Translations under genes and position numbers: made by a program
From: Cepaea nemoralis
Taxonomy: Eukaryota > Mollusca > Gastropoda > Stylommatophora > Helicidae
Assembly (NCBI GenBank): GCA_014155875.1
Contig: JACEFZ010011104.1
Span: 491,001 to 555,000, forward strand
Length of the DNA: 64,000 nt
Reading direction: 5' to 3'
The notes under the pieces: generated by a model
Databases searched by the model: none
Told to the model about the DNA's origin: nothing
Seen by the model: the letters and a program-made list of their open reading frames with translations, nothing else
Shown here: piece by piece, positions 1 to 64,000 of the stretch
Numbering within the stretch: the stretch's first letter is position 1
Layout of the letters: each line of letters begins with the position of its first letter

Positions 1-199
1 ACCACTTGTTTTCAACAATATAAACATAATTGCTCTTTGAAACCATCCAAAAAGAAGTTGTGCTGCATATTCTGAAGCATGACTTGTTCGCAAAATAATC
101 AGGACAACACTTGGCACATTTGTTCTAAATAGATTCACAATTAATATATAATATAATATATTTACATTTCTGTTTGTTATTATTTACAATACTGTTAAG

Positions 200-770
200 C
201 CTATTTGTGATAGGCTGCAAAGCAAACTTTGGTGCACAAATGTGGTCTATTAGTGCAGACGGAGCAAACAAAAGATGATCTGCGTCATTTAGCTTGAATG
301 GTGCACAAAACACAGTTTTCATCGACACCAACATGTTCTATTAAATGTTTGGCTCCTGTCACTCTTTCAACATAATTTCCTGCACCAGGTGTTTGTAATT
401 CTTTGGCAGGCAAAATGTGGTACTTTCAGGAATAATCTGAGCTGCTTCGCGATGTGCACTTCCAAGTAAACTTTGCTTGAATTCCTTCAATGACAGTTTT
501 CCCCTCCATTCTCTGTATGGCGTTTGGTGTGCAGGATGTGTGCATTGATCGGTGCAATTTCAAAGATCAAAGTACTTGATTTTCTTCCGCCACTTAATGT
601 TTTTCCTATCATGCATGTTGTAACATCCAACCATTTGGTCCATCTTGTTGCAGCCATTCATGGACATGTTATGTTCATGGATCATCTTCGGCTTGCTGAC
701 CAGTTTCCTCATTCCGGTCTCAATAGTTCCAATCTTATGCCATTAACACTTTCAGTGCCAAACAGGAATT
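200..770 (-). pseudogene. piggyBac-like transposase, C-terminal remnant
   Basis: Read on the minus strand, broken frames resemble the C-terminal part of a piggyBac transposase. Around 600-700 there is a KPKMIHEHN...MNGCNKMDQMVG-like block, matching the region where the family has its last catalytic Asp, followed by a basic KNIKWRKKI segment. At 205-275 a cysteine-rich tail reads FVCSVCTNRPHLCTKVCF, like the zinc-binding tail of the family. Stops and frame changes interrupt it, and no N-terminal catalytic region is visible because the copy runs towards or past the window edge. No terminal repeats or TTAA target sites were assigned. The call rests on motif order, not an alignment. Confidence 0.6.
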
Positions 771-1084
771 AGGTGTGGACCAAACAAAATGGGTGGCAGA
801 AAATGGGAAGTGGGGGTGTGTCACAGATATGACTTGAAAGCTTTTAATGTGGTAGCAGCCATGTTGTATTAAAACCAAATGGCAGATACGGGAAGTCGCT
901 TAAAATTAGTAAGCATCACATGATACTTAATCAGTTAACATACATCACACCTATGAAGGCATTAGAGGATAGTACTTAATAAGACCAGTCGCGTTATAGT
1001 TAAACACAAGAGCGCAATTACATTGAGCTGGTAACATATGCATTCATATGTTATACGTGTAATCTGTTTGAATCAATCAATCAA

Positions 1085-1635
1085 TCATGTGCCATGCCGG
1101 AAAGCGTGGGCGGTCATGACTCGCCATTTCACTCGATCACCAGAGTCGTGGATCAGCTCAGTGTTCCTGTCTCGTCCATGCCATGTGACCAAGCCATCCA
1201 GGTATTTTCCTCTCGGTCTTCCTCTTGGTCTGTTCCCTTCGATTTTGCCAGTTGTCACTAAGTTCTCCAATCCGTTTCTTCTCATAACATGTCCAAAAAT
1301 TGTGACTGTCTACGTCTAATTTCTCTAATCATTTTACGATGTTCATTTGTCTCCTGTAGTACGTGGTCATTGGTTTTTCTGTCTGTCCATGGTATTCTTT
1401 GCATTTCCCTCAGAAACCACATTTCTGCAGCCATCAGATGCTTTTCAGCTTGACTGCTCATTGTCCAAGTTTCACATCCATACACAAGAACAGGCTCTAT
1501 GTATCCCCTCAACACTCTTTTTCTCGGTTCAATTGACATCTTTTTATTGGTCAGAATGTTTTTCATCTTGCTAAAGGCTACTTTCGCCATGACGATTCTT
1601 GTTCTAATCTCTTCAAGGCATCTTCCATCAGATGT
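1085..1635 (-). pseudogene. LINE reverse transcriptase C-terminal portion
   Basis: Continuation of the RTE-like LINE after the pogo insertion. The minus-strand frames 1680-1282 and 1285-1085 contain YGCETWTMSS, the conserved thumb motif after the polymerase core, and then GNRPRGRPRGKYLDGL, the usual basic C-terminal block. The frame ends at the 3' tail near 1085. Removing the pogo element and one TA restores collinearity with 4739. Confidence 0.8.
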
Positions 1636-1637
1636 TA

Positions 1638-2050
1638 GGGGAGACTGGGGAGAAATGGACATAGGGGAGAAATGGACCACCCCCTCTCTGGCCCCTGGCT
1701 GTGATGCAATGAAAGTGAAACCATAATAAGTTTGTTTTCCACATCAAACATAGTCCGAATTTTTCATTTGCCATCGATTTCCCGCACAGGTCGTTCCCAC
1801 GCAAAGTTTGAAAAATTTTCTGCACTAAAGTTTCTTTTTCCAGTTCCAGACACCATCGTAAAGCAGACGCATAGTCAGGAATCAGGACAAGGTAATTACG
1901 TTAATATCTTTATTTACTTGTTATTTAAGAGTTCATATAAAAAATATAGCATATAATATTAGATTTAAGAGACTTTATGGCTGAATAGTTTAATACATTG
2001 ATGGGGGAGAAATGGACCGGTTCATTTCTCCCCATGGTTCATTTCTCCCC
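1638..2050. repeat. Left TIR and subterminal iterated GGGGAGAAATGGAC motifs
   Basis: The 14-base motif occurs at 1647-1660, 1664-1677 and 2004-2017. Two inverted, slightly altered copies lie at about 2021-2050. Repeated subterminal motifs identical to part of the TIR are typical transposase-binding arrays. That function is inferred. Confidence 0.75.
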
Positions 2051-2291
2051 ATAGAAGAAATTGACAAGACAGTCTGTTGTTATTAAAAGTGTTGAAGATT
2101 GCATTCGAATATCAGGATTATTGATTCTTTTTAATACTGGGGTCTAAATCTAGACCAATAAAACTGTTAACAAATTTGATTTCAGTGATTTATTAAAGAT
2201 GCACGCCATTCGTGCTATGATCAGTATTTCTTTGCAAATGATAGGCCTACCATTCTAAATGTTATATAATTCTGTCACTCTTTTGTTTCAG

Positions 2292-4319
2292 ATGCCAAGA
2301 TTGTACATCAGAAACACCAACAAGGGTCTCATTACGGAGGAACGTATGAGAGAAGCTGTTAATGCTGTGAAAAATGGAATGAAAGTGAGGAAAGCTGCAA
2401 GGGAGTACGGCATTGCTCGCTCTACCCTCAATAACAATCTTACAAAAGACAGAGAAGGAAATGGTCTGCCTACTAGACTCGTACCAAATTATAGGCATAG
2501 CCTTGTTTTCACAGCTAAGCAAGAAGCTGATTTTGCTAGTTACTTGAAAGATTGTGCAAGAATGTTCCATGGACTCACAACTAAAAACGTTCGTATTTTG
2601 GCGTACGAGATGGCGAAAGTCAATAACATTGCACATCCTTTAACGTGGGATGAGCAAATGATGGCAGGGAATGACTGGCTTTGTGGATTTTTGCGACGGA
2701 ATCCCGAGCTGACCATAAGGCAACCTGAGGCAACATCTCTGGCTAGAGCTACAGCTTTCAACAAACATAATATTTGCACCTTCTTCAACATTGTGAAGGA
2801 AACCATTACAAAACTAAATGTGAGTGGAGCTCAAATCTACAATTTGGATGAGTCAGGTCTGACCACTGTACAGAAAGTGCCAAAAGTAATTGCCCCACGA
2901 GGAGTGAAGCAAATAGGCCAGGTGACATCCAGAGAAAGAGGAGAACTGGTCACAATCTGTTGCATTGTGTCAGCTGCGGGTCACATTATCCCTCCAGTTT
3001 TTGTGTTTCCCAGAAAAAATTTTAAGAATTGTATGCTTGCTGGAGCACCTGAAGGTTCCCTTGGCCTTGTGAATGAATCAGGTTGGATGACCCGTGATAA
3101 TTTCGTCAAAATTATAAATCACTTCATTAAGCATTCAAGACCTTCCAAAGACTTCCCTTTGATTTTGATCTTGGACAATCACGATTCCCACATTTCATTT
3201 GAATCACTTGAACTGTGCAAGAAAAACAACATTCATGTGATCACGTTGCCACCACACACCTCATCTAAAACTCAGCCCTTGGACCGTTCAGTTTTTGGAC
3301 CCATGAAGTCGGTCTACAACAATGCGTGTGATTCATGGATGATGAAAAATGTTGGGACACCACTGACAATCTATCAAGTTGCAAATCTAGGAGGCCACGC
3401 TTTTCTTAAAGCGGCAACTCCCATTAACATTCAATTAGGCTTTGCAGTGTCAGGTATTTGGCCCTTTAACGAAGATGTTTTTACAGAAGATGATTTTATG
3501 CCTTCAGAAATAACGAACAGGCCCATCAGCAAGGACAGTGAAAATGCCACTTTAGAAAGCAATGAACAGACAGGATCAGCATCTCCACATTGTGGTACCA
3601 GCACAGATCAAACTGCACAAGAATTTCATGAAAATCAGAAAGAGTGTAATGTTGAGAACCTTGTAGATGACTTGCAGGAAATATCAGGGAGTCTTCAACA
3701 TAAAGCTACTTCTTCCTTTACTTTGCCTCATGTTTTCAGAGGACTACCAAAAGCTGGTCCGCGAAAAGATTCAAATAATATGAGGAAAAGAGGAAAAACT
3801 TACCTGGCTATTTCTACGCCAGAAATGGATCGAATTAGGGAAAGAGCGGTGATGAAAGAAAAGGCAGCAAAAGTTCCACCCAAAAAGGCAAAGAGACAGC
3901 TGCTGAAAGAACTTGATGTTGATTCAGATCCAGAAACTGACATTTCGTTTTGTGATGACACAGATTCTGATGTTTCATTTGGTGAAAATGAGGAGTGTAC
4001 GGTTAGCTTGACTGGTGTGCGTGAGGTTTTTGAAGGCCAGTGTGTGCTATGTGAATATGGAACAAAGAAGACTTATGTTTACTATGTAGTAATTGTAAGG
4101 GGAGACATTGATGATGATGGTGATGTTGAGGTAGAGTTCTTGCTCAAGAGTGAGAAGGTTGCTGGTAAATTTGTTAAGCCTAAGGTAGAAGATGTCGCCA
4201 GTGTCTCAATTACATGTATTAAAGCACAGCTTACTAGATCTACAATCATTGGAACCACTTCTAGGACCAAAGATGGCTATGTCTTCAAAGAAAGTCTTGC
4301 AGGCATAAATGTTCGATAA
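2292..4319 (+). CDS. pogo-family transposase, full-length
   Basis: Excises and reinserts its element by cut and paste at TA sites. About 675 residues. Residues 1-55 form a pipsqueak-type helix-turn-helix (EERMREAVNAVKNGM...AAREYGIARSTL). A CENP-B-like DNA-binding segment follows at about 60-150. The DDE_1 catalytic domain has Asp residues in IYNLDESG, LILDNHDSH and TQPLDRSVFGPMK, then the family block GIWPFNEDVFTEDDF. The C-terminal 200 residues are acidic and Lys-rich (ELDVDSDPETD) and may hold localisation or interaction signals. The open frame starts 33 bases upstream at 2259, but the ATG at 2292 follows a splice-acceptor-like tract and begins the conserved region, so it is chosen. No stops or frameshifts are seen. 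Confidence 0.93.
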   Translation: MPRLYIRNTNKGLITEERMREAVNAVKNGMKVRKAAREYGIARSTLNNNLTKDREGNGLPTRLVPNYRHSLVFTAKQEADFASYLKDCARMFHGLTTKNVRILAYEMAKVNNIAHPLTWDEQMMAGNDWLCGFLRRNPELTIRQPEATSLARATAFNKHNICTFFNIVKETITKLNVSGAQIYNLDESGLTTVQKVPKVIAPRGVKQIGQVTSRERGELVTICCIVSAAGHIIPPVFVFPRKNFKNCMLAGAPEGSLGLVNESGWMTRDNFVKIINHFIKHSRPSKDFPLILILDNHDSHISFESLELCKKNNIHVITLPPHTSSKTQPLDRSVFGPMKSVYNNACDSWMMKNVGTPLTIYQVANLGGHAFLKAATPINIQLGFAVSGIWPFNEDVFTEDDFMPSEITNRPISKDSENATLESNEQTGSASPHCGTSTDQTAQEFHENQKECNVENLVDDLQEISGSLQHKATSSFTLPHVFRGLPKAGPRKDSNNMRKRGKTYLAISTPEMDRIRERAVMKEKAAKVPPKKAKRQLLKELDVDSDPETDISFCDDTDSDVSFGENEECTVSLTGVREVFEGQCVLCEYGTKKTYVYYVVIVRGDIDDDGDVEVEFLLKSEKVAGKFVKPKVEDVASVSITCIKAQLTRSTIIGTTSRTKDGYVFKESLAGINVR

Positions 4320-4463
4320 AACTTTATATTAGATTAATATATCATATTAAACTTTTTTTTACTGTCGCTTAAAATAATAAAAAAAAACTGCAAATATCCT
4401 TTTAATGATTATTTATTTCTTATAGCAATATGGATGAGTTGTTGCTGCTTCTTTTTAAAAAAG

Positions 4464-4736
4464 GTCCATTTCTCCCCACTATGGTCCATTGCTCCCCACG
4501 TGCTGGTCCATTTCACCCCAATGGTGGTCCATTTCTCCCCATGTTCATATACATTTTTGAAACGCATTTTGTAAAGAAACATATAGAAATAGATTGCTAA
4601 ATGTTTTCCCCTTTTAAAATAAATGAATGTACAACATTTTAGTCATGGTTTTGTTATGTTTCGATAAAATCTGTTCCGGTGATGAGCAAAAATTGAAAAC
4701 TACAAAATTGCTGGTCCATTTCTCCCCAGTCTCCCC
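4464..4736. repeat. Right TIR and subterminal iterated motifs
   Basis: The inverse motif GTCCATTTCTCCCC lies at 4464-4477, 4527-4540 and 4714-4727 (inside the TIR). One-base variants lie at 4484-4497 and 4506-4519. The array mirrors the one at the left end. Confidence 0.75.
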
Positions 4737-4738
4737 TA

Positions 4739-6144
4739 TGACTTTTCCAAGATAATTGTACCGATTTACTTGTTGAAGAATATTTCAATTTACTTGTATA
4801 TTACATTGTGGCACTTCTTTCTTCCTAGTGACGACCATAACTTGAGTCTTTTTACAATTTAGTTCTAACCCCAGTTGCTCACTGTGTACAACAACCGCAT
4901 CTACTAATTGTTGCAGGTCCTGCGCATTGTCTGCAGTTAATACTGTATCATCTGCATATCTAATGTTATTGATGTTTCGTCCCCCAATGCTGATTCCATT
5001 TATATCCTCTACATTTCTGAAAATATTTTCACTGTATAGGGAAAAAAGATCTGGAGACATCACACATCCCTGCCTAACACCTCTCTTAATTGGCTGATAC
5101 GTCCCACTTCATTATCAATCCTTATTGCAGCTTGTTGTTTCCAATATATGTTTTTTATAAGTCTAATGTCTTTCCCATCAAGTTGTAGATCTGCAAGCAT
5201 ATCCACCATGCTGACATGTCTAACTCTATCAAAAGCCTTTGTATAGTCAGTAAAGCAAAGATGTATATCCTTGTTTACTTCTATAGCACGTTCTATAACT
5301 GTTCGCAGCATATACACAGCATTTACTGTACCCTTTCCTTCTACAAACCCGCATTGTTCTTCCCCTATTTCAGGTTTATCTTCTTCCTCATTCTTTGCAT
5401 GATAATTCTTATCAAAATCTTTCTGATGTGACTCATTATACTACTTGTTCTATGTTGATCACATTCCAAGGTTCCTGATTTCTTTGGGATTGCAATAAAT
5501 ACAGAGTTACATAATTCAGGAGGTATATCTCCAGTATCATATGATGTGTTCAGCAGTCTGGTGACTTGCTCTAGTCCAAATTCTTCTAAAGCTTTAATCA
5601 TTTCTGTTGTCATGTTATCTGCACCGGGGGCCTTGCCAGCTTTCATATGCTTAAGAACATTTCGAACCTCCATCTCCAAAATTGGCGGTCCTTCATTATT
5701 AAGTCTTATATCATACTGTTCGTCTCTGTTATCCTCATAAAGGTGTTTCACATAATCTGTCCATACATGTAGAATCTGGTCTTTTTCTATTATGATTTTG
5801 CAATCTTTAGTTTTTAGACACGCTGTTGATGTACTTGTTCTTTTATTAGTAAGTTCCTGAATTCTTTTGTGCACTAATTTGATATTTTGACTGTTGTGTT
5901 GGTATTCAATTTCTAAGCACTTTTCCTCAAGCTATGATTCTTTTGCCTCCTGACATAATATTCTGACTTGTCTGTGAATTTCTTCATATTTGACAGAATT
6001 ATTTTTGTTGAGTCTTCTTGTTTCCATGAGGTTTAAAATTTCTTCAGTCATCCATTTCTTACGACCGACCTTCTTTAATTTTGGAATAGTTGTTTCTGCA
6101 GCCACATTTATTGAATTCTTCAACGTTTCCCATTGATCATCCAC
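4739..6144 (-). pseudogene. LINE linker and reverse transcriptase core
   Basis: Reverse transcriptase of the same LINE, in several frames. 6144-5932 is the linker with a KKWMTEEI block. 5874-5365 holds AGKAPGADN and the IPKKSG block. 5317-5060 holds the FTDYTKAFDRV motif, and 5063-4785 holds the catalytic YADDTVLTA. GVRQGCVMSP-like sequence is readable near 5055-5085. Frame breaks at about 5870, 5340 and 5060 make it non-functional. The reading stops at 4738, where the pogo element begins, and resumes at 1635. Confidence 0.85.
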
Positions 6145-6234
6145 ATCCTTGAATACTGTCCAAGTGGAGCGCTTATGGGAATGTCCCGAATGCTGTGATG
6201 TCGGTTCCTAAATCAATCAATCAATCAATCAATC

Positions 6235-7153
6235 CTAGAATAGGATCTCTAGATCAGACAAAATTTCAAATCTGTTCTGTACTTCTATGTTGAATTTGTT
6301 TTGTATTTCCTTGTCATTACTCAATGTACACAAATCATATTTAGTGTTTCCTGTTATATACTTGACTTTCTTCAACTTTATCCTCAATGTTCCTGTGAGT
6401 AATCTGTGGTCACTATAACAATCAGCACTGGGAACTGTTTTTGCTATTGTTAATGCGTTTCTAAATCTTCTGCTAATCAGAATGTAGTCAATCAGGTTTC
6501 TAATCCTGCTATCAGGACTCCTCCATGTCCATAATCTTCTAGGGTGTTGCTTGAACCAGGTGTTTCCTACAATCATGTCCTGTTCGTTTGTCCACTCTAC
6601 GAGTCTGTATCCTCTTTCATTTCTCTCTCCTAAACCATAGTTTCCTTCTGTGTATCTATCCCCTTGATTTCCTACTTTTGCATTGACGTCCCGTATTATG
6701 ATGTTTATTTCTGAATTTTTACATTTCTTTAAGGCAGACTCTATGTCATTATAAAATTCCTCTACATTATCTTCACTGGACTCTCCTGTTGGGGCATATA
6801 CTTGAATAATATTTATGCTAAAAGGTCTGTCATTTAATTTAACTAGTAGAACTCTGTCCGACACGGCCCAATATCCTTGAACAGATTTTGATGTTTTCCG
6901 GTCCAAAATAATTGCAACTCCCCTATGACGATCTTCACCTCCAGAATAAATAATCTTGAAATCTTCTTCTATCTTGATGCCTGCTCCTGTCCATCTCGTT
7001 TCGCACATACCTAAAATATTAATTTTTTTCCCTTTTAATTTCTTGTTTTATGTTCTCTAATTTTTCGTCGTCGTTTAACGTCCTAACGTTCCAAGTTGCT
7101 AATTTTAACGTCTCTGTCCTTGTCTTGCGATGATCAGTCTTTAAGCGAATCAT
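6235..7153 (-). pseudogene. LINE APE-type endonuclease domain
   Basis: The endonuclease would nick target DNA to prime reverse transcription. From an ATG at 7153 the frame reads LATWNVRTLN, then a one-base slip in an A-run near 7020 moves it to the frame that runs to 6235. APE-family motifs are visible: MCETRW, the VYAPTG block, VNAKVG, NLIDYILI, and the catalytic SDHRLL. The normally conserved Gly-Asp before the VNAKVG block reads RDVNAKVG, a substitution at a conserved site. The frame ends in a stop at the small insertion at 6145-6234, and the linker continues at 6144. Confidence 0.8.
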
Positions 7154-7330
7154 GATATACTAGGCACTTTTAAAGAGGTAGTTTGCCGTTGCTTTCCTCT
7201 ATGGCAGTGACCTTACTGGTCGGAGACCGCAGCCATTGACTAAAGAAGAGTTCATCTACCTGCCGTCGTGAAGCTCGAGGCCATGACCCACAAATATCTG
7301 TCGGCTGCCCTCAAAATTTCATCCACCACC

Positions 7331-8076
7331 TGCCTTCCGTGGCTTCTTTTGAAAACTTCCAATAAAAGGAACACAAAATAACATCACTAATCCACAGGAA
7401 AACACTATTCACAGGAAATCAATAGGAAATCACACGAAATCCAAAGGACAACACTAAATAGCGTCCCTCCGAAAAGTAACGCTTTATTTTGCCGCTATTA
7501 TACTGCAGTAATGTGTATGAAAATTGTCCAGTGAGTGCTGCTTCCATATGCGATGAACTGTAAATTTTCTGTACTGTTGTGTTAATATTCTGGCAGCAGC
7601 CTTATGCATGTAAGCCTGTGTAGCCACTACGATACAGATTGCCGCATTTTAACGGAAATATATTTGCGGTTTTGTTCGGCAACTATATCTTGTGTCTGTT
7701 TCTGTTTGAAACGCCATTTATTAAGTTTTGATGTAAAACAATGAAATCGATAGCAACGTCAGTGGTTTGCCTTACTAATAACCCACACACATGCATTGAC
7801 TGAGTAGAAACACTAGTTTGATATGACGGAATCACACATCACGAGCTCAAGAAGCGACCAGGACATATTCCAATTAATAAAGTTGTGAGGGAACGACGCT
7901 GTAGTATATGGTCAAGTCTACGAGTCTGGTTTCAAACGTGACCATAGGATGACTCGTTACTATATCTGTATTTATTGCCACTATATAATGTGTCCAGAGA
8001 CCACACATGATCTCCACATTACTATCATCATAGAATTACCATTCCCTTCCACACCACCACACGGATACGACATAAA
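7331..8076. other. Non-coding stretch with a possible mariner-end fragment
   Basis: No gene is recognised. At 7463-7485 the sequence CCCTCCGAAAAGTAACGC resembles mariner-type terminal repeats, but no matching opposite end was found. The stretch around 7845-7930 has a faint mariner-like reading. The rest shows nothing identifiable. Confidence 0.3.
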
Positions 8077-8078
8077 TA

Positions 8079-9314
8079 AGGGGCGTTCATTTGAAATCCG
8101 TTCGTGCCGTACCGCGCGTAATTGCGTACGTGGAACATGATCATGTCATATTCATATGATAAGTACTGACCAATGAATCAACGAGTACGTGCTTATCGTC
8201 CCATGATGCATAAGTTTTGTTTCTGACCGTTGAGAAAATGGCCGGTTTGATCCAAAATCTGTCCAAAGAAGCTCAAATAGCAGTGATTAAGTTTCTTTCA
8301 TTTGAAGGATGTCAACCAGTGGATCTTCGACGGCCGGGTCAAGCGCATATTGTTGCAATAAAAACAAAAAAACATCGCCAAAATTGATGCAGAAGTATAA
8401 ATGAAACGTTGTCGAAGCATACGTTTGCTAACAAAGGAATTTGATGTGTCAATTAGGACAATTCAAAAGGTCGTTCGTAAGAAACTGCATTATCGGAAGG
8501 TGTGTTCACAGTGGGTACCGTGGATGTTGACCGACCACCAAAAAGAGGAACACATAGGAAGGCGTTTGAACCACTTGCTGCTTTACAGAGTGGAGGGTGA
8601 TGCATTTCTCTTCCGCATAGTGGAAGTCGATGAATCATGGTGTCACCACTTTGAACCGGATACAAAAGAAAGAGCATGCATTGGAAGCATGCGGATCACC
8701 AAACGCCAAAAAATTCAAGTTACAGGTTTCCGCTGGTAAGGTTATGCTGAGCGCATTTTTTTTTTAATTATGAAAGGCTATTGTTGGCCGACTTTAAAGA
8801 ACCTGGTGTCAACATCAACTCTACCCACTACTTGCAAACACTAGATAAGTTACAACAAATTATCAAGAATAAACGACCCGGCATGCTTTCTCTGGTGAGA
8901 TCTTGTTGCATGATAATGATCGTCCGCATGTAGCAAAGATTGTGCAAGGAAGAAGTGGGAAATTCTGCAACATCGAGCCTATATTCCTGATTTGTCAGTA
9001 TGTGATTGTCATTTGTTCGGACCTCAAAAAAAGCTCTCAACGGGCAATGATTTCACACAGATGCAGATGTAATGAACGCGGTAAACACTTGGTTCAGTGA
9101 GCAACCACAATCCATTTTTGCAGACGGCATTCGCCGCCTACCTAAGCAATGGGATGTTTGCCTGAATGCCTACGGCGACTTCTTCTGACCAACCCATAGT
9201 GCATAATTCATTCAAAATGAATGCTTTGTTTAATTCTACCACACCTGTTAATGTTTTTTTTTTTTCGTGCTATTGTAATAAAGCCATTGGAACGGGTTTC
9301 AAATGAACATCCCT
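8079..9314 (+). mobile_element. mariner element, degenerate
   Basis: Imperfect terminal inverted repeats: AGGGGCGTTCATTTGAAATC at 8079, and a matching inverted end (AGGGATGTTCATTTGAAACC read on the minus strand) finishing at 9314. The left flank is TA. The right flank reads AA or TA depending on the exact end. The size, about 1.24 kb, is normal for mariner. Confidence 0.88.
8238..9188 (+). pseudogene. mariner transposase, decayed
   Basis: It starts at ATG 8238 (MAGLIQNLSKEAQIAVIKFL), then breaks within 50 codons. An internal deletion removes most of the helix-turn-helix region. The frame at 8401-8739 carries RKVCSQWVP and VDESWCHHFEPDTK, with the first catalytic Asp. Later frames carry LHDNDRPHVAKI (second Asp) and CDCHLFGP (third Asp of DD34D). 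It ends with the family signature RRLPKQWDVCLNAYGDFF at about 9130-9188. Multiple frameshifts make it inactive. Confidence 0.85.
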
Positions 9315-9370
9315 AATATTACCACCCAAAGCTTCATCCAACCAGTCCGTCTGGATGAAACATGGCATTT

Positions 9371-9372
<2 letters not shown>

Positions 9373-9412
<40 letters not shown>

Positions 9413-9620
9413 TTCCACTTGTGCCGTCAAGCGAGCGAAGTTGGGAGGAATAATTTGCGCTCCAGAGCCCTACGGGCGGCACTGGATAGTGTCATTTCAT
9501 ACAATTGTATAATGTCTTCCATGTCGTCAATCCACTTTCTTCTTGGGTGTCCTCGTCGCAGATGATCTTTGATGTAAGGCCAGTGATCGTAGTTGACGGT
9601 ATTGCATTCTAAAACTTGGC
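9373..9620 (-). mobile_element. 3' end of the LINE interrupted by elements A and B (segment 3 of 3)
   Basis: Minus-strand LINE C-terminus with GHPRRKWIDDMEDII, followed by a (GAT)n tail seen on the plus strand as (ATC)n at about 9374-9411. The last six bases (9615-9620, CTTGGC) are one copy of the target duplication of element A. Joining 21224 to 9614 with a single CTTGGC gives an uninterrupted KWFGQVLE...GHPRRKW reading frame, which shows that the two LINE parts were once contiguous. Confidence 0.85.
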
Positions 9621-10873
9621 AGTAGTATGGGATGTTGTAACTACACCCCAAATGTGGTTTCAAACCCCCGATAAATCGTTCTTTACGGGGTTATCCGGCC
9701 ATCTTGAATTGTCATATTTTACGACCTCAATATTTTGAAAATGGCGGGTATTTTCTTGGTTCTGTGTGACTACTTCCGGTTGTCGTGATGACTACTTCCG
9801 GTTGTCACTACCGGTTGTCGTGATGACTACTTCCGGTCCCGAGGGTTGGCGGCGACGGACCCCAAATGACCCAGATATTTGAAAATGGCGGTTATTTTCT
9901 CGGTTCTGGGTGACCACTTCCGGTTGTCACTTCCGGTCTAGGGTCGGGGTGGAGGCGGCGGTGGTGGGGCGGGCGTGGGGGACAACGAGACAAACCCCGG
10001 TCATGTGGAACACTTATATAAATAGACCAAATAGTTGTCGGGCAACTGTGTTTGAGTCCCAGTGTGTGTGTGTGTGCGCGTGTGATGCGGTCACGTGGTG
10101 TGATCGAACCCCAGTCATATCGATCCCCTTCGATGAGGAGACCGAATCAAATACGACAGAAAATGATTTAGTCCATCTCTCGAGCTAACCCGATGATCCA
10201 TTTTTGGATGATGAATAAACTTTTGTACGCTTCAGCAGAAGTCCCGACCCCATGTATCAACTTTAAGCGCTTGGTGATAATCTGGTTTAGAAAATATACT
10301 AACCACCCAATCAATTTTATTAAAAATTAACCCTAAAACTTAATTAAACCCTCTAAATTTCTAGTATGTATATTGGCGAGAAGGTACGTCAATGAAAAAC
10401 TCTAGTCCTCCTTTAAAATAAACCATAACTTTCCGAGATATACATTAAAATATGTAAATAAGCAACACAAATAACGGCCCTTTTTTACAAACATAAATAG
10501 AAATAAACCAAGGGAGCTGATTCGTTTCACTTGTCTCCACTTTATGGTTTTCCCCTGACCGCCAAATGTTACCTGCGCCACCAGATAAAGATCACACAAT
10601 AACCCATCACGCCCCGTGAGAAATAAACGATCAGCGACCGCGAGATTTTCCGATACCACTCAACCATAACGCTTCACCGACCACGATCCGAGCGATATGA
10701 CAATAGTCGCGGTCAGCCGAACACGCCCCGCGAGAAAAAATACAATGCCCAGCGTGTACTGATAACCGGTAGATAAAACATGAAGGTAATTACCAGTGAC
10801 GGCTAGGCGCGTGGAAAATATGCAGTGGTCAGGCATACAAGAATTCAACACAAATATGTATTTTCTATGTGCT

Positions 10874-10878
<5 letters not shown>

Positions 10879-10952
<74 letters not shown>

Positions 10953-10967
10953 CCTCCCCCCTCTCTC

Positions 10968-11032
<65 letters not shown>

Positions 11033-11045
11033 CTATCTCTTTCTC
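10879..11045 (+). repeat. (CT)n microsatellite, left arm
   Basis: About 165 bases of near-pure CT. The mirrored tract in the right arm is about half as long. Open frames across it (poly Ser-Leu or Arg-Glu) are artefacts. Confidence 0.97.
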
Positions 11046-11079
11046 TATCTCATGAAATAATACTGAATACGTCTGTGCG

Positions 11080-11383
11080 TGTGTGTGTGCGTGCGCGCGC
11101 GCGGGTGTACTATCAATTACAGGACGTCGCATTCAGACCCAACATTCGGTGGAGTGGTGTGTTTGCTGGGTAAGATTGCTGCTGTCTTATTGAACGAACG
11201 GTAGTTATGGCACGTACGTGTGTGTGTGTGTGTGTGTGTGTGTGAGTGTGTGTGTGTGTTATCAATTACAGGACGTCGCAGTATTTTACGGAGTGTCTGA
11301 CACCCGGGGGGTAGTTTTGCAATTGTCATTATATACGAACGACAGTCAGGTCGTGTGCGCTAGCGCGCGTGTATGTATGTACA

Positions 11384-11419
<36 letters not shown>

Positions 11420-11537
11420 CGTGGGTGTGCTATCAATTACAGGACGTCGCATTCAGACCCAACATTCGGTGGGGTGGTGTGTTTGCTGGGTAAGATTGCT
11501 GCTGTCTTATTGAACAAGTGGTAGACATGGCACGTAC

Positions 11538-11568
<31 letters not shown>

Positions 11569-12290
11569 AAATTACAGGACGTGGCAGTCAATCTCAATAT
11601 TCTACGGAGTGTCTGACCTCCAGGGGCAAGTTGTGCAATTGTCATTATATAGGAACGACAGTCAGGTCGTGTCCGCTAGCACGCGTGTGTGTATGTACAT
11701 GCGTGTGTGCATGCGCGGGCGCGTGTATGTATGCTATCAATTACAGGACATCGCAGTCAACCTCAACGATCTAGGGAGTTTCGTGTGTGCTGGACAAGTT
11801 TGCAATTGTCATTTTCAATTAACCCCAGCCAGGTCATGTGCGTGTGAAGAGGGTGTATTAACAACTAGTTGTCTATCTATTACAGGACGTCTTAGTCAGA
11901 CCCAACATTGTTTATGCAATGAATTTACAGGACGTTGCAGACAACCGCAACATTGATTGGTGTCCGTGTGCCATCATGACATCTGTTCCGTGTAGACGTG
12001 CAGGTGTATGTACATGAGTGTGTGTATGCTGTCGAGTGTATGCGTATGCGTCCGCGTGAACGTGTGCGCTAGTTATTACAGCACATTGCAATCACCCCTA
12101 CCATTCCGTGGAGTGTCGTGTTTACTGTGTAAGATTGCTGTTGTCTTTTGGAACGGCTGAATTTCTTTTACAGATGACAATCAAGCTTTAATGCATTGCC
12201 TTTACAGGACAGCTAGTCAACCCCAAAATTCAGCCTTCCTGGGCAAGGTTGTCGTTGTCTTTCTGAACGGCTGAATTTCTTTTACATATG
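11080..12290 (+). repeat. GT-rich tandem modules, left arm
   Basis: Modules of roughly 150-170 bases repeat with variation. Each has a GT/CG-rich run, then TATCAATTACAGGACGTCGC, then a segment ending in TTGCAATTGTCATT or AAGATTGCTGCTGTC. The mirrored set lies at about 18720-19790. No coding function is seen. Confidence 0.75.
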
Positions 12291-13137
12291 GCAGTCAAGC
12301 TAGCGACTACATGATAACTAGCTAAAACCGGTAAAAATGACGTCACAACCGGGTATAGCTGTAATGTTACAGATAGAACACGTTGATAAGAAGGATACTA
12401 CACTATGTCGTGGTGATAGACAACGCCCTTACCATGTGAATACATCACGGCCAGACAATGTCCAGACAATATTCACCTCAATCAGGAGTCTTCACCAGCA
12501 GATATCGTGTATATAACACACACCATTCGTTGTCTAGATGTCCTTGTCTCAGTGAACACTGAGGTAGACAGACAGTTTTGATAAATCTTTCACATTTTCG
12601 GTGTGCTTCTCCAAGTAGGCATACAATTAACCTAACAATACTAGTATAATAAAGAGATATATGGTGCTAAGCACATATAACTGGAGTATGTGCTCTGCTG
12701 GCTGCAACACCAATCAACACATGCACATGGCTAATCCATCAACCCTGCATACAGAAATTAGTGTCCTTAGTACCGGCAATGTCCCACAAGGAGCGCCTCG
12801 AGCACTGATTTTTGCATTTGCCAATAGCAACTAATGATACAACCGAGACACGAGTGTAATGACCCAGTAGGTAAAAAACAGTGGTAATGGAAGAAACCAG
12901 CGTGGAAACTAACACACAAAGTACCCCAGAGGGGGAAAGAAATTCGTTCTGGTGCATGTGTGGTCGGCGAGTGCCGCGACTAGAGATTGTCTTCTTCTGT
13001 CAATTGGTCGTTATAAACAAAGTCATTGGCATATCACTATTTAATCTGTCTCGAATCAGCGTCGATGCGGTCGAGGGAAAGTTGTGGATCGCTCTTCTAA
13101 ACAGCTGTCTGGGTTACATGCTACCAAACCCTAATAT
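12291..13137. other. Spacer upstream of the element A gene pair
   Basis: No convincing gene. It is mirrored at about 17908-18720 in the right arm. A short open frame at 12881-13141 is not preserved in the mirror and is not called. The promoter for the gene at 13138 should lie here, but no motif can be assigned. Confidence 0.4.
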
Positions 13138-13866
13138 ATGAGCTTCTACCTGACATTACCGAGTAATGATTCGCCGAACATATTTCCCAAGAACTCACCA
13201 GGTCACTATTTCGTCAAGTTACCACAGACTACAGAGGTGAGTCAATATTTTGAAGTGGGTCTGGCCGAAATTCAATTCCCCAACTACTACTGTAATGTGT
13301 TAGAGAATGAAGTATGGCTAAGATACATCCCACCCAATGGTAGGGTGATAAGACAGGTGTGTCCCTCAGGTAGGTACAGTTCACCAGACGCATTTATAGC
13401 TGCACTGAATCGCCTAATGAAAGATCGGAAGGTCGACGATCAACTCTGTGTTCTATTCCATTTCGACAATGCATCAAAGAAAGTCATCGTGAAAATATTA
13501 GAACCCGGGGCCACTATTACATTTAGTGAGAAGTTACAAGAGATACTAGATACAATTGAAGGTGAAAGGTCGATAGACCTGAATAACGACCTGCGAAATG
13601 TCTACGTATACTGCAATCTCATTGCGACAAGACCAGTTGGAGACGTCATGGTACCACTACTAAGGACGGTTCCTATCATGAAGCAGCGATCAACCTCAGT
13701 GTTTCTCGCCTACGACAAACCTCAGTACATACCCCTGAATCGTAACTCCTTTGACACGGTGGAAATACTTCTAACCACTGAGACGGGCACAAAGGTCGCA
13801 TTCACTAACGGGACTTCAGTGCTGACGTTACATTTTCGAGTTAGGAAGAGATCAGACCTAGAATAA
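13138..13866 (+). CDS. Polinton-type conserved virion-associated protein (intact copy)
   Basis: A 242-residue protein beginning MSFYLTLPSNDSP, with the block VGLAEIQFPNYYCNV at about residues 40-55. Proteins with this N-terminal pattern are found in Polinton/Maverick and related virus-like elements, next to capsid genes. A minor-capsid or vertex role is possible, but that is a recollection-based inference. There is no signal peptide or membrane segment. The mostly beta-prone composition would suit a structural protein. The stop codon overlaps the start of the next frame in TAATG. The mirrored copy at 17180-17907 is broken by one missing base. Confidence 0.65.
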   Translation: MSFYLTLPSNDSPNIFPKNSPGHYFVKLPQTTEVSQYFEVGLAEIQFPNYYCNVLENEVWLRYIPPNGRVIRQVCPSGRYSSPDAFIAALNRLMKDRKVDDQLCVLFHFDNASKKVIVKILEPGATITFSEKLQEILDTIEGERSIDLNNDLRNVYVYCNLIATRPVGDVMVPLLRTVPIMKQRSTSVFLAYDKPQYIPLNRNSFDTVEILLTTETGTKVAFTNGTSVLTLHFRVRKRSDLE

Positions 13867-14078
13867 TGGTGAAATACGGGGTGGTACATCGAAAACTCCA
13901 GACTGTCCGAAGACAGGATGTGCCCGACACTCAGATGATTGAGGCCTCGGGTATCTACAAGACTCAGATATCAACCCACCAAGCAGGATACCAGTTTTAC
14001 GATTACATGCTAAGTGACATGTACATACCAGGCTACCAACCAAAAAAAAACCCAACCAACTCAGACAATGGCGTGTAG
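13866..14078 (+). CDS. Small second gene of the element A pair, unknown function
   Basis: A 70-residue frame starting MVKYGVVHRK and overlapping the preceding stop by one base (TAATG). Termination-reinitiation coupling is therefore conceivable, which is unusual for a nuclear gene but common in compact viral gene blocks. The mirror copy (16971-17180, minus) keeps the frame and most residues, which suggests that both encoded a real product before the duplication. It may be the truncated start of a longer protein, since the palindrome's satellite begins soon afterwards. Not recognised. Confidence 0.5.
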   Translation: MVKYGVVHRKLQTVRRQDVPDTQMIEASGIYKTQISTHQAGYQFYDYMLSDMYIPGYQPKKNPTNSDNGV

Positions 14079-14359
14079 AAATCCAGAAACAATAGACAAT
14101 GTTTATAGCTTAGTATGTGAAAATAAAACGGTGTGATGATAGTATGTATACTATCTCATATCACATCATCCATTTCGTATAATGACATTATACATTTTTT
14201 ATTCTTGAAAAATGTACTGAAATACTGTAAAATGTACTTGTAATACTGTAAAATAAAACAGGCATATATTATAATTACGTCTTGGTTGTTGAATTTGTCC
14301 TAGTGTTTACGGTGTATGTAGTTGTCATGTGATGAGAGAATAATACATATTGGTGTAAA

Positions 14360-16700
14360 ATTCAAGAAATATTTCAACAAAACTAAGGAATCGGGTTAAC
14401 CAAAGTAGAAAAAACTGTCGACCATAGTCTGAAATACCTCAATCAAAATTACGAAAAGTTGGAAACTTTGCAAAACGTAAGAAAATCTGTTACCCTAAAG
14501 GGAAATATAATATTTGGCCACATTTCAATCAAATTTATGATAAGTAGGAAATTTTGATAACCAAATGGCAAAAATCTTGGTCAAGTAAGAGAATTTGTTA
14601 ACCAAATGTGAAAAGGTTAGCCGAATTTCAAACCAAACTTATACAAACAATCTCAGTCAAATATATGAAAAAGTAGGAAAATTTTTTTACCAAACGTGAA
14701 AAGTTTGGCCAACTGTCACCCAAACTTGTGGAAAGTGGGAAATTTTGTTGTTCGGATGTGAAAGGTTTGACCACATTTCATCCGAACTTATGAAAAGTAG
14801 GAAACTTTGTTAAACAAACGACAAAAAGCTTGGCCAAGTAAACAAATGTGTTAACCAAATGTGAAAAGATTAACCAAATTTCAAACCAAACTTATAAAAA
14901 TCTCATTCAAACATATGAAAAGTAGGAAAATTTGTTAACCAAACGTGAAAAGTTTGGTCAACTGTCACCTAAACCTATGAAAAGTGGGAAATTTTGGTGG
15001 CCAGCCGTGAAAACTGTGATCAAATTTCACCCAAACTTATGAAAAGTAGGAAACTTTGTTAACCGAAAGGCAAAAATCTTGGACAAGTAATAAAATGTGT
15101 TAGCCAAAGGGGAAAAATTATGGCTACATTTCAACCAGACTTATAAAAACTCACCCAATCTTATGAAAAGTACGAAAAAATTTTTTAATCAAATGTGAAA
15201 AGGTTAGCCGAATTTCAAACCAAACTTATAAAAATCTCAGTCAAACATATGAAAAGTAGGAAAATATGTTAACCAAACGTGAAAAAATTGGCAACTGTCA
15301 CCCAAACTTATGAAAAGTTGGAAATTTTGTTGTCCAGCTGTGAAAAATTTGACCACATTTCACCCAAACTTATGAAAAGTAGGAAACTTTGTTAACCAAA
15401 GGGCAAATATCTTTATGTTTCCAACTTGAATGTTTCATGTAGAAATTTAATTGTTAATTTTGTGTACAATTTTATTGTTGAAATTTTATTTTGGGAGACA
15501 CTTGGCCAAACTTTTCACAGTTGGTTAACACATTTTCCTACTTTTCATATGTTTGACTGAGCTTTTTATAAGTTTGGTTTGAAATTCGGCTAACCTTTTC
15601 ACATTTGGTTAACAAATTTTCCTACTTTTCATAAGATTGTTTGAGTTTTGTATAAGTCTGGTTGAAATGTAGCCAAAGTTTTTCTCGTTTGTTTAACACA
15701 TTTTCTTACTTGGCCTAGATCTTTGACATTTGTTTAACAAAGTGTCCTACTTTTCATAAGTTTGGGTGAAATTTGGTCACAGTTTTCACGTCTGGACAAC
15801 AAAATTTCCCACTTTTCATAAGTTTAGGTGCCAGTTGGCCAAACTTTTCACGTTTAATAAACACATTTTCCTACTTTTCATATGTTTGACTGAGATTTTT
15901 ATAAGTTTGGTTTGAAATTTGGTTAATCTTTTCACATTTGGTTAATACATTTTCTTACTTGGTCAAGATTTTTGCCATTTGGTTAACAAAGTTTCCTACT
16001 TTTTATAAGTTTTGGTGAAATGTGGTCAAACTTTTGACCGCTGGACAACAAAATTTCCCTCTTTTCATAAGTTTGGATGGGAGTTGGCCAAACTTTTCAC
16101 GTTTGGTTAACAAATTTTCCTACTTTTCATATGTTTGACTGAGATGTTTATAAGTTTGGTTCGAAATTTGGTTAATCTTTTCACATTTGGTTAGCACATT
16201 TTCTTATTTGGCCAAGATTTTTGCCGTTTTGTTAACAAAGTTTCCTACTTTTCATAGGTTCGGGTGAAATGTGGTCAAACTTTTCACATCTGGACAACAA
16301 AATTCCCACTTTTCACAAGTTTGGGTGACAGTTGGCCAAACTTTTCACGTTTGGTTAACAAATTTTCCTACTTTTTCATATGTTTGACTGAGATTGTTTT
16401 TTTTAATAAGTTTGGTTTGAAATTCGGCTAACCTTTTCTTTGGTTAACAAATTCTCTTACTTGACCAAGATTTTTGCCATTTGGTTAACAAGTTTTCCGA
16501 TTTTTCATAAATTGATTGAAATGTGGCCAAATATTTTTTTCCCTTTTGGGTAACAGATTTTCTTACGTTTTGCAAAGTTTCCTACTTTTCATAATTTTGA
16601 TTGAGTTATTTCAGACTATGGTCGACAGTTTTGTCTACTTTGGTTAACCCGTTTCCTTAATTTTTGTAAAATATTTCTTGATTGTGTCACTAATATGTAT
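14360..16700. repeat. Central satellite of element A, itself mirrored
   Basis: AT-rich tandem units of about 170 bases. They are built from short phrases such as AAACTTTGTTAACCAAA, TGAAAAGTTTGGCCAACTGT and CACCCAAACTTATGAAAAGT. Left of about 15410 they read on one strand, and right of about 15500 the same phrases appear reverse-complemented. The 90-base centre (about 15410-15500) is not repeated. No gene is present. Confidence 0.9.
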
Positions 16701-16970
16701 CATTCTCTCATCACATGACAACTACGTACACCGTAAACACTAGGAAAAAATTCAACAACCAAGACGTAAGTATAATATATGCCTTTTTTTTTTTTTTTTA
16801 CAGTATTTCAAATACATTTTACAGTATTTCAGTACATTTTTCAAGAATAAAAGATGTATAATGTCATTATACGAAATGGATGCTGTGATATGAGCTAGTA
16901 TACATACTATCATCACACCGTTTTATTTTCACATACTAAGCTATACACATTGTCTGTTGTTTCTGGATTT

Positions 16971-17180
16971 CTACACGCCATTGTCTAAGTAGGTTGATTT
17001 TTTCGGTTGGTAGCATGGTATGTACATGTCACTTAGTATGCAATCATAAAACTGGTCTCCTGCTTGGTGGGTTGATATCTGAGTCTTGTAGATACCCGAG
17101 GTTTCAATCATCTGAGTGTCGGTCACATCCTGTCTTCGGACAGTCTGGGGTTTTCGATGTACCACCCCGTATTTCACCAT
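16971..17180 (-). CDS. Mirror copy of the small second gene of element A
   Basis: A 69-residue minus-strand frame, near-identical to the one at 13866-14078 with scattered replacements and a one-residue difference near the C-terminus. It overlaps the end of the broken upstream gene in the same TAATG arrangement. Whether it is expressed is unknown. Confidence 0.45.
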   Translation of the reverse strand: MVKYGVVHRKPQTVRRQDVTDTQMIETSGIYKTQISTHQAGDQFYDCILSDMYIPCYQPKKSTYLDNGV

Positions 17181-17907
17181 TATTCTAGGTCTGATCTCTT
17201 CCTAACTCGAAAATGTAACGTCAGCACTGAAGTCCCGGTAGTGAATGCGTAATTTGTGCCCGTCTCAGTGGCTAGAAGTATTTCCACCGTGTCAAAGGAG
17301 TAACGATTAAGCGGTATGTATTGAGGTGTGTCGTAGGCGCGAAACACTGAGGTTGATCGCTGCTTCATGATAGGAACCGTCCTTAGTATTGGGACCATGA
17401 CGTCTCGAACTGGTCTTGTAGCAATGAGATCGCAATATACGTAGACATTTCGCAGGTCGTTATTCAGGTCTATCGACCCTTCACCTTTAATTGTAACTAG
17501 TATCTTTTGTAACTTCTCACTAAATGTAATAGTGGCCCCGGTTTCTAGTATTTTCATGATGACTTTCTTTGATGATTTGTCGAAATGGAATAGAACACGA
17601 GTTGATCGTCGACCTTCCGATCTTTCATTAGGCGATTCACTGCAGCTATAAATGCGTCTGGTGAACTGTACCTACCTGAGGGACACACCTGTCTTATCAC
17701 CCTACCATTGGGTGGGATGTATCTTAGCCATACTTCATTCTCTAACACATTACAGTAGTAGTTGGGGAATTGAATTTCGGCCAGACCCACTTCAAAATAT
17801 TGACTCACCTCTATAGTCTGTGGTAAGTTGACGAAATAGTGACCTGGTGAGTTCTTGGGAAATATGTTCGGCGAATCATTACTCGGTAATGTCAGGTAGA
17901 AGCTCAT
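17180..17907 (-). pseudogene. Mirror copy of the Polinton-type virion-associated gene, frameshifted
   Basis: The minus-strand frame from 17907 matches the intact left copy up to about residue 100. There a single T is missing compared with the left arm (about 17600), and the frame ends at 17554. The remainder is open from 17557 to 17180 in the other frame. The N-terminal and C-terminal portions are otherwise well conserved, so the break is probably young compared with the palindrome. Confidence 0.7.
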
Positions 17908-18719
17908 ATTTTAGGGTTTGGTAGCATGTAACCCAGACAGCTGCTTAGAAGAGCGATCCACAACTTTCCCTCGACTGCATCGACGCTGATTCAAGACAGA
18001 TTAAATATTGATATGCCAATGACTGTGTATATAACGACCAGTTGACAGAAGAAGACAATCTCTATTAGCGGCGACCACACATGCACCAGAACGAATTTCT
18101 TTCCCTCTTTGGGGTATTTTGTGTGTTAATTTCCACGCTGGTTTCTTCCATTACCACTGCTTTTGAACTACTGGGTTATTACACTCGATTCTCAGTTGTA
18201 TCATTAGTTGCTATTAGCAAATGCAAAAATCAGTGCTCGAGGCGCTCCTTGTGAAACATTGCCGGTACTAAGGAGACTACTTTCTGTATGCAGGGTTGAT
18301 GGATCAGCCATGTGCGTGTGTTGATTGGTGTTGCAGCCAGCAGAGCACATACTCCAGTTATATGTGCTTAGCACCATATATCTCTTTATTATACTAGTAT
18401 TGTTAGGTTAATTGTATGCCTACTTGGAGAAGCACACCGAAAATGTGAAAGATTTATCAAAACCTGAACGGTGTTCACTGAGACCGGGACATCTAGACGG
18501 CGAATGGTGTGTGTTATATACACGATATCTGCTGGTGAAGACTCCTGACTGAGGTGAATATTGTCTGGAAATGTCTGATCTGATGTATTCACATGGTAAG
18601 GGCGTGGTCTATCACAACGACACAGTGTAGTATCCTTCTTATCAACGTGTTCTAGCTGTAACATTACAGCTATACCCGGTTGTGACGTCATTTTTACCGG
18701 TTTTAGATAGTTATCATGT

Positions 18720-19790
18720 AGTCGCTAGCTTGACTGCCATATGTAAAAGAAATTCAGCCGTTCAGAAAGACAACGACAACCTTGCCCTGGAAGGTAGGGG
18801 TGACTGCAATGTACTGTAATAACTAGCGCACACGTTCACGCGCACGCATACGCATACACTCGACAGCACACACACACACACTCACGCATGTACATACACC
18901 TGCACGCCTACACGGAACAAATATCATGATAGCACAAGGACACCAATCAATGTTGCGGCTGTCTGCAACGTCCTGTAAATTCATTGCATAAACAATGTTG
19001 GGCCTGACTGCGACGTCCTGTAATAGATAGTTGTTAATACATCCTCTTCACACGCACATGACTTGGCTGGGGTTAATTGAAAATAACAATTGCAAACTTG
19101 TCCAGCACACACGAAACTCCCTAGAATGTTTAGGTTGACTGCGATGCCCTGTAATTTATAGCATACACACACACGCGCGCTCATGCACACACGCATGTAC
19201 ATACACACACGCGTGCTAGCGGGCACGACCTGACTGTCGTTCGTATATAATGACAATTGCAAAACTTGCCCCTGGAGGTCAGACACTCCGTATAATACTG
19301 AGGTTGACTGCTACACGTCCTATAATTGATAGCACACACACACACACTCGCGCGCGCGCGTACGTGCCATGAATACCGTTCGTTCAAAAAGACAGCAGCA
19401 ATCTTACATAGCAAACACACCACTTCACCGAATGTTGGGTCTGAAAGCGAAGTCCTGTAATTGATAGCACACCCGCGCGTGCGCACGCACAAACGCATGT
19501 ACATACATACACGCGCGCTAGCGCACACGACCTGACTGTCGTTCGTATATAATGATAATTGCAAAACTTGCCCCAGAGGTCAGACACTCCGTAGAATACT
19601 GAGGTTGACTGCGACATCCTGTAATTGATAGCACACACACACGCGTACGTGCCATGACTACCGTTCGTTCAATAAAATAGCAGCAATCTTACCCAGGAAA
19701 CACACATTACTCCATCGAATGTTGGGTCTGAATGCGACATCCTGTAATTTATAGCATATCCGCGCGCGCGAACGCACACACACACGCACA
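18720..19790 (-). repeat. CA-rich tandem modules, right arm
   Basis: Mirror of 11080-12290, with the same GACGTCCTGTAATTGATAGC phrase on the opposite strand and different lengths of the dinucleotide runs. Confidence 0.75.
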
Positions 19791-19810
19791 GACATATTTA
19801 GTATTATTTC

Positions 19811-19812
<2 letters not shown>

Positions 19813-19898
<86 letters not shown>
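19813..19898 (+). repeat. (GA)n microsatellite, right arm
   Basis: About 85 bases. It is the counterpart of the 165-base (CT)n tract in the left arm. Confidence 0.97.
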
Positions 19899-19902
<4 letters not shown>

Positions 19903-20703
19903 CAGCAAATAGAAAATACATATTTGTGTTGAATTCTTGTATGCCTGACCACTGCATATTTTCCACTCGCCTAGCCGTCACTGGTAATTACCTTCATGTT
20001 TTATCTACCGGTTATCAGTACACGCTGGCCATTGTATTTTTTTCTCGCGGGGCGTGTTCGGCTGGCCGCGGCTATTGTCACATCGCTCGGCTCGTGGTCG
20101 GTGAAGCGTTATGGTTGAGTGGTATCGGAAAATCTCGCGGTCGCTGGTCGTTTATTTCTCGCGGGGCGTGATGGGTTATTGTATGATCTTTACCTGGTGG
20201 CGCATGTAAGAGTTGGCGGTCAGGGGAGTTTAGTAAGGAAAACCGTAAAGTGGAGACAAGTGAAACGAATCAGCTCCCTTGGTTTATTTCTATTTATGTT
20301 TGTAAAAAAGGGCCGTTATTTGTGTTGTTTATTTACATATTTTAATGTATATCTCGGGAAGTTATGGTTTATTTTAAAGGAGGACTAGAGCTTTTTTTTT
20401 ATTGACGTACCTACTCGCCAATATACATACAAGAAATTTAGAGGGTTTAATTAAGTTTTGGAGTTAATTTTTAATAAAATTGATTGGATGGTTAGTATAT
20501 TTTCTAAACCAGATTTTCACCAAGCGCTTAAAGTTGATACATGGGGTCGGGACTTCTGCTGAAGCGTACAAAAGTTTTGTCATCAAAAATGGATCCTCGG
20601 GTTAGCTCGAGAGATGGACTAAATCATTTTCTGTCATATTTGACTTCGGTCTCCTCATCGAAGGGGATCGATATGACTGGGGTTCGATCACACCAGGTGA
20701 CCG

Positions 20704-20705
20704 CA

Positions 20706-20771
<66 letters not shown>

Positions 20772-20774
20772 ACT
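20704..20774 (+). repeat. (CA)n microsatellite, right arm
   Basis: About 70 bases of CA. The left arm has only about 12 bases of (GT)n at the mirror position (10067-10080). Confidence 0.95.
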
Positions 20775-21223
20775 GGGACTCGAACACAGTTGCCCAACAA
20801 CTATTTGGTCTACTTATATAAGTATTCCACATGACCAGGGCTTGTCTCGTTGTCCGCCCCGCCCGCCCCGCCCGCCCCACCACCGCCGCCTCCGCCCCGC
20901 CCCTAGACCGGAAGTGACAACCGGACGTGGTCACCCAGAACCAAGAAAATAACCACCATTTTCAAATATCTGGGTCATTTGGGGTCCTTCGCCGCCACCC
21001 CTCGGGACCGGAAGTAGTCATCAAGACAACCGGTAGTGGCAACCGGAAGTAGTCATCACGACAACCGGAAGTAGTCACCCAGGACCAAGAAAATACCCGC
21101 CATTTTCAAAATATTTAGGTCGTAAAATATAACGATTCAAGATGGCCGGATAACCCCGTAAAGAACGATGTATCAGGGGTTTGAAACCACATTTGAGGTG
21201 TAGTTACAACATCCCATACTACT

Positions 21224-22636
21224 CTTGGCCAAACCACTTGATCTTCTGTCTTTCGATAAATGTGGCACAGAGTGTTAATCCTACTGTCTGTCTAATAACA
21301 GCTTGTTTTACTCGGTCTCGGATTGTTACGTTGGCAGCTCTCCGCAGGCATCTTATCTCAGAGGTGTTGATTTTGCGAACGTGTGATTTGGATAAAGTCC
21401 AAGTTTGAGATTAGTGGCATAGGATTTGTGTGAATATGCTATTTATTATCTTTCGTTTTACGGACATGAGTATATTTGGATGTTTCAATATGGATGATAG
21501 TTGATATGTAAGTGCATTAGATTTTTGACATCTGATTTCTATTTCTCTGCCCAATCTATCATTTTCAGTGATCATACTTCCAAGATATTTGGGTTATTTA
21601 ACTTGATTCAGAGATGTGCTTTTTATCTGCATACTTAGTGGGCCCGGCGATCTGCTAACTTGCATTATTTAGGTTGCATTGGCTGCATTTATACTCATAT
21701 TGTATATGCTGCATGTTGAACTCAGATTATTAATATGATTTTGCAGTCTGCTCTCATAGCTATAAAACAGGCACTGATCGTCTGCAAATAGAAGTTTTAT
21801 TTATTTTTTGTGAATCAGGTGTTTAATCTAAACTTAAGAGTTCTAAATTTTCTGAATCTGTTCTGTCAAGGCTTGCTTCTTTGGATATTCTGTCCATATA
21901 GATATTAAATTGCAGAGGAGAGAGCACACACCCCTGTCTCAATCATGTATTGACTGTGAACATATCTGATATACATTCTTGTGTTCTTACTGCCCTTCGG
22001 CTCGAGTGGTACATAGCTACGATGTTTTCTAGCAATTGTCCTTGTATCCCGTAGTCTTCACGGATGGTCCATAATTTGTATCTGTCTACTCTATCGAAAG
22101 CCTTTTCCTGATCTACAAACACAATATTCTGCTGGTTACTATATTCGACGGTATGAAGTTTGTTTCTTGTTGTCCATGGCTTTTAGGCACAAAAGTGAGG
22201 TTTTCTATGTTATTATATGATGGTTAAAAAGTTGTTGAAAGTATTCTGCCCAACTACTAGTCTTTGTTTTGGATTAAATAATGGTATACCTCTTTTGCTG
22301 TTTATGGCGGTGGTTGCACATGTTTGTAGCATTCATCTCTCTCATTTCATTGACACGTTCATGAATTTCTTTTGGGTAGTCTTTGCTATGGGTCACCATC
22401 TGTTCACCGTATATTCTCCAGGATTCATCTTTGGATGCTCTAATTGTTCGTTTGGCATTTTGTCGTGCTATTATATAAGTAATATAGTCTTGTTCACATT
22501 TAGTTGTGATCCATTTTTAAACGCTACTTTCTTTTTGAATACGCTATCTTTAATTTCGTTGTTCGAACAAAGTTGTTCTTAATCTTTTGTCCTGTCCTAC
22601 TTTCTTTATTCCACATTTATTTTCCTGTGTGTCGAG
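21224..22636 (-). mobile_element. LINE interrupted by elements A and B (segment 2 of 3)
   Basis: Minus-strand reverse transcriptase remnant lying exactly between the two palindromes. Readable blocks include QEKAFDRVDRYKLW (about 22060-22110), RQGCVLSPLQFNIYMDRI (about 21900-21950), LLFADDQCLFYSYE (about 21770-21800), and the C-terminal VTIRDRVKQAVIRQT followed by KTEDQV (about 21230-21340). Stops are frequent. The left boundary is the second CTTGGC copy, and the right boundary is the GTCGAG copy at 22631-22636. Confidence 0.8.
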
Positions 22637-23045
22637 AGTAGTATATAGGTACAAAAGGTTTACCGTTTTTGTGGATCTTATATAAATCAACCATTTATCG
22701 ATCCTGATCCACAAAGGGCGATAACTCATTTTTCTTAAAGTAGGCGTGGTCAGAGTAGGTGTTGCGAAGTGCTCATCAGAGTGGGTGTGGTCTAATGACT
22801 CATCAGAGTAGGTATGTGTAGTGTATAACATAAAAAATACAACATGAAACACTCAAAATAACAAACGAGTCAAGTAAGGTATATAATAATTTTATTAAAC
22901 CATGTATAGACAAACAATACAATGCATATTAAATAAGTAGTGGCATAGTTGACACATTATCATTGTGTACCTACCTTTTTATATACAGAGATGATAACGA
23001 ATCGCGATGTTGCTGATACGTATACACAGCAGAGTATTGTGTATT

Positions 23046-24150
23046 GAATCCTATATTGGTTCACCCACTCGCCTCTTGGGTGGTGAGAACATTTAAGTAT
23101 GTGTCCTTGTTTAGATGAGTGTTGTGGTTTTTGGTCAGACCTTTGGTACTGATTTTATCATAATCTCCGACACAAATATACGTCTTACTACATAACGAGA
23201 CCATCCCCTCCCCGTCGTACTCTAGTTTAAAAAGCCCGGGGGTTCTCTTTCATAGGCTTTGATATCCACGCAGGCCTGACAGGTAGTGGTAGTAGTTCTA
23301 TGAACAGGGCAGGTTTCAGACGGGAACCACTGATTGTATACTCTGTCATATTCTTCTCGTAGCTGTGGTCTAACTACTTCAGAGAGTGAGTCAGCGCTAA
23401 GGGCCAAATATAGAGAGTCAGTGTCCATTTCGGTTAGTTGGTAGTCTTCTTTAGAGATACGTTTGTCAAAAAAGTCATAGTAGAAAGCTAGCATGCGCAA
23501 CTTGGCATACTGGTAGACAAAGAACCCAATCTGTAGAGGTAGATCCCAGACAGTTTTCTTCTTTAACATTTCAACTTCGAAGAGATCATCTGTAATACCA
23601 GTCATGCTGTTGAACCTGGGGTTATTGAGTAGTTTGATAGTGTCTTTTCCCTGACAGTAGGAGACAGCGGTATGTTTGGTTTTATTGGTTAACGTTTTGC
23701 CGTAAGCGGCGTTACCTAACAATTTCATAGTTCGGCTGTAATAGACACAGCAGGATTTTTCTCCCCTTGGCGACGGGCATTAGACACTGTTTCCTCAAAT
23801 TGTTTAAAACAACTAACCGGTCGATATTCTATTGTCTGGTAGATGTGGGTAACCACCAATCAATGTGCTAGATACCACTTTAAAAGAGGGGTGGCTAAAA
23901 AAATCTCCCCGAAATAACTACCGATCAAAGTCCGTCGTGCGGTACTCAGTAGTTTATTTTTTATGGCGTATTCTTTCATAAACTCCCCAATGTCGTCTCT
24001 CGACACTTCCGTGTTCGTAAAAATAGGGGGCATCTCGGCAAATGATTCTTGTAAATCAGCCGGGGTCTCAATATTGCATTCAACCAACCCGAAAAATGTA
24101 TCACTTTTTACAGCGTCAATTATCTGGTTTTCACTAAAAGAACCCCAAGG
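23046..24150 (-). pseudogene. Protein-primed type B DNA polymerase, C-terminal two-thirds (left arm copy)
   Basis: Would copy the element using a protein primer. The minus-strand frames 24087-23860 and 23728-23222 contain the motif A region (FGMVECNIETPADL...EMPPIF), motif B (KLLGNAAYGKT) and catalytic motif C (EMDTDSLYLAL). The 3'-exonuclease and N-terminal parts are missing. There is an in-frame stop or frame change at about 23850-23730. The frame ends at 23222. The remaining C-terminus is readable in the minus-one frame, with one further stop near 23065. The mirror copy is at 34480-35695. Confidence 0.85.
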
Positions 24151-24730
24151 AATTTGTGAAGGTGGAAATGTTTCCCGTAAGAAACACTTTAATGTATTTG
24201 CAATTCAACTCAACTATATATCTGATTGACAGATTTGCCTGTTGTACTCTATTTTACTAAACTTATCGACATGGTAAAATGTACCACGTTTGATCACGCC
24301 CACCGACATGGCACATGATGATTGAAGAATTACTTTCGTACACAAACCCCCCCGCCCCCCCCCCTATCTAATTTATGTAAAATTAATAACTAAGCTGGTA
24401 GTGTTTTGTTATGTGTTTTCGTTACAAAACTGATATAGCTGAGTGAGAAGTCTATCGACAAAGACAGTTGAATTCATACAAGAGTCAATATCGCAATTAT
24501 AGACATATTTCAAGCGAACGAAAGAAGAAGAAGAATCGACACGGCACATGATAATGATATACCCAGAGCGGTTACCACAATGATACATAATATATTCTTT
24601 TTGCGGCGTTATAAAGTGTTTATATTTAAAATCTTCTTAGGTGTGGTGTGTAAACGAAAGAGATACCAAAAAGAAAATAAATAAACAAAAATACACAACG
24701 GTATGGTATTTTCGTGCGAACGATGTATGT

Positions 24731-24812
24731 AAAAAAAAAATTCTCACTTTGAGGGTCTAACCACGTCCCCCCGGGGACGAATCAGGTGTTCTATTAACTA
24801 CGCTAATAATTC
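24731..24812 (-). repeat. tRNA-derived (Pol III promoter-like) module, left arm
   Basis: Read on the minus strand it has an A-box-like TTAGCGTAGTTAA at about 24795-24807 and a degenerate B box (GGTTAGACCC) at about 24752-24761, followed by a T-run in transcript orientation. The right-arm counterpart keeps a better B box. It is not a foldable functional tRNA. Confidence 0.55.
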
Positions 24813-25173
24813 CGGTAACGGTGCTCTTTCAACCCAAAAGTATACCAGTAACCTTGCAACTGTGACTGATGTCGGAGATGGTAAACACGAAACAAAAGAA
24901 TTATAACTATTAAAAAAACATATTTCTAGAACAGACAGATTTATAAACATATACGGATTAGACAAATATATAAATTACGCCCTCATTATGTTTAAACCCC
25001 GATAAAATATGAAAGTGTCTATACGGACTCAAGTCCGTATAAACTACTGTTTCTATTCGGACTCCACTCCGTTTTTTCCGGTCCGTGATTTGCCTATTCA
25101 CGTGACTTAACGTATGTGACGTCATCGGGACATGAGCGTGGCTATGTTATATACTTTTGTTGATTCAAAATCG

Positions 25174-25275
25174 TATCCTCAATAGCACAGTGGTAAGTGT
25201 CTCTGCCTGATAAGCGGGAGCTGTTGGTTCGATTCCCTGCTGGACGCTTTATTTTATTTTTTTATTTTTTTTTAT
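25174..25275 (+). repeat. tRNA-derived module inside the Mutator-like element
   Basis: A-box-like TAGCACAGTGG (25183-25193) and a perfect B box GGTTCGATTCC (25225-25235). A loop CTGATAA would give a GAT anticodon, and a T-rich tract follows. The acceptor ends do not pair, and the anticodon stem needs a bulge, so it is a tRNA relic or SINE head, not a functional tRNA. Confidence 0.6.
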
Positions 25276-25740
25276 TTTTCAGCAATTAATTGGGTGCAAG
25301 CGACTTATTAATAAAAAAAATATTACGAACTATGATTATGAACAGATGTTTTGTCACGTATATTATCTTATTTATATTATATAAAAGTTATCTTTGTTAG
25401 CTTCGTTATCTATTTATCTCCTCTCTCTTTTCAACCTGCTTCACATATACCAGGTATTCCTGCACTTTATGTGCGTAGCATTTCCTTGTTTATTTGTTAA
25501 TTCATCAGGCCAGTAAGTCGGAAGCCTGGTGTTTGAATTGCCTAATCATGTCTTTCTGAGGCGACGCATATTACTGTCAGCTTGGACCGGAATTATGAGG
25601 CCAGGGTTGTCACTTTTTTTTTGACCAAAAGTATCTAGAAACGGCCCAAACAACATCCATAAATATCTAGATTTCGTTGGAAAGTATCTAGGAAAAATAT
25701 CCAGATTTAGAAAGTAAGAAATTACATATGTATTGATGTG

Positions 25741-25985
25741 ACTGCCTCTCTCCCTGGCGAAAAGTTTACGGCTGTCGCCGTTATCCCGTATATTCTCGTG
25801 AGTAATGCAGCTGCGCCCGAACCGACAGCGGTTCGAGCCGCTCAGGTAACTTACAGGGGTATGTGAGCCGGTCGCTCAGAAACCAATGGCAAACTACTGA
25901 GCGTAATCTTGCCTTGTACATCAACAGCAGCTGAAAAATTCTGATGTTGACTGCATCATCCTGTAAGGGATATGCAACATTAAAA
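25741..25985 (+). repeat. tRNA-derived SINE, copy 1
   Basis: A tRNA-like head with B box GGTTCGAGCCG (about 25829) is followed by the family body GAAACCAATGGCAAACTACTGAGCGTAATC, and the tail GATGTTGACTGCATCATCCTGTAAGGGATATGCAA. The same body is found at 30893-31130 and 32085-32322. Confidence 0.8.
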
Positions 25986-26005
25986 AGAAAATTGATGTGA
26001 CTTAC

Positions 26006-26461
26006 CTATAGAATCATGTCCTCATCTTCACTGATGCCTGTCTCACAAGATGCACATAGCTTGGATGATGAAGTTGAAGCTTCACATTCAAAATGACTCT
26101 GGTGTACTTTAGCTGTTCCAATTTCTTTTATTATATGATCAGGAAGCTGATAAGTTGAACAGCATTTTCAAGCTCTCATCAGGCCAAATCTTATTGTCAA
26201 CATAGCATTTAAGAGATCAAGTTTCATCCTGTTTCTTAGTTTACATTTTGTATAATTCACAGTACTGAAAACTCTTTCCGCATCAGCATTTGAATGGGGT
26301 AGTATCATGGCAGACATCGCACATTCAAAGAGCTCACGGAATGGACTGTTACCTGAGACATCTTTAAATTGTCTTACTTCACTCCAAAAAGCTTCAGTTT
26401 CTGTTTTGTTTGTCCAGTCAACCAAATTTATTTTTGTTAACTAATATTCTGCTTCCGCCAC
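26006..26461 (-). pseudogene. hAT transposase, C-terminal dimerisation region
   Basis: The minus-strand frame (26425-26168, extending to a stop at 26006 after an in-frame TGA) contains HSNADAERVFSTVNYTKCK, the hallmark of the hAT C-terminal dimerisation domain. A second stop (TAG) lies close to the LINE insertion near 26443. Upstream residues continue on the far side of the LINE at 28354. Confidence 0.88.
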
Positions 26462-26475
26462 ACTAGCCCCTAAAA

Positions 26476-28286
26476 CCTGGACCAATGCAGCAGTCTTTGC
26501 CCATGATGTCTATGAAGGTTTCCACGCAGGCACTGAAACCGTTGCTGCAGCGATTGATCTTGAGGACGCATACAACAGAGTACCACTGGATTTTTTAATG
26601 TTTCAGCTTCTTGAACTAAACGTAAGTCCATTCCTCCTTAGTTGGATCGCTGCAGCCCTCTTCCAACGGAAAGTAGTTTTTAGATGTGGCAGTTGGACTT
26701 CGGAACCAACAACAATATATCCTGGCCTACCACAGGGATCACCATTATCTCCGGTACTGTTCAACGCCTACACAGTGAGAATCACCAGTGAGCAGATCAC
26801 TGGACCTGGCAGGACATTGTCATATGCCGATGATGTTTTAGTGTATCGTCAGGGTAAGGATAGAGAGGAGGTTGCTGTGGAACTACAAACCGAACTCAAT
26901 CGCGTAAGTACTTGGTGTGATAAAGCTGGGGCAATGGTCAACCCAACAAAGGCAACAGTGACTTGGTTCTCGCTGAATAATCATATTGTCAACAATCCAA
27001 CACCAACTGTAATGCTGTGTTCAGAGACGGTGGAAAGAACGCAGGCAATGAATTACCTGGGGATACGGTTTGATCGAAGCCTTGCTTATAATGTGCACAT
27101 AGACCAGGTGATAACAAAGGCCAAGCGGGGTTTGGCAGCGATGCGGGTGATAGCGGCAGCAAACTGTGAGCAGCGCCATCTATGTCTTCTGTAATAGGGG
27201 CTGGTCATGTCTGTTTTGGAGTATGCAATGGCAATCCTGACTGTCAGCCATAAGCAGATAGAAAGGATGGAAAGGATACAGAATGAAGCTATGCGCATTA
27301 TTCTTGGATGTACAAGAGATACAGCATGCAAGGCGATGCGCTACCTTCTTGATTTTCCAACCATTGAAGAGAGAATGCAAGTTTGCAGGGCACGCGCCTA
27401 CCTCAGAATTAACGCAAACACACAGCATCCACTGCATAGTGAAATTAGGAAGGTGAAGGGCAGCAGGTTAAAAAGAGGACGGTCGTGGATGGGTCAAGCC
27501 GAAGACATTCTTCAACAGGTGTGTTCACTTGAGGACTTAGAACCTGGCGAGGAGTGGGTGCAAGTGCCAACAGACTTCTGCACATCCTTTTCAGTTTGCA
27601 TCCAACTAGATAGAAAATGCAGACAAGAAAATCCGGCTGCTGTTGAGGCTGAAGTACAAGCGTTGATTTTCGAGAATTCGCTAGACAGTGACGCGGTCAT
27701 CTACACAGATGGATCGGTCGTCCGACATGTGAGAAGCTCATGGGCCTTTACAGCTCGGGCCGGAGGGAGAATTGTGAAGGAGGACTCTGGTGCTTTCACT
27801 GAAACCACAAGTAGCCTGACCATGGAAGTCATGGCAGTAAGTAAAGCAATAACATGGCTCGAGACACAGACATTCACTAGGGCTTGTTTCCTTAGCGACT
27901 CAATGAACATGATCAAGAGGATAGAGGAGGGGTCGATCCGAAGAGAATGGTTGCTGCCTCTGAAGCGGTCTCAGCTGGCAAAGATTAGTTTCATCAATGA
28001 GCGGGCTGACAAGCTCGCAGGTGAGGCTACTGTGGAGGGCGGACGCGCCATGGACCAGACTGACATTCTGAATGCTCTACGAGAAGTGAGACTTTTGCAA
28101 GAACCAAGTGATGACTGTGAATCTACAACAATGGCCAGACTGCGAGAGCAGCAAATTAAAAGAGGGGTGGCCAAGCAAGAACACTACGCAGGAAGCCAAA
28201 GGAGATTGATAAACCAACACAGAACTGGCGTCGTTAGCCGCTACACGCTGCGGGATTTGCTGAGGAGGGGATCCGAGCACTTATGA
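26476..28286 (+). pseudogene. LINE reverse transcriptase and RNase H
   Basis: The first frame (to 27194) carries GLPQGSPLSPVLFNAY and catalytic YADDVLVYR. Two tandem stops (TAA TAG, about 27192) separate it from the frame at 27207-28286. That frame continues the thumb (IQNEAMRIILGC) and adds an RNase H domain with YTDGSV, the MEVMAVSKA Glu block and FLSDSMNM. A small deletion at about 27994 removes the stretch before NERADKL that carries the usual HxG block; copy 2 still has it (FVPGHAGVQGHERA). RNase H with this RT points to the I/R1/LOA group. Confidence 0.85.
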
Positions 28287-28339
28287 ACTGAATGGTCCGA
28301 TGTGCAACGAGGATGATCTGTCGACTAACTAACTAACTA
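26476..28339 (+). mobile_element. I-group LINE with RNase H, 5'-truncated, inserted in hAT
   Basis: Flanked by the 14-bp duplication ACTAGCCCCTAAAA (26462-26475 and 28340-28353), and ends in a (ACTA)n tail at 28322-28339. Its 5' end is truncated within the reverse transcriptase. A degenerate second copy of the family lies at 56768-59525 (minus). Confidence 0.92.
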
Positions 28340-28353
28340 ACTAGCCCCTAAAA

Positions 28354-28800
28354 ATTTAATAACTTGATAATATTTAGGTATGTCCTTTACTGGCTGAGGT
28401 ATGTTGTTAATAGAAAAGAGTGAAATATTTGTCAATACATCTAAATTTTCAGGAAGTCTCTGCTTCAGTTGATCGAATAATGAGACAAGAAAATCTAGAC
28501 AGCGCTTTCTTAAGTTGTTCTCTTCATTTTCTGTTAACAGTCCTTTTGTTTTTAAACCATCAATTTTTGATTCGATTTGGTATCGCAGGTACGGCTTGGG
28601 AGCCAAATAGCTCTCTATAGTGCAAGTGAACAAGTCCGCTTTACAAGTTGGCAATATAAGTCTTTTACCAATTGAGTGAAATAGCAAAGTGAGGTCGTCA
28701 AGTAATTTAACTTTATCAACATTTTGAGATTCAAATAGTTTATTAACTTTTTGCACTTCACTTAAAATGGGTTGTGAAAAGAGAAACCCGAGATTTCCGT
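28354..28800 (-). pseudogene. hAT transposase, middle region
   Basis: The minus-strand frame 28756-28337 reads QKVNKLFESQNVDKVKLLDD and continues to YYQVIKFLGAS at the LINE junction, a typical segment before the hAT dimerisation domain. The part before about 28800 (BED finger and catalytic N-terminal half) is not recognisable, so the element is internally deleted or strongly decayed there. Confidence 0.75.
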
Positions 28801-29510
28801 AGTCATTTACAGGTCCGTACGTGAGGTGAGTATGCAGTTTTTTTCTCTATAAACAGTTTTTCTATTAAACATTTTCTTCGACTAACATTCTTTTCAATTA
28901 ACATTTTGTCAATTCTCATTTTCTCTTCATTGCTTCCATTTTTCCATGCATTTGTTCCTCTCGTCCTGTCATCACCTTCTAATGTAGTCACATGAGTTCT
29001 CCTTGACTGTATGTTGTGTTTGTGAATGTGTTTGTTTGCTGATGAAGGCTAACCGCCGCAACGTTCTGTATGTGTCGTAACTCTGTTATGTAAAGCTGCA
29101 CTACTTTGTGTCATTTTATATTGTTTAAACTTTCACAGCTTTACCGCAGTTCCACCAAATTTTATGCATACATTCCATATAGTATTTCAGCTGTGTAGCA
29201 CTTTTCATTGTGTCTTGTTATTCCTCATGCTCCAGGAGCTAAATACAGACAAATACCATTGCCCTGGGTACGTCAGTTATATAAACCCCTGGGGTGCTAC
29301 AGGCCAGGAAAAGATATCATAATTTACGCGCGTCCAGACCGAACATAAAATGGGTAAATGACACCGAAAGAAAAGTAAAATCTAGAAAGTATTCAAAATA
29401 TCCGACTCCAAATGAAAAGTATCTAGAATTGCAACCAGCATCCAAACGTCAGAAAACGGTATCCAGATGCCGGCAAAAACCTCTAGATCTGGATATAAAA
29501 TATCTAGAAT
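28801..29510. other. Remaining hAT interior and subterminal region
   Basis: No transposase coding is recognised. 29376-29510 contains repeated (T)ATCTAGA-type motifs also found at 25631-25705, which are candidate transposase-binding sites. Confidence 0.45.
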
Positions 29511-30439
29511 GGCAACTATGATGAGGACTCCGCTCCGTATAAACTACTCTGTCTATTCGGACTCAAGTCCGTATAAACTCTCCCATAAAATATTGTTTTC
29601 AGTTGTATAAAAAGTAACAGAATTTATGATATGTAAAACTGTGCTATGCCTGCTTGGGGAAAATTATGTTTTAGTGAAAAATAACAATCAGTTCCCGAAA
29701 TGAAGACTGTAATATTAAACAAAATTAAGTTTCAATTATTTCAAAACGCAGCATAACATAATAAAGCATACATATATATTTTAAAAATCTATGTCTGTAG
29801 ACAAAATCGGAACAGGCAGGCCTGGTATGACGCCTTAAATGCGATATAAAATAACTTTTACAGTTAAAAAACGTATTGAAACTTATAGTGAAGTGAAAGA
29901 TTATGATTTCGTTGATGTAAAACACCAATAATGATGGTGTTTTGTGAAAAGTAGCAAGAAGTATTGATATTATAAACTCAGCATGTTGCACATTTGTTGC
30001 TAATTTCGTTCCGTAGCGGATTTGTCCGGGGTTTGTTGAGTAAAAGTTTTCTCAGATGTCCGCGCACGTTAACAAAATAGCGGAACGGTGTTCATTTACC
30101 AGCCCAGACGAACTGAGGTGAAACAAGTGTAAGTTTCGTTATGTGTAACCACTTACACGATAATCAGATTTAATTTTGATATCATCAGAATAAATCTAAA
30201 TTTCACCATATTCTGAATATTAACAGAACCAATGGTTATATTAAAGAACGACTTTCTTTTCACTCTGTACAAGGCCACACGAACATTCTGCCTCTCGTTT
30301 CTATCGCGTACCCGACACGCCACACATAGCTGTTTGTTTGTTTTTTTTTGTTTTTTTTAATTTACCTTTCACAAACGGACACGTCTACAACACATGATGC
30401 ATTCATCATCAAATTGTGTAAGCATTCATGGCGCTGTCT

Positions 30440-30840
30440 TTGGTGTTCTGAAATCAACTCTGCTGACACTGTTGCAATCCATCCACCCTAATTTCTTGTC
30501 TCGGTCTGTAACTGTCTTTTTTCCCCTCGAACTTTCCAGTTGTCACGATGTTCATGCGTCTCTTACATGACTAAAGACAGCTGTTTGTCTCTTTTCTAGT
30601 GTCATCTAGTTGTTACTCTGGCAGGGAATTAGCCTTACAAACCACACCTGCTTCTAATTTCTTCTTAATTTTGTTCATTCGAAGATTCACTCCCATACAC
30701 CAAAACTGGTTCTATATACCACTCTCTTTCTTACATTACTTTTTCATTTTCTGAAATGTGGTTTTTGGTTGTCCTATTCTGTTCATTAATCTCTGTTGTA
30801 CATCTTCCATCTGATAAATGCCCCTAGGTAATTTATCCAC
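30440..30840 (-). pseudogene. Decayed LINE 3' fragment, left inner arm
   Basis: The minus-strand reading, better seen in the mirror copy at 32345-32810, has weak RT C-terminal blocks (MEDAQQRLMNE, VYGSE-like, SRGKRQQQ). It is heavily mutated. Confidence 0.4.
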
Positions 30841-30892
30841 TTGGTTCAGAATGTTTCTATGTCACATTTTTGTGTCACCATTTTCTTTGATG

Positions 30893-31130
30893 CTGGCCTA
30901 GAGGTTAGCGAATTTTCTCCGTAATCTCGTATACTATCGTAAGTAACGTGACGATTGCAAGAATCAGGACTGGTTCGAATATCGTCGGTAACTTATGAGG
31001 GTTGTTTGAGCCGGCCGCTCAGAAAGCAATGGCAAACTACTGAGCGTAATCTGGCCAAGAAATCAACAAGCGGCTGAAAGATGATGTTGACAGCGATGTC
31101 ATGTAAAGGATATGCAAAACATTTATTTAG
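30893..31130 (+). repeat. tRNA-derived SINE, copy 2 (left inner arm)
   Basis: A-box-like TGGCCTAGAGGTTAGCGA and B-box GGTTCGAATAT at about 30973. The body CAGAAAGCAATGGCAAACTA and tail TCATGTAAAGGATATGCAAA follow. It was present before the palindrome formed, because it is mirrored at 32085-32322. Confidence 0.82.
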
Positions 31131-31143
31131 TTTCTTTGATATC

Positions 31144-32067
31144 ACCATTATTACTATTTTCTTGATAGAGAGTCCATTGCACTCTATATTACTACAATGT
31201 CCAACAATTGTTGTAGATCTGTTGGATTATCTACCCCCAATACTGTGTCATTATATCGCTTATATCTTCCGATTAGTATTCGTGGGATCTTTCTGGATAA
31301 GGCTTTCAATAGTATAAGGCATGTCAACAAATTAGATATGTTTTTAGATCTACAAATTGGTGGGAAAAACCTTAGACTTGTAAAAAACATATATAGAAAA
31401 CAAAACTGTCCTATGGATTGATAATGAAATAGGCCACGATCTGCCTATTAAGATAGACAGGGATGTGTAATGTTTTTTCCCTGTACATCAGAAATATAGA
31501 AGATATGAAAAGACTCATCATTGAAGGATGTAACATCAATAATAATTGATATGCGGTCTTGATTGTAGACAATGAACAGGACCTGCAAAATTTACTACAT
31601 GGAATTGTTGCGAACAACTAGGATTAGAACTAAAAAGACACAGATTATTGTCATCACTAGGAAAAAGGAAACAGCACAAGTAAATGTGGGTATTCTTAAA
31701 CAGTCACTGTCCAGAAGGAAAGTAATGGCAAACTGCTTTCGGCAAACCTTGCCAAGAAAGCCATAACAACCATGGAGGTGGTGGAAATTTTCGAATATCT
31801 TGGTTGCGAACAACGGTGACACAATGAAAGAAATTAAACGATGACTGTTTTAATCTGTGACCACACTGATGATCTATCATCGCAGATTACAGACCATAAC
31901 CAACAACAATATCTCGAGTGTTGTTACACTTCATCCACCTGCTTCCATGGCTTCACGTAGTCCTGATTCGTCTATACGGGTACCCCACCCAAGAGTGCCT
32001 CGTAAACTAACAGAAGAAAGGAGGATACCCTGCAATCCAGACTAACTACCATACACACGTAAAATGT
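31144..32067 (+). pseudogene. Loop of the element B palindrome: decayed RTE-like LINE fragment
   Basis: The only unmirrored part of element B. Plus-strand frames read LDKAFNSIRHVNKLDMFLDL (about 31285-31350) and CCEQLGLELKKTQIIVITRK (about 31605-31670). This is the same family as the LINE at 1060-7330 (compare YTKAFDRVRHVSMVDMLADL and QLGLELNCKKTQVMVVTRKK). Many stops. Confidence 0.7.
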
Positions 32068-32084
32068 TATATCAAAGAAAGTAA

Positions 32085-32322
32085 ATAAATGTTTTGCATA
32101 TCCTTTACAGGACATCGCTGTCAACATCATCTTTCAGCCGCTTGTTGATTTCTTGGCCAGATTACGCTCAGTAGTTTTCCATTGCTTTCTGAGCGTCCGG
32201 CTCAAACAACCCTAATAATTTACCGACGCGATTCGAACCAATGCTGATTCTTGCAGTCGGCACGTTACTTACGAGAGTATACGAGATTACGGAGAAAATT
32301 CGCTAACCTCTAGGCCAGCATC
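32085..32322 (-). repeat. tRNA-derived SINE, copy 3 (right arm)
   Basis: Mirror of copy 2. It reads from the tRNA-like head at about 32322 down to the GGATATGCAAA tail at about 32095. Confidence 0.82.
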
Positions 32323-33825
32323 AAAGAAAATGGTGACACCAAAATGTGACATAGAAACATTCTGAACCAAGTGGTTAAATTACCTAGGGGCATTTATCAG
32401 ATGGAAGATGCACAACAGAGATTAATGAACGAATAGGACAACCAAAAACCACATTTCTGAAAATGAAAAAGTAATGTTAGAAAGAGAGTGGTATATAGAA
32501 CCAGTTTTGGTGTATGGGAGTGAATCTTCGAATGAACAAACTTAAGAAGAAATTAGAAGCAGGTGTGGTTTGTAAGGCTAATTCCCTGCCAGAGTAACAA
32601 CTAGATGACACTAGAAAAGAGACAAATATCTGTCTTTAGTCATGTAAGAGACGCATGAACATCGTGACAACTGGAAAGTTCGAGGGGGAAAAGACAGTAA
32701 CAGACCGAGACAAGAACCGAGACTGCGTTGGATGGATTGCAACAGTGTCAGCAGAGTTGATTTCAGAACACCAAAGACAGCGCCATAAATGCCTACACCA
32801 TTTGATGATGAATGCATCATGTGTTGTAGACGTGTCCGTTTGTGAAAGGTAAATTTAAAATAAAAGAAAAATTAAAAAAAAAACAGCTACGTGTGGCGTG
32901 TCGGGTACGCGATAGAAACGAGAGGCAGAATGTTCGTGTGGCCTTGTACAGAGTGAAAAGAAAGTCGTTCTTTAATATAACCATTGGTTCTGTTAATATT
33001 CAGAATATGGTGAAATTTAGATTTATTCTGATGATATCAAAATTAAATCTGATTATCGTGTAAGTGGTTACACATAACGAAACTTACACTTGTTTCACCT
33101 CAGTTCGTCTGGGCTGGTAAATGAACACCGTTCCGCTATTTTGTTAACGTTTGCGGACATCCGAGAAAACGTCTACTCAACAAACCCCGGACAAATCCGC
33201 TACGGAACGAAATTAGCAACAAATGTGCAACGTGCTGAGTTTATAATATCAATGCCAGTTGCTTATATTTCACAAAACACCATCATCATTGGTGTTTTAT
33301 ATCAACGAAATCATAATCTCTTTCACTTCACTATAAGTTTTAATACTTTTTTTAAACTGTAAAAGTTATTTTATTTCGCATTTAAGGCGTCATATGAGGC
33401 CTGCCTGTTCCAATTTTGTCTACAGACATAGATTTTTAAAATATGTATGTATGCTTTATTATGATATACTGCGTTTTGAAATAATTGAAACTTAATATTG
33501 TTTTATATTACAGTCTTCATTTCGGGAACTGATTGTTATTTTGCACTAAAACATAATTTTCCCCAAGCAGGCATAGCACATTTTTACATATAATAAATCC
33601 TGTTACTTTTTATACAACTGAAAACAATATTTTATTGGGGTTTAAACATAATGAGGGCGTAATTTATATATTTGTCTAATCCGTATATGTTTATAAATCT
33701 GTCTGTTTTAGAAATATGTTTTGTTAATAGTTATAATTCTTTTGTTTCATGTTTACCATCTCCGACATCAGTCACAGTTGCAAGGTTACTGCTATACTTT
33801 TAGGTTGAAAGAGCACCGTTACCGG

Positions 33826-33908
33826 AATTATTAGCGTAGTTGATAGAACACTTGATTCGTGTCCGGGGGAACGTGGTTCGATCCTCAAAGTGAGAATTTT
33901 TTTTTTTT
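33826..33908 (+). repeat. tRNA-derived module, right arm
   Basis: A-box TTAGCGTAGTTGA (33831-33843), B box GGTTCGATCC (33875-33884), and a T-run (33897-33908) that could terminate Pol III. It is mirrored at 24731-24812, where the B box is damaged. Confidence 0.6.
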
Positions 33909-34479
33909 AAATGTAATCCTTCGCACGAAAATACCATACCGTTGTGTACTTTTGTTTATTTATTTTCTTTTTGGTATCTCTTTCGTTTACACACCACACC
34001 TAAGAAGATGTTAAATATAAACACTTTATAACGCCGCAAAAAGAATATATTATGTATCATTGTGGTAACCGCTCTGGGTATATCATTATCATGTGCCGTG
34101 TCGATTCTTCTTCTTCTTTCGTTCGCTTGAAATATGTCTATAATTGCGATATTGTCTCTTGTATGAATTTAGCTGTCTTTGTCGATAGACTTCTCACTCA
34201 GCTATATCAGTTTGTAACGAAAACACATAACAAAACACTACCAGCTTAGTTATTAATTTTACATAAATTAGATGGGTTTGTGTACGAAAGTATTTCTTCA
34301 ATCATCATGTGCCATGTCGGTGGGCGTGATCAAACGTGGTACATTTTACCATGTCGATAAGTTTAGTAAAATAGAGTACAACAGGCAAATCTGTCAATCA
34401 GATATATAGTTGAGTTGAATTGCAAATACATTAAAGTGTTTCTTACGGGAAACATTTCCACCTTCACAACTTCCTTGGG

Positions 34480-35695
34480 GTTCTTTGAGTGAAAACCTGA
34501 TAATTGACGCTGTAAAAAGTGATACATTTTTCGGGTTGGTTGAATGCGATATTGAGACCCCGGCTGATTTATAAGAATCATTTGCCGAGATCCCCCCTAT
34601 TTTTAAGAACACGGAAGTGTCGAGAGACGACATTGGGGAGTTTATGAAAGAATACGCCATAAGAAATAAACTACTGAGTACCCCACGACGGACTTTGATC
34701 GGTAGTTATTTCGGGAATATTTTATTAGCCACCCCTCTTTTAAAGTGGTATCTAGCTCATTGATTGGTGGTTACCCACATCTACCAGACAATAGAATATC
34801 GACCGGTTAGTTGTTTTACACAATTTGGGGAAACAGTGTCTAATGCCCGTCGCCAAGGGGACAAAAATCCTGCTGTGTCTATTACAGCCGACACTATGAA
34901 ATTGTTAGGTAACGCCGCTTACCGCAAAACGTTAACCAATAAAACCAAACATACCGATGTCTCCTACTGTCAGGGAAAAAACACTATCAAACTACTCAAT
35001 AATCCCAGGTTCAAAAGCATGACTGGTATTACAGATGATCTATTCGAAGTTGAAATGTTAAAGAAGAAAACTGTCTGGGATCTACCTCTACAGATTGGGT
35101 TCTTTGTCTACCAGTATGCCAAGTTGCGCATGCTAGCTTTCTACTATGACTTTCTTGACAAATTTATCTCTAAAGAAGACAACCAACTAACCGAAATGGA
35201 CACTGACTCTCTATATTTGGCCCTTAGCGCTGACTCACTCTCTGAAGTATTTAGACCACACTTACGAGAAGAATATGACCGAGTATACAATCAGTGGTTC
35301 CTGTCTGAAACCTGCCCTGTTCATAGAACTACTACCACTACCTGTCAGGCCTGTGTGGATATCAAAGCCTATGAAAGAGAACCCCCGGGATTTTTAAACT
35401 AGAGTACGACGGGGAGGGGATGGTCTCGTTATCTAGTAAGACGTATATTTGTGTCGGTGATTATGATAAAATCAGTACCAAAGGTCTGACCAGAAACCAC
35501 AGCACTCATCTAAACAAGGACACATTCTTGAATGTTCTCACCACCCAAGAGGCGGGTGGGGGAACCAATATAGGATTCAAGACACACGACTCTGCTGTGT
35601 ATACATATCAGCAACATCGCGATTCGTTATCATCTCTGTATATAAAAAGGCAGGTACACAATGATAATGTGTCAACTATGCCGCTACTTATTTAA
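34480..35695 (+). pseudogene. Protein-primed type B DNA polymerase, C-terminal two-thirds (right arm copy)
   Basis: Mirror of the left copy. The upstream part (34480-34760) is degraded, with the motif A region readable only in pieces. The frame 34764-35402 carries motif B (with YRKT for YGKT), WDLPLQIGFFVYQYAKLRM and motif C EMDTDSLYLAL. A UAG at 35400 follows directly after TTTAAAC. The C-terminal end of the family continues open in the minus-one frame to a stop at 35695, ending STMPLLI, which matches the usual Polinton PolB terminus. The Gly-to-Arg change in motif B would probably disable this copy. Confidence 0.82.
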
Positions 35696-35987
35696 TATGC
35701 ATTGTATTGTTTGTCTATACATGGTTTAATAAAACTAGTATATACCTTACTTGACTCGTTTGTTATTTTGAGTGTTTCATGTTGTATTTTGTATGTTATA
35801 CACTACACATACCTACTCTGATGAGTCACTAGACAACACCCACTCTGATGAGTCACTTCGCAACACCTACTCTGACCACGCCTACTTTAAAAAAATGAGT
35901 TATCGCACTTTGTGGATCAGGATCGATAAATGGTTGATTTATTTAAGATCCACAAAAACGGTCATCCTTTTGTACCTATATACTACT

Positions 35988-36560
35988 GTCGAGCATGGTA
36001 GCCTTGAAATTTGTCGATTCTTTATCTATGCTTAAGTAGACATCAGGGATGTTCTTATGTAGTTTTATTGATGTCTTGATTGAATTCGTCTTTACCCGTA
36101 TTTTCATGAAGCCTCCTATAATTGATGACATGTGTTGTTACCTTTTGTTTCTTATTTTCCTCTATATTGAAATCTTTTTTTTTTATTATGACTGTTTTGT
36201 GATTAGTATCAACATCTGTATTTAGGGACGCCTTTGAATCCAATAGTAGTATTCTGTCTGTTTTCCTAAGTAGAATAAAGTCAAACTGAGATGCTTGATG
36301 TATATCATTCCATATATACCAGGTTTTTGTGTGGCTACGAAGATGTTGGGGAAAAAAATATTTGCTATTATTAGTCCGTGTTCGGAGCATATGTTGAGTA
36401 GGTGTTGACCATTGCTATTACATGCAGCCTCTATGTCGCTGAATGGTCCCATGCATTCATCCCAAGGTGTTCATTGTGTGCCTTTTCGCCCGATGAAATC
36501 ACCCATCACAATACGTTCAATGGCATAGTTACATACTAAAATGGTTCTTCGCAGTTCTAG
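35988..36560 (-). mobile_element. LINE interrupted by elements A and B (segment 1 of 3, endonuclease)
   Basis: The 5' part of the LINE that holds both palindromes. Minus-strand frames read a damaged MGDF-like block (about 36500), then CSEHGLIIANIFFPNI, HTKTWYIWNDIHQASQFDF and ILLRKTDRILLLDSK, the C-terminal half of an APE-type endonuclease. It then runs into the RT region, which resumes at 22636. The first six bases are the second GTCGAG copy. Confidence 0.75.
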
Positions 36561-37545
36561 TACTCATCTATGACAACACGCTATTTTCTGAGCGTGGATA
36601 GAGGAAGCTTATCTCTTTGTATAGTTTGTACTTTATTACCAGGTATCAACATCAACCTCACTCTAAAGAAGCCAGAACTTTTTACGAGCCCACTAGTCAC
36701 GAAAGCCAATGCATCGGACTTAAGTGGATCAGCCAACCAATCAATCAACGACTCATTTAGTCAATGAAATCAGTCAATCAACCAACCTACTATCAGGATA
36801 TAAAGACTGACTAATATAAGTATGTAAGTAAGTGCTAAGTATATAACTAAGTATGTAAGTATTAAGTATGTGAATAACTAAATATGTAGGTAAGTGCTAA
36901 GTATGTAACTAAGTAAGTAATCAGTAAGTACTAGGTATGAACCTCAGTAAGCGTGTAAGTAAATATGTATTAAGTAATTATTTAAATAAGTAAGCAAGTA
37001 AAGAACCGTCTTATAAGCCTCAAGAAGTATTGCGCTTTCACTGTTAGTCGCATCATGTATAGATATTCTAACATCAATCGGTCGGTATGTGGTAAGTATC
37101 ACATCGGTGGTCTTTACTTCCCAAATCATTTGAGCATCCATTTTAAACTGAGTCGACCTGGGACCATGGGTAATTATAAAAATCCGAATTCGCTCCAGAT
37201 CTACCCCATGACAACTGTGTTGGCACGTAAATTTATAGCCACTACGCTACTACGAATCCGAAAAAGATTACATTTAGGAACCCTATTTTAATAGACATGG
37301 CATAGTAGTTAGTACTACTACATCCGTTTCTCATTCTGGTAGACATGTTCCAATGATACCGTGTACTTATTCACAATGATGAAGTAGAGGGTGGCATGTC
37401 CCCGCTTAGTTGATCGTTTAGTAATGGCTCCGGTAATGCCCATAGGCCATACGACTCGGCTGCACGTTCAATTACAAATCAACAGTACATAGCCCGCTCT
37501 AACTTTTAACATGAGAAGATCTGAAAAAATGGACAGCCTGTGTCC
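36561..37545. other. Non-coding stretch with (AAGT)n-rich segment
   Basis: 36815-37012 is a degenerate AAGT/TAAGTA simple repeat. At 37090-37270 a short segment has a faint tRNA-like head, but no clear B box. No gene is seen. Confidence 0.5.
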
Positions 37546-37665
37546 TCCTCCTCCTCCTCCCTCTCCTCCTCCTTCTCCTCCTCCTTCTTCTTCTTCTTCT
37601 TCTTCTTCTTCTTCTTCTTCTTCTTCTTCTTCTTCTTCTTCTTCTTCTTCTTCTTCTTCTTCAAC
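37546..37665 (+). repeat. (CTT)n / (CTC)n microsatellite
   Basis: About 120 bases of CTC then CTT triplets. Poly-Ser or poly-Phe frames here are artefacts. Confidence 0.95.
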
Positions 37666-37914
37666 TTCTTCTTGTTTATTATTATATGTCCGTTTATCCC
37701 CTTAGATTATAGGGCTTACCTAAATCAGCCAGATAGTTCTGTTAATTGGTATCTCCTAAAACTCGATGCTGACCCTCATTATTTTATTCAGCTTGATCTC
37801 TATTTCTCTCTCTGGCGTGTTTTAGTTCCAGAGAAAGTACTAGTGACTATGATTGTGTCAAAATTAGTAACAGCAATACACATTTTATTTTATTAGGAAC
37901 AACTTAGAAGCAAC

Positions 37915-38265
37915 GGAGATGTGATTGCTAAGACGAATGTTGCGAATAGATCGGCCTGCCAAAGTAGCTAACAATTATTGTCTGGAAGAGCTAATGAAAC
38001 TAGAATAGTATATACAACTATAACAAAGAGATACACTGCATGCTTCGGTAATGTGATGAGAAGCGAGGAATTGGAGACAATCGTAACAAGTAGAAAGACC
38101 AATAGGGAAAGAGACAGAGGCAGACCAAGAGAAATGATGGTGGGTGGGCTGAGATTATTGAAGCATTGAAGGATATCATCATTACAGTTGATATAGAGCA
38201 CAGTGAACAGAGATCTGTTGAAAGCATGAACACTCACGTCAACTGGCAAGGCACACGATAATGAT
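37915..38265 (+). pseudogene. LINE C-terminal fragment
   Basis: Reads FGNVMRSEELETIVTSRK, then RDRGRPREMMVGGLRL and, in a broken frame, the NTHVNWQGTR-type end of RTE-like LINE proteins. 5'-truncated, and many stops before 38040. Confidence 0.7.
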
Positions 38266-38563
38266 TCATCCTATTAAACTATTCTGATACATACCACGCT
38301 GATGCAGACGCGCGGATGACTGTCCAGATTATTGTATAATGGAGAGTTTAACCCAGTGAAATGTCTTGCTATGTCGTGTAGTAAAGCAACGTGCAAGTTG
38401 AAGGTGAACAGGTTGATGAAGTCAACGTATCTGGGGAGACAGGTAAAAAAGTATCAACATAATATCAACAATGGTGTGCAAGCCAGTGGAGTCGCTAGGA
38501 GGGCACACTGATACATTCATGAGCTTGGTCCGACGAGAGTTTAACGCCTGCATTTGTCATCCG

Positions 38564-38567
<4 letters not shown>

Positions 38568-38630
<63 letters not shown>
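38568..38630 (+). repeat. (GA)n microsatellite
   Basis: About 60 bases of pure GA. Confidence 0.97.
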
Positions 38631-38633
<3 letters not shown>

Positions 38634-41060
38634 CGGGAAAACTGCAGTTTAGTGATTCCTTGATAACTTGCATATAAAAGTGCAATGAATGAGGAGGGTT
38701 AACAATCGTGTACTTCAGTCTGAGAGGAGGATAAATTAAAGATCATTGACCGACGAATATAAAAATAGGATACAGGTGTTCGCAGAGGTCATTGCCAGAC
38801 GATCTGACGGACGGACACGGGGAAACGGGGAGATCGCGTTGTGGAAAAACGAATGTAGACGGCGATCAATGGGTTCGGACACTTTGAAGTATTAGCGTAA
38901 GGGGAACTCAGGGAAACAGCGTAACAACGGAAAGAAACGAGCAACTAATCATTACGTGATTTTACCGCCTTTTGATGGGCAGGATACGTCAAGAGACGAG
39001 TGTTGAGGTATGAACATCAAACAATAACGGAGGATGAGCCACTCGTTATAAATAGTAGAAATTGGGTTTTCGTTTTTTAGTGTGTGTTCCAAACTGGACA
39101 GAGATATCTATTAATCCCAGGTGTGGAAAAGAAATTATAGTCCCGTATTGTTTAAGGCAATGGGATATTAGTGCCGATGTGCTTAATTATTAATTTCGAT
39201 TCCGGGATGATAATAGAAGATATAAGGTAAACTAATCTTAGCGTAATAGTAGCATAGGGATATAGGTGTTTGTTCTTGACTTGTGGCATTGCATTCGTTT
39301 ATCTAATCGTGTAAACTTTAGTGCACTCATAAATCGTATGTCCGTATGTTTTTCGGAGGATTTTCAGTATGGCTAGAGAAGGACTCTCACATAAAAAAAT
39401 AATATGAAGCAGACTCATATCACCAGATTACCTATCTTCTCCACAGGTTCCAATCCCCCTATTGAAATCAGAGAAGAAATGAAGGTTACTTCACTTGAGC
39501 AAATAAAGTACCTACTTAGAACCAACAAGAACATAGACATGTTTTAATATGAAGAAGTGATAACTTAACGTCAAATACAGAACACTGTATGCTCAAACGA
39601 ATATACAACTAAAGCCCTTAAAAGGAAAAGACGTTAACCTGTGGCAAGCAGGGATACTTAAAACTGCATGCGATTGCACTGTGCAGAAACATTAAACTTA
39701 TTAACAAGAGACATTGTGTAGAACATTCATAGTAACTCTAGACAATGTTGGATAGTGGCGGTGTGTATTCAGAGGTGGATTATAATACCTTCCAAAACGG
39801 GAAATATATGAATTTCAGTGACTTACCAAATCGTATTATTTTCTGGTGATAAGACGAACAGTTGTTTTCTTCAAGAATTGGATTAAGTCCAGACTCAAGC
39901 AGGAGGAGATCATTCAGGGTGAGATCACTCCATTTCTATGTGTGCTGTCCTGTGTTTTGGCCGACAGAAGAGGCGAGAAAATCTACGGCACATACGAAGT
40001 CAACTGTCCTATCTAGCATTCACACTAGTAGACAATACTAACTACATATACACAGTCCATAGTTTTATTTAATAAATATTTTATTAATCGTTGAAAGAAA
40101 CTGTTGTCGGAGTATGTGTTGAAGGAATAATAGAGAGAGAGAAAGGAATAGATATATGGAAGGGAAGACAGAAGGGAGGAGTGTAGACAGAAGTCAGTCA
40201 ATAATCCCAAAAGATAATAAGCTTGAAGATATGCTTGTTGATTCCACGTTCCTCCCGGGAAAATAAGCGACAGAGAGAAGAAGAGAGAAAGAGGGGGGGG
40301 GGAGGGGGTGGCCAAGTATTCATCCGTGCATTCATACCTAAATAAGTCATAGGACACTACAGACTCATAGTATGTCCCTGGTTTGGTTTATAATAGTACA
40401 ATATGATGCACAGGACACTTCTACACGATTTGGGTATATGGTGCTAACACCGTATTTTACAGACAAATGGACCAATGTCACACCGACCGCCTTGACGTCT
40501 CACGACATTTCCTGTTATCCATATGTGGCTGCTTAGACACTGGAGCCTAGGTCAGGTTTACAAAATAAATCTATTTCGATGAGGTTTCGAACACATGATA
40601 ACAGGACCTGCATGCAAGAATGCTAGCAACTGTTTTACCGCGCCACGATAAGGTAAACATCTAAGGAACATTATCTTACATCCCCACTCATTCAACCACA
40701 CCTACACATACACACATATACATGACACATATTCACAAACACATAATCGCATACACTCACACATAACAGAAGGATATGCACCTACATACAATCTGATACG
40801 TGATATATCAGCTTATGTGAGCTTATTCATTCTTCAGATTGGTATGAATGTCCAGGGGTGACACTCCCCATTCCCGGCCTTGGCAACACGCTCATGATCG
40901 AACACTGGGAAAATATTGTGGCTGTTTCCCCTTAACCCCTATATCTTTAGGGGCGGTTTGTGACCTATGCTTTTAACGAATGTTTATATCTCTTATGACA
41001 AGTGTCGATTTGCAAAGATCTATTCAGCCACACACACACACACACACACACACTAGGCAA
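38631..41060. other. Unassigned stretch
   Basis: No gene is recognised. 39440-39960 gives faint, stop-ridden LINE-like readings. 40560-40665 (minus) has an A-box-like TGGCGCGGTAA and B-box-like TGTTCGAAACC, and could be an old SINE. 41030-41052 is a (CA)n run. Confidence 0.35.
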
Positions 41061-41699
41061 CATATCATACTATCTATACGTGTAATATCATACTATCTAT
41101 ACGTGTAAGTTCATGCTATCCTGACAAGCAAAAGCAAAATCCATTGGCACCTTGCCGTCTTGACAGACGATAGTTTGTGCTTCAAAAAGGCATAATATTA
41201 ACTTTTACCCATGGCAGTAGTGAATGTGACTGATAAGGCCAATTCGCGCTGTAAATGTCCGTTCACAGTGGGTGCATGTGAACACGTGGTCATTTCCACC
41301 ATCATGCACCATCTTACGTTTCACACGCTCTATGTGTGATTTATCTGCAATAATTTTCTCCTTTGTCTTTATTCCATTTCTGATGTATGCCCTCCATGCA
41401 ACACGTTCAGCGGCGACTTGCTACAAATGTGCATTATCAATGCCTGTATCATTCATGTCTCGCTTACACACATCTTTGTATCGTAGTAGAGGTCGACCCT
41501 GAGATCTCTTACCCATCTGTAATTCACCAAAAAAGATGTCCTTTGGTATTCTACCATCATCCATCCTCCTAACATGTCCTATCCATCTAAGTCTACGAAG
41601 ACTGATCTTTCCAATACTTCATTATTTGTGATTTTGTCTTGCCACTTAATACCAAGAATTCTTCGCAGACACCGCATATGAAAGCTGTTTAAACGTTTC

Positions 41700-42987
41700 T
41701 CTTGGTGTGAGTAAGTTGTCCAGGTTTCACTGCCATAAAGAAGAGTACTAAGGACACAGGCTTGATAGACAAGGACTTTTGTTTTGGCAGTAAGCTTCCT
41801 GTTCTCCTAGACTCTTTTTCTTAGCCTGTTCATTGTTGTTGCTGCCTTACCAATCAGGATGTTGATTTCCTGATCTAGGGATAATTTGTTATTTACCACT
41901 GATCCTAGATATGTAAAATGGTCTACCATCTCTAGTTCGGCGTCGTCAATAAAGATTGATGGTACCCTATGTGCACCTTGTGACATAATCTGTGTCTTCT
42001 TTTTGCTAATTGTTAAACCAAATTCAGAACAAGCATTGGAGAATGCAGATAGTAGACATTGTAATTCTTCCTCAGAGTGGGTCGTAACTGCAGCATCGTC
42101 TGCAAAAAGCAACTCTCTGATCAGTACCCTCCTAATTTTGGTCTTGGCCTTCAATCTCTGAGCATTGTAGAGGCCGCCATCTGAGCGTGAGTGAATGTAT
42201 ATACCACCATCCTGATCACGAAAGGCATATTTCAGAAGAAGTGAAAAGTATATTCCAAAGAGGGTGGGAGCTAGTACCCAACCTTGCTTAACTCCACTCT
42301 TGATTTAAAGCTCTTCAGAAGTTGCACCATCAAACTTAATTACACCCTTCATGCCTGTGTGGAACGATTCCACAATGGACAGAAGAGTTGGTTGGCAGCC
42401 AATCTTCTTTAGTGCCTTGAACAGACCCTCACGATTGACCAAATCAAATGCCTTTGTGAGGTCGATGAAGGCAATAAACAGTGGTTGATTCTGTTCACGG
42501 CATTTTTCGTGCATTTGTCGCAATGAGAATATCATATCAATGGTAGACCGGTTCTGTCGAAAGCCACAATGTGATTCGGGGTAGACTTGATCTCCTAGGA
42601 CTTGAAGTCTGCGCAGAACAATTCTGGCAAATACTTTTCCAACAATACACAGATGTGAGATACCCCTATAGTTGTTGCAGTCGCTCCGATCGCCCTTGTT
42701 CTTGAATCTTTGAAATCCCGTGGGACTAGGTCTTCTCGCCAGCATAGCTCTATTAGCTGGTGGATCTGTAGTGTGAGTGTGTCTTGCCCACTCCTGATAA
42801 CCTCTATTGAAATCCCATCCTTATCTGGAACCTTGCCAGGTGCAAGTTCATTTATAGCACACTTAACTTCTGATATGTGGGAAGTGTGTCCAGTGGTCAA
42901 GAGTTGGTAGAGTCTCTATGGCGTTGAGGGCATCATCCGCTAGTTTGGTATCACTTGAGTAAAGCTCCAAATAGTGCTCTACCCATC
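41700..42987 (-). pseudogene. LINE reverse transcriptase
   Basis: Frames 42900-42595, 42745-42305 and 42154-41807 read in order: ELAPGKVPDKDGISIEV, NYRGISHLCIVGKVFARI, ESHCGFRQNRSTIDMIF, FIAFIDLTKAFDLVNREGLF, a KQGWVLAPTLF block, catalytic LLFADDAAVTTHS, and FTYLGSVVNN. Continuing downstream, LYGSETWTTYSHQEKRLNSF is legible near 41700-41760. The many frame breaks show a dead copy. Confidence 0.85.
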
Positions 42988-42988
42988 T

Positions 42989-43536
42989 GTGTGGGTGGGG
43001 AATATGTTGTCGATGGAGATGTGGCTGGGGGAAGGGTGGTTTGAGGTGTGGGTGGGGAGAGGATGTGTGGGGTAGAATGTGGATGGGCGTGTGATGTGTG
43101 GGTTGGTGGGGGAATGTTTGTGGGTGGCGAGTGTGTTTTGGTTGGGGGATCAGGTGAGGGCAGTGTGTGTGGGTGGGGGATGTGCGGGAGGGGGATGGGT
43201 CGGTTGGTGGGGTATGTATGTGTCCTTTGGTGTGCGTGTGTGTCGGTAGGTGGGGGTGTGTATGTGTCCCTTGGTGCGCATGTGTGTGGGTAGGTGGGGG
43301 TGTTGTGTGGGTGGGGTGATGTATGGATAGGTGGGAGATGGGCTTCATACCATGGTAATTAGCCTTGTTTATGTTTACAACATTCATTTCACAATGTTTA
43401 TTTTTCTTCCTATGCAAATGTATAATGCTCTTGATGAACGAAAGACGAGTGATTGGAAGGGCCGAATGTAAGACGGGTCTGCGCGCCCAATTTGTGACCC
43501 TAATAAAGTTGATTTGATTTGATTTGATTTGATTTG
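42989..43536 (+). mobile_element. Short retroelement-like insertion with GTGGG minisatellite and (ATTTG)n tail
   Basis: It splits the LINE between RWVEHY (left) and the upstream linker (right), with CCATCT at both junctions (about 42983-42989 and 43539-43544), a short target duplication. The left 340 bases are a G-rich GTGGGTGGGG minisatellite. The right end reads GACCCTAATAAAGTTGATTTG with a (ATTTG)n tail. It is probably a SINE or truncated LINE with that tail. Confidence 0.65.
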
Positions 43537-44030
43537 TCCATCTACTGTTTCTTATCAGTGATGATTTCTCCAGTCAAGGTTTTCAATGATGCACTTCATT
43601 TGATCACTGGACCATAGGCTTTCTTTATTTCTTCATACGTGCTTCTTATGTTTCCCTTATCACTTGCGATTTGAATGGACTCGCATAACTTGATCCAATA
43701 ATCATTTGCACACTGCCTGTCAGCCTTTTGTAATCCTTCCTATCTTGCTTAAGCTCACTCAGAGTGTTACGCGTTTCTCTTTCCTTGTTTCTTATTAAGA
43801 GAGCTAACGTCTTCTTATCAGTCAAGGGCTGCAGAGTCTGGCTGTTTGCCGCAAACCAGTCCTGCCTCTGATGATACACAGTGCCGTAAACTCCTACAGC
43901 AGTTTTATAAAGAGTTTCCTTAAGTTGACCTCACTTTTCATGTACTGTACAATTTTCTGGTGTATCAGTGAAAGCGTCTTCAAGTTGCTGTTGAAACTGA
44001 AAGCACTTTTCAGCGATATATATATATACT

Positions 44031-46004
<1,974 letters not shown>

Positions 46005-46023
46005 TTACTTGGGGGGGGGGGGG

Positions 46024-46505
46024 TTTCCTCGTCCGGGATTTTTGACAGAAGGATCTCTCGACAACGGGATCTTTTGACAGTGGGATCTCTCGACAACGGG
46101 ATCTTTTGACAGCGGGATCTCTCGACAACGAGATCTTTTGACAGCGGGATCTCTCGACAAGGGGATCTTTTGACAGCGGGATTTCTCGACAACGGGATCT
46201 TTTTACAGCGGGATCTCTCGAAAACGGGATCTTTTTACAGCGGGATCTCTCGGTAACGGGATCTTTTAACAGCGGGATCTCTCGACAACGGGATGTTTTT
46301 TTACAGCGGGACCTCTCGACAACGAGATTTTGTGACAGCGGGATCTCTCGACAACGGGATCTTTCGACAGCGGGATCTCTCCGCAACGGGATCTTTTGAC
46401 AGCGGGATCTCTCGACAACGGGATCTTTTGACAACGGGATCTTTTGACAAAGGGATCTTTCGAAACGAGATTTCTCGACACGGGATCTCTCGATACGGGA
46501 CGGTG
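46024..46505 (+). repeat. 32-base minisatellite in the leader of the LTR element
   Basis: About fifteen copies of a double unit made of two similar 16-mers, CGACAACGGGATCTTT and TGACAGCGGGATCTCT. Preceded by a 13-base G-run. It lies between the left LTR and gag. Long antisense Arg/Ser frames across it follow from the repeat and are not genes. Confidence 0.93.
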
Positions 46506-46743
46506 ATATCATCTTAGTGTGGATCCAGGTAGGGTGAATGTGGATAGGAGTTAAGACACTTATCTTGCCTGTTCACACTTCACACGTCTACATAGATCCT
46601 TGGTCCTAATTCTACTCTTCTTATTGAGAGATTGTTTTTTGTTGTGCTGCGTGGTGTTAAATATATAGATAAATTAACTATTGAATATCTATATATTGTT
46701 TAGAGAAATTTACACTCAACCTGCCGACTCACCTTTCCGAAAT

Positions 46744-47812
46744 ATGGCCACTCCTATACTAGATTTGGCAGAACTAACGGAAATACGGGAAGGAATGGGC
46801 TTGTCGGGTTCTGCACGAACGGATTACATACAGAACGTGGAGAGGGATTTTCGTCAAGCAGAAAGGGAAGATCGGAAGGCTGAGATGGAATTAAGAAAGA
46901 TGGAGTTAGAGACTAAGAGAATAGAGGCTGAGCAAGCCACTAGAAGGCTGGAACTTGAGGCTGAGCATGTTGCTAAGAAACCTTAAGCTCAGCAAGTTGC
47001 TAAGAAACTTAAAGCTGAGCAAGCGGCTATGAAACCTGAAGCTGAGCAAGCCGCTAAGAAACTGGAAGCTCAGCAAGCTGATAAGAATCTTGAAGCGGAG
47101 CAAGCTGCTAAGAGATTGGAAGCGGAACAAGAAGCTCAGAAAAGGGAGCACGAATACCGAATGCGGGAACTTGAGCTTAAGATGCAATCTAGTGGGGAAA
47201 CTGAGGGAGCAGTGTGAGGTTCCTCTCTCCCTGGCTCAACCCCAGTAGGTGGACATAGGTACCATTCTATGAAGTTTCCTTTTCTGTCTATGAAGAAGAC
47301 AAAGAGAAGATCGACCAGTACATACAACGCTTCGAGGCCATGTCTGTTGCTATGGGTCTGGATCGTGACAAATGGTGTCTTAAGTTGTCCCAGGGATTAC
47401 GTGGGACAGGTTAAAAGGTTTATTCCCGCCTGCCGCCAGGACACGAGAACAATTACGACGAATTGAAAACGGCTCTACTGAAACGTTTCGAAGTTACGTC
47501 ACATACCTACCGGAAAAAATTTGAGCAGCGAAACGAGAACAGTGAGAGTTGTTTGCCGCCTCCAGTATGCGTCTGAAATCCTATCTCCATAAGTGGATGT
47601 ATTTGGCTGGGTTCGCGCATGACTATGAGAGTCTGGAAGAGCTCATGATAGTCGACCAATTGCGAAAGCAAATTTTGAAACCTCTCAGGTCATTCTTGGG
47701 AGAAAAAGGGGTGGAACGTATTGACATTGTGACAAAATTGGCAGAACGGTTCGTCGAGGTACATTGGGAGGCGGGGGAAAACCTGTCCAATAACACCAAA
47801 AGTCAGGAGTAA
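46744..47812 (+). pseudogene. gag-like region of the gypsy element
   Basis: Starts MATPILDLAELTEIREGM, then a long charged coiled-coil with repeats of the form (A)KKLEAEQAA (residues about 35-155), interrupted by a stop near 46984. Continues in other frames to 47549-47812, with LKSYLHKWMYLAG and RKQILKPLRSFLGEKG, resembling the capsid C-terminal/SCAN-like segment of gypsy Gag. At least three frame breaks. Confidence 0.7.
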
Positions 47813-47884
47813 CATGACAGGAAGAAATCTAAAAGCAAAGGAACCAGGAAAGGGGAACCATATGTTAAAACTTCAGAGGAGAGC

Positions 47885-48952
47885 TTGGAGAAGACGAAGG
47901 AGGGAAGCAAGAGCACCTCGAGCTCTTCACCAAAACAACCGTGGTCGGAGAAGTGGTGCTCGATTTGTAAGTCGCCCTCTCACAATACAAGGGAATGCAA
48001 ATCGAAGGCTAAGAGCCCTCACTTCGCGGCGTGTAAAGTGGCTCCAAAGGAGGTTGCCACTAAAAATGCTGAGGTAGACAAAGAAGCTCACAACCAGGAG
48101 AGCTCACCGAAGTCCGGCACTAGAAAATCTAGGAAAGGGAAATGGTGTAAACACTGCAGGTCGAACACGCCTAATGCTAAAGACTGCCGATTTAAGTCAG
48201 GAGATTCCCATTTCGCCGTGTGCCCAGTGGAACCTAAGGTGGAGGCCACCGAACAGGTCGAGGCCGAGGAAGAGACTCCAGACCAGGATAAACCACCTGT
48301 AGTGGAATTGACAGAGGTTAAGGGCCGTCAAGTGGAGTGTTTATATGACACCGGACTGGACGGGGAGGCCGTGATTTCTGCGGATCTGGTACACCCAGAA
48401 CAATTCACAGGTGAGACCATGGAGATACAGCCTGCACAGAAGAGTGCTGTAGCCATGAAGTTGCCCATTGCCAAAGTGGAGATTCGGTCAAGATATGTCA
48501 CCGGCACAATCAAGGCCGCTGTATTGACTGATCCCATTTTTCCCGTCATCCTCGGTTGCCGGAATGTCTTTCTGAGAATGCCCAGGGAGACAATCCATAT
48601 GGGAGCAATTCAGACTCGCTCTCAAACGAGAACGGATCAGACAGAAGCAATGGTCGCTAACCCACTGCCGGTGGAGTTTCGAACTGCCCAGAGTGAGGAT
48701 GCAACCTTACGTCCTTGCTACAAGAAGCTGCAGAGAAGTGCTGATCCATCAAAACGGGGGCAGTACTACATGAAGAATAGGATACTGTATAGGAGAGCCG
48801 GAAGGGGAGACAACTTATGCGGTCAGTTGGTGGTCCCGAAGGCCCACCGTTCCCAAATTCTTCATATGGGGCTACCATCTCATTTAGTGGGCACATGGGT
48901 ATTGCAGTCACCATGCAGCGGATTTCCTGCCATTACTATTAGCCGGGAATGA
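47885..48952 (+). pseudogene. Nucleocapsid zinc knuckles, protease and integrase N-terminus
   Basis: A 355-residue open frame. A CCHC knuckle KWCSICKSPSHNTRECKSK (CX2CX4HX4C) lies at about residues 21-39. A second knuckle at about 84-101 has the His replaced (KWCKHCRSNTPNAKDC). A retroviral-type protease follows, with YDTGLDGEAVI as the active-site DTG. Then comes the integrase zinc-binding region (VVPKAHRSQILHMG), which breaks by frameshift near the C-terminus. Confidence 0.75.
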
Positions 48953-49900
48953 CCGGTGATGTGCGTCGGTATGGGAAGTCATGCCCAGAGTACCAGAGGG
49001 TGGCATCTAAACACTGGACAGCGCCGGTGGTCTTGGGTGAAATGCCCATCATGAACTCTCCTTTCGAGAGAGTAGCCATCGATATCGTGGGTCCACTTCC
49101 TAGGACTAGGAAGAGGAACATGTACATACTCACAATGGTGGATTGTTGTACAATGTGGGGTTAAGCCATACCATTGACCACAATAGACTCGAAACGAGTG
49201 GCTGACGCACTGTTGGAGGCCTTTACCAGATTAGGTTTCCCTAATAAGATTCTGACGGACAATGGGTCACATTTTTGTGGGAAACTCATGGAGGAGGTAT
49301 TTAGGGTGTTCCACTCTAACCATATTCACACCAGCCCTTACTACCCTTAAGCCAATGGACAAGTAGAGTGTTTCAACGGCACGTTGATGACCATGCTCCG
49401 GAAACTGGCACAGGAAAAGCCTGATATGTGGGATGAGTATATTCCAGCAGCACTTTTCGCCTATCGGAAAGTACATCATGACTCAACAGGACTACCATCC
49501 GCTACTTTGCTGTTTGGTCGTCCAATCAAAGAACCGTTGGAAGCCATGTTGAGGAGTTAAACTGAGGATGGGACATCAGAAGAAGTGATCTCCTCTTATA
49601 AATACGTGGAAGAACTGAAAGAAAAACTTCACAAGGGATGGACTCTGGCAACTCACACTTTGAAAAAGGCCAGAAAAAGACATGCGGCTTACTACAACTG
49701 TAGGTCTAAAGACAGATCTTTAGAGGTAGGAGACAAAGTCTTGTTGCTACTCCTAACGGGAACCAACAAACTGAAGATAGGTTGGCAAGGACCATTTCCC
49801 GTGGAAAGGGTGGTCTCCAGAACCAACTATCAGATCCGGATCCGGGAAATTCGAAGATTTTCCATATTAATCTCCTGCGGAAGTACGAGGAGACACCCGG
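48953..49900 (+). pseudogene. Integrase catalytic core and C-terminal domain
   Basis: Catalytic triad visible: Asp in VAIDIVGPLPR (about 49080), Asp in LTDNGSHFCG (about 49256), and Glu in ANGQVECFNGT (about 49370), the DD35E spacing. Stops at about 49162, 49348 and 49558. The frame 49585-50016 carries EVGDKVLLLL and KIGWQGPFPVERVV, a GPY/F-type C-terminal domain. The end near HINLLRKYEE connects directly into the RT region. Confidence 0.82.
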
Positions 49901-50833
49901 AGACAAAGCAGTCCACCTCATGGCAAAGGAAGTCGCAGTGGAGACGGAAACGGGAACCGACGATTGCAGGGAATATCCCCTGGTACACCAGGAAACCTAT
50001 AGGGATGTGCAGGTGAACCCTGATCTGACTTCCCAGGGGAGGGAAAATATTACCCAGGTTCTCGAGGCGCATAAGCAGATACTTACTGATAAACCAGGAG
50101 GAACGAGATTGGTTGAATTCGAAATGACCTTGACCACACAAGAGCCTGTTCGCCAGAAGGTTTACCCAGTGCCATTCACTAAAGAAAAAGCACTGGAGGA
50201 GGACATACATAAACTGCTGAACGATGACGTGATTGCGCCATCCACATCCCCATACAATGCGAGGGTGGTTTTGTTACGCATACCAAGTGGAGAACACCGG
50301 TTGTGTATAGAATATCGACTTCTAAACAGTCATACTCAATTTCAGGTGGAACCATTGCCGAATCCAACTCAGTTATTCGCTAGGCTCCATAAGGCTAGGT
50401 ACTTCCCAAAAGTGGATCTGAGTCGGGGTTATTATCAGATCCTGGTCAAACCAGAGGTTCGACCCCTGCTAGCTTTCACTACTCCCAGTGGACACTACGA
50501 ATTCAAGGTCATGCCCTTTGGACTCAGCAATGCACCTAGTTTGTTTACTCGCATGATGAGGACCTTCTTAGATCCCTTACAGGATCCGTCCATTATCTCG
50601 TTCACGGATGATATACTGATTGCCAGTGACAGCATGGATGGCCATTTGTAATCCTTGGAGAGAGTTGTCAATAGGCTCAGGGAAGCAGGGCTTACCGCTC
50701 GTCCAACCAAGTGCATGATTGGTTACCAGACTCTGGAATTTCTGGGTCACACCATCACTCCAGGACAAATTGTCCCAGAGGAGAAGAACCTAGAAAAGAT
50801 CAGGCGTGCTCCAAGGCCAAAAACGAAGAAGGA

Positions 50834-50835
<2 letters not shown>
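49900..50835 (+). pseudogene. Reverse transcriptase of the gypsy element
   Basis: The frame running to 50651 carries KVYPVPFTKEKALEEDI, CIEYRLLN, KVDLSRGYYQILV, TTPSGHYEFKVMPFGLSNA and the catalytic FTDDILIAS. A TAA at 50649-50651 interrupts it. It resumes as TARPTKCMIGYQTLEFLGHT and ends in a (GA)n tract at 50848. RT lies downstream of integrase. Confidence 0.85.
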
Positions 50836-50927
<92 letters not shown>

Positions 50928-51161
50928 TGTTTCTTTCGTATGGGCCGTGCAAAAATGCCAGCCCTATTAAGTTAAGTTTCGAGTCCAGTCGGATCATCAG
51001 CCCCTGATGTTCCTGTCACTTCTCAGAAGCTCAACGCCTGTTTGATGCGGTAGTCGTTGCTACTTCAGCCCTACTATTTCACGGTGGAGTATATACCTGG
51101 GAAGGAAAATGTTGGAGCTGATTTCCTGTCTAGACACCCAGCTCATGAAGAAGAAGAATAA
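50836..51161 (+). pseudogene. (GA)n tract and RNase H C-terminal remnant
   Basis: A (GT)n/(GA)n tract fills 50836-50925. After it, only the end of the RNase H/connection region remains: YYFTVEYIPGKENVGADFLS at about 51070-51130, with a stop at 51161. The thumb and RNase H core (normally several hundred bases) are missing. Confidence 0.75.
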
Positions 51162-52911
51162 ATCATCTGGATCTAACTTCCAATGGGAAAGAGTGATGCA
51201 GACTACTCTCTTAAGAGGGTGTCTATGTCACACAATTGTTGGAAGAGTCGATCAATGAAACACTGTTGCGGCCTTTGTCTACAAGCGCCGGCATTCTTCT
51301 TTGATGTGTTGTCGATCGAGAGAAAAAGACTGTTGCGTCAGTTGCTTACGGGCGGCAACCATTCTTGTGAAGTTGGAGACAAATTGTCTGGGGGGAGGAA
51401 AGTCGGCTAGATCTTTGGTATGGAGAAATGAATTGCTCTAGCTTACAGGCCGGAGGGACTTTTGAAGTAAGGGAAACCAGTCCCGTGAGGAAGACGGGAA
51501 GACCACCTGTTGTTGACATCGAGTGACGTCATCTAGGCGCCGTATTAAAACTGGCTGGGTAACCAACTTTTGGGAAGTCGACCAAGCGCTGTGAAAACTT
51601 CACGGACGTGTGTGTAATGTTCTGGCTGGATTATAAAGAGAGGCTACCGTGTATTGTGTTAATTTACATTGGCGGACTTGTATCCGTTGTGTGGTTGAGT
51701 AGTCTCAATTTAAGGCCAGACTCAATATAAGGTATTTGATTGATTTAGACCCAAATGGGTTTATTCTTAGGACACGAATGTAGTAATGAACATTAGGAGA
51801 ATGCAATATAGGAGTGTCGGCAACAGTAGGCAATCGCGTTATTAAACTAGCTAGTGTAAGGTATCACTTAACTCAGCTGGTTGAGAATAATGAAGCGGGA
51901 TGATGTTTAGAGAGTTTGAGGATGGTGGGGGTGAGGGGCAATGTCTAATGGTAGGATCTTCCAGTGGGGTGTCTACTGGGTTTCTGCACTTTGCCTTTGG
52001 TCTTTCCTTGTCTTACCATGACTCAGACCGAGGTGATGAGCTCCTCTGCCCTATGACAGAGGTTAGTTCGCTGTATATATCTGAGTGAGGCCGTCGACCT
52101 GCACTCACCTAATAAAGGTCAGTATAGGGTTGCTCTCACCAGGTGTGTTCTCTCTTTAACAGGTTCCAATCCGTTCACCAAGAGACCAAGCTGAAAAGTC
52201 ATTGACTAAGATTATGGCTAATTCATTGAAGATAGTTTTAATCGGCGGCTTTTGCACTGGGCCCATAATCAAAAGGGTCTGCAGGAACATGGCTCTGCTG
52301 AGCAGGAACTGATAGTTAGCTGGGAATGAATCCTCAGAGATAGGTTTCACCGAAGTTGAGTGAAGTTATTCTCCATACCACATGTAACAGGGACACTAGT
52401 AATCACAGAGGGAAGTTTAACACCTAACATAACGTGTTCTCAGTTAATGGATTTCTGTGGAACTTTAAACCTCAACATTGTGATCGTGAAAATCCATGAC
52501 AATTACCAAATGAACAATTTGCTTGTTTCAAGTAACAGTAATTCGTATTTCACGATATAAGGATGGTTAGATCGCAGAACTGTAGTGACATTTAGTTACA
52601 CAGCGTGTGACAGATTCAGAGTCAGTATTGGACTATATCCATTTGTGGTGACCAGGTATCTGGATTATCAAAGAGCTACTGAAGGAAGTCAACACCTGGC
52701 CGGAGTGAAACATCGTTTGGTGAGGTCATTGTGTACTGAGCTATGGTGATGTGTGGCCATTACTGGGATGATCAGACTTTGCTCCTGAGCTGTTCGGTCT
52801 GAATCTGCAGAAACACTAGTGTATACTACATACATTCTACACATACACTTCGCACTTACATACACTTTTCTTCATTAAATTAATTTGTTATTAATTTTAG
52901 AAGCTAGAGTT

Positions 52912-54040
52912 TTGTGGTCAGAGATCTCCATAACATTTTTGTGGATGTTAAAAAGCCTTACGATAGTGTCCATAGGAATAGTATATGGAATGCTATGCAG
53001 GAATTTGGAATACCAAGGAAGTTAATCAACATGACCAGACTATGCATGGAAGATACTTATAATATATTAACATATAAAGGCAGGAAATCAGACCCCTTCC
53101 AAATAACATCTGGCTTGAAACAGGGTGATGCACTATCGCCGCTACTCTTCAATCTGGCTCTAGAGAAAGTTGTAAGGAAGGTAAAGGAGGAATGTGATAT
53201 TGGAGGAACATCCAAGCTGCTTGGTTATGCAGATGATGTAGATATTATAGGACAAAGTGAACAAAAGACATTGGAAATATTGACTCACTTAAAGGAAAAA
53301 GCCCAACAGATGGGGATGGTTATCAACCAAGATAAGACATAAAATATGGTAATTTCAAGAGATGGAATGGCTACAAACTCTGACCACATACAAATAGATA
53401 ATATGACCATTAAAAGACGGAAACATACAAATACCTGGGTACAATCTTCAACTGCTCCAACATCATAAGGGAAGAAATACAAACTAGAATCAACTCTGGA
53501 AATAAGATATACTATGCACTACAACATCTACTAAAATCAAAGGCGCTATCTCGTAACACCAAAATCACAATATACAAAACACTGATCAGACCAGTTGTGC
53601 TGTATGGCTCTGAAACCTGGAGTACAACGAAAGGAGACGAAACCTTGTTACAAACCTTTGAGAACAAAATTTTAAGACGCATCTTTGGACCCATTAGGGA
53701 TACACAAAGTGGAGAGTGGAAAAGAAGAAGTAACAAAGACATTTATGATCTGTTTAAGTCCCCGCTAATCACTGGTATCATGAAGTCTAATAGACTACAA
53801 TGGCTGGAGCATATAGAAAGAATGGAAGATAATAGGGAAACAAAACTCGCTTACACTCAGGAAATAAATGACCGTAGACCCCGAGGTAGACCAAGAAGGC
53901 GGTGGAGAGATAATACATATACCGACCTACAAGCACTTGGAATCAACGACTGGCAAGAGAAGGTCCACCAGAGAGACGAATAGAAACGGATTGTATCTGC
54001 AGCAAAGAACCTCAATGGCTCGGAACGCTGAAGAAGAAGA
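52912..54040 (+). mobile_element. 5'-truncated LINE in the right LTR
   Basis: Target duplication AGAGTT at 52906-52911 and 54041-54046. The tail is (GAA)n. Since the left LTR is uninterrupted at this point, the insertion is certain. Confidence 0.9.
52914..53983 (+). pseudogene. LINE reverse transcriptase, C-terminal half
   Basis: The frame at 52914-53342 carries FVDVKKPYDSVHRNSIWN (FVDxxKAFD motif with Pro for Ala), SGLKQGDALSPLLFNLALE, and catalytic LLGYADDVDIIGQ. A stop at 53340 and frame changes follow. 53597-53983 reads MLYGSETWSTTKGDE, LQWLEHIERM and RRPRGRPRRRWRD, the usual C-terminal order. Confidence 0.88.
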
Positions 54041-54092
54041 AGAGTTGTGTGGTATGTTGTGTTGGAGAAGAATGAGAGGGGGCATGGTCCAG

Positions 54093-54185
<93 letters not shown>

Positions 54186-54323
54186 GGGGGGGGGGGGGGT
54201 CCAGTGACTGACGGGGTGCTGTGGACGGAAATATAGTGGATTCTCCAGAATAATGATAAGGGGTTAAAAGAATGTGGGTGTTGATTCCCCTCACCCCAGG
54301 GACGACACTAAAGAATTACGACA

Positions 54324-54739
54324 CCTACATACCATACTATCTATACGTGTAATAGTTCATGCTATCCTGAAAAGCAAAAGCAAAATAATGCAAACATTAA
54401 CACTATACGTTTGCGCCTTGTCAATAATTATTGCTCAAGATTGTATAAAACGGAGCTAAAAGTACATTCATTCAACATGTCTGTGAATAATAGTTTGCTG
54501 CCAAACAGAAGTGCTGAAACAAAGGAGGACTGCTTTTGCATGTTAATGTTAATAGATAAATACCTAAACGTAAAAATGGCTAGTGTGTATATTACATTAT
54601 CACTATTATCATCGTTCGAAATATCATGATCATCATCGTCCTGAATCAGGTCTCTTGATGATCATGATCAGTAGATGATCTCGTATTACCTACATGTTGT
54701 TTCACATTCATCCATCAACATTGGTTCATATACAGCACG
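54324..54739. other. Right flank of the LTR element
   Basis: Contains CATACTATCTATACGTGTAA and a GTTCATGCTATCCTG...AAGCAAAAGCAAAAT phrase (54333-54385), also present at 41068-41140. No gene. A short TGATCATGATC-rich patch lies at 54620-54675. Confidence 0.5.
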
Positions 54740-55200
54740 GCCACACTCTTTTTCTCACTGCAATTGAGAGCATGTTGGTGGTGAGTAAGGTATTTCATTT
54801 TATAAACGACTACCAGTGTCATGGAAATCCTTTTCCTGATCTCTACAAGACATCTTCGACCAAATTTTTATAATTCTAACAAGATGGTTGTGCCGATTCA
54901 CATGTTTAAGAATGTCCCCATTTACTTGGTAGTTGCGTGTATTTCTTCCTGAAGATCAACAACATGTCTCTTTTTCTACAATTTAATTATAACGCTAGCT
55001 GATTGCTGTTTACAGTTAGCTTATACTCTAAGCGCTTCAGATCCTGTACATCGTCTACAATGAATACCATATCAAATAATATTTAATGTTGGTGATGTTA
55101 TGTCCTTTTGATTGCAATAGCTCTCATACGAGCATGTTCCAAATTTAGTATACTATTTTTACGAAGTATGCTTGGAAATTAATGGACATTATATCCTTTC
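54740..55200 (-). pseudogene. Decayed RTE-like LINE fragment
   Basis: The minus-strand reading includes SNQLALXLNCRK and RKKYTQLPSKWG, comparable to QLGLELNCKK and RKKEVPQCN of the LINE at 1060-7330. No open frame remains. Confidence 0.5.
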
Positions 55201-55257
55201 GCACACATCTATTGGTCAGCGTTATGTCATATTGATCATCTTACCAACAGTTCAGAT

Positions 55258-55944
55258 GAGACCAAATTGAACAGCTACGTTCTTGAAAAAGTCAACAGCT
55301 TCACACACCTAGGAAGCAAAATGACATCCACAGGGGACTCAACACCAGAAATATCATCTAGAATCGCACTGGCATCTAGTGCCTTCAATAAACTGTCAAA
55401 CATCTGGAAGTCAAAGACACTCAGCAAACACACAAAACTTAAAATCTTCAACTCTTGTGTGATTCCAGTGCTAACGTATGGATGTGAAAGTTGGAAATCA
55501 ACGGTAGCTTTAGATAAAAAATTAGACAATTTTGAGAACAAATGTCTTAGAAGACTTCTAAACATCCACTGGACAGACTTCAGAACCAATTCGCAAATAA
55601 GACAAGAGACTAAGCAAGATACAGTATCCAATTTCATAAGAAGACGCCGTTGGAACTACATCGGCCATGTACTCAGAATGGACAAGACAAGACTCCCCTA
55701 CCAAGCCCTCATATGGTCACCGGTAGGGAAAAGAAAACGGGGAAGACCAAGAGAGACCCTGCGTAGAACCATCATTAGAGAAGGCTCATTCAATGGCCAA
55801 GTAAATATCCAAGATCTACAACAGATAGCAGCGAACCGCCAAGCATGGAGAGACAGGACTTCTGCCCTATGCGCCGCCTTAGGCTCAAGAGGAAAGACTA
55901 AACTAAACTATGTCATATTTTGCATTAATCCGTTGTCAGAGTGA
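55258..55944 (+). pseudogene. LINE C-terminal fragment, open frame
   Basis: A 225-residue open frame without the polymerase core: VNSFTHLGSKMTSTGDSTPE, TYGCESWKSTVALDKKLDNF, RRRRWNYIGHVLRM and KRKRGRPRETLRRT. It ends WRDRTSALCAALGSRG, a common LINE C-terminus. 5'-truncated at about 55258. It has no stop over 675 bases, so it is a relatively young copy. Confidence 0.85.
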
Positions 55945-56037
55945 CACAAGGGAAACAAATAAAATGCCGTAACGATTTAAATCCGGATGACAGTGCTATC
56001 TAATATTCTGAGGACATTGTTCACTATACTTTACGGA

Positions 56038-56240
56038 GGTCTGCATGGCCGAATGGATAAGAGCGCCCGTTCTTAAACATCCGGTGTACTGATGTCGAGG
56101 AAGTGGGTTCAACCCCTACACCATTCAGAAGGACTAAAATAATGAATTCTCGCCCTTGACTTGAAGAAAACAATTACATGTGCCTCTGAAGTCGGAGTGG
56201 ATTCGTCTGATGGCGAGGGACATTGGTAATAAGGAGCGCT
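56038..56240 (+). repeat. tRNA-derived SINE (Leu/Ser-like head)
   Basis: A-box region TGGCCGAATGGATAAGAGCG (56047-56066), and B box GGGTTCAACCCC at about 56106-56117. The body then reads TCGCCCTTGACTTGAAG. The element at 61845-62060 shares the AACCCCTACACC and CTTGACTTG phrases. Confidence 0.7.
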
Positions 56241-56767
56241 AATCCATATGCACAATTCAGTCCGGTATACTAGAAGTAGTAGCCTAAGCTTGAGTTCAAA
56301 GCCAGCTAATGTTGAAGAATTAAACTATAATTGATGGTTGCTACCGAGGCATTGGAGAGAACTATATCAGACAACATATAATGTACTAACTTACCACAAC
56401 TGACCTCGACATACCCTAACCAAAACTGACCAAGATATGAATTTGCTAACACTGGGTAACATGTACAAACTGACCACGATATGAATGAACTTACAACTAC
56501 TGACGACGAAGACATGACCTTACCAAAACTGCTGACGAAGACATGCACTTGCCAAAATGGGATACATTTGTAAGACATTAGGGTCACTTATGTATGAGTT
56601 ATTGGGTACTATGGTGTGGGATACATTATGTATGACCTCGGGGACACTTCTTTATTAGGTGAGGGATACTTCTGTTCGTTATGAGGAAGACATGTGGACT
56701 TAGGGCCACTTCTGTATATAGTGAGGAAGACGTGACTGAACCAGTGGACACAGTTGTGAGAATAAGT
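56241..56767. other. Unassigned stretch
   Basis: Loosely repetitive phrases (ACTGACCACGATATGAA, GACGAAGACATG, TTATGTATGA) suggest degenerate short tandem repeats at 56390-56760. No gene. Confidence 0.4.
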
Positions 56768-56813
56768 GGGTAAGTTAGCTAGTTAAGTTAGTTAGTTAGT
56801 CGACAGATCATCC

Positions 56814-59510
56814 TCATTCCACATCGAACCATTCAGTCCATAAGTGCTCGGATCCCCTCCTCAGCAAATCCCGCAGCGTGTAGCGGTTAATGACACCAGT
56901 TCTGTGTTGGTTTATCAGTCTTCTTTGGCTTCCTGCGTAGTGTTCTTGTTTGGCCACCCCTCTTTTAATTTGCTGTTCTCGCAGTCTGGCCATGGTTGTA
57001 GATTCACAGTCATTACATGGTTCTCGCAAAACTCTTACTTCTCGTAGAGCATTCAGAATGTCAGAATGTCAGCCTTTTCCATGGCGCGTCCGCCTTCCAC
57101 AGTAGCGTTAAATGCGAGCTTGTAAGCCCGCTCATGTCCTTGTACTCCCGCATGCCCTGGCACGAAGATGAAACTAATCTTTGCCAGCCGAGACCGCTCC
57201 AGAGACAGCAACCATTCTCTTCGGATTCCCCCCCCCCCCGTCCCCATCTCTATCCTCTTGAGCATATTCATTGAGTCGCTAAGGAAACATGCCCTAATGA
57301 ATGTCTGTGCCTAGAGCCATGTTATTGCTTTACTTACTGCCATGACTTCCATAGTCAGGCTACTTGTGATCTCAGCAAAAGCACCAGAGTCCTCCTTCAC
57401 AATTCTTCCTCCGTCCTGAGCCGTAAAGGCCCATGAGCTTCTCACATATCGGACGACCGACACATCTGTGTAGATGACAGCATCACCGTCTAGCGAATTC
57501 TCGAAAATCAGCGCTTGTACTTCCGCCTCCAGGGCAACCGTGTTTTTTCTTGTCTGCATTTTCTGTCTAGTTGGATGCAAACTGAAAAGGATGTGCAGAA
57601 ATCTGTTGGCACTTGTACCAACTCCTCGCCAGGTTCTAAGTCCTCAAGTGAACACACATGTTGAAGAATGTCTTCGGCTTGACCCATCCACGACCGTCCT
57701 CTTTTTAACCTGCTGCCCTTCACCTTCATAATTTCACTATGCAGTGGATGTTGTGTGTTTGCGTTAACTCTGAGGTAGGCGCGAACTCTGCAGACTTGTA
57801 TTTTGTTTTCAATGGTTGGGAAATCAAGAAGGTAGCGCATCGCCTTGCATGCTGTATCTCGTGTATATCCAAGAATAATGCACATAGCTTCATTCTGTAT
57901 CTTTTCCATCTTTTCTATCTGCTTACGGAGTCAGGATTGCCAACGCATACGCAACAACGGACATGACCAGCCCCTCTTATAGAAGACACAGATGGCGCTG
58001 TTCACAGTTTGCTGCCGCCATCACACGCATCGTAGCCAACCCCCGCTTGGCCTTTGTTATCACCTAGTCTATGTGCTCATTATAAGCAAGACTTCGATCA
58101 AACCGTATACCCAGGTAATTCACTGCCTGCGTTCTTTCCACCGTCTCTGAACACAGATTTACAGTTGGTGTTGGAGTGTTGACAGTATGATTATTCATCG
58201 AGAACCAAGTCACTGTTGCCTTTGTTGGGTTGACCATTGCCCCAGCTTCATCACACCAAGTACTTATGCCACTGAGTTCGGTTTGAAGTTCCACTACAAC
58301 TTGATCTCTATCCTTACCCTGCCTATACACTAAAACATCGTCGGCATATGACAATGTCCTACCAGGTCCAGTGATCTGCTCACTGGTTATTCTCACTGTG
58401 TAGTTGTTGAACAGTACCGGAGATAATGGTGATCCCTGTGGTAGGCCAGGATATATTGTTGTTGGTTCCGAAGTCCAACTGCCACATCTAAAAACTACGT
58501 TCCGTTGGAAGAGGGCTGCAGCGATCCAACTAAGGAGGAATGGACTTTTTTTTAGTTCAAGTAGCTGAAGCAAACATCCCTTGAAACAAGTAAAGAGCTT
58601 CAAGTACCTAGGAAGTATAATATAATCAAATGGCAGATCAGAAGACGAGATCGAAAATAGGTGCAATAAGGCAAATCAACTCATTGGACAAATGGCACCA
58701 ATACTAAAGAACAAACATGTATCAATAACTACTAAGAAAGCACTTTACAACACAATCTTCCTACCAACTTTGTGCTACCAATGCCAAACCTGGACAATGA
58801 CAGAAAAAGAGAAAAGAAAAATCACAACAACAGAAATGAGGTTCCTGAGAAGAATACTCAACGTATCAAGAAGAGGTAAGATCAGAAATGAAGAAATCAG
58901 GACTAAAGTGGGGGTTAAAGCTGCTCTAGATTTTATTAGAAAGCAGCAAGTCAAATGGTTTGGCCATGCAAGTAGGTTACCAGTCAACAGCATGCCACAA
59001 CAAGCAATGATGTACAGACCAGATGGAATCAGAGGAAGAGGCCGACCACGTAAACGTTGAACGGAGGGAATAACAGAATCCATGGGAATGTCGGTATACG
59101 AAGCCCATAACCGGGCACTCTCACGAAATTTATACTTCACCTCGACACCGCAAGGTACAAGAGGAACATGATGAGATGCGAGTAGCTGAAGCATTAAGAG
59201 ATCCAATGGTACTCTGCTGTATGCGTCCTCAAGATCAATCGTTGCAGCAAAGGTTTCAATGCATGAGTGGAAACCTTCATAGACATCATGGGCAAAAACT
59301 GCTGCATTGGTCCTGGTTTCTCTTTTTGGACTGTACCCAAAACAGGGTAGGTGGGAACACACCTTGCCTCTCTAGCTGGCTTGATATTTTCCTGGCAATT
59401 AACTTCTCCGGCAGCTTGCCTATTGTATTCTGCATGGTTATAACTCGATATCCCTGAATTTTTGTGTGGTCTTTGCCTGGCTTCGGCAAGGGAATCAGAT
59501 AAGTGGGCAA
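56814..59510 (-). pseudogene. I-group LINE reverse transcriptase and RNase H, copy 2
   Basis: 5' to 3' on the minus strand: NTIGKLPEKLIARKIS (59430), FAHDVYEGF (about 59290), and, after the inserted LINE, GLPQGSPLSPVLF and YADDVLVYRQ (58320-58440). The thumb with MEKIQNEAMCIILGYTRDT follows (57909), and an RNase H with YTDVSVV (57480; the DG of YTDGSV is DV here) and FVPGHAGVQGHERA (57150). A C(9-10) run near 57230 marks a frame break. Non-functional. Confidence 0.85.
58573..59180 (+). mobile_element. 5'-truncated LINE inserted in the I-group LINE
   Basis: Flanked by the 13-bp duplication AGTAGCTGAAGCA (58560-58572 and 59181-59193). It encodes FKYLGSI (broken frame) and then an open frame at 58692-59060 with TEKEKRKITTTEMRFLRRIL, QQVKWFGHASRL and RGRGRPRKR. 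Only the C-terminal end of a LINE protein is present. Confidence 0.92.
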
Positions 59511-59525
59511 GTTGTAGGAGAAAGT

Positions 59526-60674
59526 TAGTATGTTTGTAAATTGTGAAATTAAGTATGTAAGTTGACAAGATGTGTTAGGTAATCTTTATTTGATGTTCAG
59601 GTCATCTTTATTTTAGTGGTTAGGCCAACTTTTTTTGTTGTTTGTGACATATTTAATTAATGTTTACGTTGTTTCGGTAATCAAATTACATACGACAAAT
59701 AGCATACCTTTTAGTGGCAGAATAGAAGAAAGTGTTGAAGGGATGATTGAAATTAGTTGATGATGTGAAATGAAAAAGTATTGAAACTGCAGCTAATTTG
59801 AAGAAATACACCTAGACACTAATACTGGGAGAGTTGATGAATTATTTGATGAGCAATGGTAAATTGATGACAGGTGGATCAATGAAACTTATGGAATAGA
59901 GGCCATGTGCCGTGTTTTGCCAAGCCTGATCTGTGATACAATTCTTCTAAACGTTGATTTCTAGTATATGTTAAATTTCTAAAGCTATGATTCTATAGAT
60001 TTAATCATGTGCTTTCACGCCCAAAGATGATAAGGTAACGGATCATCAGTGCCGTTAGCACCTTATGCCCAATGATACGCAAAGTGTGGAAACATGATTT
60101 TTACTTTATTGTCTTAGCTGCTCACTGTGGAAAACATAATCTCGATACTGCTCGGAATTGATCCCTAACGTTTGTCTTTACAATCTAACTAAAGGATGCG
60201 GGCGCGTTATTGCAGCTGATAGGGGCATACAATGATAATGCCATGAACGCATTGGGACTAGGGTTGTATGCCTAACAGAGTACAGACTGGCCACCTGTCC
60301 ATCCTTGCAGTTATACCTTCAAAATGTGATGAACCTAACCAATCGTGGACTGGCCAAAGTGTCAGTTTGCCCGATAGCAAGTGGGCACGATGTGACCCAC
60401 TAATAAAATGGGCCCCTTTAAATAATTGACAATAAACCTACAATAAACTGTTGATGAAATTTCAGTCCTGGCAGCCGATATGTTTAGACTCGCTCCCCTG
60501 TTCACGTGAAAGATCCAAAGCAGTTTCCTGCTTCCGAACATGTTTCTGTAACAATAAGTTATAAGATAACGATAGCTTGATGTTATGCTGCTTCCCTCCA
60601 TGCTGGCACATTGCCGTATTGACAGACTCTATTTTGATACACTGAGCTTTAAAAAGGCATAATAACTACAAAAG
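59526..60674. other. Unassigned stretch
   Basis: No gene seen. 60605-60668 resembles the 3' untranslated part of the LINE at 41140 (shared GCCGTNTTGACAGAC and AAAAAGGCATAAT), so a short LINE tail is likely. Confidence 0.4.
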
Positions 60675-60941
60675 ATGGCTGAAACCAAGAACGGATTTAG
60701 ACTTCTCCATAGCACAAAGTCTGGGCTGAATTATAGAGACCATGTGTCGCCCATGCAGCATGATCCCGTTGTTGGCTTGACTAGATTACTTAAGAGGAAA
60801 TGTAAAATCATTACATCTGGAACAAGACAAGCTGCAGAAGCTGCCAAATCAGCAAAGCACTACTTTAAATATCCACCTGTCGGATCTTCGATCCTAGACC
60901 AGTTGCCGACCAAGGCTAAGGACTTTTCTGCTCCGCCATGA
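60675..60941 (+). CDS. Unrecognised short open frame
   Basis: 88 residues starting MAETKNGFRLLHSTKSG, Lys/Ala-rich, with no domain recognised. It follows a LINE-tail-like sequence, and the stop-broken frames after it (to 61409) look like a continued repeat. It may be part of a repeat, not a gene. Confidence 0.2.
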   Translation: MAETKNGFRLLHSTKSGLNYRDHVSPMQHDPVVGLTRLLKRKCKIITSGTRQAAEAAKSAKHYFKYPPVGSSILDQLPTKAKDFSAPP

Positions 60942-61844
60942 TGTTTAGTCTTTAAGCTGCATTGCCTCGCACCATAATCAGCCTGTACTCTCCGATTTGC
61001 GCTCCTCCACGATTAAGCCGTTGGCAAAGTGTAGTGCTGCGTTTGGTGAGCACCGTCCAATATTTGGCACTAACAGGAAGCAGGTAGCATCATCTACTCT
61101 TATACTACAGTTGCTTAGCCAAATCTCGATCTTTCGTCACGCCAAACAGAAAGCGAGGACATATAAATATAAAGTAAGAAACATCCCATGTGCTATGCGT
61201 ATCTAATGATCTCTTACTTGACTAGATTAGGCAGAGTCTCTCCATATCCCTCATCAATCAGGTCTCGACGTGGAGGCATACCAATTGTCAGGAGTAGTCG
61301 AGGATCTTCATTGGCGGCAGCATCCTCGTCGAAAGCGGCTCTCAAGTCCTTGTGTGGGTGCGATAAAACGACACTACTTGCATTGGATACTCATAATGTA
61401 GTGCTGTAGTTATCACACCATATTCAAAATATGCAATATACTAATCACTCAATGATACCACTATTTATGTTTTCATTAATTGTCACAACAATATGGTACA
61501 TGGTAATATAGTTAATTATGTTTTCATATTGGATATCAAAATAATATGATACATGGTAGAGAAAAGGTAGAGGGACTTAGAAAACATTGTTGATCCCCAA
61601 CATGAAGTTGATGAAGGTAAATTAAGCGCCCTGCTCTTCTCAAATATAAAATTGGTAAGATATTAAGGTAGATAGTCTGCACCATAAACTGTATTTGTTA
61701 CACTCTTGTGGGGACTATAGTGGTATTTGTCATACTCTAAGCACTCAAGGACACTAAAACATATGAATCTTTAATTGTATATCACCTACAGTGAAGTGAG
61801 AAAATAGCAACGATTATTAACATTCAATGTAGCGAAATCATATG

Positions 61845-62060
61845 CGTGATAGCACGTATATGGGTTACCAGTCGCATAAATTTGTTGATAGCGAGGTAGC
61901 GAGTTCAACCCCTACACCGTTAGCTGGACTACAATGTTGACTTCTCGTCCTTGACTTGGAGACGTAAATTACAAGTTTGCCTGATGGTCTGGGACGCTGG
62001 TCAATGGAAAAGTTAACCACATGTAACAATCAGTCCATTGTGACTAAGCTCGAGTTGAAA
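61845..62060 (+). repeat. tRNA-derived SINE, degenerate
   Basis: B-box-like GAGTTCAACCCC (about 61909), then CTTGACTTGGAGACG. Related to the copy at 56038. Confidence 0.55.
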
Positions 62061-62151
62061 TCGAGGGAACGAAGAAATAAGTGAACTATTGAGTGAAATT
62101 TAATTATTTAGAAAATGGCACAAGAGCCTATTTCGTGTAGCATCTGTATAA

Positions 62152-62400
62152 GGTGAGAGTCTCGGTAGCGTAGCGGCTAGACATTCGGCTGCTGACCAGG
62201 TAGCCATGATATCGACCCGCAGCTGTTCGGCATTTTAAAAATTGTCCTGGCATCCCAGACTGGCCCAGCCTTCAATTAGTAGTAAGAATGTTATGGGAAG
62301 TAAAGGCCGCCGACGTAATACTGAGCACATCGCCACCGAGTGCCGTCTGGCCGATAATAATGTGTGCCTAGCTTTACTTTACTTATTTACTTACCTTTAT
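62152..62400 (+). repeat. tRNA-derived SINE of a second family
   Basis: A-box TCGGTAGCGTAGCGGCTAGA, B-box-like ATATCGACCCG, and a body reading GTAAAGGCCGCCGACGTAAT with GCACATCGCCACCGAGTGCC. It ends in a (TTTAC)-rich tail. The tail abuts the splice donor of the GH18 exon on the opposite strand. Confidence 0.6.
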
Positions 62401-62632
62401 AAGATCAAAACGATGAGATTTAAACTCAGCTGTAGGATTATGCCACGATAATTCCATTCCGTCAAAGCCTTTCTCTATCAGAAAGGCCGTTATATGCCTT
62501 GCAAAGATTTTCCTTTTCTCGGCATCTTTTGACATGGCTTCCATAGCTGTATAGTTTGCCTCGGCCCCACCTATTGAAACGAGGACCTTCGACTCTGGGA
62601 AAGTTTGCTTCCATAACGCAACACTATCAAAC
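62395..62632 (-). CDS. GH18 chitinase-like internal exon, catalytic Glu absent
   Basis: A single minus-strand exon with an acceptor (pyrimidine-rich TTTCTGTCAG, just before 62632) and a canonical donor (AAG|GTAAGTA, after 62395). It encodes FDSVALWKQTFPESKVLVSIG, the KVLVSIGG strand of glycosyl hydrolase 18, and GFDGMELSWHNP, which occupies the place of the active-site DGxDxDWE motif. The catalytic Glu is replaced by His and two Asp by Glu and Ser, so a hydrolase is unlikely. A chitin-binding, lectin-like role is an inference from known inactive GH18 proteins. Flanking exons are not seen in the window. It could be an exon of a host gene or an isolated pseudo-exon. Confidence 0.7.
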
Positions 62633-62639
62633 CTGACAG

Positions 62640-64000
62640 AAAGACCACAGAGAAAAGGTGTAGCGTCAACCAGGAAAAAATATTGCAAGCAGATTTTATT
62701 TAATGTGTCAAGCTGCAATTATATATTCCCCAGCCTCCCCCCCCCCCCCCACCACACACACACCTCTCTACTTTTGAGAATGGCATTTTCAGGTCAGCAT
62801 CTGTAAAGTATAACGTGTATCTTAATAATACACCAAACTGTTTTTAACAAATGACACAAATCAACACACAATATTCAAAATAGGCAAATCTTAATCACCA
62901 CTCAGTATTACATTATAATTGATTAATCGGAACATCTGTATGTTCCCTTACTTTGTCACAAAGACCTGATCAAGAGTGTCCCTAGTTACGTGTCCAATAA
63001 AACAATATGATAATCAAATAAATGGGAAACGCATTAAGCAGGTGAATACGAACAAATATCTTGTAAATGTTATAACATCTTACAGAGGATGGCTGGTAGA
63101 TATTAGACCAATGCTCGTCATGGTAAAATTATCGTTTTAGCAAAGTGGAAAACATGCTCAATAACAAAATTATGCCGTTCTAAGTGAGAAAAAGACCGAT
63201 AAAGTTATGTATATGAAGCCTGGGGGACAAAGAAGAAGAGAATATAATATACTAATAGATAACAGGGTGAGATTTAACTACAGTCACATACTCCTCTTCT
63301 TTACGGTGATGTGAGGTAGAGAGCGCACCACCGACCACGTTCTGACCAAAGAGAAGAAAAAAGAGTTAAAAGAGATAATACTTTCACTCCCACCCCCTCC
63401 CCAGGTGTTTTTCACCAACTCAAAAGAAAAGAACAGGAAAAGGAATAAGGAGGCAGATTACAGGATTATGGAGACAAGGATAATAACTATCCTTGTTGTT
63501 CAGGCAGGAACTCTTATGTTCAAACCCAAACAAAATAATAAACTTCCATACCTTAATAGCAACAATGAATGTACAAACTAATATAATACTGACTACATAA
63601 ACAAATCAAGAAAAACACAGAGCTGTTTATTGATTACATTCAACAAACACAACGCCAAGTTGCGACACTAACAGAAAGATCTATGACGTTACATTCATTA
63701 GTCACTCCTGCAAGATAAAGCAACCATTTATTATCTGTATTCAGAATTAATACACACAGGCATCATAATACATACATGAATCATAATGCATGTATGAGTA
63801 TTAAATATCTATATTTCATTATTTCACTCGTACATGATGATTAAATCTTCAACTGTCAAATGCAAGAATCAATGTTGTATCATAAAATCAGTCACTTTAC
63901 CATCGAAGAGCTTACTGGCGGAATTCGTAATCCCACATACTTCGTTTGGCAAACTACTCAACGGAAACTTGTTACGAGATCACAAGCAGCCAAAATGTGA
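62640..64000. other. Unassigned end of the window
   Basis: A C-run and (CA)n at 62738-62762, otherwise AT-rich sequence. It may be intron of the GH18-containing gene. No exon, RNA gene or element was recognised. Confidence 0.4.

What the first reader, a model, noticed from the sequence alone, without database searches (positions are those of the whole stretch)
22637..35987. Element B: a second palindromic Polinton-type element carrying DNA polymerase fragments
Seen: target duplication GTCGAG, ends AGTAGTATATAGG, arms of about 3.9 kb, a 0.93-kb loop, and outward-facing PolB 3' portions in each arm. The mirrored SINE and LINE pieces show that the palindrome formed from a long stretch that already contained host repeats. 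An unrelated loop separates the arms, as expected if the fold-back point lay at a break.
Basis: partly seen in the sequence, partly recalled or inferred. Interest (0 to 1): 0.88.

Follow-up and report, generated by a model that had tools for sequence, protein, structure and literature searches.

The report
Mirror-image Polinton insertion carrying host DNA
A stretch of animal DNA holds the tail end of a virus-like jumping gene, together with neighbouring DNA, copied into a near-perfect mirror image bounded by the insertion marks of that jumping-gene family, which suggests that broken copies can fold back, gain a second working end and jump again.

Summary
Element B lies at 22637-35987 between 6-bp target duplications GTCGAG and has ends AGTAGT//ACTACT, the published Maverick/Polinton end motif. 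Its two arms of about 3.9 kb are 96.2% identical (149 mismatches in 3913 ungapped columns) around an unpaired 904-bp loop. Each arm runs from a ~293-bp end, through the last ~425 codons of a Polinton-type DNA polymerase read outward, into about 2.4 kb of other DNA with LINE-like stretches and a SINE-like repeat that has its own target duplication. The polymerase stops at the same point in both arms and shares two disabling lesions, so it was a decayed remnant before it was mirrored. Divergence is even along the arm. A 4.6-kb hAT-like insertion, with a nested LINE, entered the left arm later. The window holds exactly two TSD-flanked AGTAGT//ACTACT intervals, and both are palindromes; the other (element A) carries a penton-like gene. 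Best reading: a one-ended remnant folded back, gained a second end and was integrated by a helper's integrase. In-place copying from the terminal repeat is the main rival, disfavoured but not excluded. The host genome could not be searched (18 identical unanswered calls), so parent locus, sister copies and empty site are untested.

The parts
22631..22636 (.). Target-site duplication GTCGAG, left copy
22637..22929 (+). Left terminal segment (end AGTAGTATATAGG) with ~27-bp subterminal repeats at 22750-22813
22930..24204 (-). Left-arm PolB C-terminal fragment (~425 codons, pseudogene), C-terminus towards the element end
   Evidence: tblastn with 120 relatives; relatives
24205..25001 (.). Left arm, inner DNA without recognised Polinton genes (first part)
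   Evidence: PolB homology ends at 24204; composition
25010..29584 (.). Later insertion in the left arm only: hAT-like element, TSD ATAAAATA (8-9 bp), empty site in the right arm
26473..28346 (+). LINE (reverse transcriptase, RNase H) nested in the hAT-like insertion, TSD CTAGCCCCTAAAA; borders approximate
29593..31154 (.). Left arm, inner DNA (second part), including the mirrored LINE-like stretch
30881..31140 (+). SINE-like repeat with target duplication TTTCTTTGAT, present before mirroring
   Evidence: both arms; another copy of the repeat at 25775-25977
31155..32058 (+). Unpaired loop (904 bp) with LINE-like peptides
32059..34418 (.). Right arm, inner DNA with the mirrored SINE-like repeat and LINE-like stretch
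34419..35695 (+). Right-arm PolB C-terminal fragment (pseudogene), C-terminus towards the element end
35696..35987 (-). Right terminal segment, end ACTACT, subterminal repeats at 35801-35875
35988..35993 (.). Target-site duplication GTCGAG, right copy

Best explanation
Element B is a non-autonomous, palindromic derivative of a Polinton/Maverick. Steps: (1) a Polinton insertion decayed until one end (terminal segment plus the C-terminal part of PolB) lay next to other DNA that held a SINE-like and a LINE-like repeat [truncation, lesions and SINE before mirroring: shown; that this is ordinary host DNA: inferred from its repeats]. (2) A single strand carrying that end and about 4.8 kb inward folded back near its broken 3' end and was copied back to the terminal repeat, making an inverted duplication with a 0.9-kb unpaired loop [anatomy shown; process inferred]. 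The likeliest setting is replication from the terminal repeat by a helper Polinton's protein-primed polymerase, since a hairpin with one such end becomes a linear DNA with two identical ends after one more round [inferred, less sure]. (3) An integrase supplied in trans joined the two identical ends to a new site, making the 6-bp duplication GTCGAG [TSD shown; in trans inferred, no integrase was recognised in the element]. (4) The arms then diverged to 3.8% and the left arm received an hAT-like insertion with a nested LINE [shown].
For: Ends AGTAGT//ACTACT plus exact 6-bp TSD at the outer tips of the palindrome, matching the motif in PMC8097293 (passages and section 7). PolB homology stops at the same point in both arms, 24204 / 34419. 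Two lesions are shared by both arms, an in-frame TGA and a frameshift; one private lesion was found in each arm. SINE-like repeat with the same TSD in both arms. Even divergence over four segments: 9/298, 47/1269, 53/1383, 40/963, chi-square p = 0.84, as expected if the whole arm was copied in one event. Loop of 904 bp lies in the 766-70,466 bp range of fold-back spacers (PMC3907307, passages). A second palindrome with the same kind of ends and no blastn similarity to B lies 1.4 kb away, so the process recurs. Adeno-associated virus forms snap-back genomes from either end (PMC8235507, passages).
Against: No single-arm parent, sister copy or empty site was seen, because the genome search did not complete (18 calls). 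No clear inverted microhomology could be named at the loop borders, while 13 of 21 junctions in PMC3907307 had 2-8 bp. The 6-bp TSD would also be left by an older ordinary insertion that was later remodelled in place. Protein-primed snap-back has no direct evidence here; host repair could have made the fold-back. PolB is identified from relatives: the window piece itself matches no Pfam polymerase model.
Confidence: 0.62

Rival explanations
1. In-place remodelling: an ordinary Polinton inserted at GTCGAG long ago. A break inside it let the left terminal repeat invade the right one, and break-induced copying replaced the left part by an inverted copy of the right part. No transposition of the palindrome is needed; the TSD is that of the first insertion.
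For: Explains outer TSD, identical ends, loop and single-event copying. The shared PolB lesions show that the source was already old.
Against: The outer part of the left repeat would then be older than the mirror and more diverged from the right one. The outer 293 columns have 9 mismatches; 22.7 are expected if decay before mirroring lasted as long as decay since, and 34.1 if twice as long (2 shared lesions against 1 private each), P = 7e-4 and 1e-7. Not excluded if the switch lay in the outer ~50-100 columns (3 in 46; 4 in 100, P = 0.11 and 0.007) or if gene conversion evened the ends.
Confidence: 0.22
2. A variant of the best reading, counted apart: chromosomal fold-back by host repair at a break beside a one-ended remnant made the palindrome, and a helper later mobilised it like any two-ended unit; the element's own replication took no part in the fold-back.
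For: Fold-back inverted duplications with spacers are reported in human genomes (PMC3907307). More than half of the mirrored stretch holds no recognised Polinton gene.
Against: Two palindromes with Polinton ends and no blastn similarity to each other lie within 26.4 kb, and both of the window's two TSD-flanked AGTAGT//ACTACT intervals are palindromes, which points to something about these elements. Two are too few to exclude chance.
Confidence: 0.12
3. Two separate Polinton remnants inserted head to head by chance.
For: Two PolB pieces and two ends are present.
Against: No TSD or end motif at the loop borders; same truncation, two shared lesions, same SINE-like repeat with the same TSD.
Confidence: 0.02
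4. Assembly or sequencing fold-back artefact.
For: Artificial hairpin reads can give inverted duplications (recalled).
Against: Arms differ at 149 of 3913 columns and by 15 gap events; only the left arm has the 4.6-kb insertion.
Confidence: 0.02

Closest known systems
Polinton/Maverick (vertebrate set of PMC8097293)
   Same: (AGT)2//(ACT)2 ends, 6-bp TSD, PolB of the Polinton kind
   Different: No full gene set and no integrase recognised; PolB piece at both ends; mirrored arms of 3.9 kb against reported TIRs of 46-1447 bp; about 60% of each arm holds no recognised Polinton gene
Adeno-associated virus snap-back (defective) genomes, PMC8235507
   Same: One genome end plus adjoining sequence mirrored, in the asymmetric kind around a loop, from either end of the genome; needs a helper
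   Different: AAV replicates from hairpin ends, not by protein priming (recalled); here the product sits in a chromosome with a TSD and holds other DNA
Fold-back inverted duplications with a single-copy spacer, PMC3907307
   Same: Two inverted arms around a unique loop; 904 bp is within the reported 766-70,466 bp
   Different: Those are large chromosomal rearrangements with no transposon end at their borders that I saw mentioned; here both arms end exactly at a transposon end with a TSD
Element A of this window (9621-21223)
   Same: Palindrome, AGTAGT//ACTACT ends, 6-bp TSD CTTGGC
   Different: No blastn similarity to B; carries a penton-like gene instead of PolB; arms 93.4% identical; tandem-repeat centre

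Membership tests
Polinton/Maverick | (AGT)2//(ACT)2 or related 6-bp end motif | tested here: met
   motif from PMC8097293
Polinton/Maverick | 6-bp target-site duplication | tested here: met
   GTCGAG both sides
[quoted passage not shown]
   Fragment only: 400 relatives with E <= 1e-3 among 468 candidates (120 listed), three with an organism name called DNA-directed DNA polymerase; PF03175 in 6 of 18 aligned members, not in the window piece itself; no significant solved structure. Terminal-protein part absent, so protein priming is inferred from the family
Polinton/Maverick | RVE integrase gene | tested here: not met
   No integrase domain by Pfam in the pieces scanned: 4 PolB pieces, 4 loop pieces, 10 inner right-arm pieces; a few matches below the curated cut-offs were taken as chance. 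Terminal segments and the shortest pieces were not scanned
Polinton/Maverick | Capsid, ATPase, protease genes; about 13-25 kb | tested here: not met
   None recognised in the same pieces of element B. Filed as a non-autonomous derivative, not a full member
Snap-back (defective) replicon | One end mirrored around a loop | tested here: met
Snap-back (defective) replicon | Formed during element replication and multiplied by a helper | not testable with these tools
   needs extrachromosomal DNA and sister copies; genome search unanswered
hAT transposon (25010-29584 insertion) | hAT transposase and 8-bp TSD | tested here: inconclusive
   Dimer_Tnp_hAT 22.0 bits against cut-off 21.4 in one of two pieces; TSD 8 or 9 bp

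The most novel reading that the evidence does not exclude
Palindromic 'snap-back' Polintons are a recurrent class of mobile satellites: any surviving Polinton end, even a dead one beside host DNA, can be folded into a two-ended replicon by a helper's protein-primed polymerase and re-integrated, so that these elements carry off host DNA and make defective, possibly interfering, copies as some DNA viruses do.
Probability: 0.33. Interest if true: 0.82.

Novelty: new variant of a known kind. Interest (0 to 1): 0.6.

Why it matters
Polintons are thought to copy themselves as linear DNA with a protein-primed polymerase, a step inferred from their genes. Mirror-image copies of one end, inserted with the family's own target duplication, would be a fossil trace of that step, and a test of it: snap-back products are expected from terminal replication and hard to get from cut-and-paste. 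They would also show how a dead element regains mobility and how kilobases of other DNA get packed between two working ends. Two cases within 26.4 kb suggest that such copies may be common in this genome and could be missed where they are annotated only as long inverted repeats.

Tried and rejected
Two separate insertions: rejected (no TSD or end at the loop borders, shared cut, lesions and SINE-like repeat). Artefact: rejected (3.8% divergence, one-sided insertion). A short inverted repeat at the loop borders as the fold-back point: no convincing one. Whether the loop is colinear with the right-arm LINE-like stretch, which would make the left arm the copied one: order and strand agree with peptides of what may be another copy at 5239-1468 (minus strand), but both parts seem to hold the same short motif (my reading), so left open. 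A tRNA-like piece near 24741 (my reading) was not called by ARAGORN (0 in the window).

Led nowhere: viral contigs with the PolB piece, the penton-like ORF and PolB alignment A1 (3, 12 and 33 pattern stretches, 0 relatives each) and with the first 20 bases of the end (0). PHROGs: 0 families for 2 proteins. Pfam: nothing for the penton-like ORF or for 4 of its relatives. Solved structures by sequence: only insignificant matches.

Papers: 7 searches. Five named Polinton or Maverick among their terms and listed 25 of 44 papers, 2 of 2 (22), 25 of 47 (23), 9 of 9 (28) and 20 of 203 (52); no listed title or abstract start describes a palindromic Polinton. The library lacks most subscription papers, so this is weak evidence of absence. 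Of the papers named I saw passages (PMC6431247, PMC2836005, PMC4028283, PMC3907307, PMC8235507) and, for PMC8097293, passages and section 7; of the rest the search listing only.
Full report
WHAT IS THERE. Between 22637 and 35987 lies one unit bounded by GTCGAG on both sides (22631-22636 and 35988-35993) and beginning and ending with AGTAGTATATAGG and its reverse complement. The unit is a palindrome: left arm 22637-25001 plus 29593-31154, loop 31155-32058, right arm 32059-35987. Aligned as (left pieces 22637-25014 and 29575-31154), the arms share 3913 ungapped columns with 149 mismatches (96.2% identity; 61 transitions, 88 transversions) and 15 gap events, one of them the edge of the later insertion. 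In the window, 20 AGTAGT and 30 ACTACT sites give only two pairs more than 200 bp apart with matching 6-bp flanks, elements A and B; 100 resampled windows gave a mean of 0.02 such pairs, at most one.

WHAT THE ARMS ARE MADE OF. From each tip: a 293-bp (right: 292-bp) terminal segment with ~27-bp subterminal repeats, a short core of which occurs three times at each end; a PolB C-terminal fragment whose C-terminus faces the tip; then about 2.4 kb of other DNA. The right-arm PolB piece (212 aa between stops) has 400 relatives with E <= 1e-3 among 468 candidates, of which 120 were listed; the top one is 62% identical over 88% of the piece, and entries from two sea slugs and a sea cucumber bear the name DNA-directed DNA polymerase. 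Pfam's DNA_pol_B_2 matches 6 of 18 aligned members but not the window piece itself, whose only match was an unrelated model below its cut-off; no solved structure matches significantly. With 120 relatives as tblastn queries, homology stops at 24204 on the left and 34419 on the right, although four of the relatives that reach this point run on for 7 to 41 further residues. Vertebrate Mavericks mostly point both gene modules inward, with the cane toad as an outward case (PMC8097293 section 7); here PolB points outward.

ORDER OF EVENTS. The PolB fragments share an in-frame TGA and a frameshift; each arm also has one lesion of its own, a missing base on the left and a stop on the right. The SINE-like repeat at 30881-31140 has the target duplication TTTCTTTGAT in both arms. 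So truncation, decay and SINE insertion came before mirroring. Divergence between arms is the same in four segments (9/298, 47/1269, 53/1383, 40/963; p = 0.84) and also by content (terminal 9/292, PolB 47/1275, inner DNA 77/2074, SINE and rest 16/272; p = 0.29), as expected for one copying event; the last 12 columns at the loop have 3 mismatches, so the exact arm edge is uncertain. After mirroring, the left arm received 25010-29584, bounded by ATAAAATA with the empty site in the right arm, holding a weak hAT domain match and a nested LINE with duplication CTAGCCCCTAAAA.

THE LOOP. It has LINE-like peptides resembling a stretch at about 4954-5239 on the other strand; the right arm has further LINE-like peptides resembling 1468-1632. 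That these are LINE pieces is my reading: Pfam found no reverse transcriptase in the 4 loop pieces scanned. No target duplication or Polinton end marks the loop borders: the longest shared direct word nearby is 6 bp, inside the arms.

HOST. Not named. The only organism name among the 39 relatives of the nested LINE is the land snail Bradybaena similaris (50% identity), and PolB relatives include sea slugs but also echinoderms and an annelid-like worm; a mollusc is likely, not shown.

ELEMENT A. The neighbouring unit 9621-21223 has TSD CTTGGC and ends AGTAGT//ACTACT, arms 93.4% identical over 5309 columns, and a 243-aa ORF at 13135-13866 with 299 relatives among 496 candidates. Pfam and sequence search of solved structures found nothing for it. 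Its predicted fold (pLDDT 90.9) matches viral proteins (56 with E <= 0.001) that include an uncharacterised Tetraselmis virus protein (top, TM 0.72 by query), adintovirus proteins, virophage and mavirus minor capsid proteins and an adenovirus penton, several with low TM-scores. Polinton penton genes are described in PMC4028283 (passages). A's left arm and B's arm share no blastn similarity. Two different Polinton lineages have thus given palindromes 1.4 kb apart, one holding a capsid gene and one PolB.

HOW IT MOST LIKELY AROSE. A decayed Polinton end next to other DNA was copied into a fold-back with a 0.9-kb loop and then integrated by a helper's integrase. Spacers of 766-70,466 bp (median 3,428) occur in human fold-back duplications (21 sequenced junctions, PMC3907307), and adeno-associated virus makes snap-back genomes from either end, the asymmetric ones with a single-stranded loop (PMC8235507). 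Copying from the terminal repeat by a protein-primed polymerase gives the simplest route from a hairpin to a linear molecule with two identical ends, but nothing here shows which polymerase did it.

THE MAIN RIVAL. If the palindrome was made in place, starting from the left terminal repeat of an old insertion, the outer part of that repeat should be more diverged than the rest. The outer 293 columns have 9 mismatches against 22.7 or 34.1 expected under one or two units of earlier decay (P = 7e-4 and 1e-7); the first 46 columns (3 mismatches) and, at one unit, the first 100 (4; P = 0.11) do not discriminate. The units rest on few lesions, so this is a lean, not a proof.

NOVELTY. Ends, TSD and polymerase are those of Polintons; the mirrored anatomy with other DNA inside is not described in the titles and abstract starts listed, and exceeds the TIR lengths of PMC8097293 (46-1447 bp). 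I call it a new variant of a known kind.

LIMITS. The own-genome search did not complete (18 calls), so copy number, parent locus and empty site are unknown. One window is the whole sample.

Noticed in passing
9621-21223: Element A: a second palindrome with Polinton ends, TSD CTTGGC, a penton-like gene in each arm (open frame on the left, broken on the right) and mirrored simple and ~249-bp tandem repeats.
   Followed up: partly
2259-4319 (+): Long open frame (686 aa, no stop) that looks to me like a pogo/Tigger-type transposase; not searched.
   Followed up: no
44039-52918: Direct repeats of about 1.7 kb (91.7% identical) around gag/pol-like frames (47813-48952, 49710-50651), by my reading perhaps a Ty3/gypsy-like LTR element; no clear short duplication seen at the ends.
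   Followed up: partly
56778-59319 (-) and 26473-28346 (+): Pieces of the same RT/RNase H LINE in two places, about 91% identical.
   Followed up: partly
46034-46500: Tandem array with a period of about 32 bp.
   Followed up: no
22750-22813 and 35801-35875: ~27-bp repeats just inside each end of element B, possible binding sites for the integrase or replication proteins.
   Followed up: partly
31718-31762: A stretch inside the loop that resembles the core of the arm's SINE-like repeat (by eye); the SINE may derive from this LINE.
   Followed up: no
6235-7047 (-): Open frame that looks to me like a LINE endonuclease domain, upstream of the loop-like stretch at 4954-5239 on the same strand.
   Followed up: no
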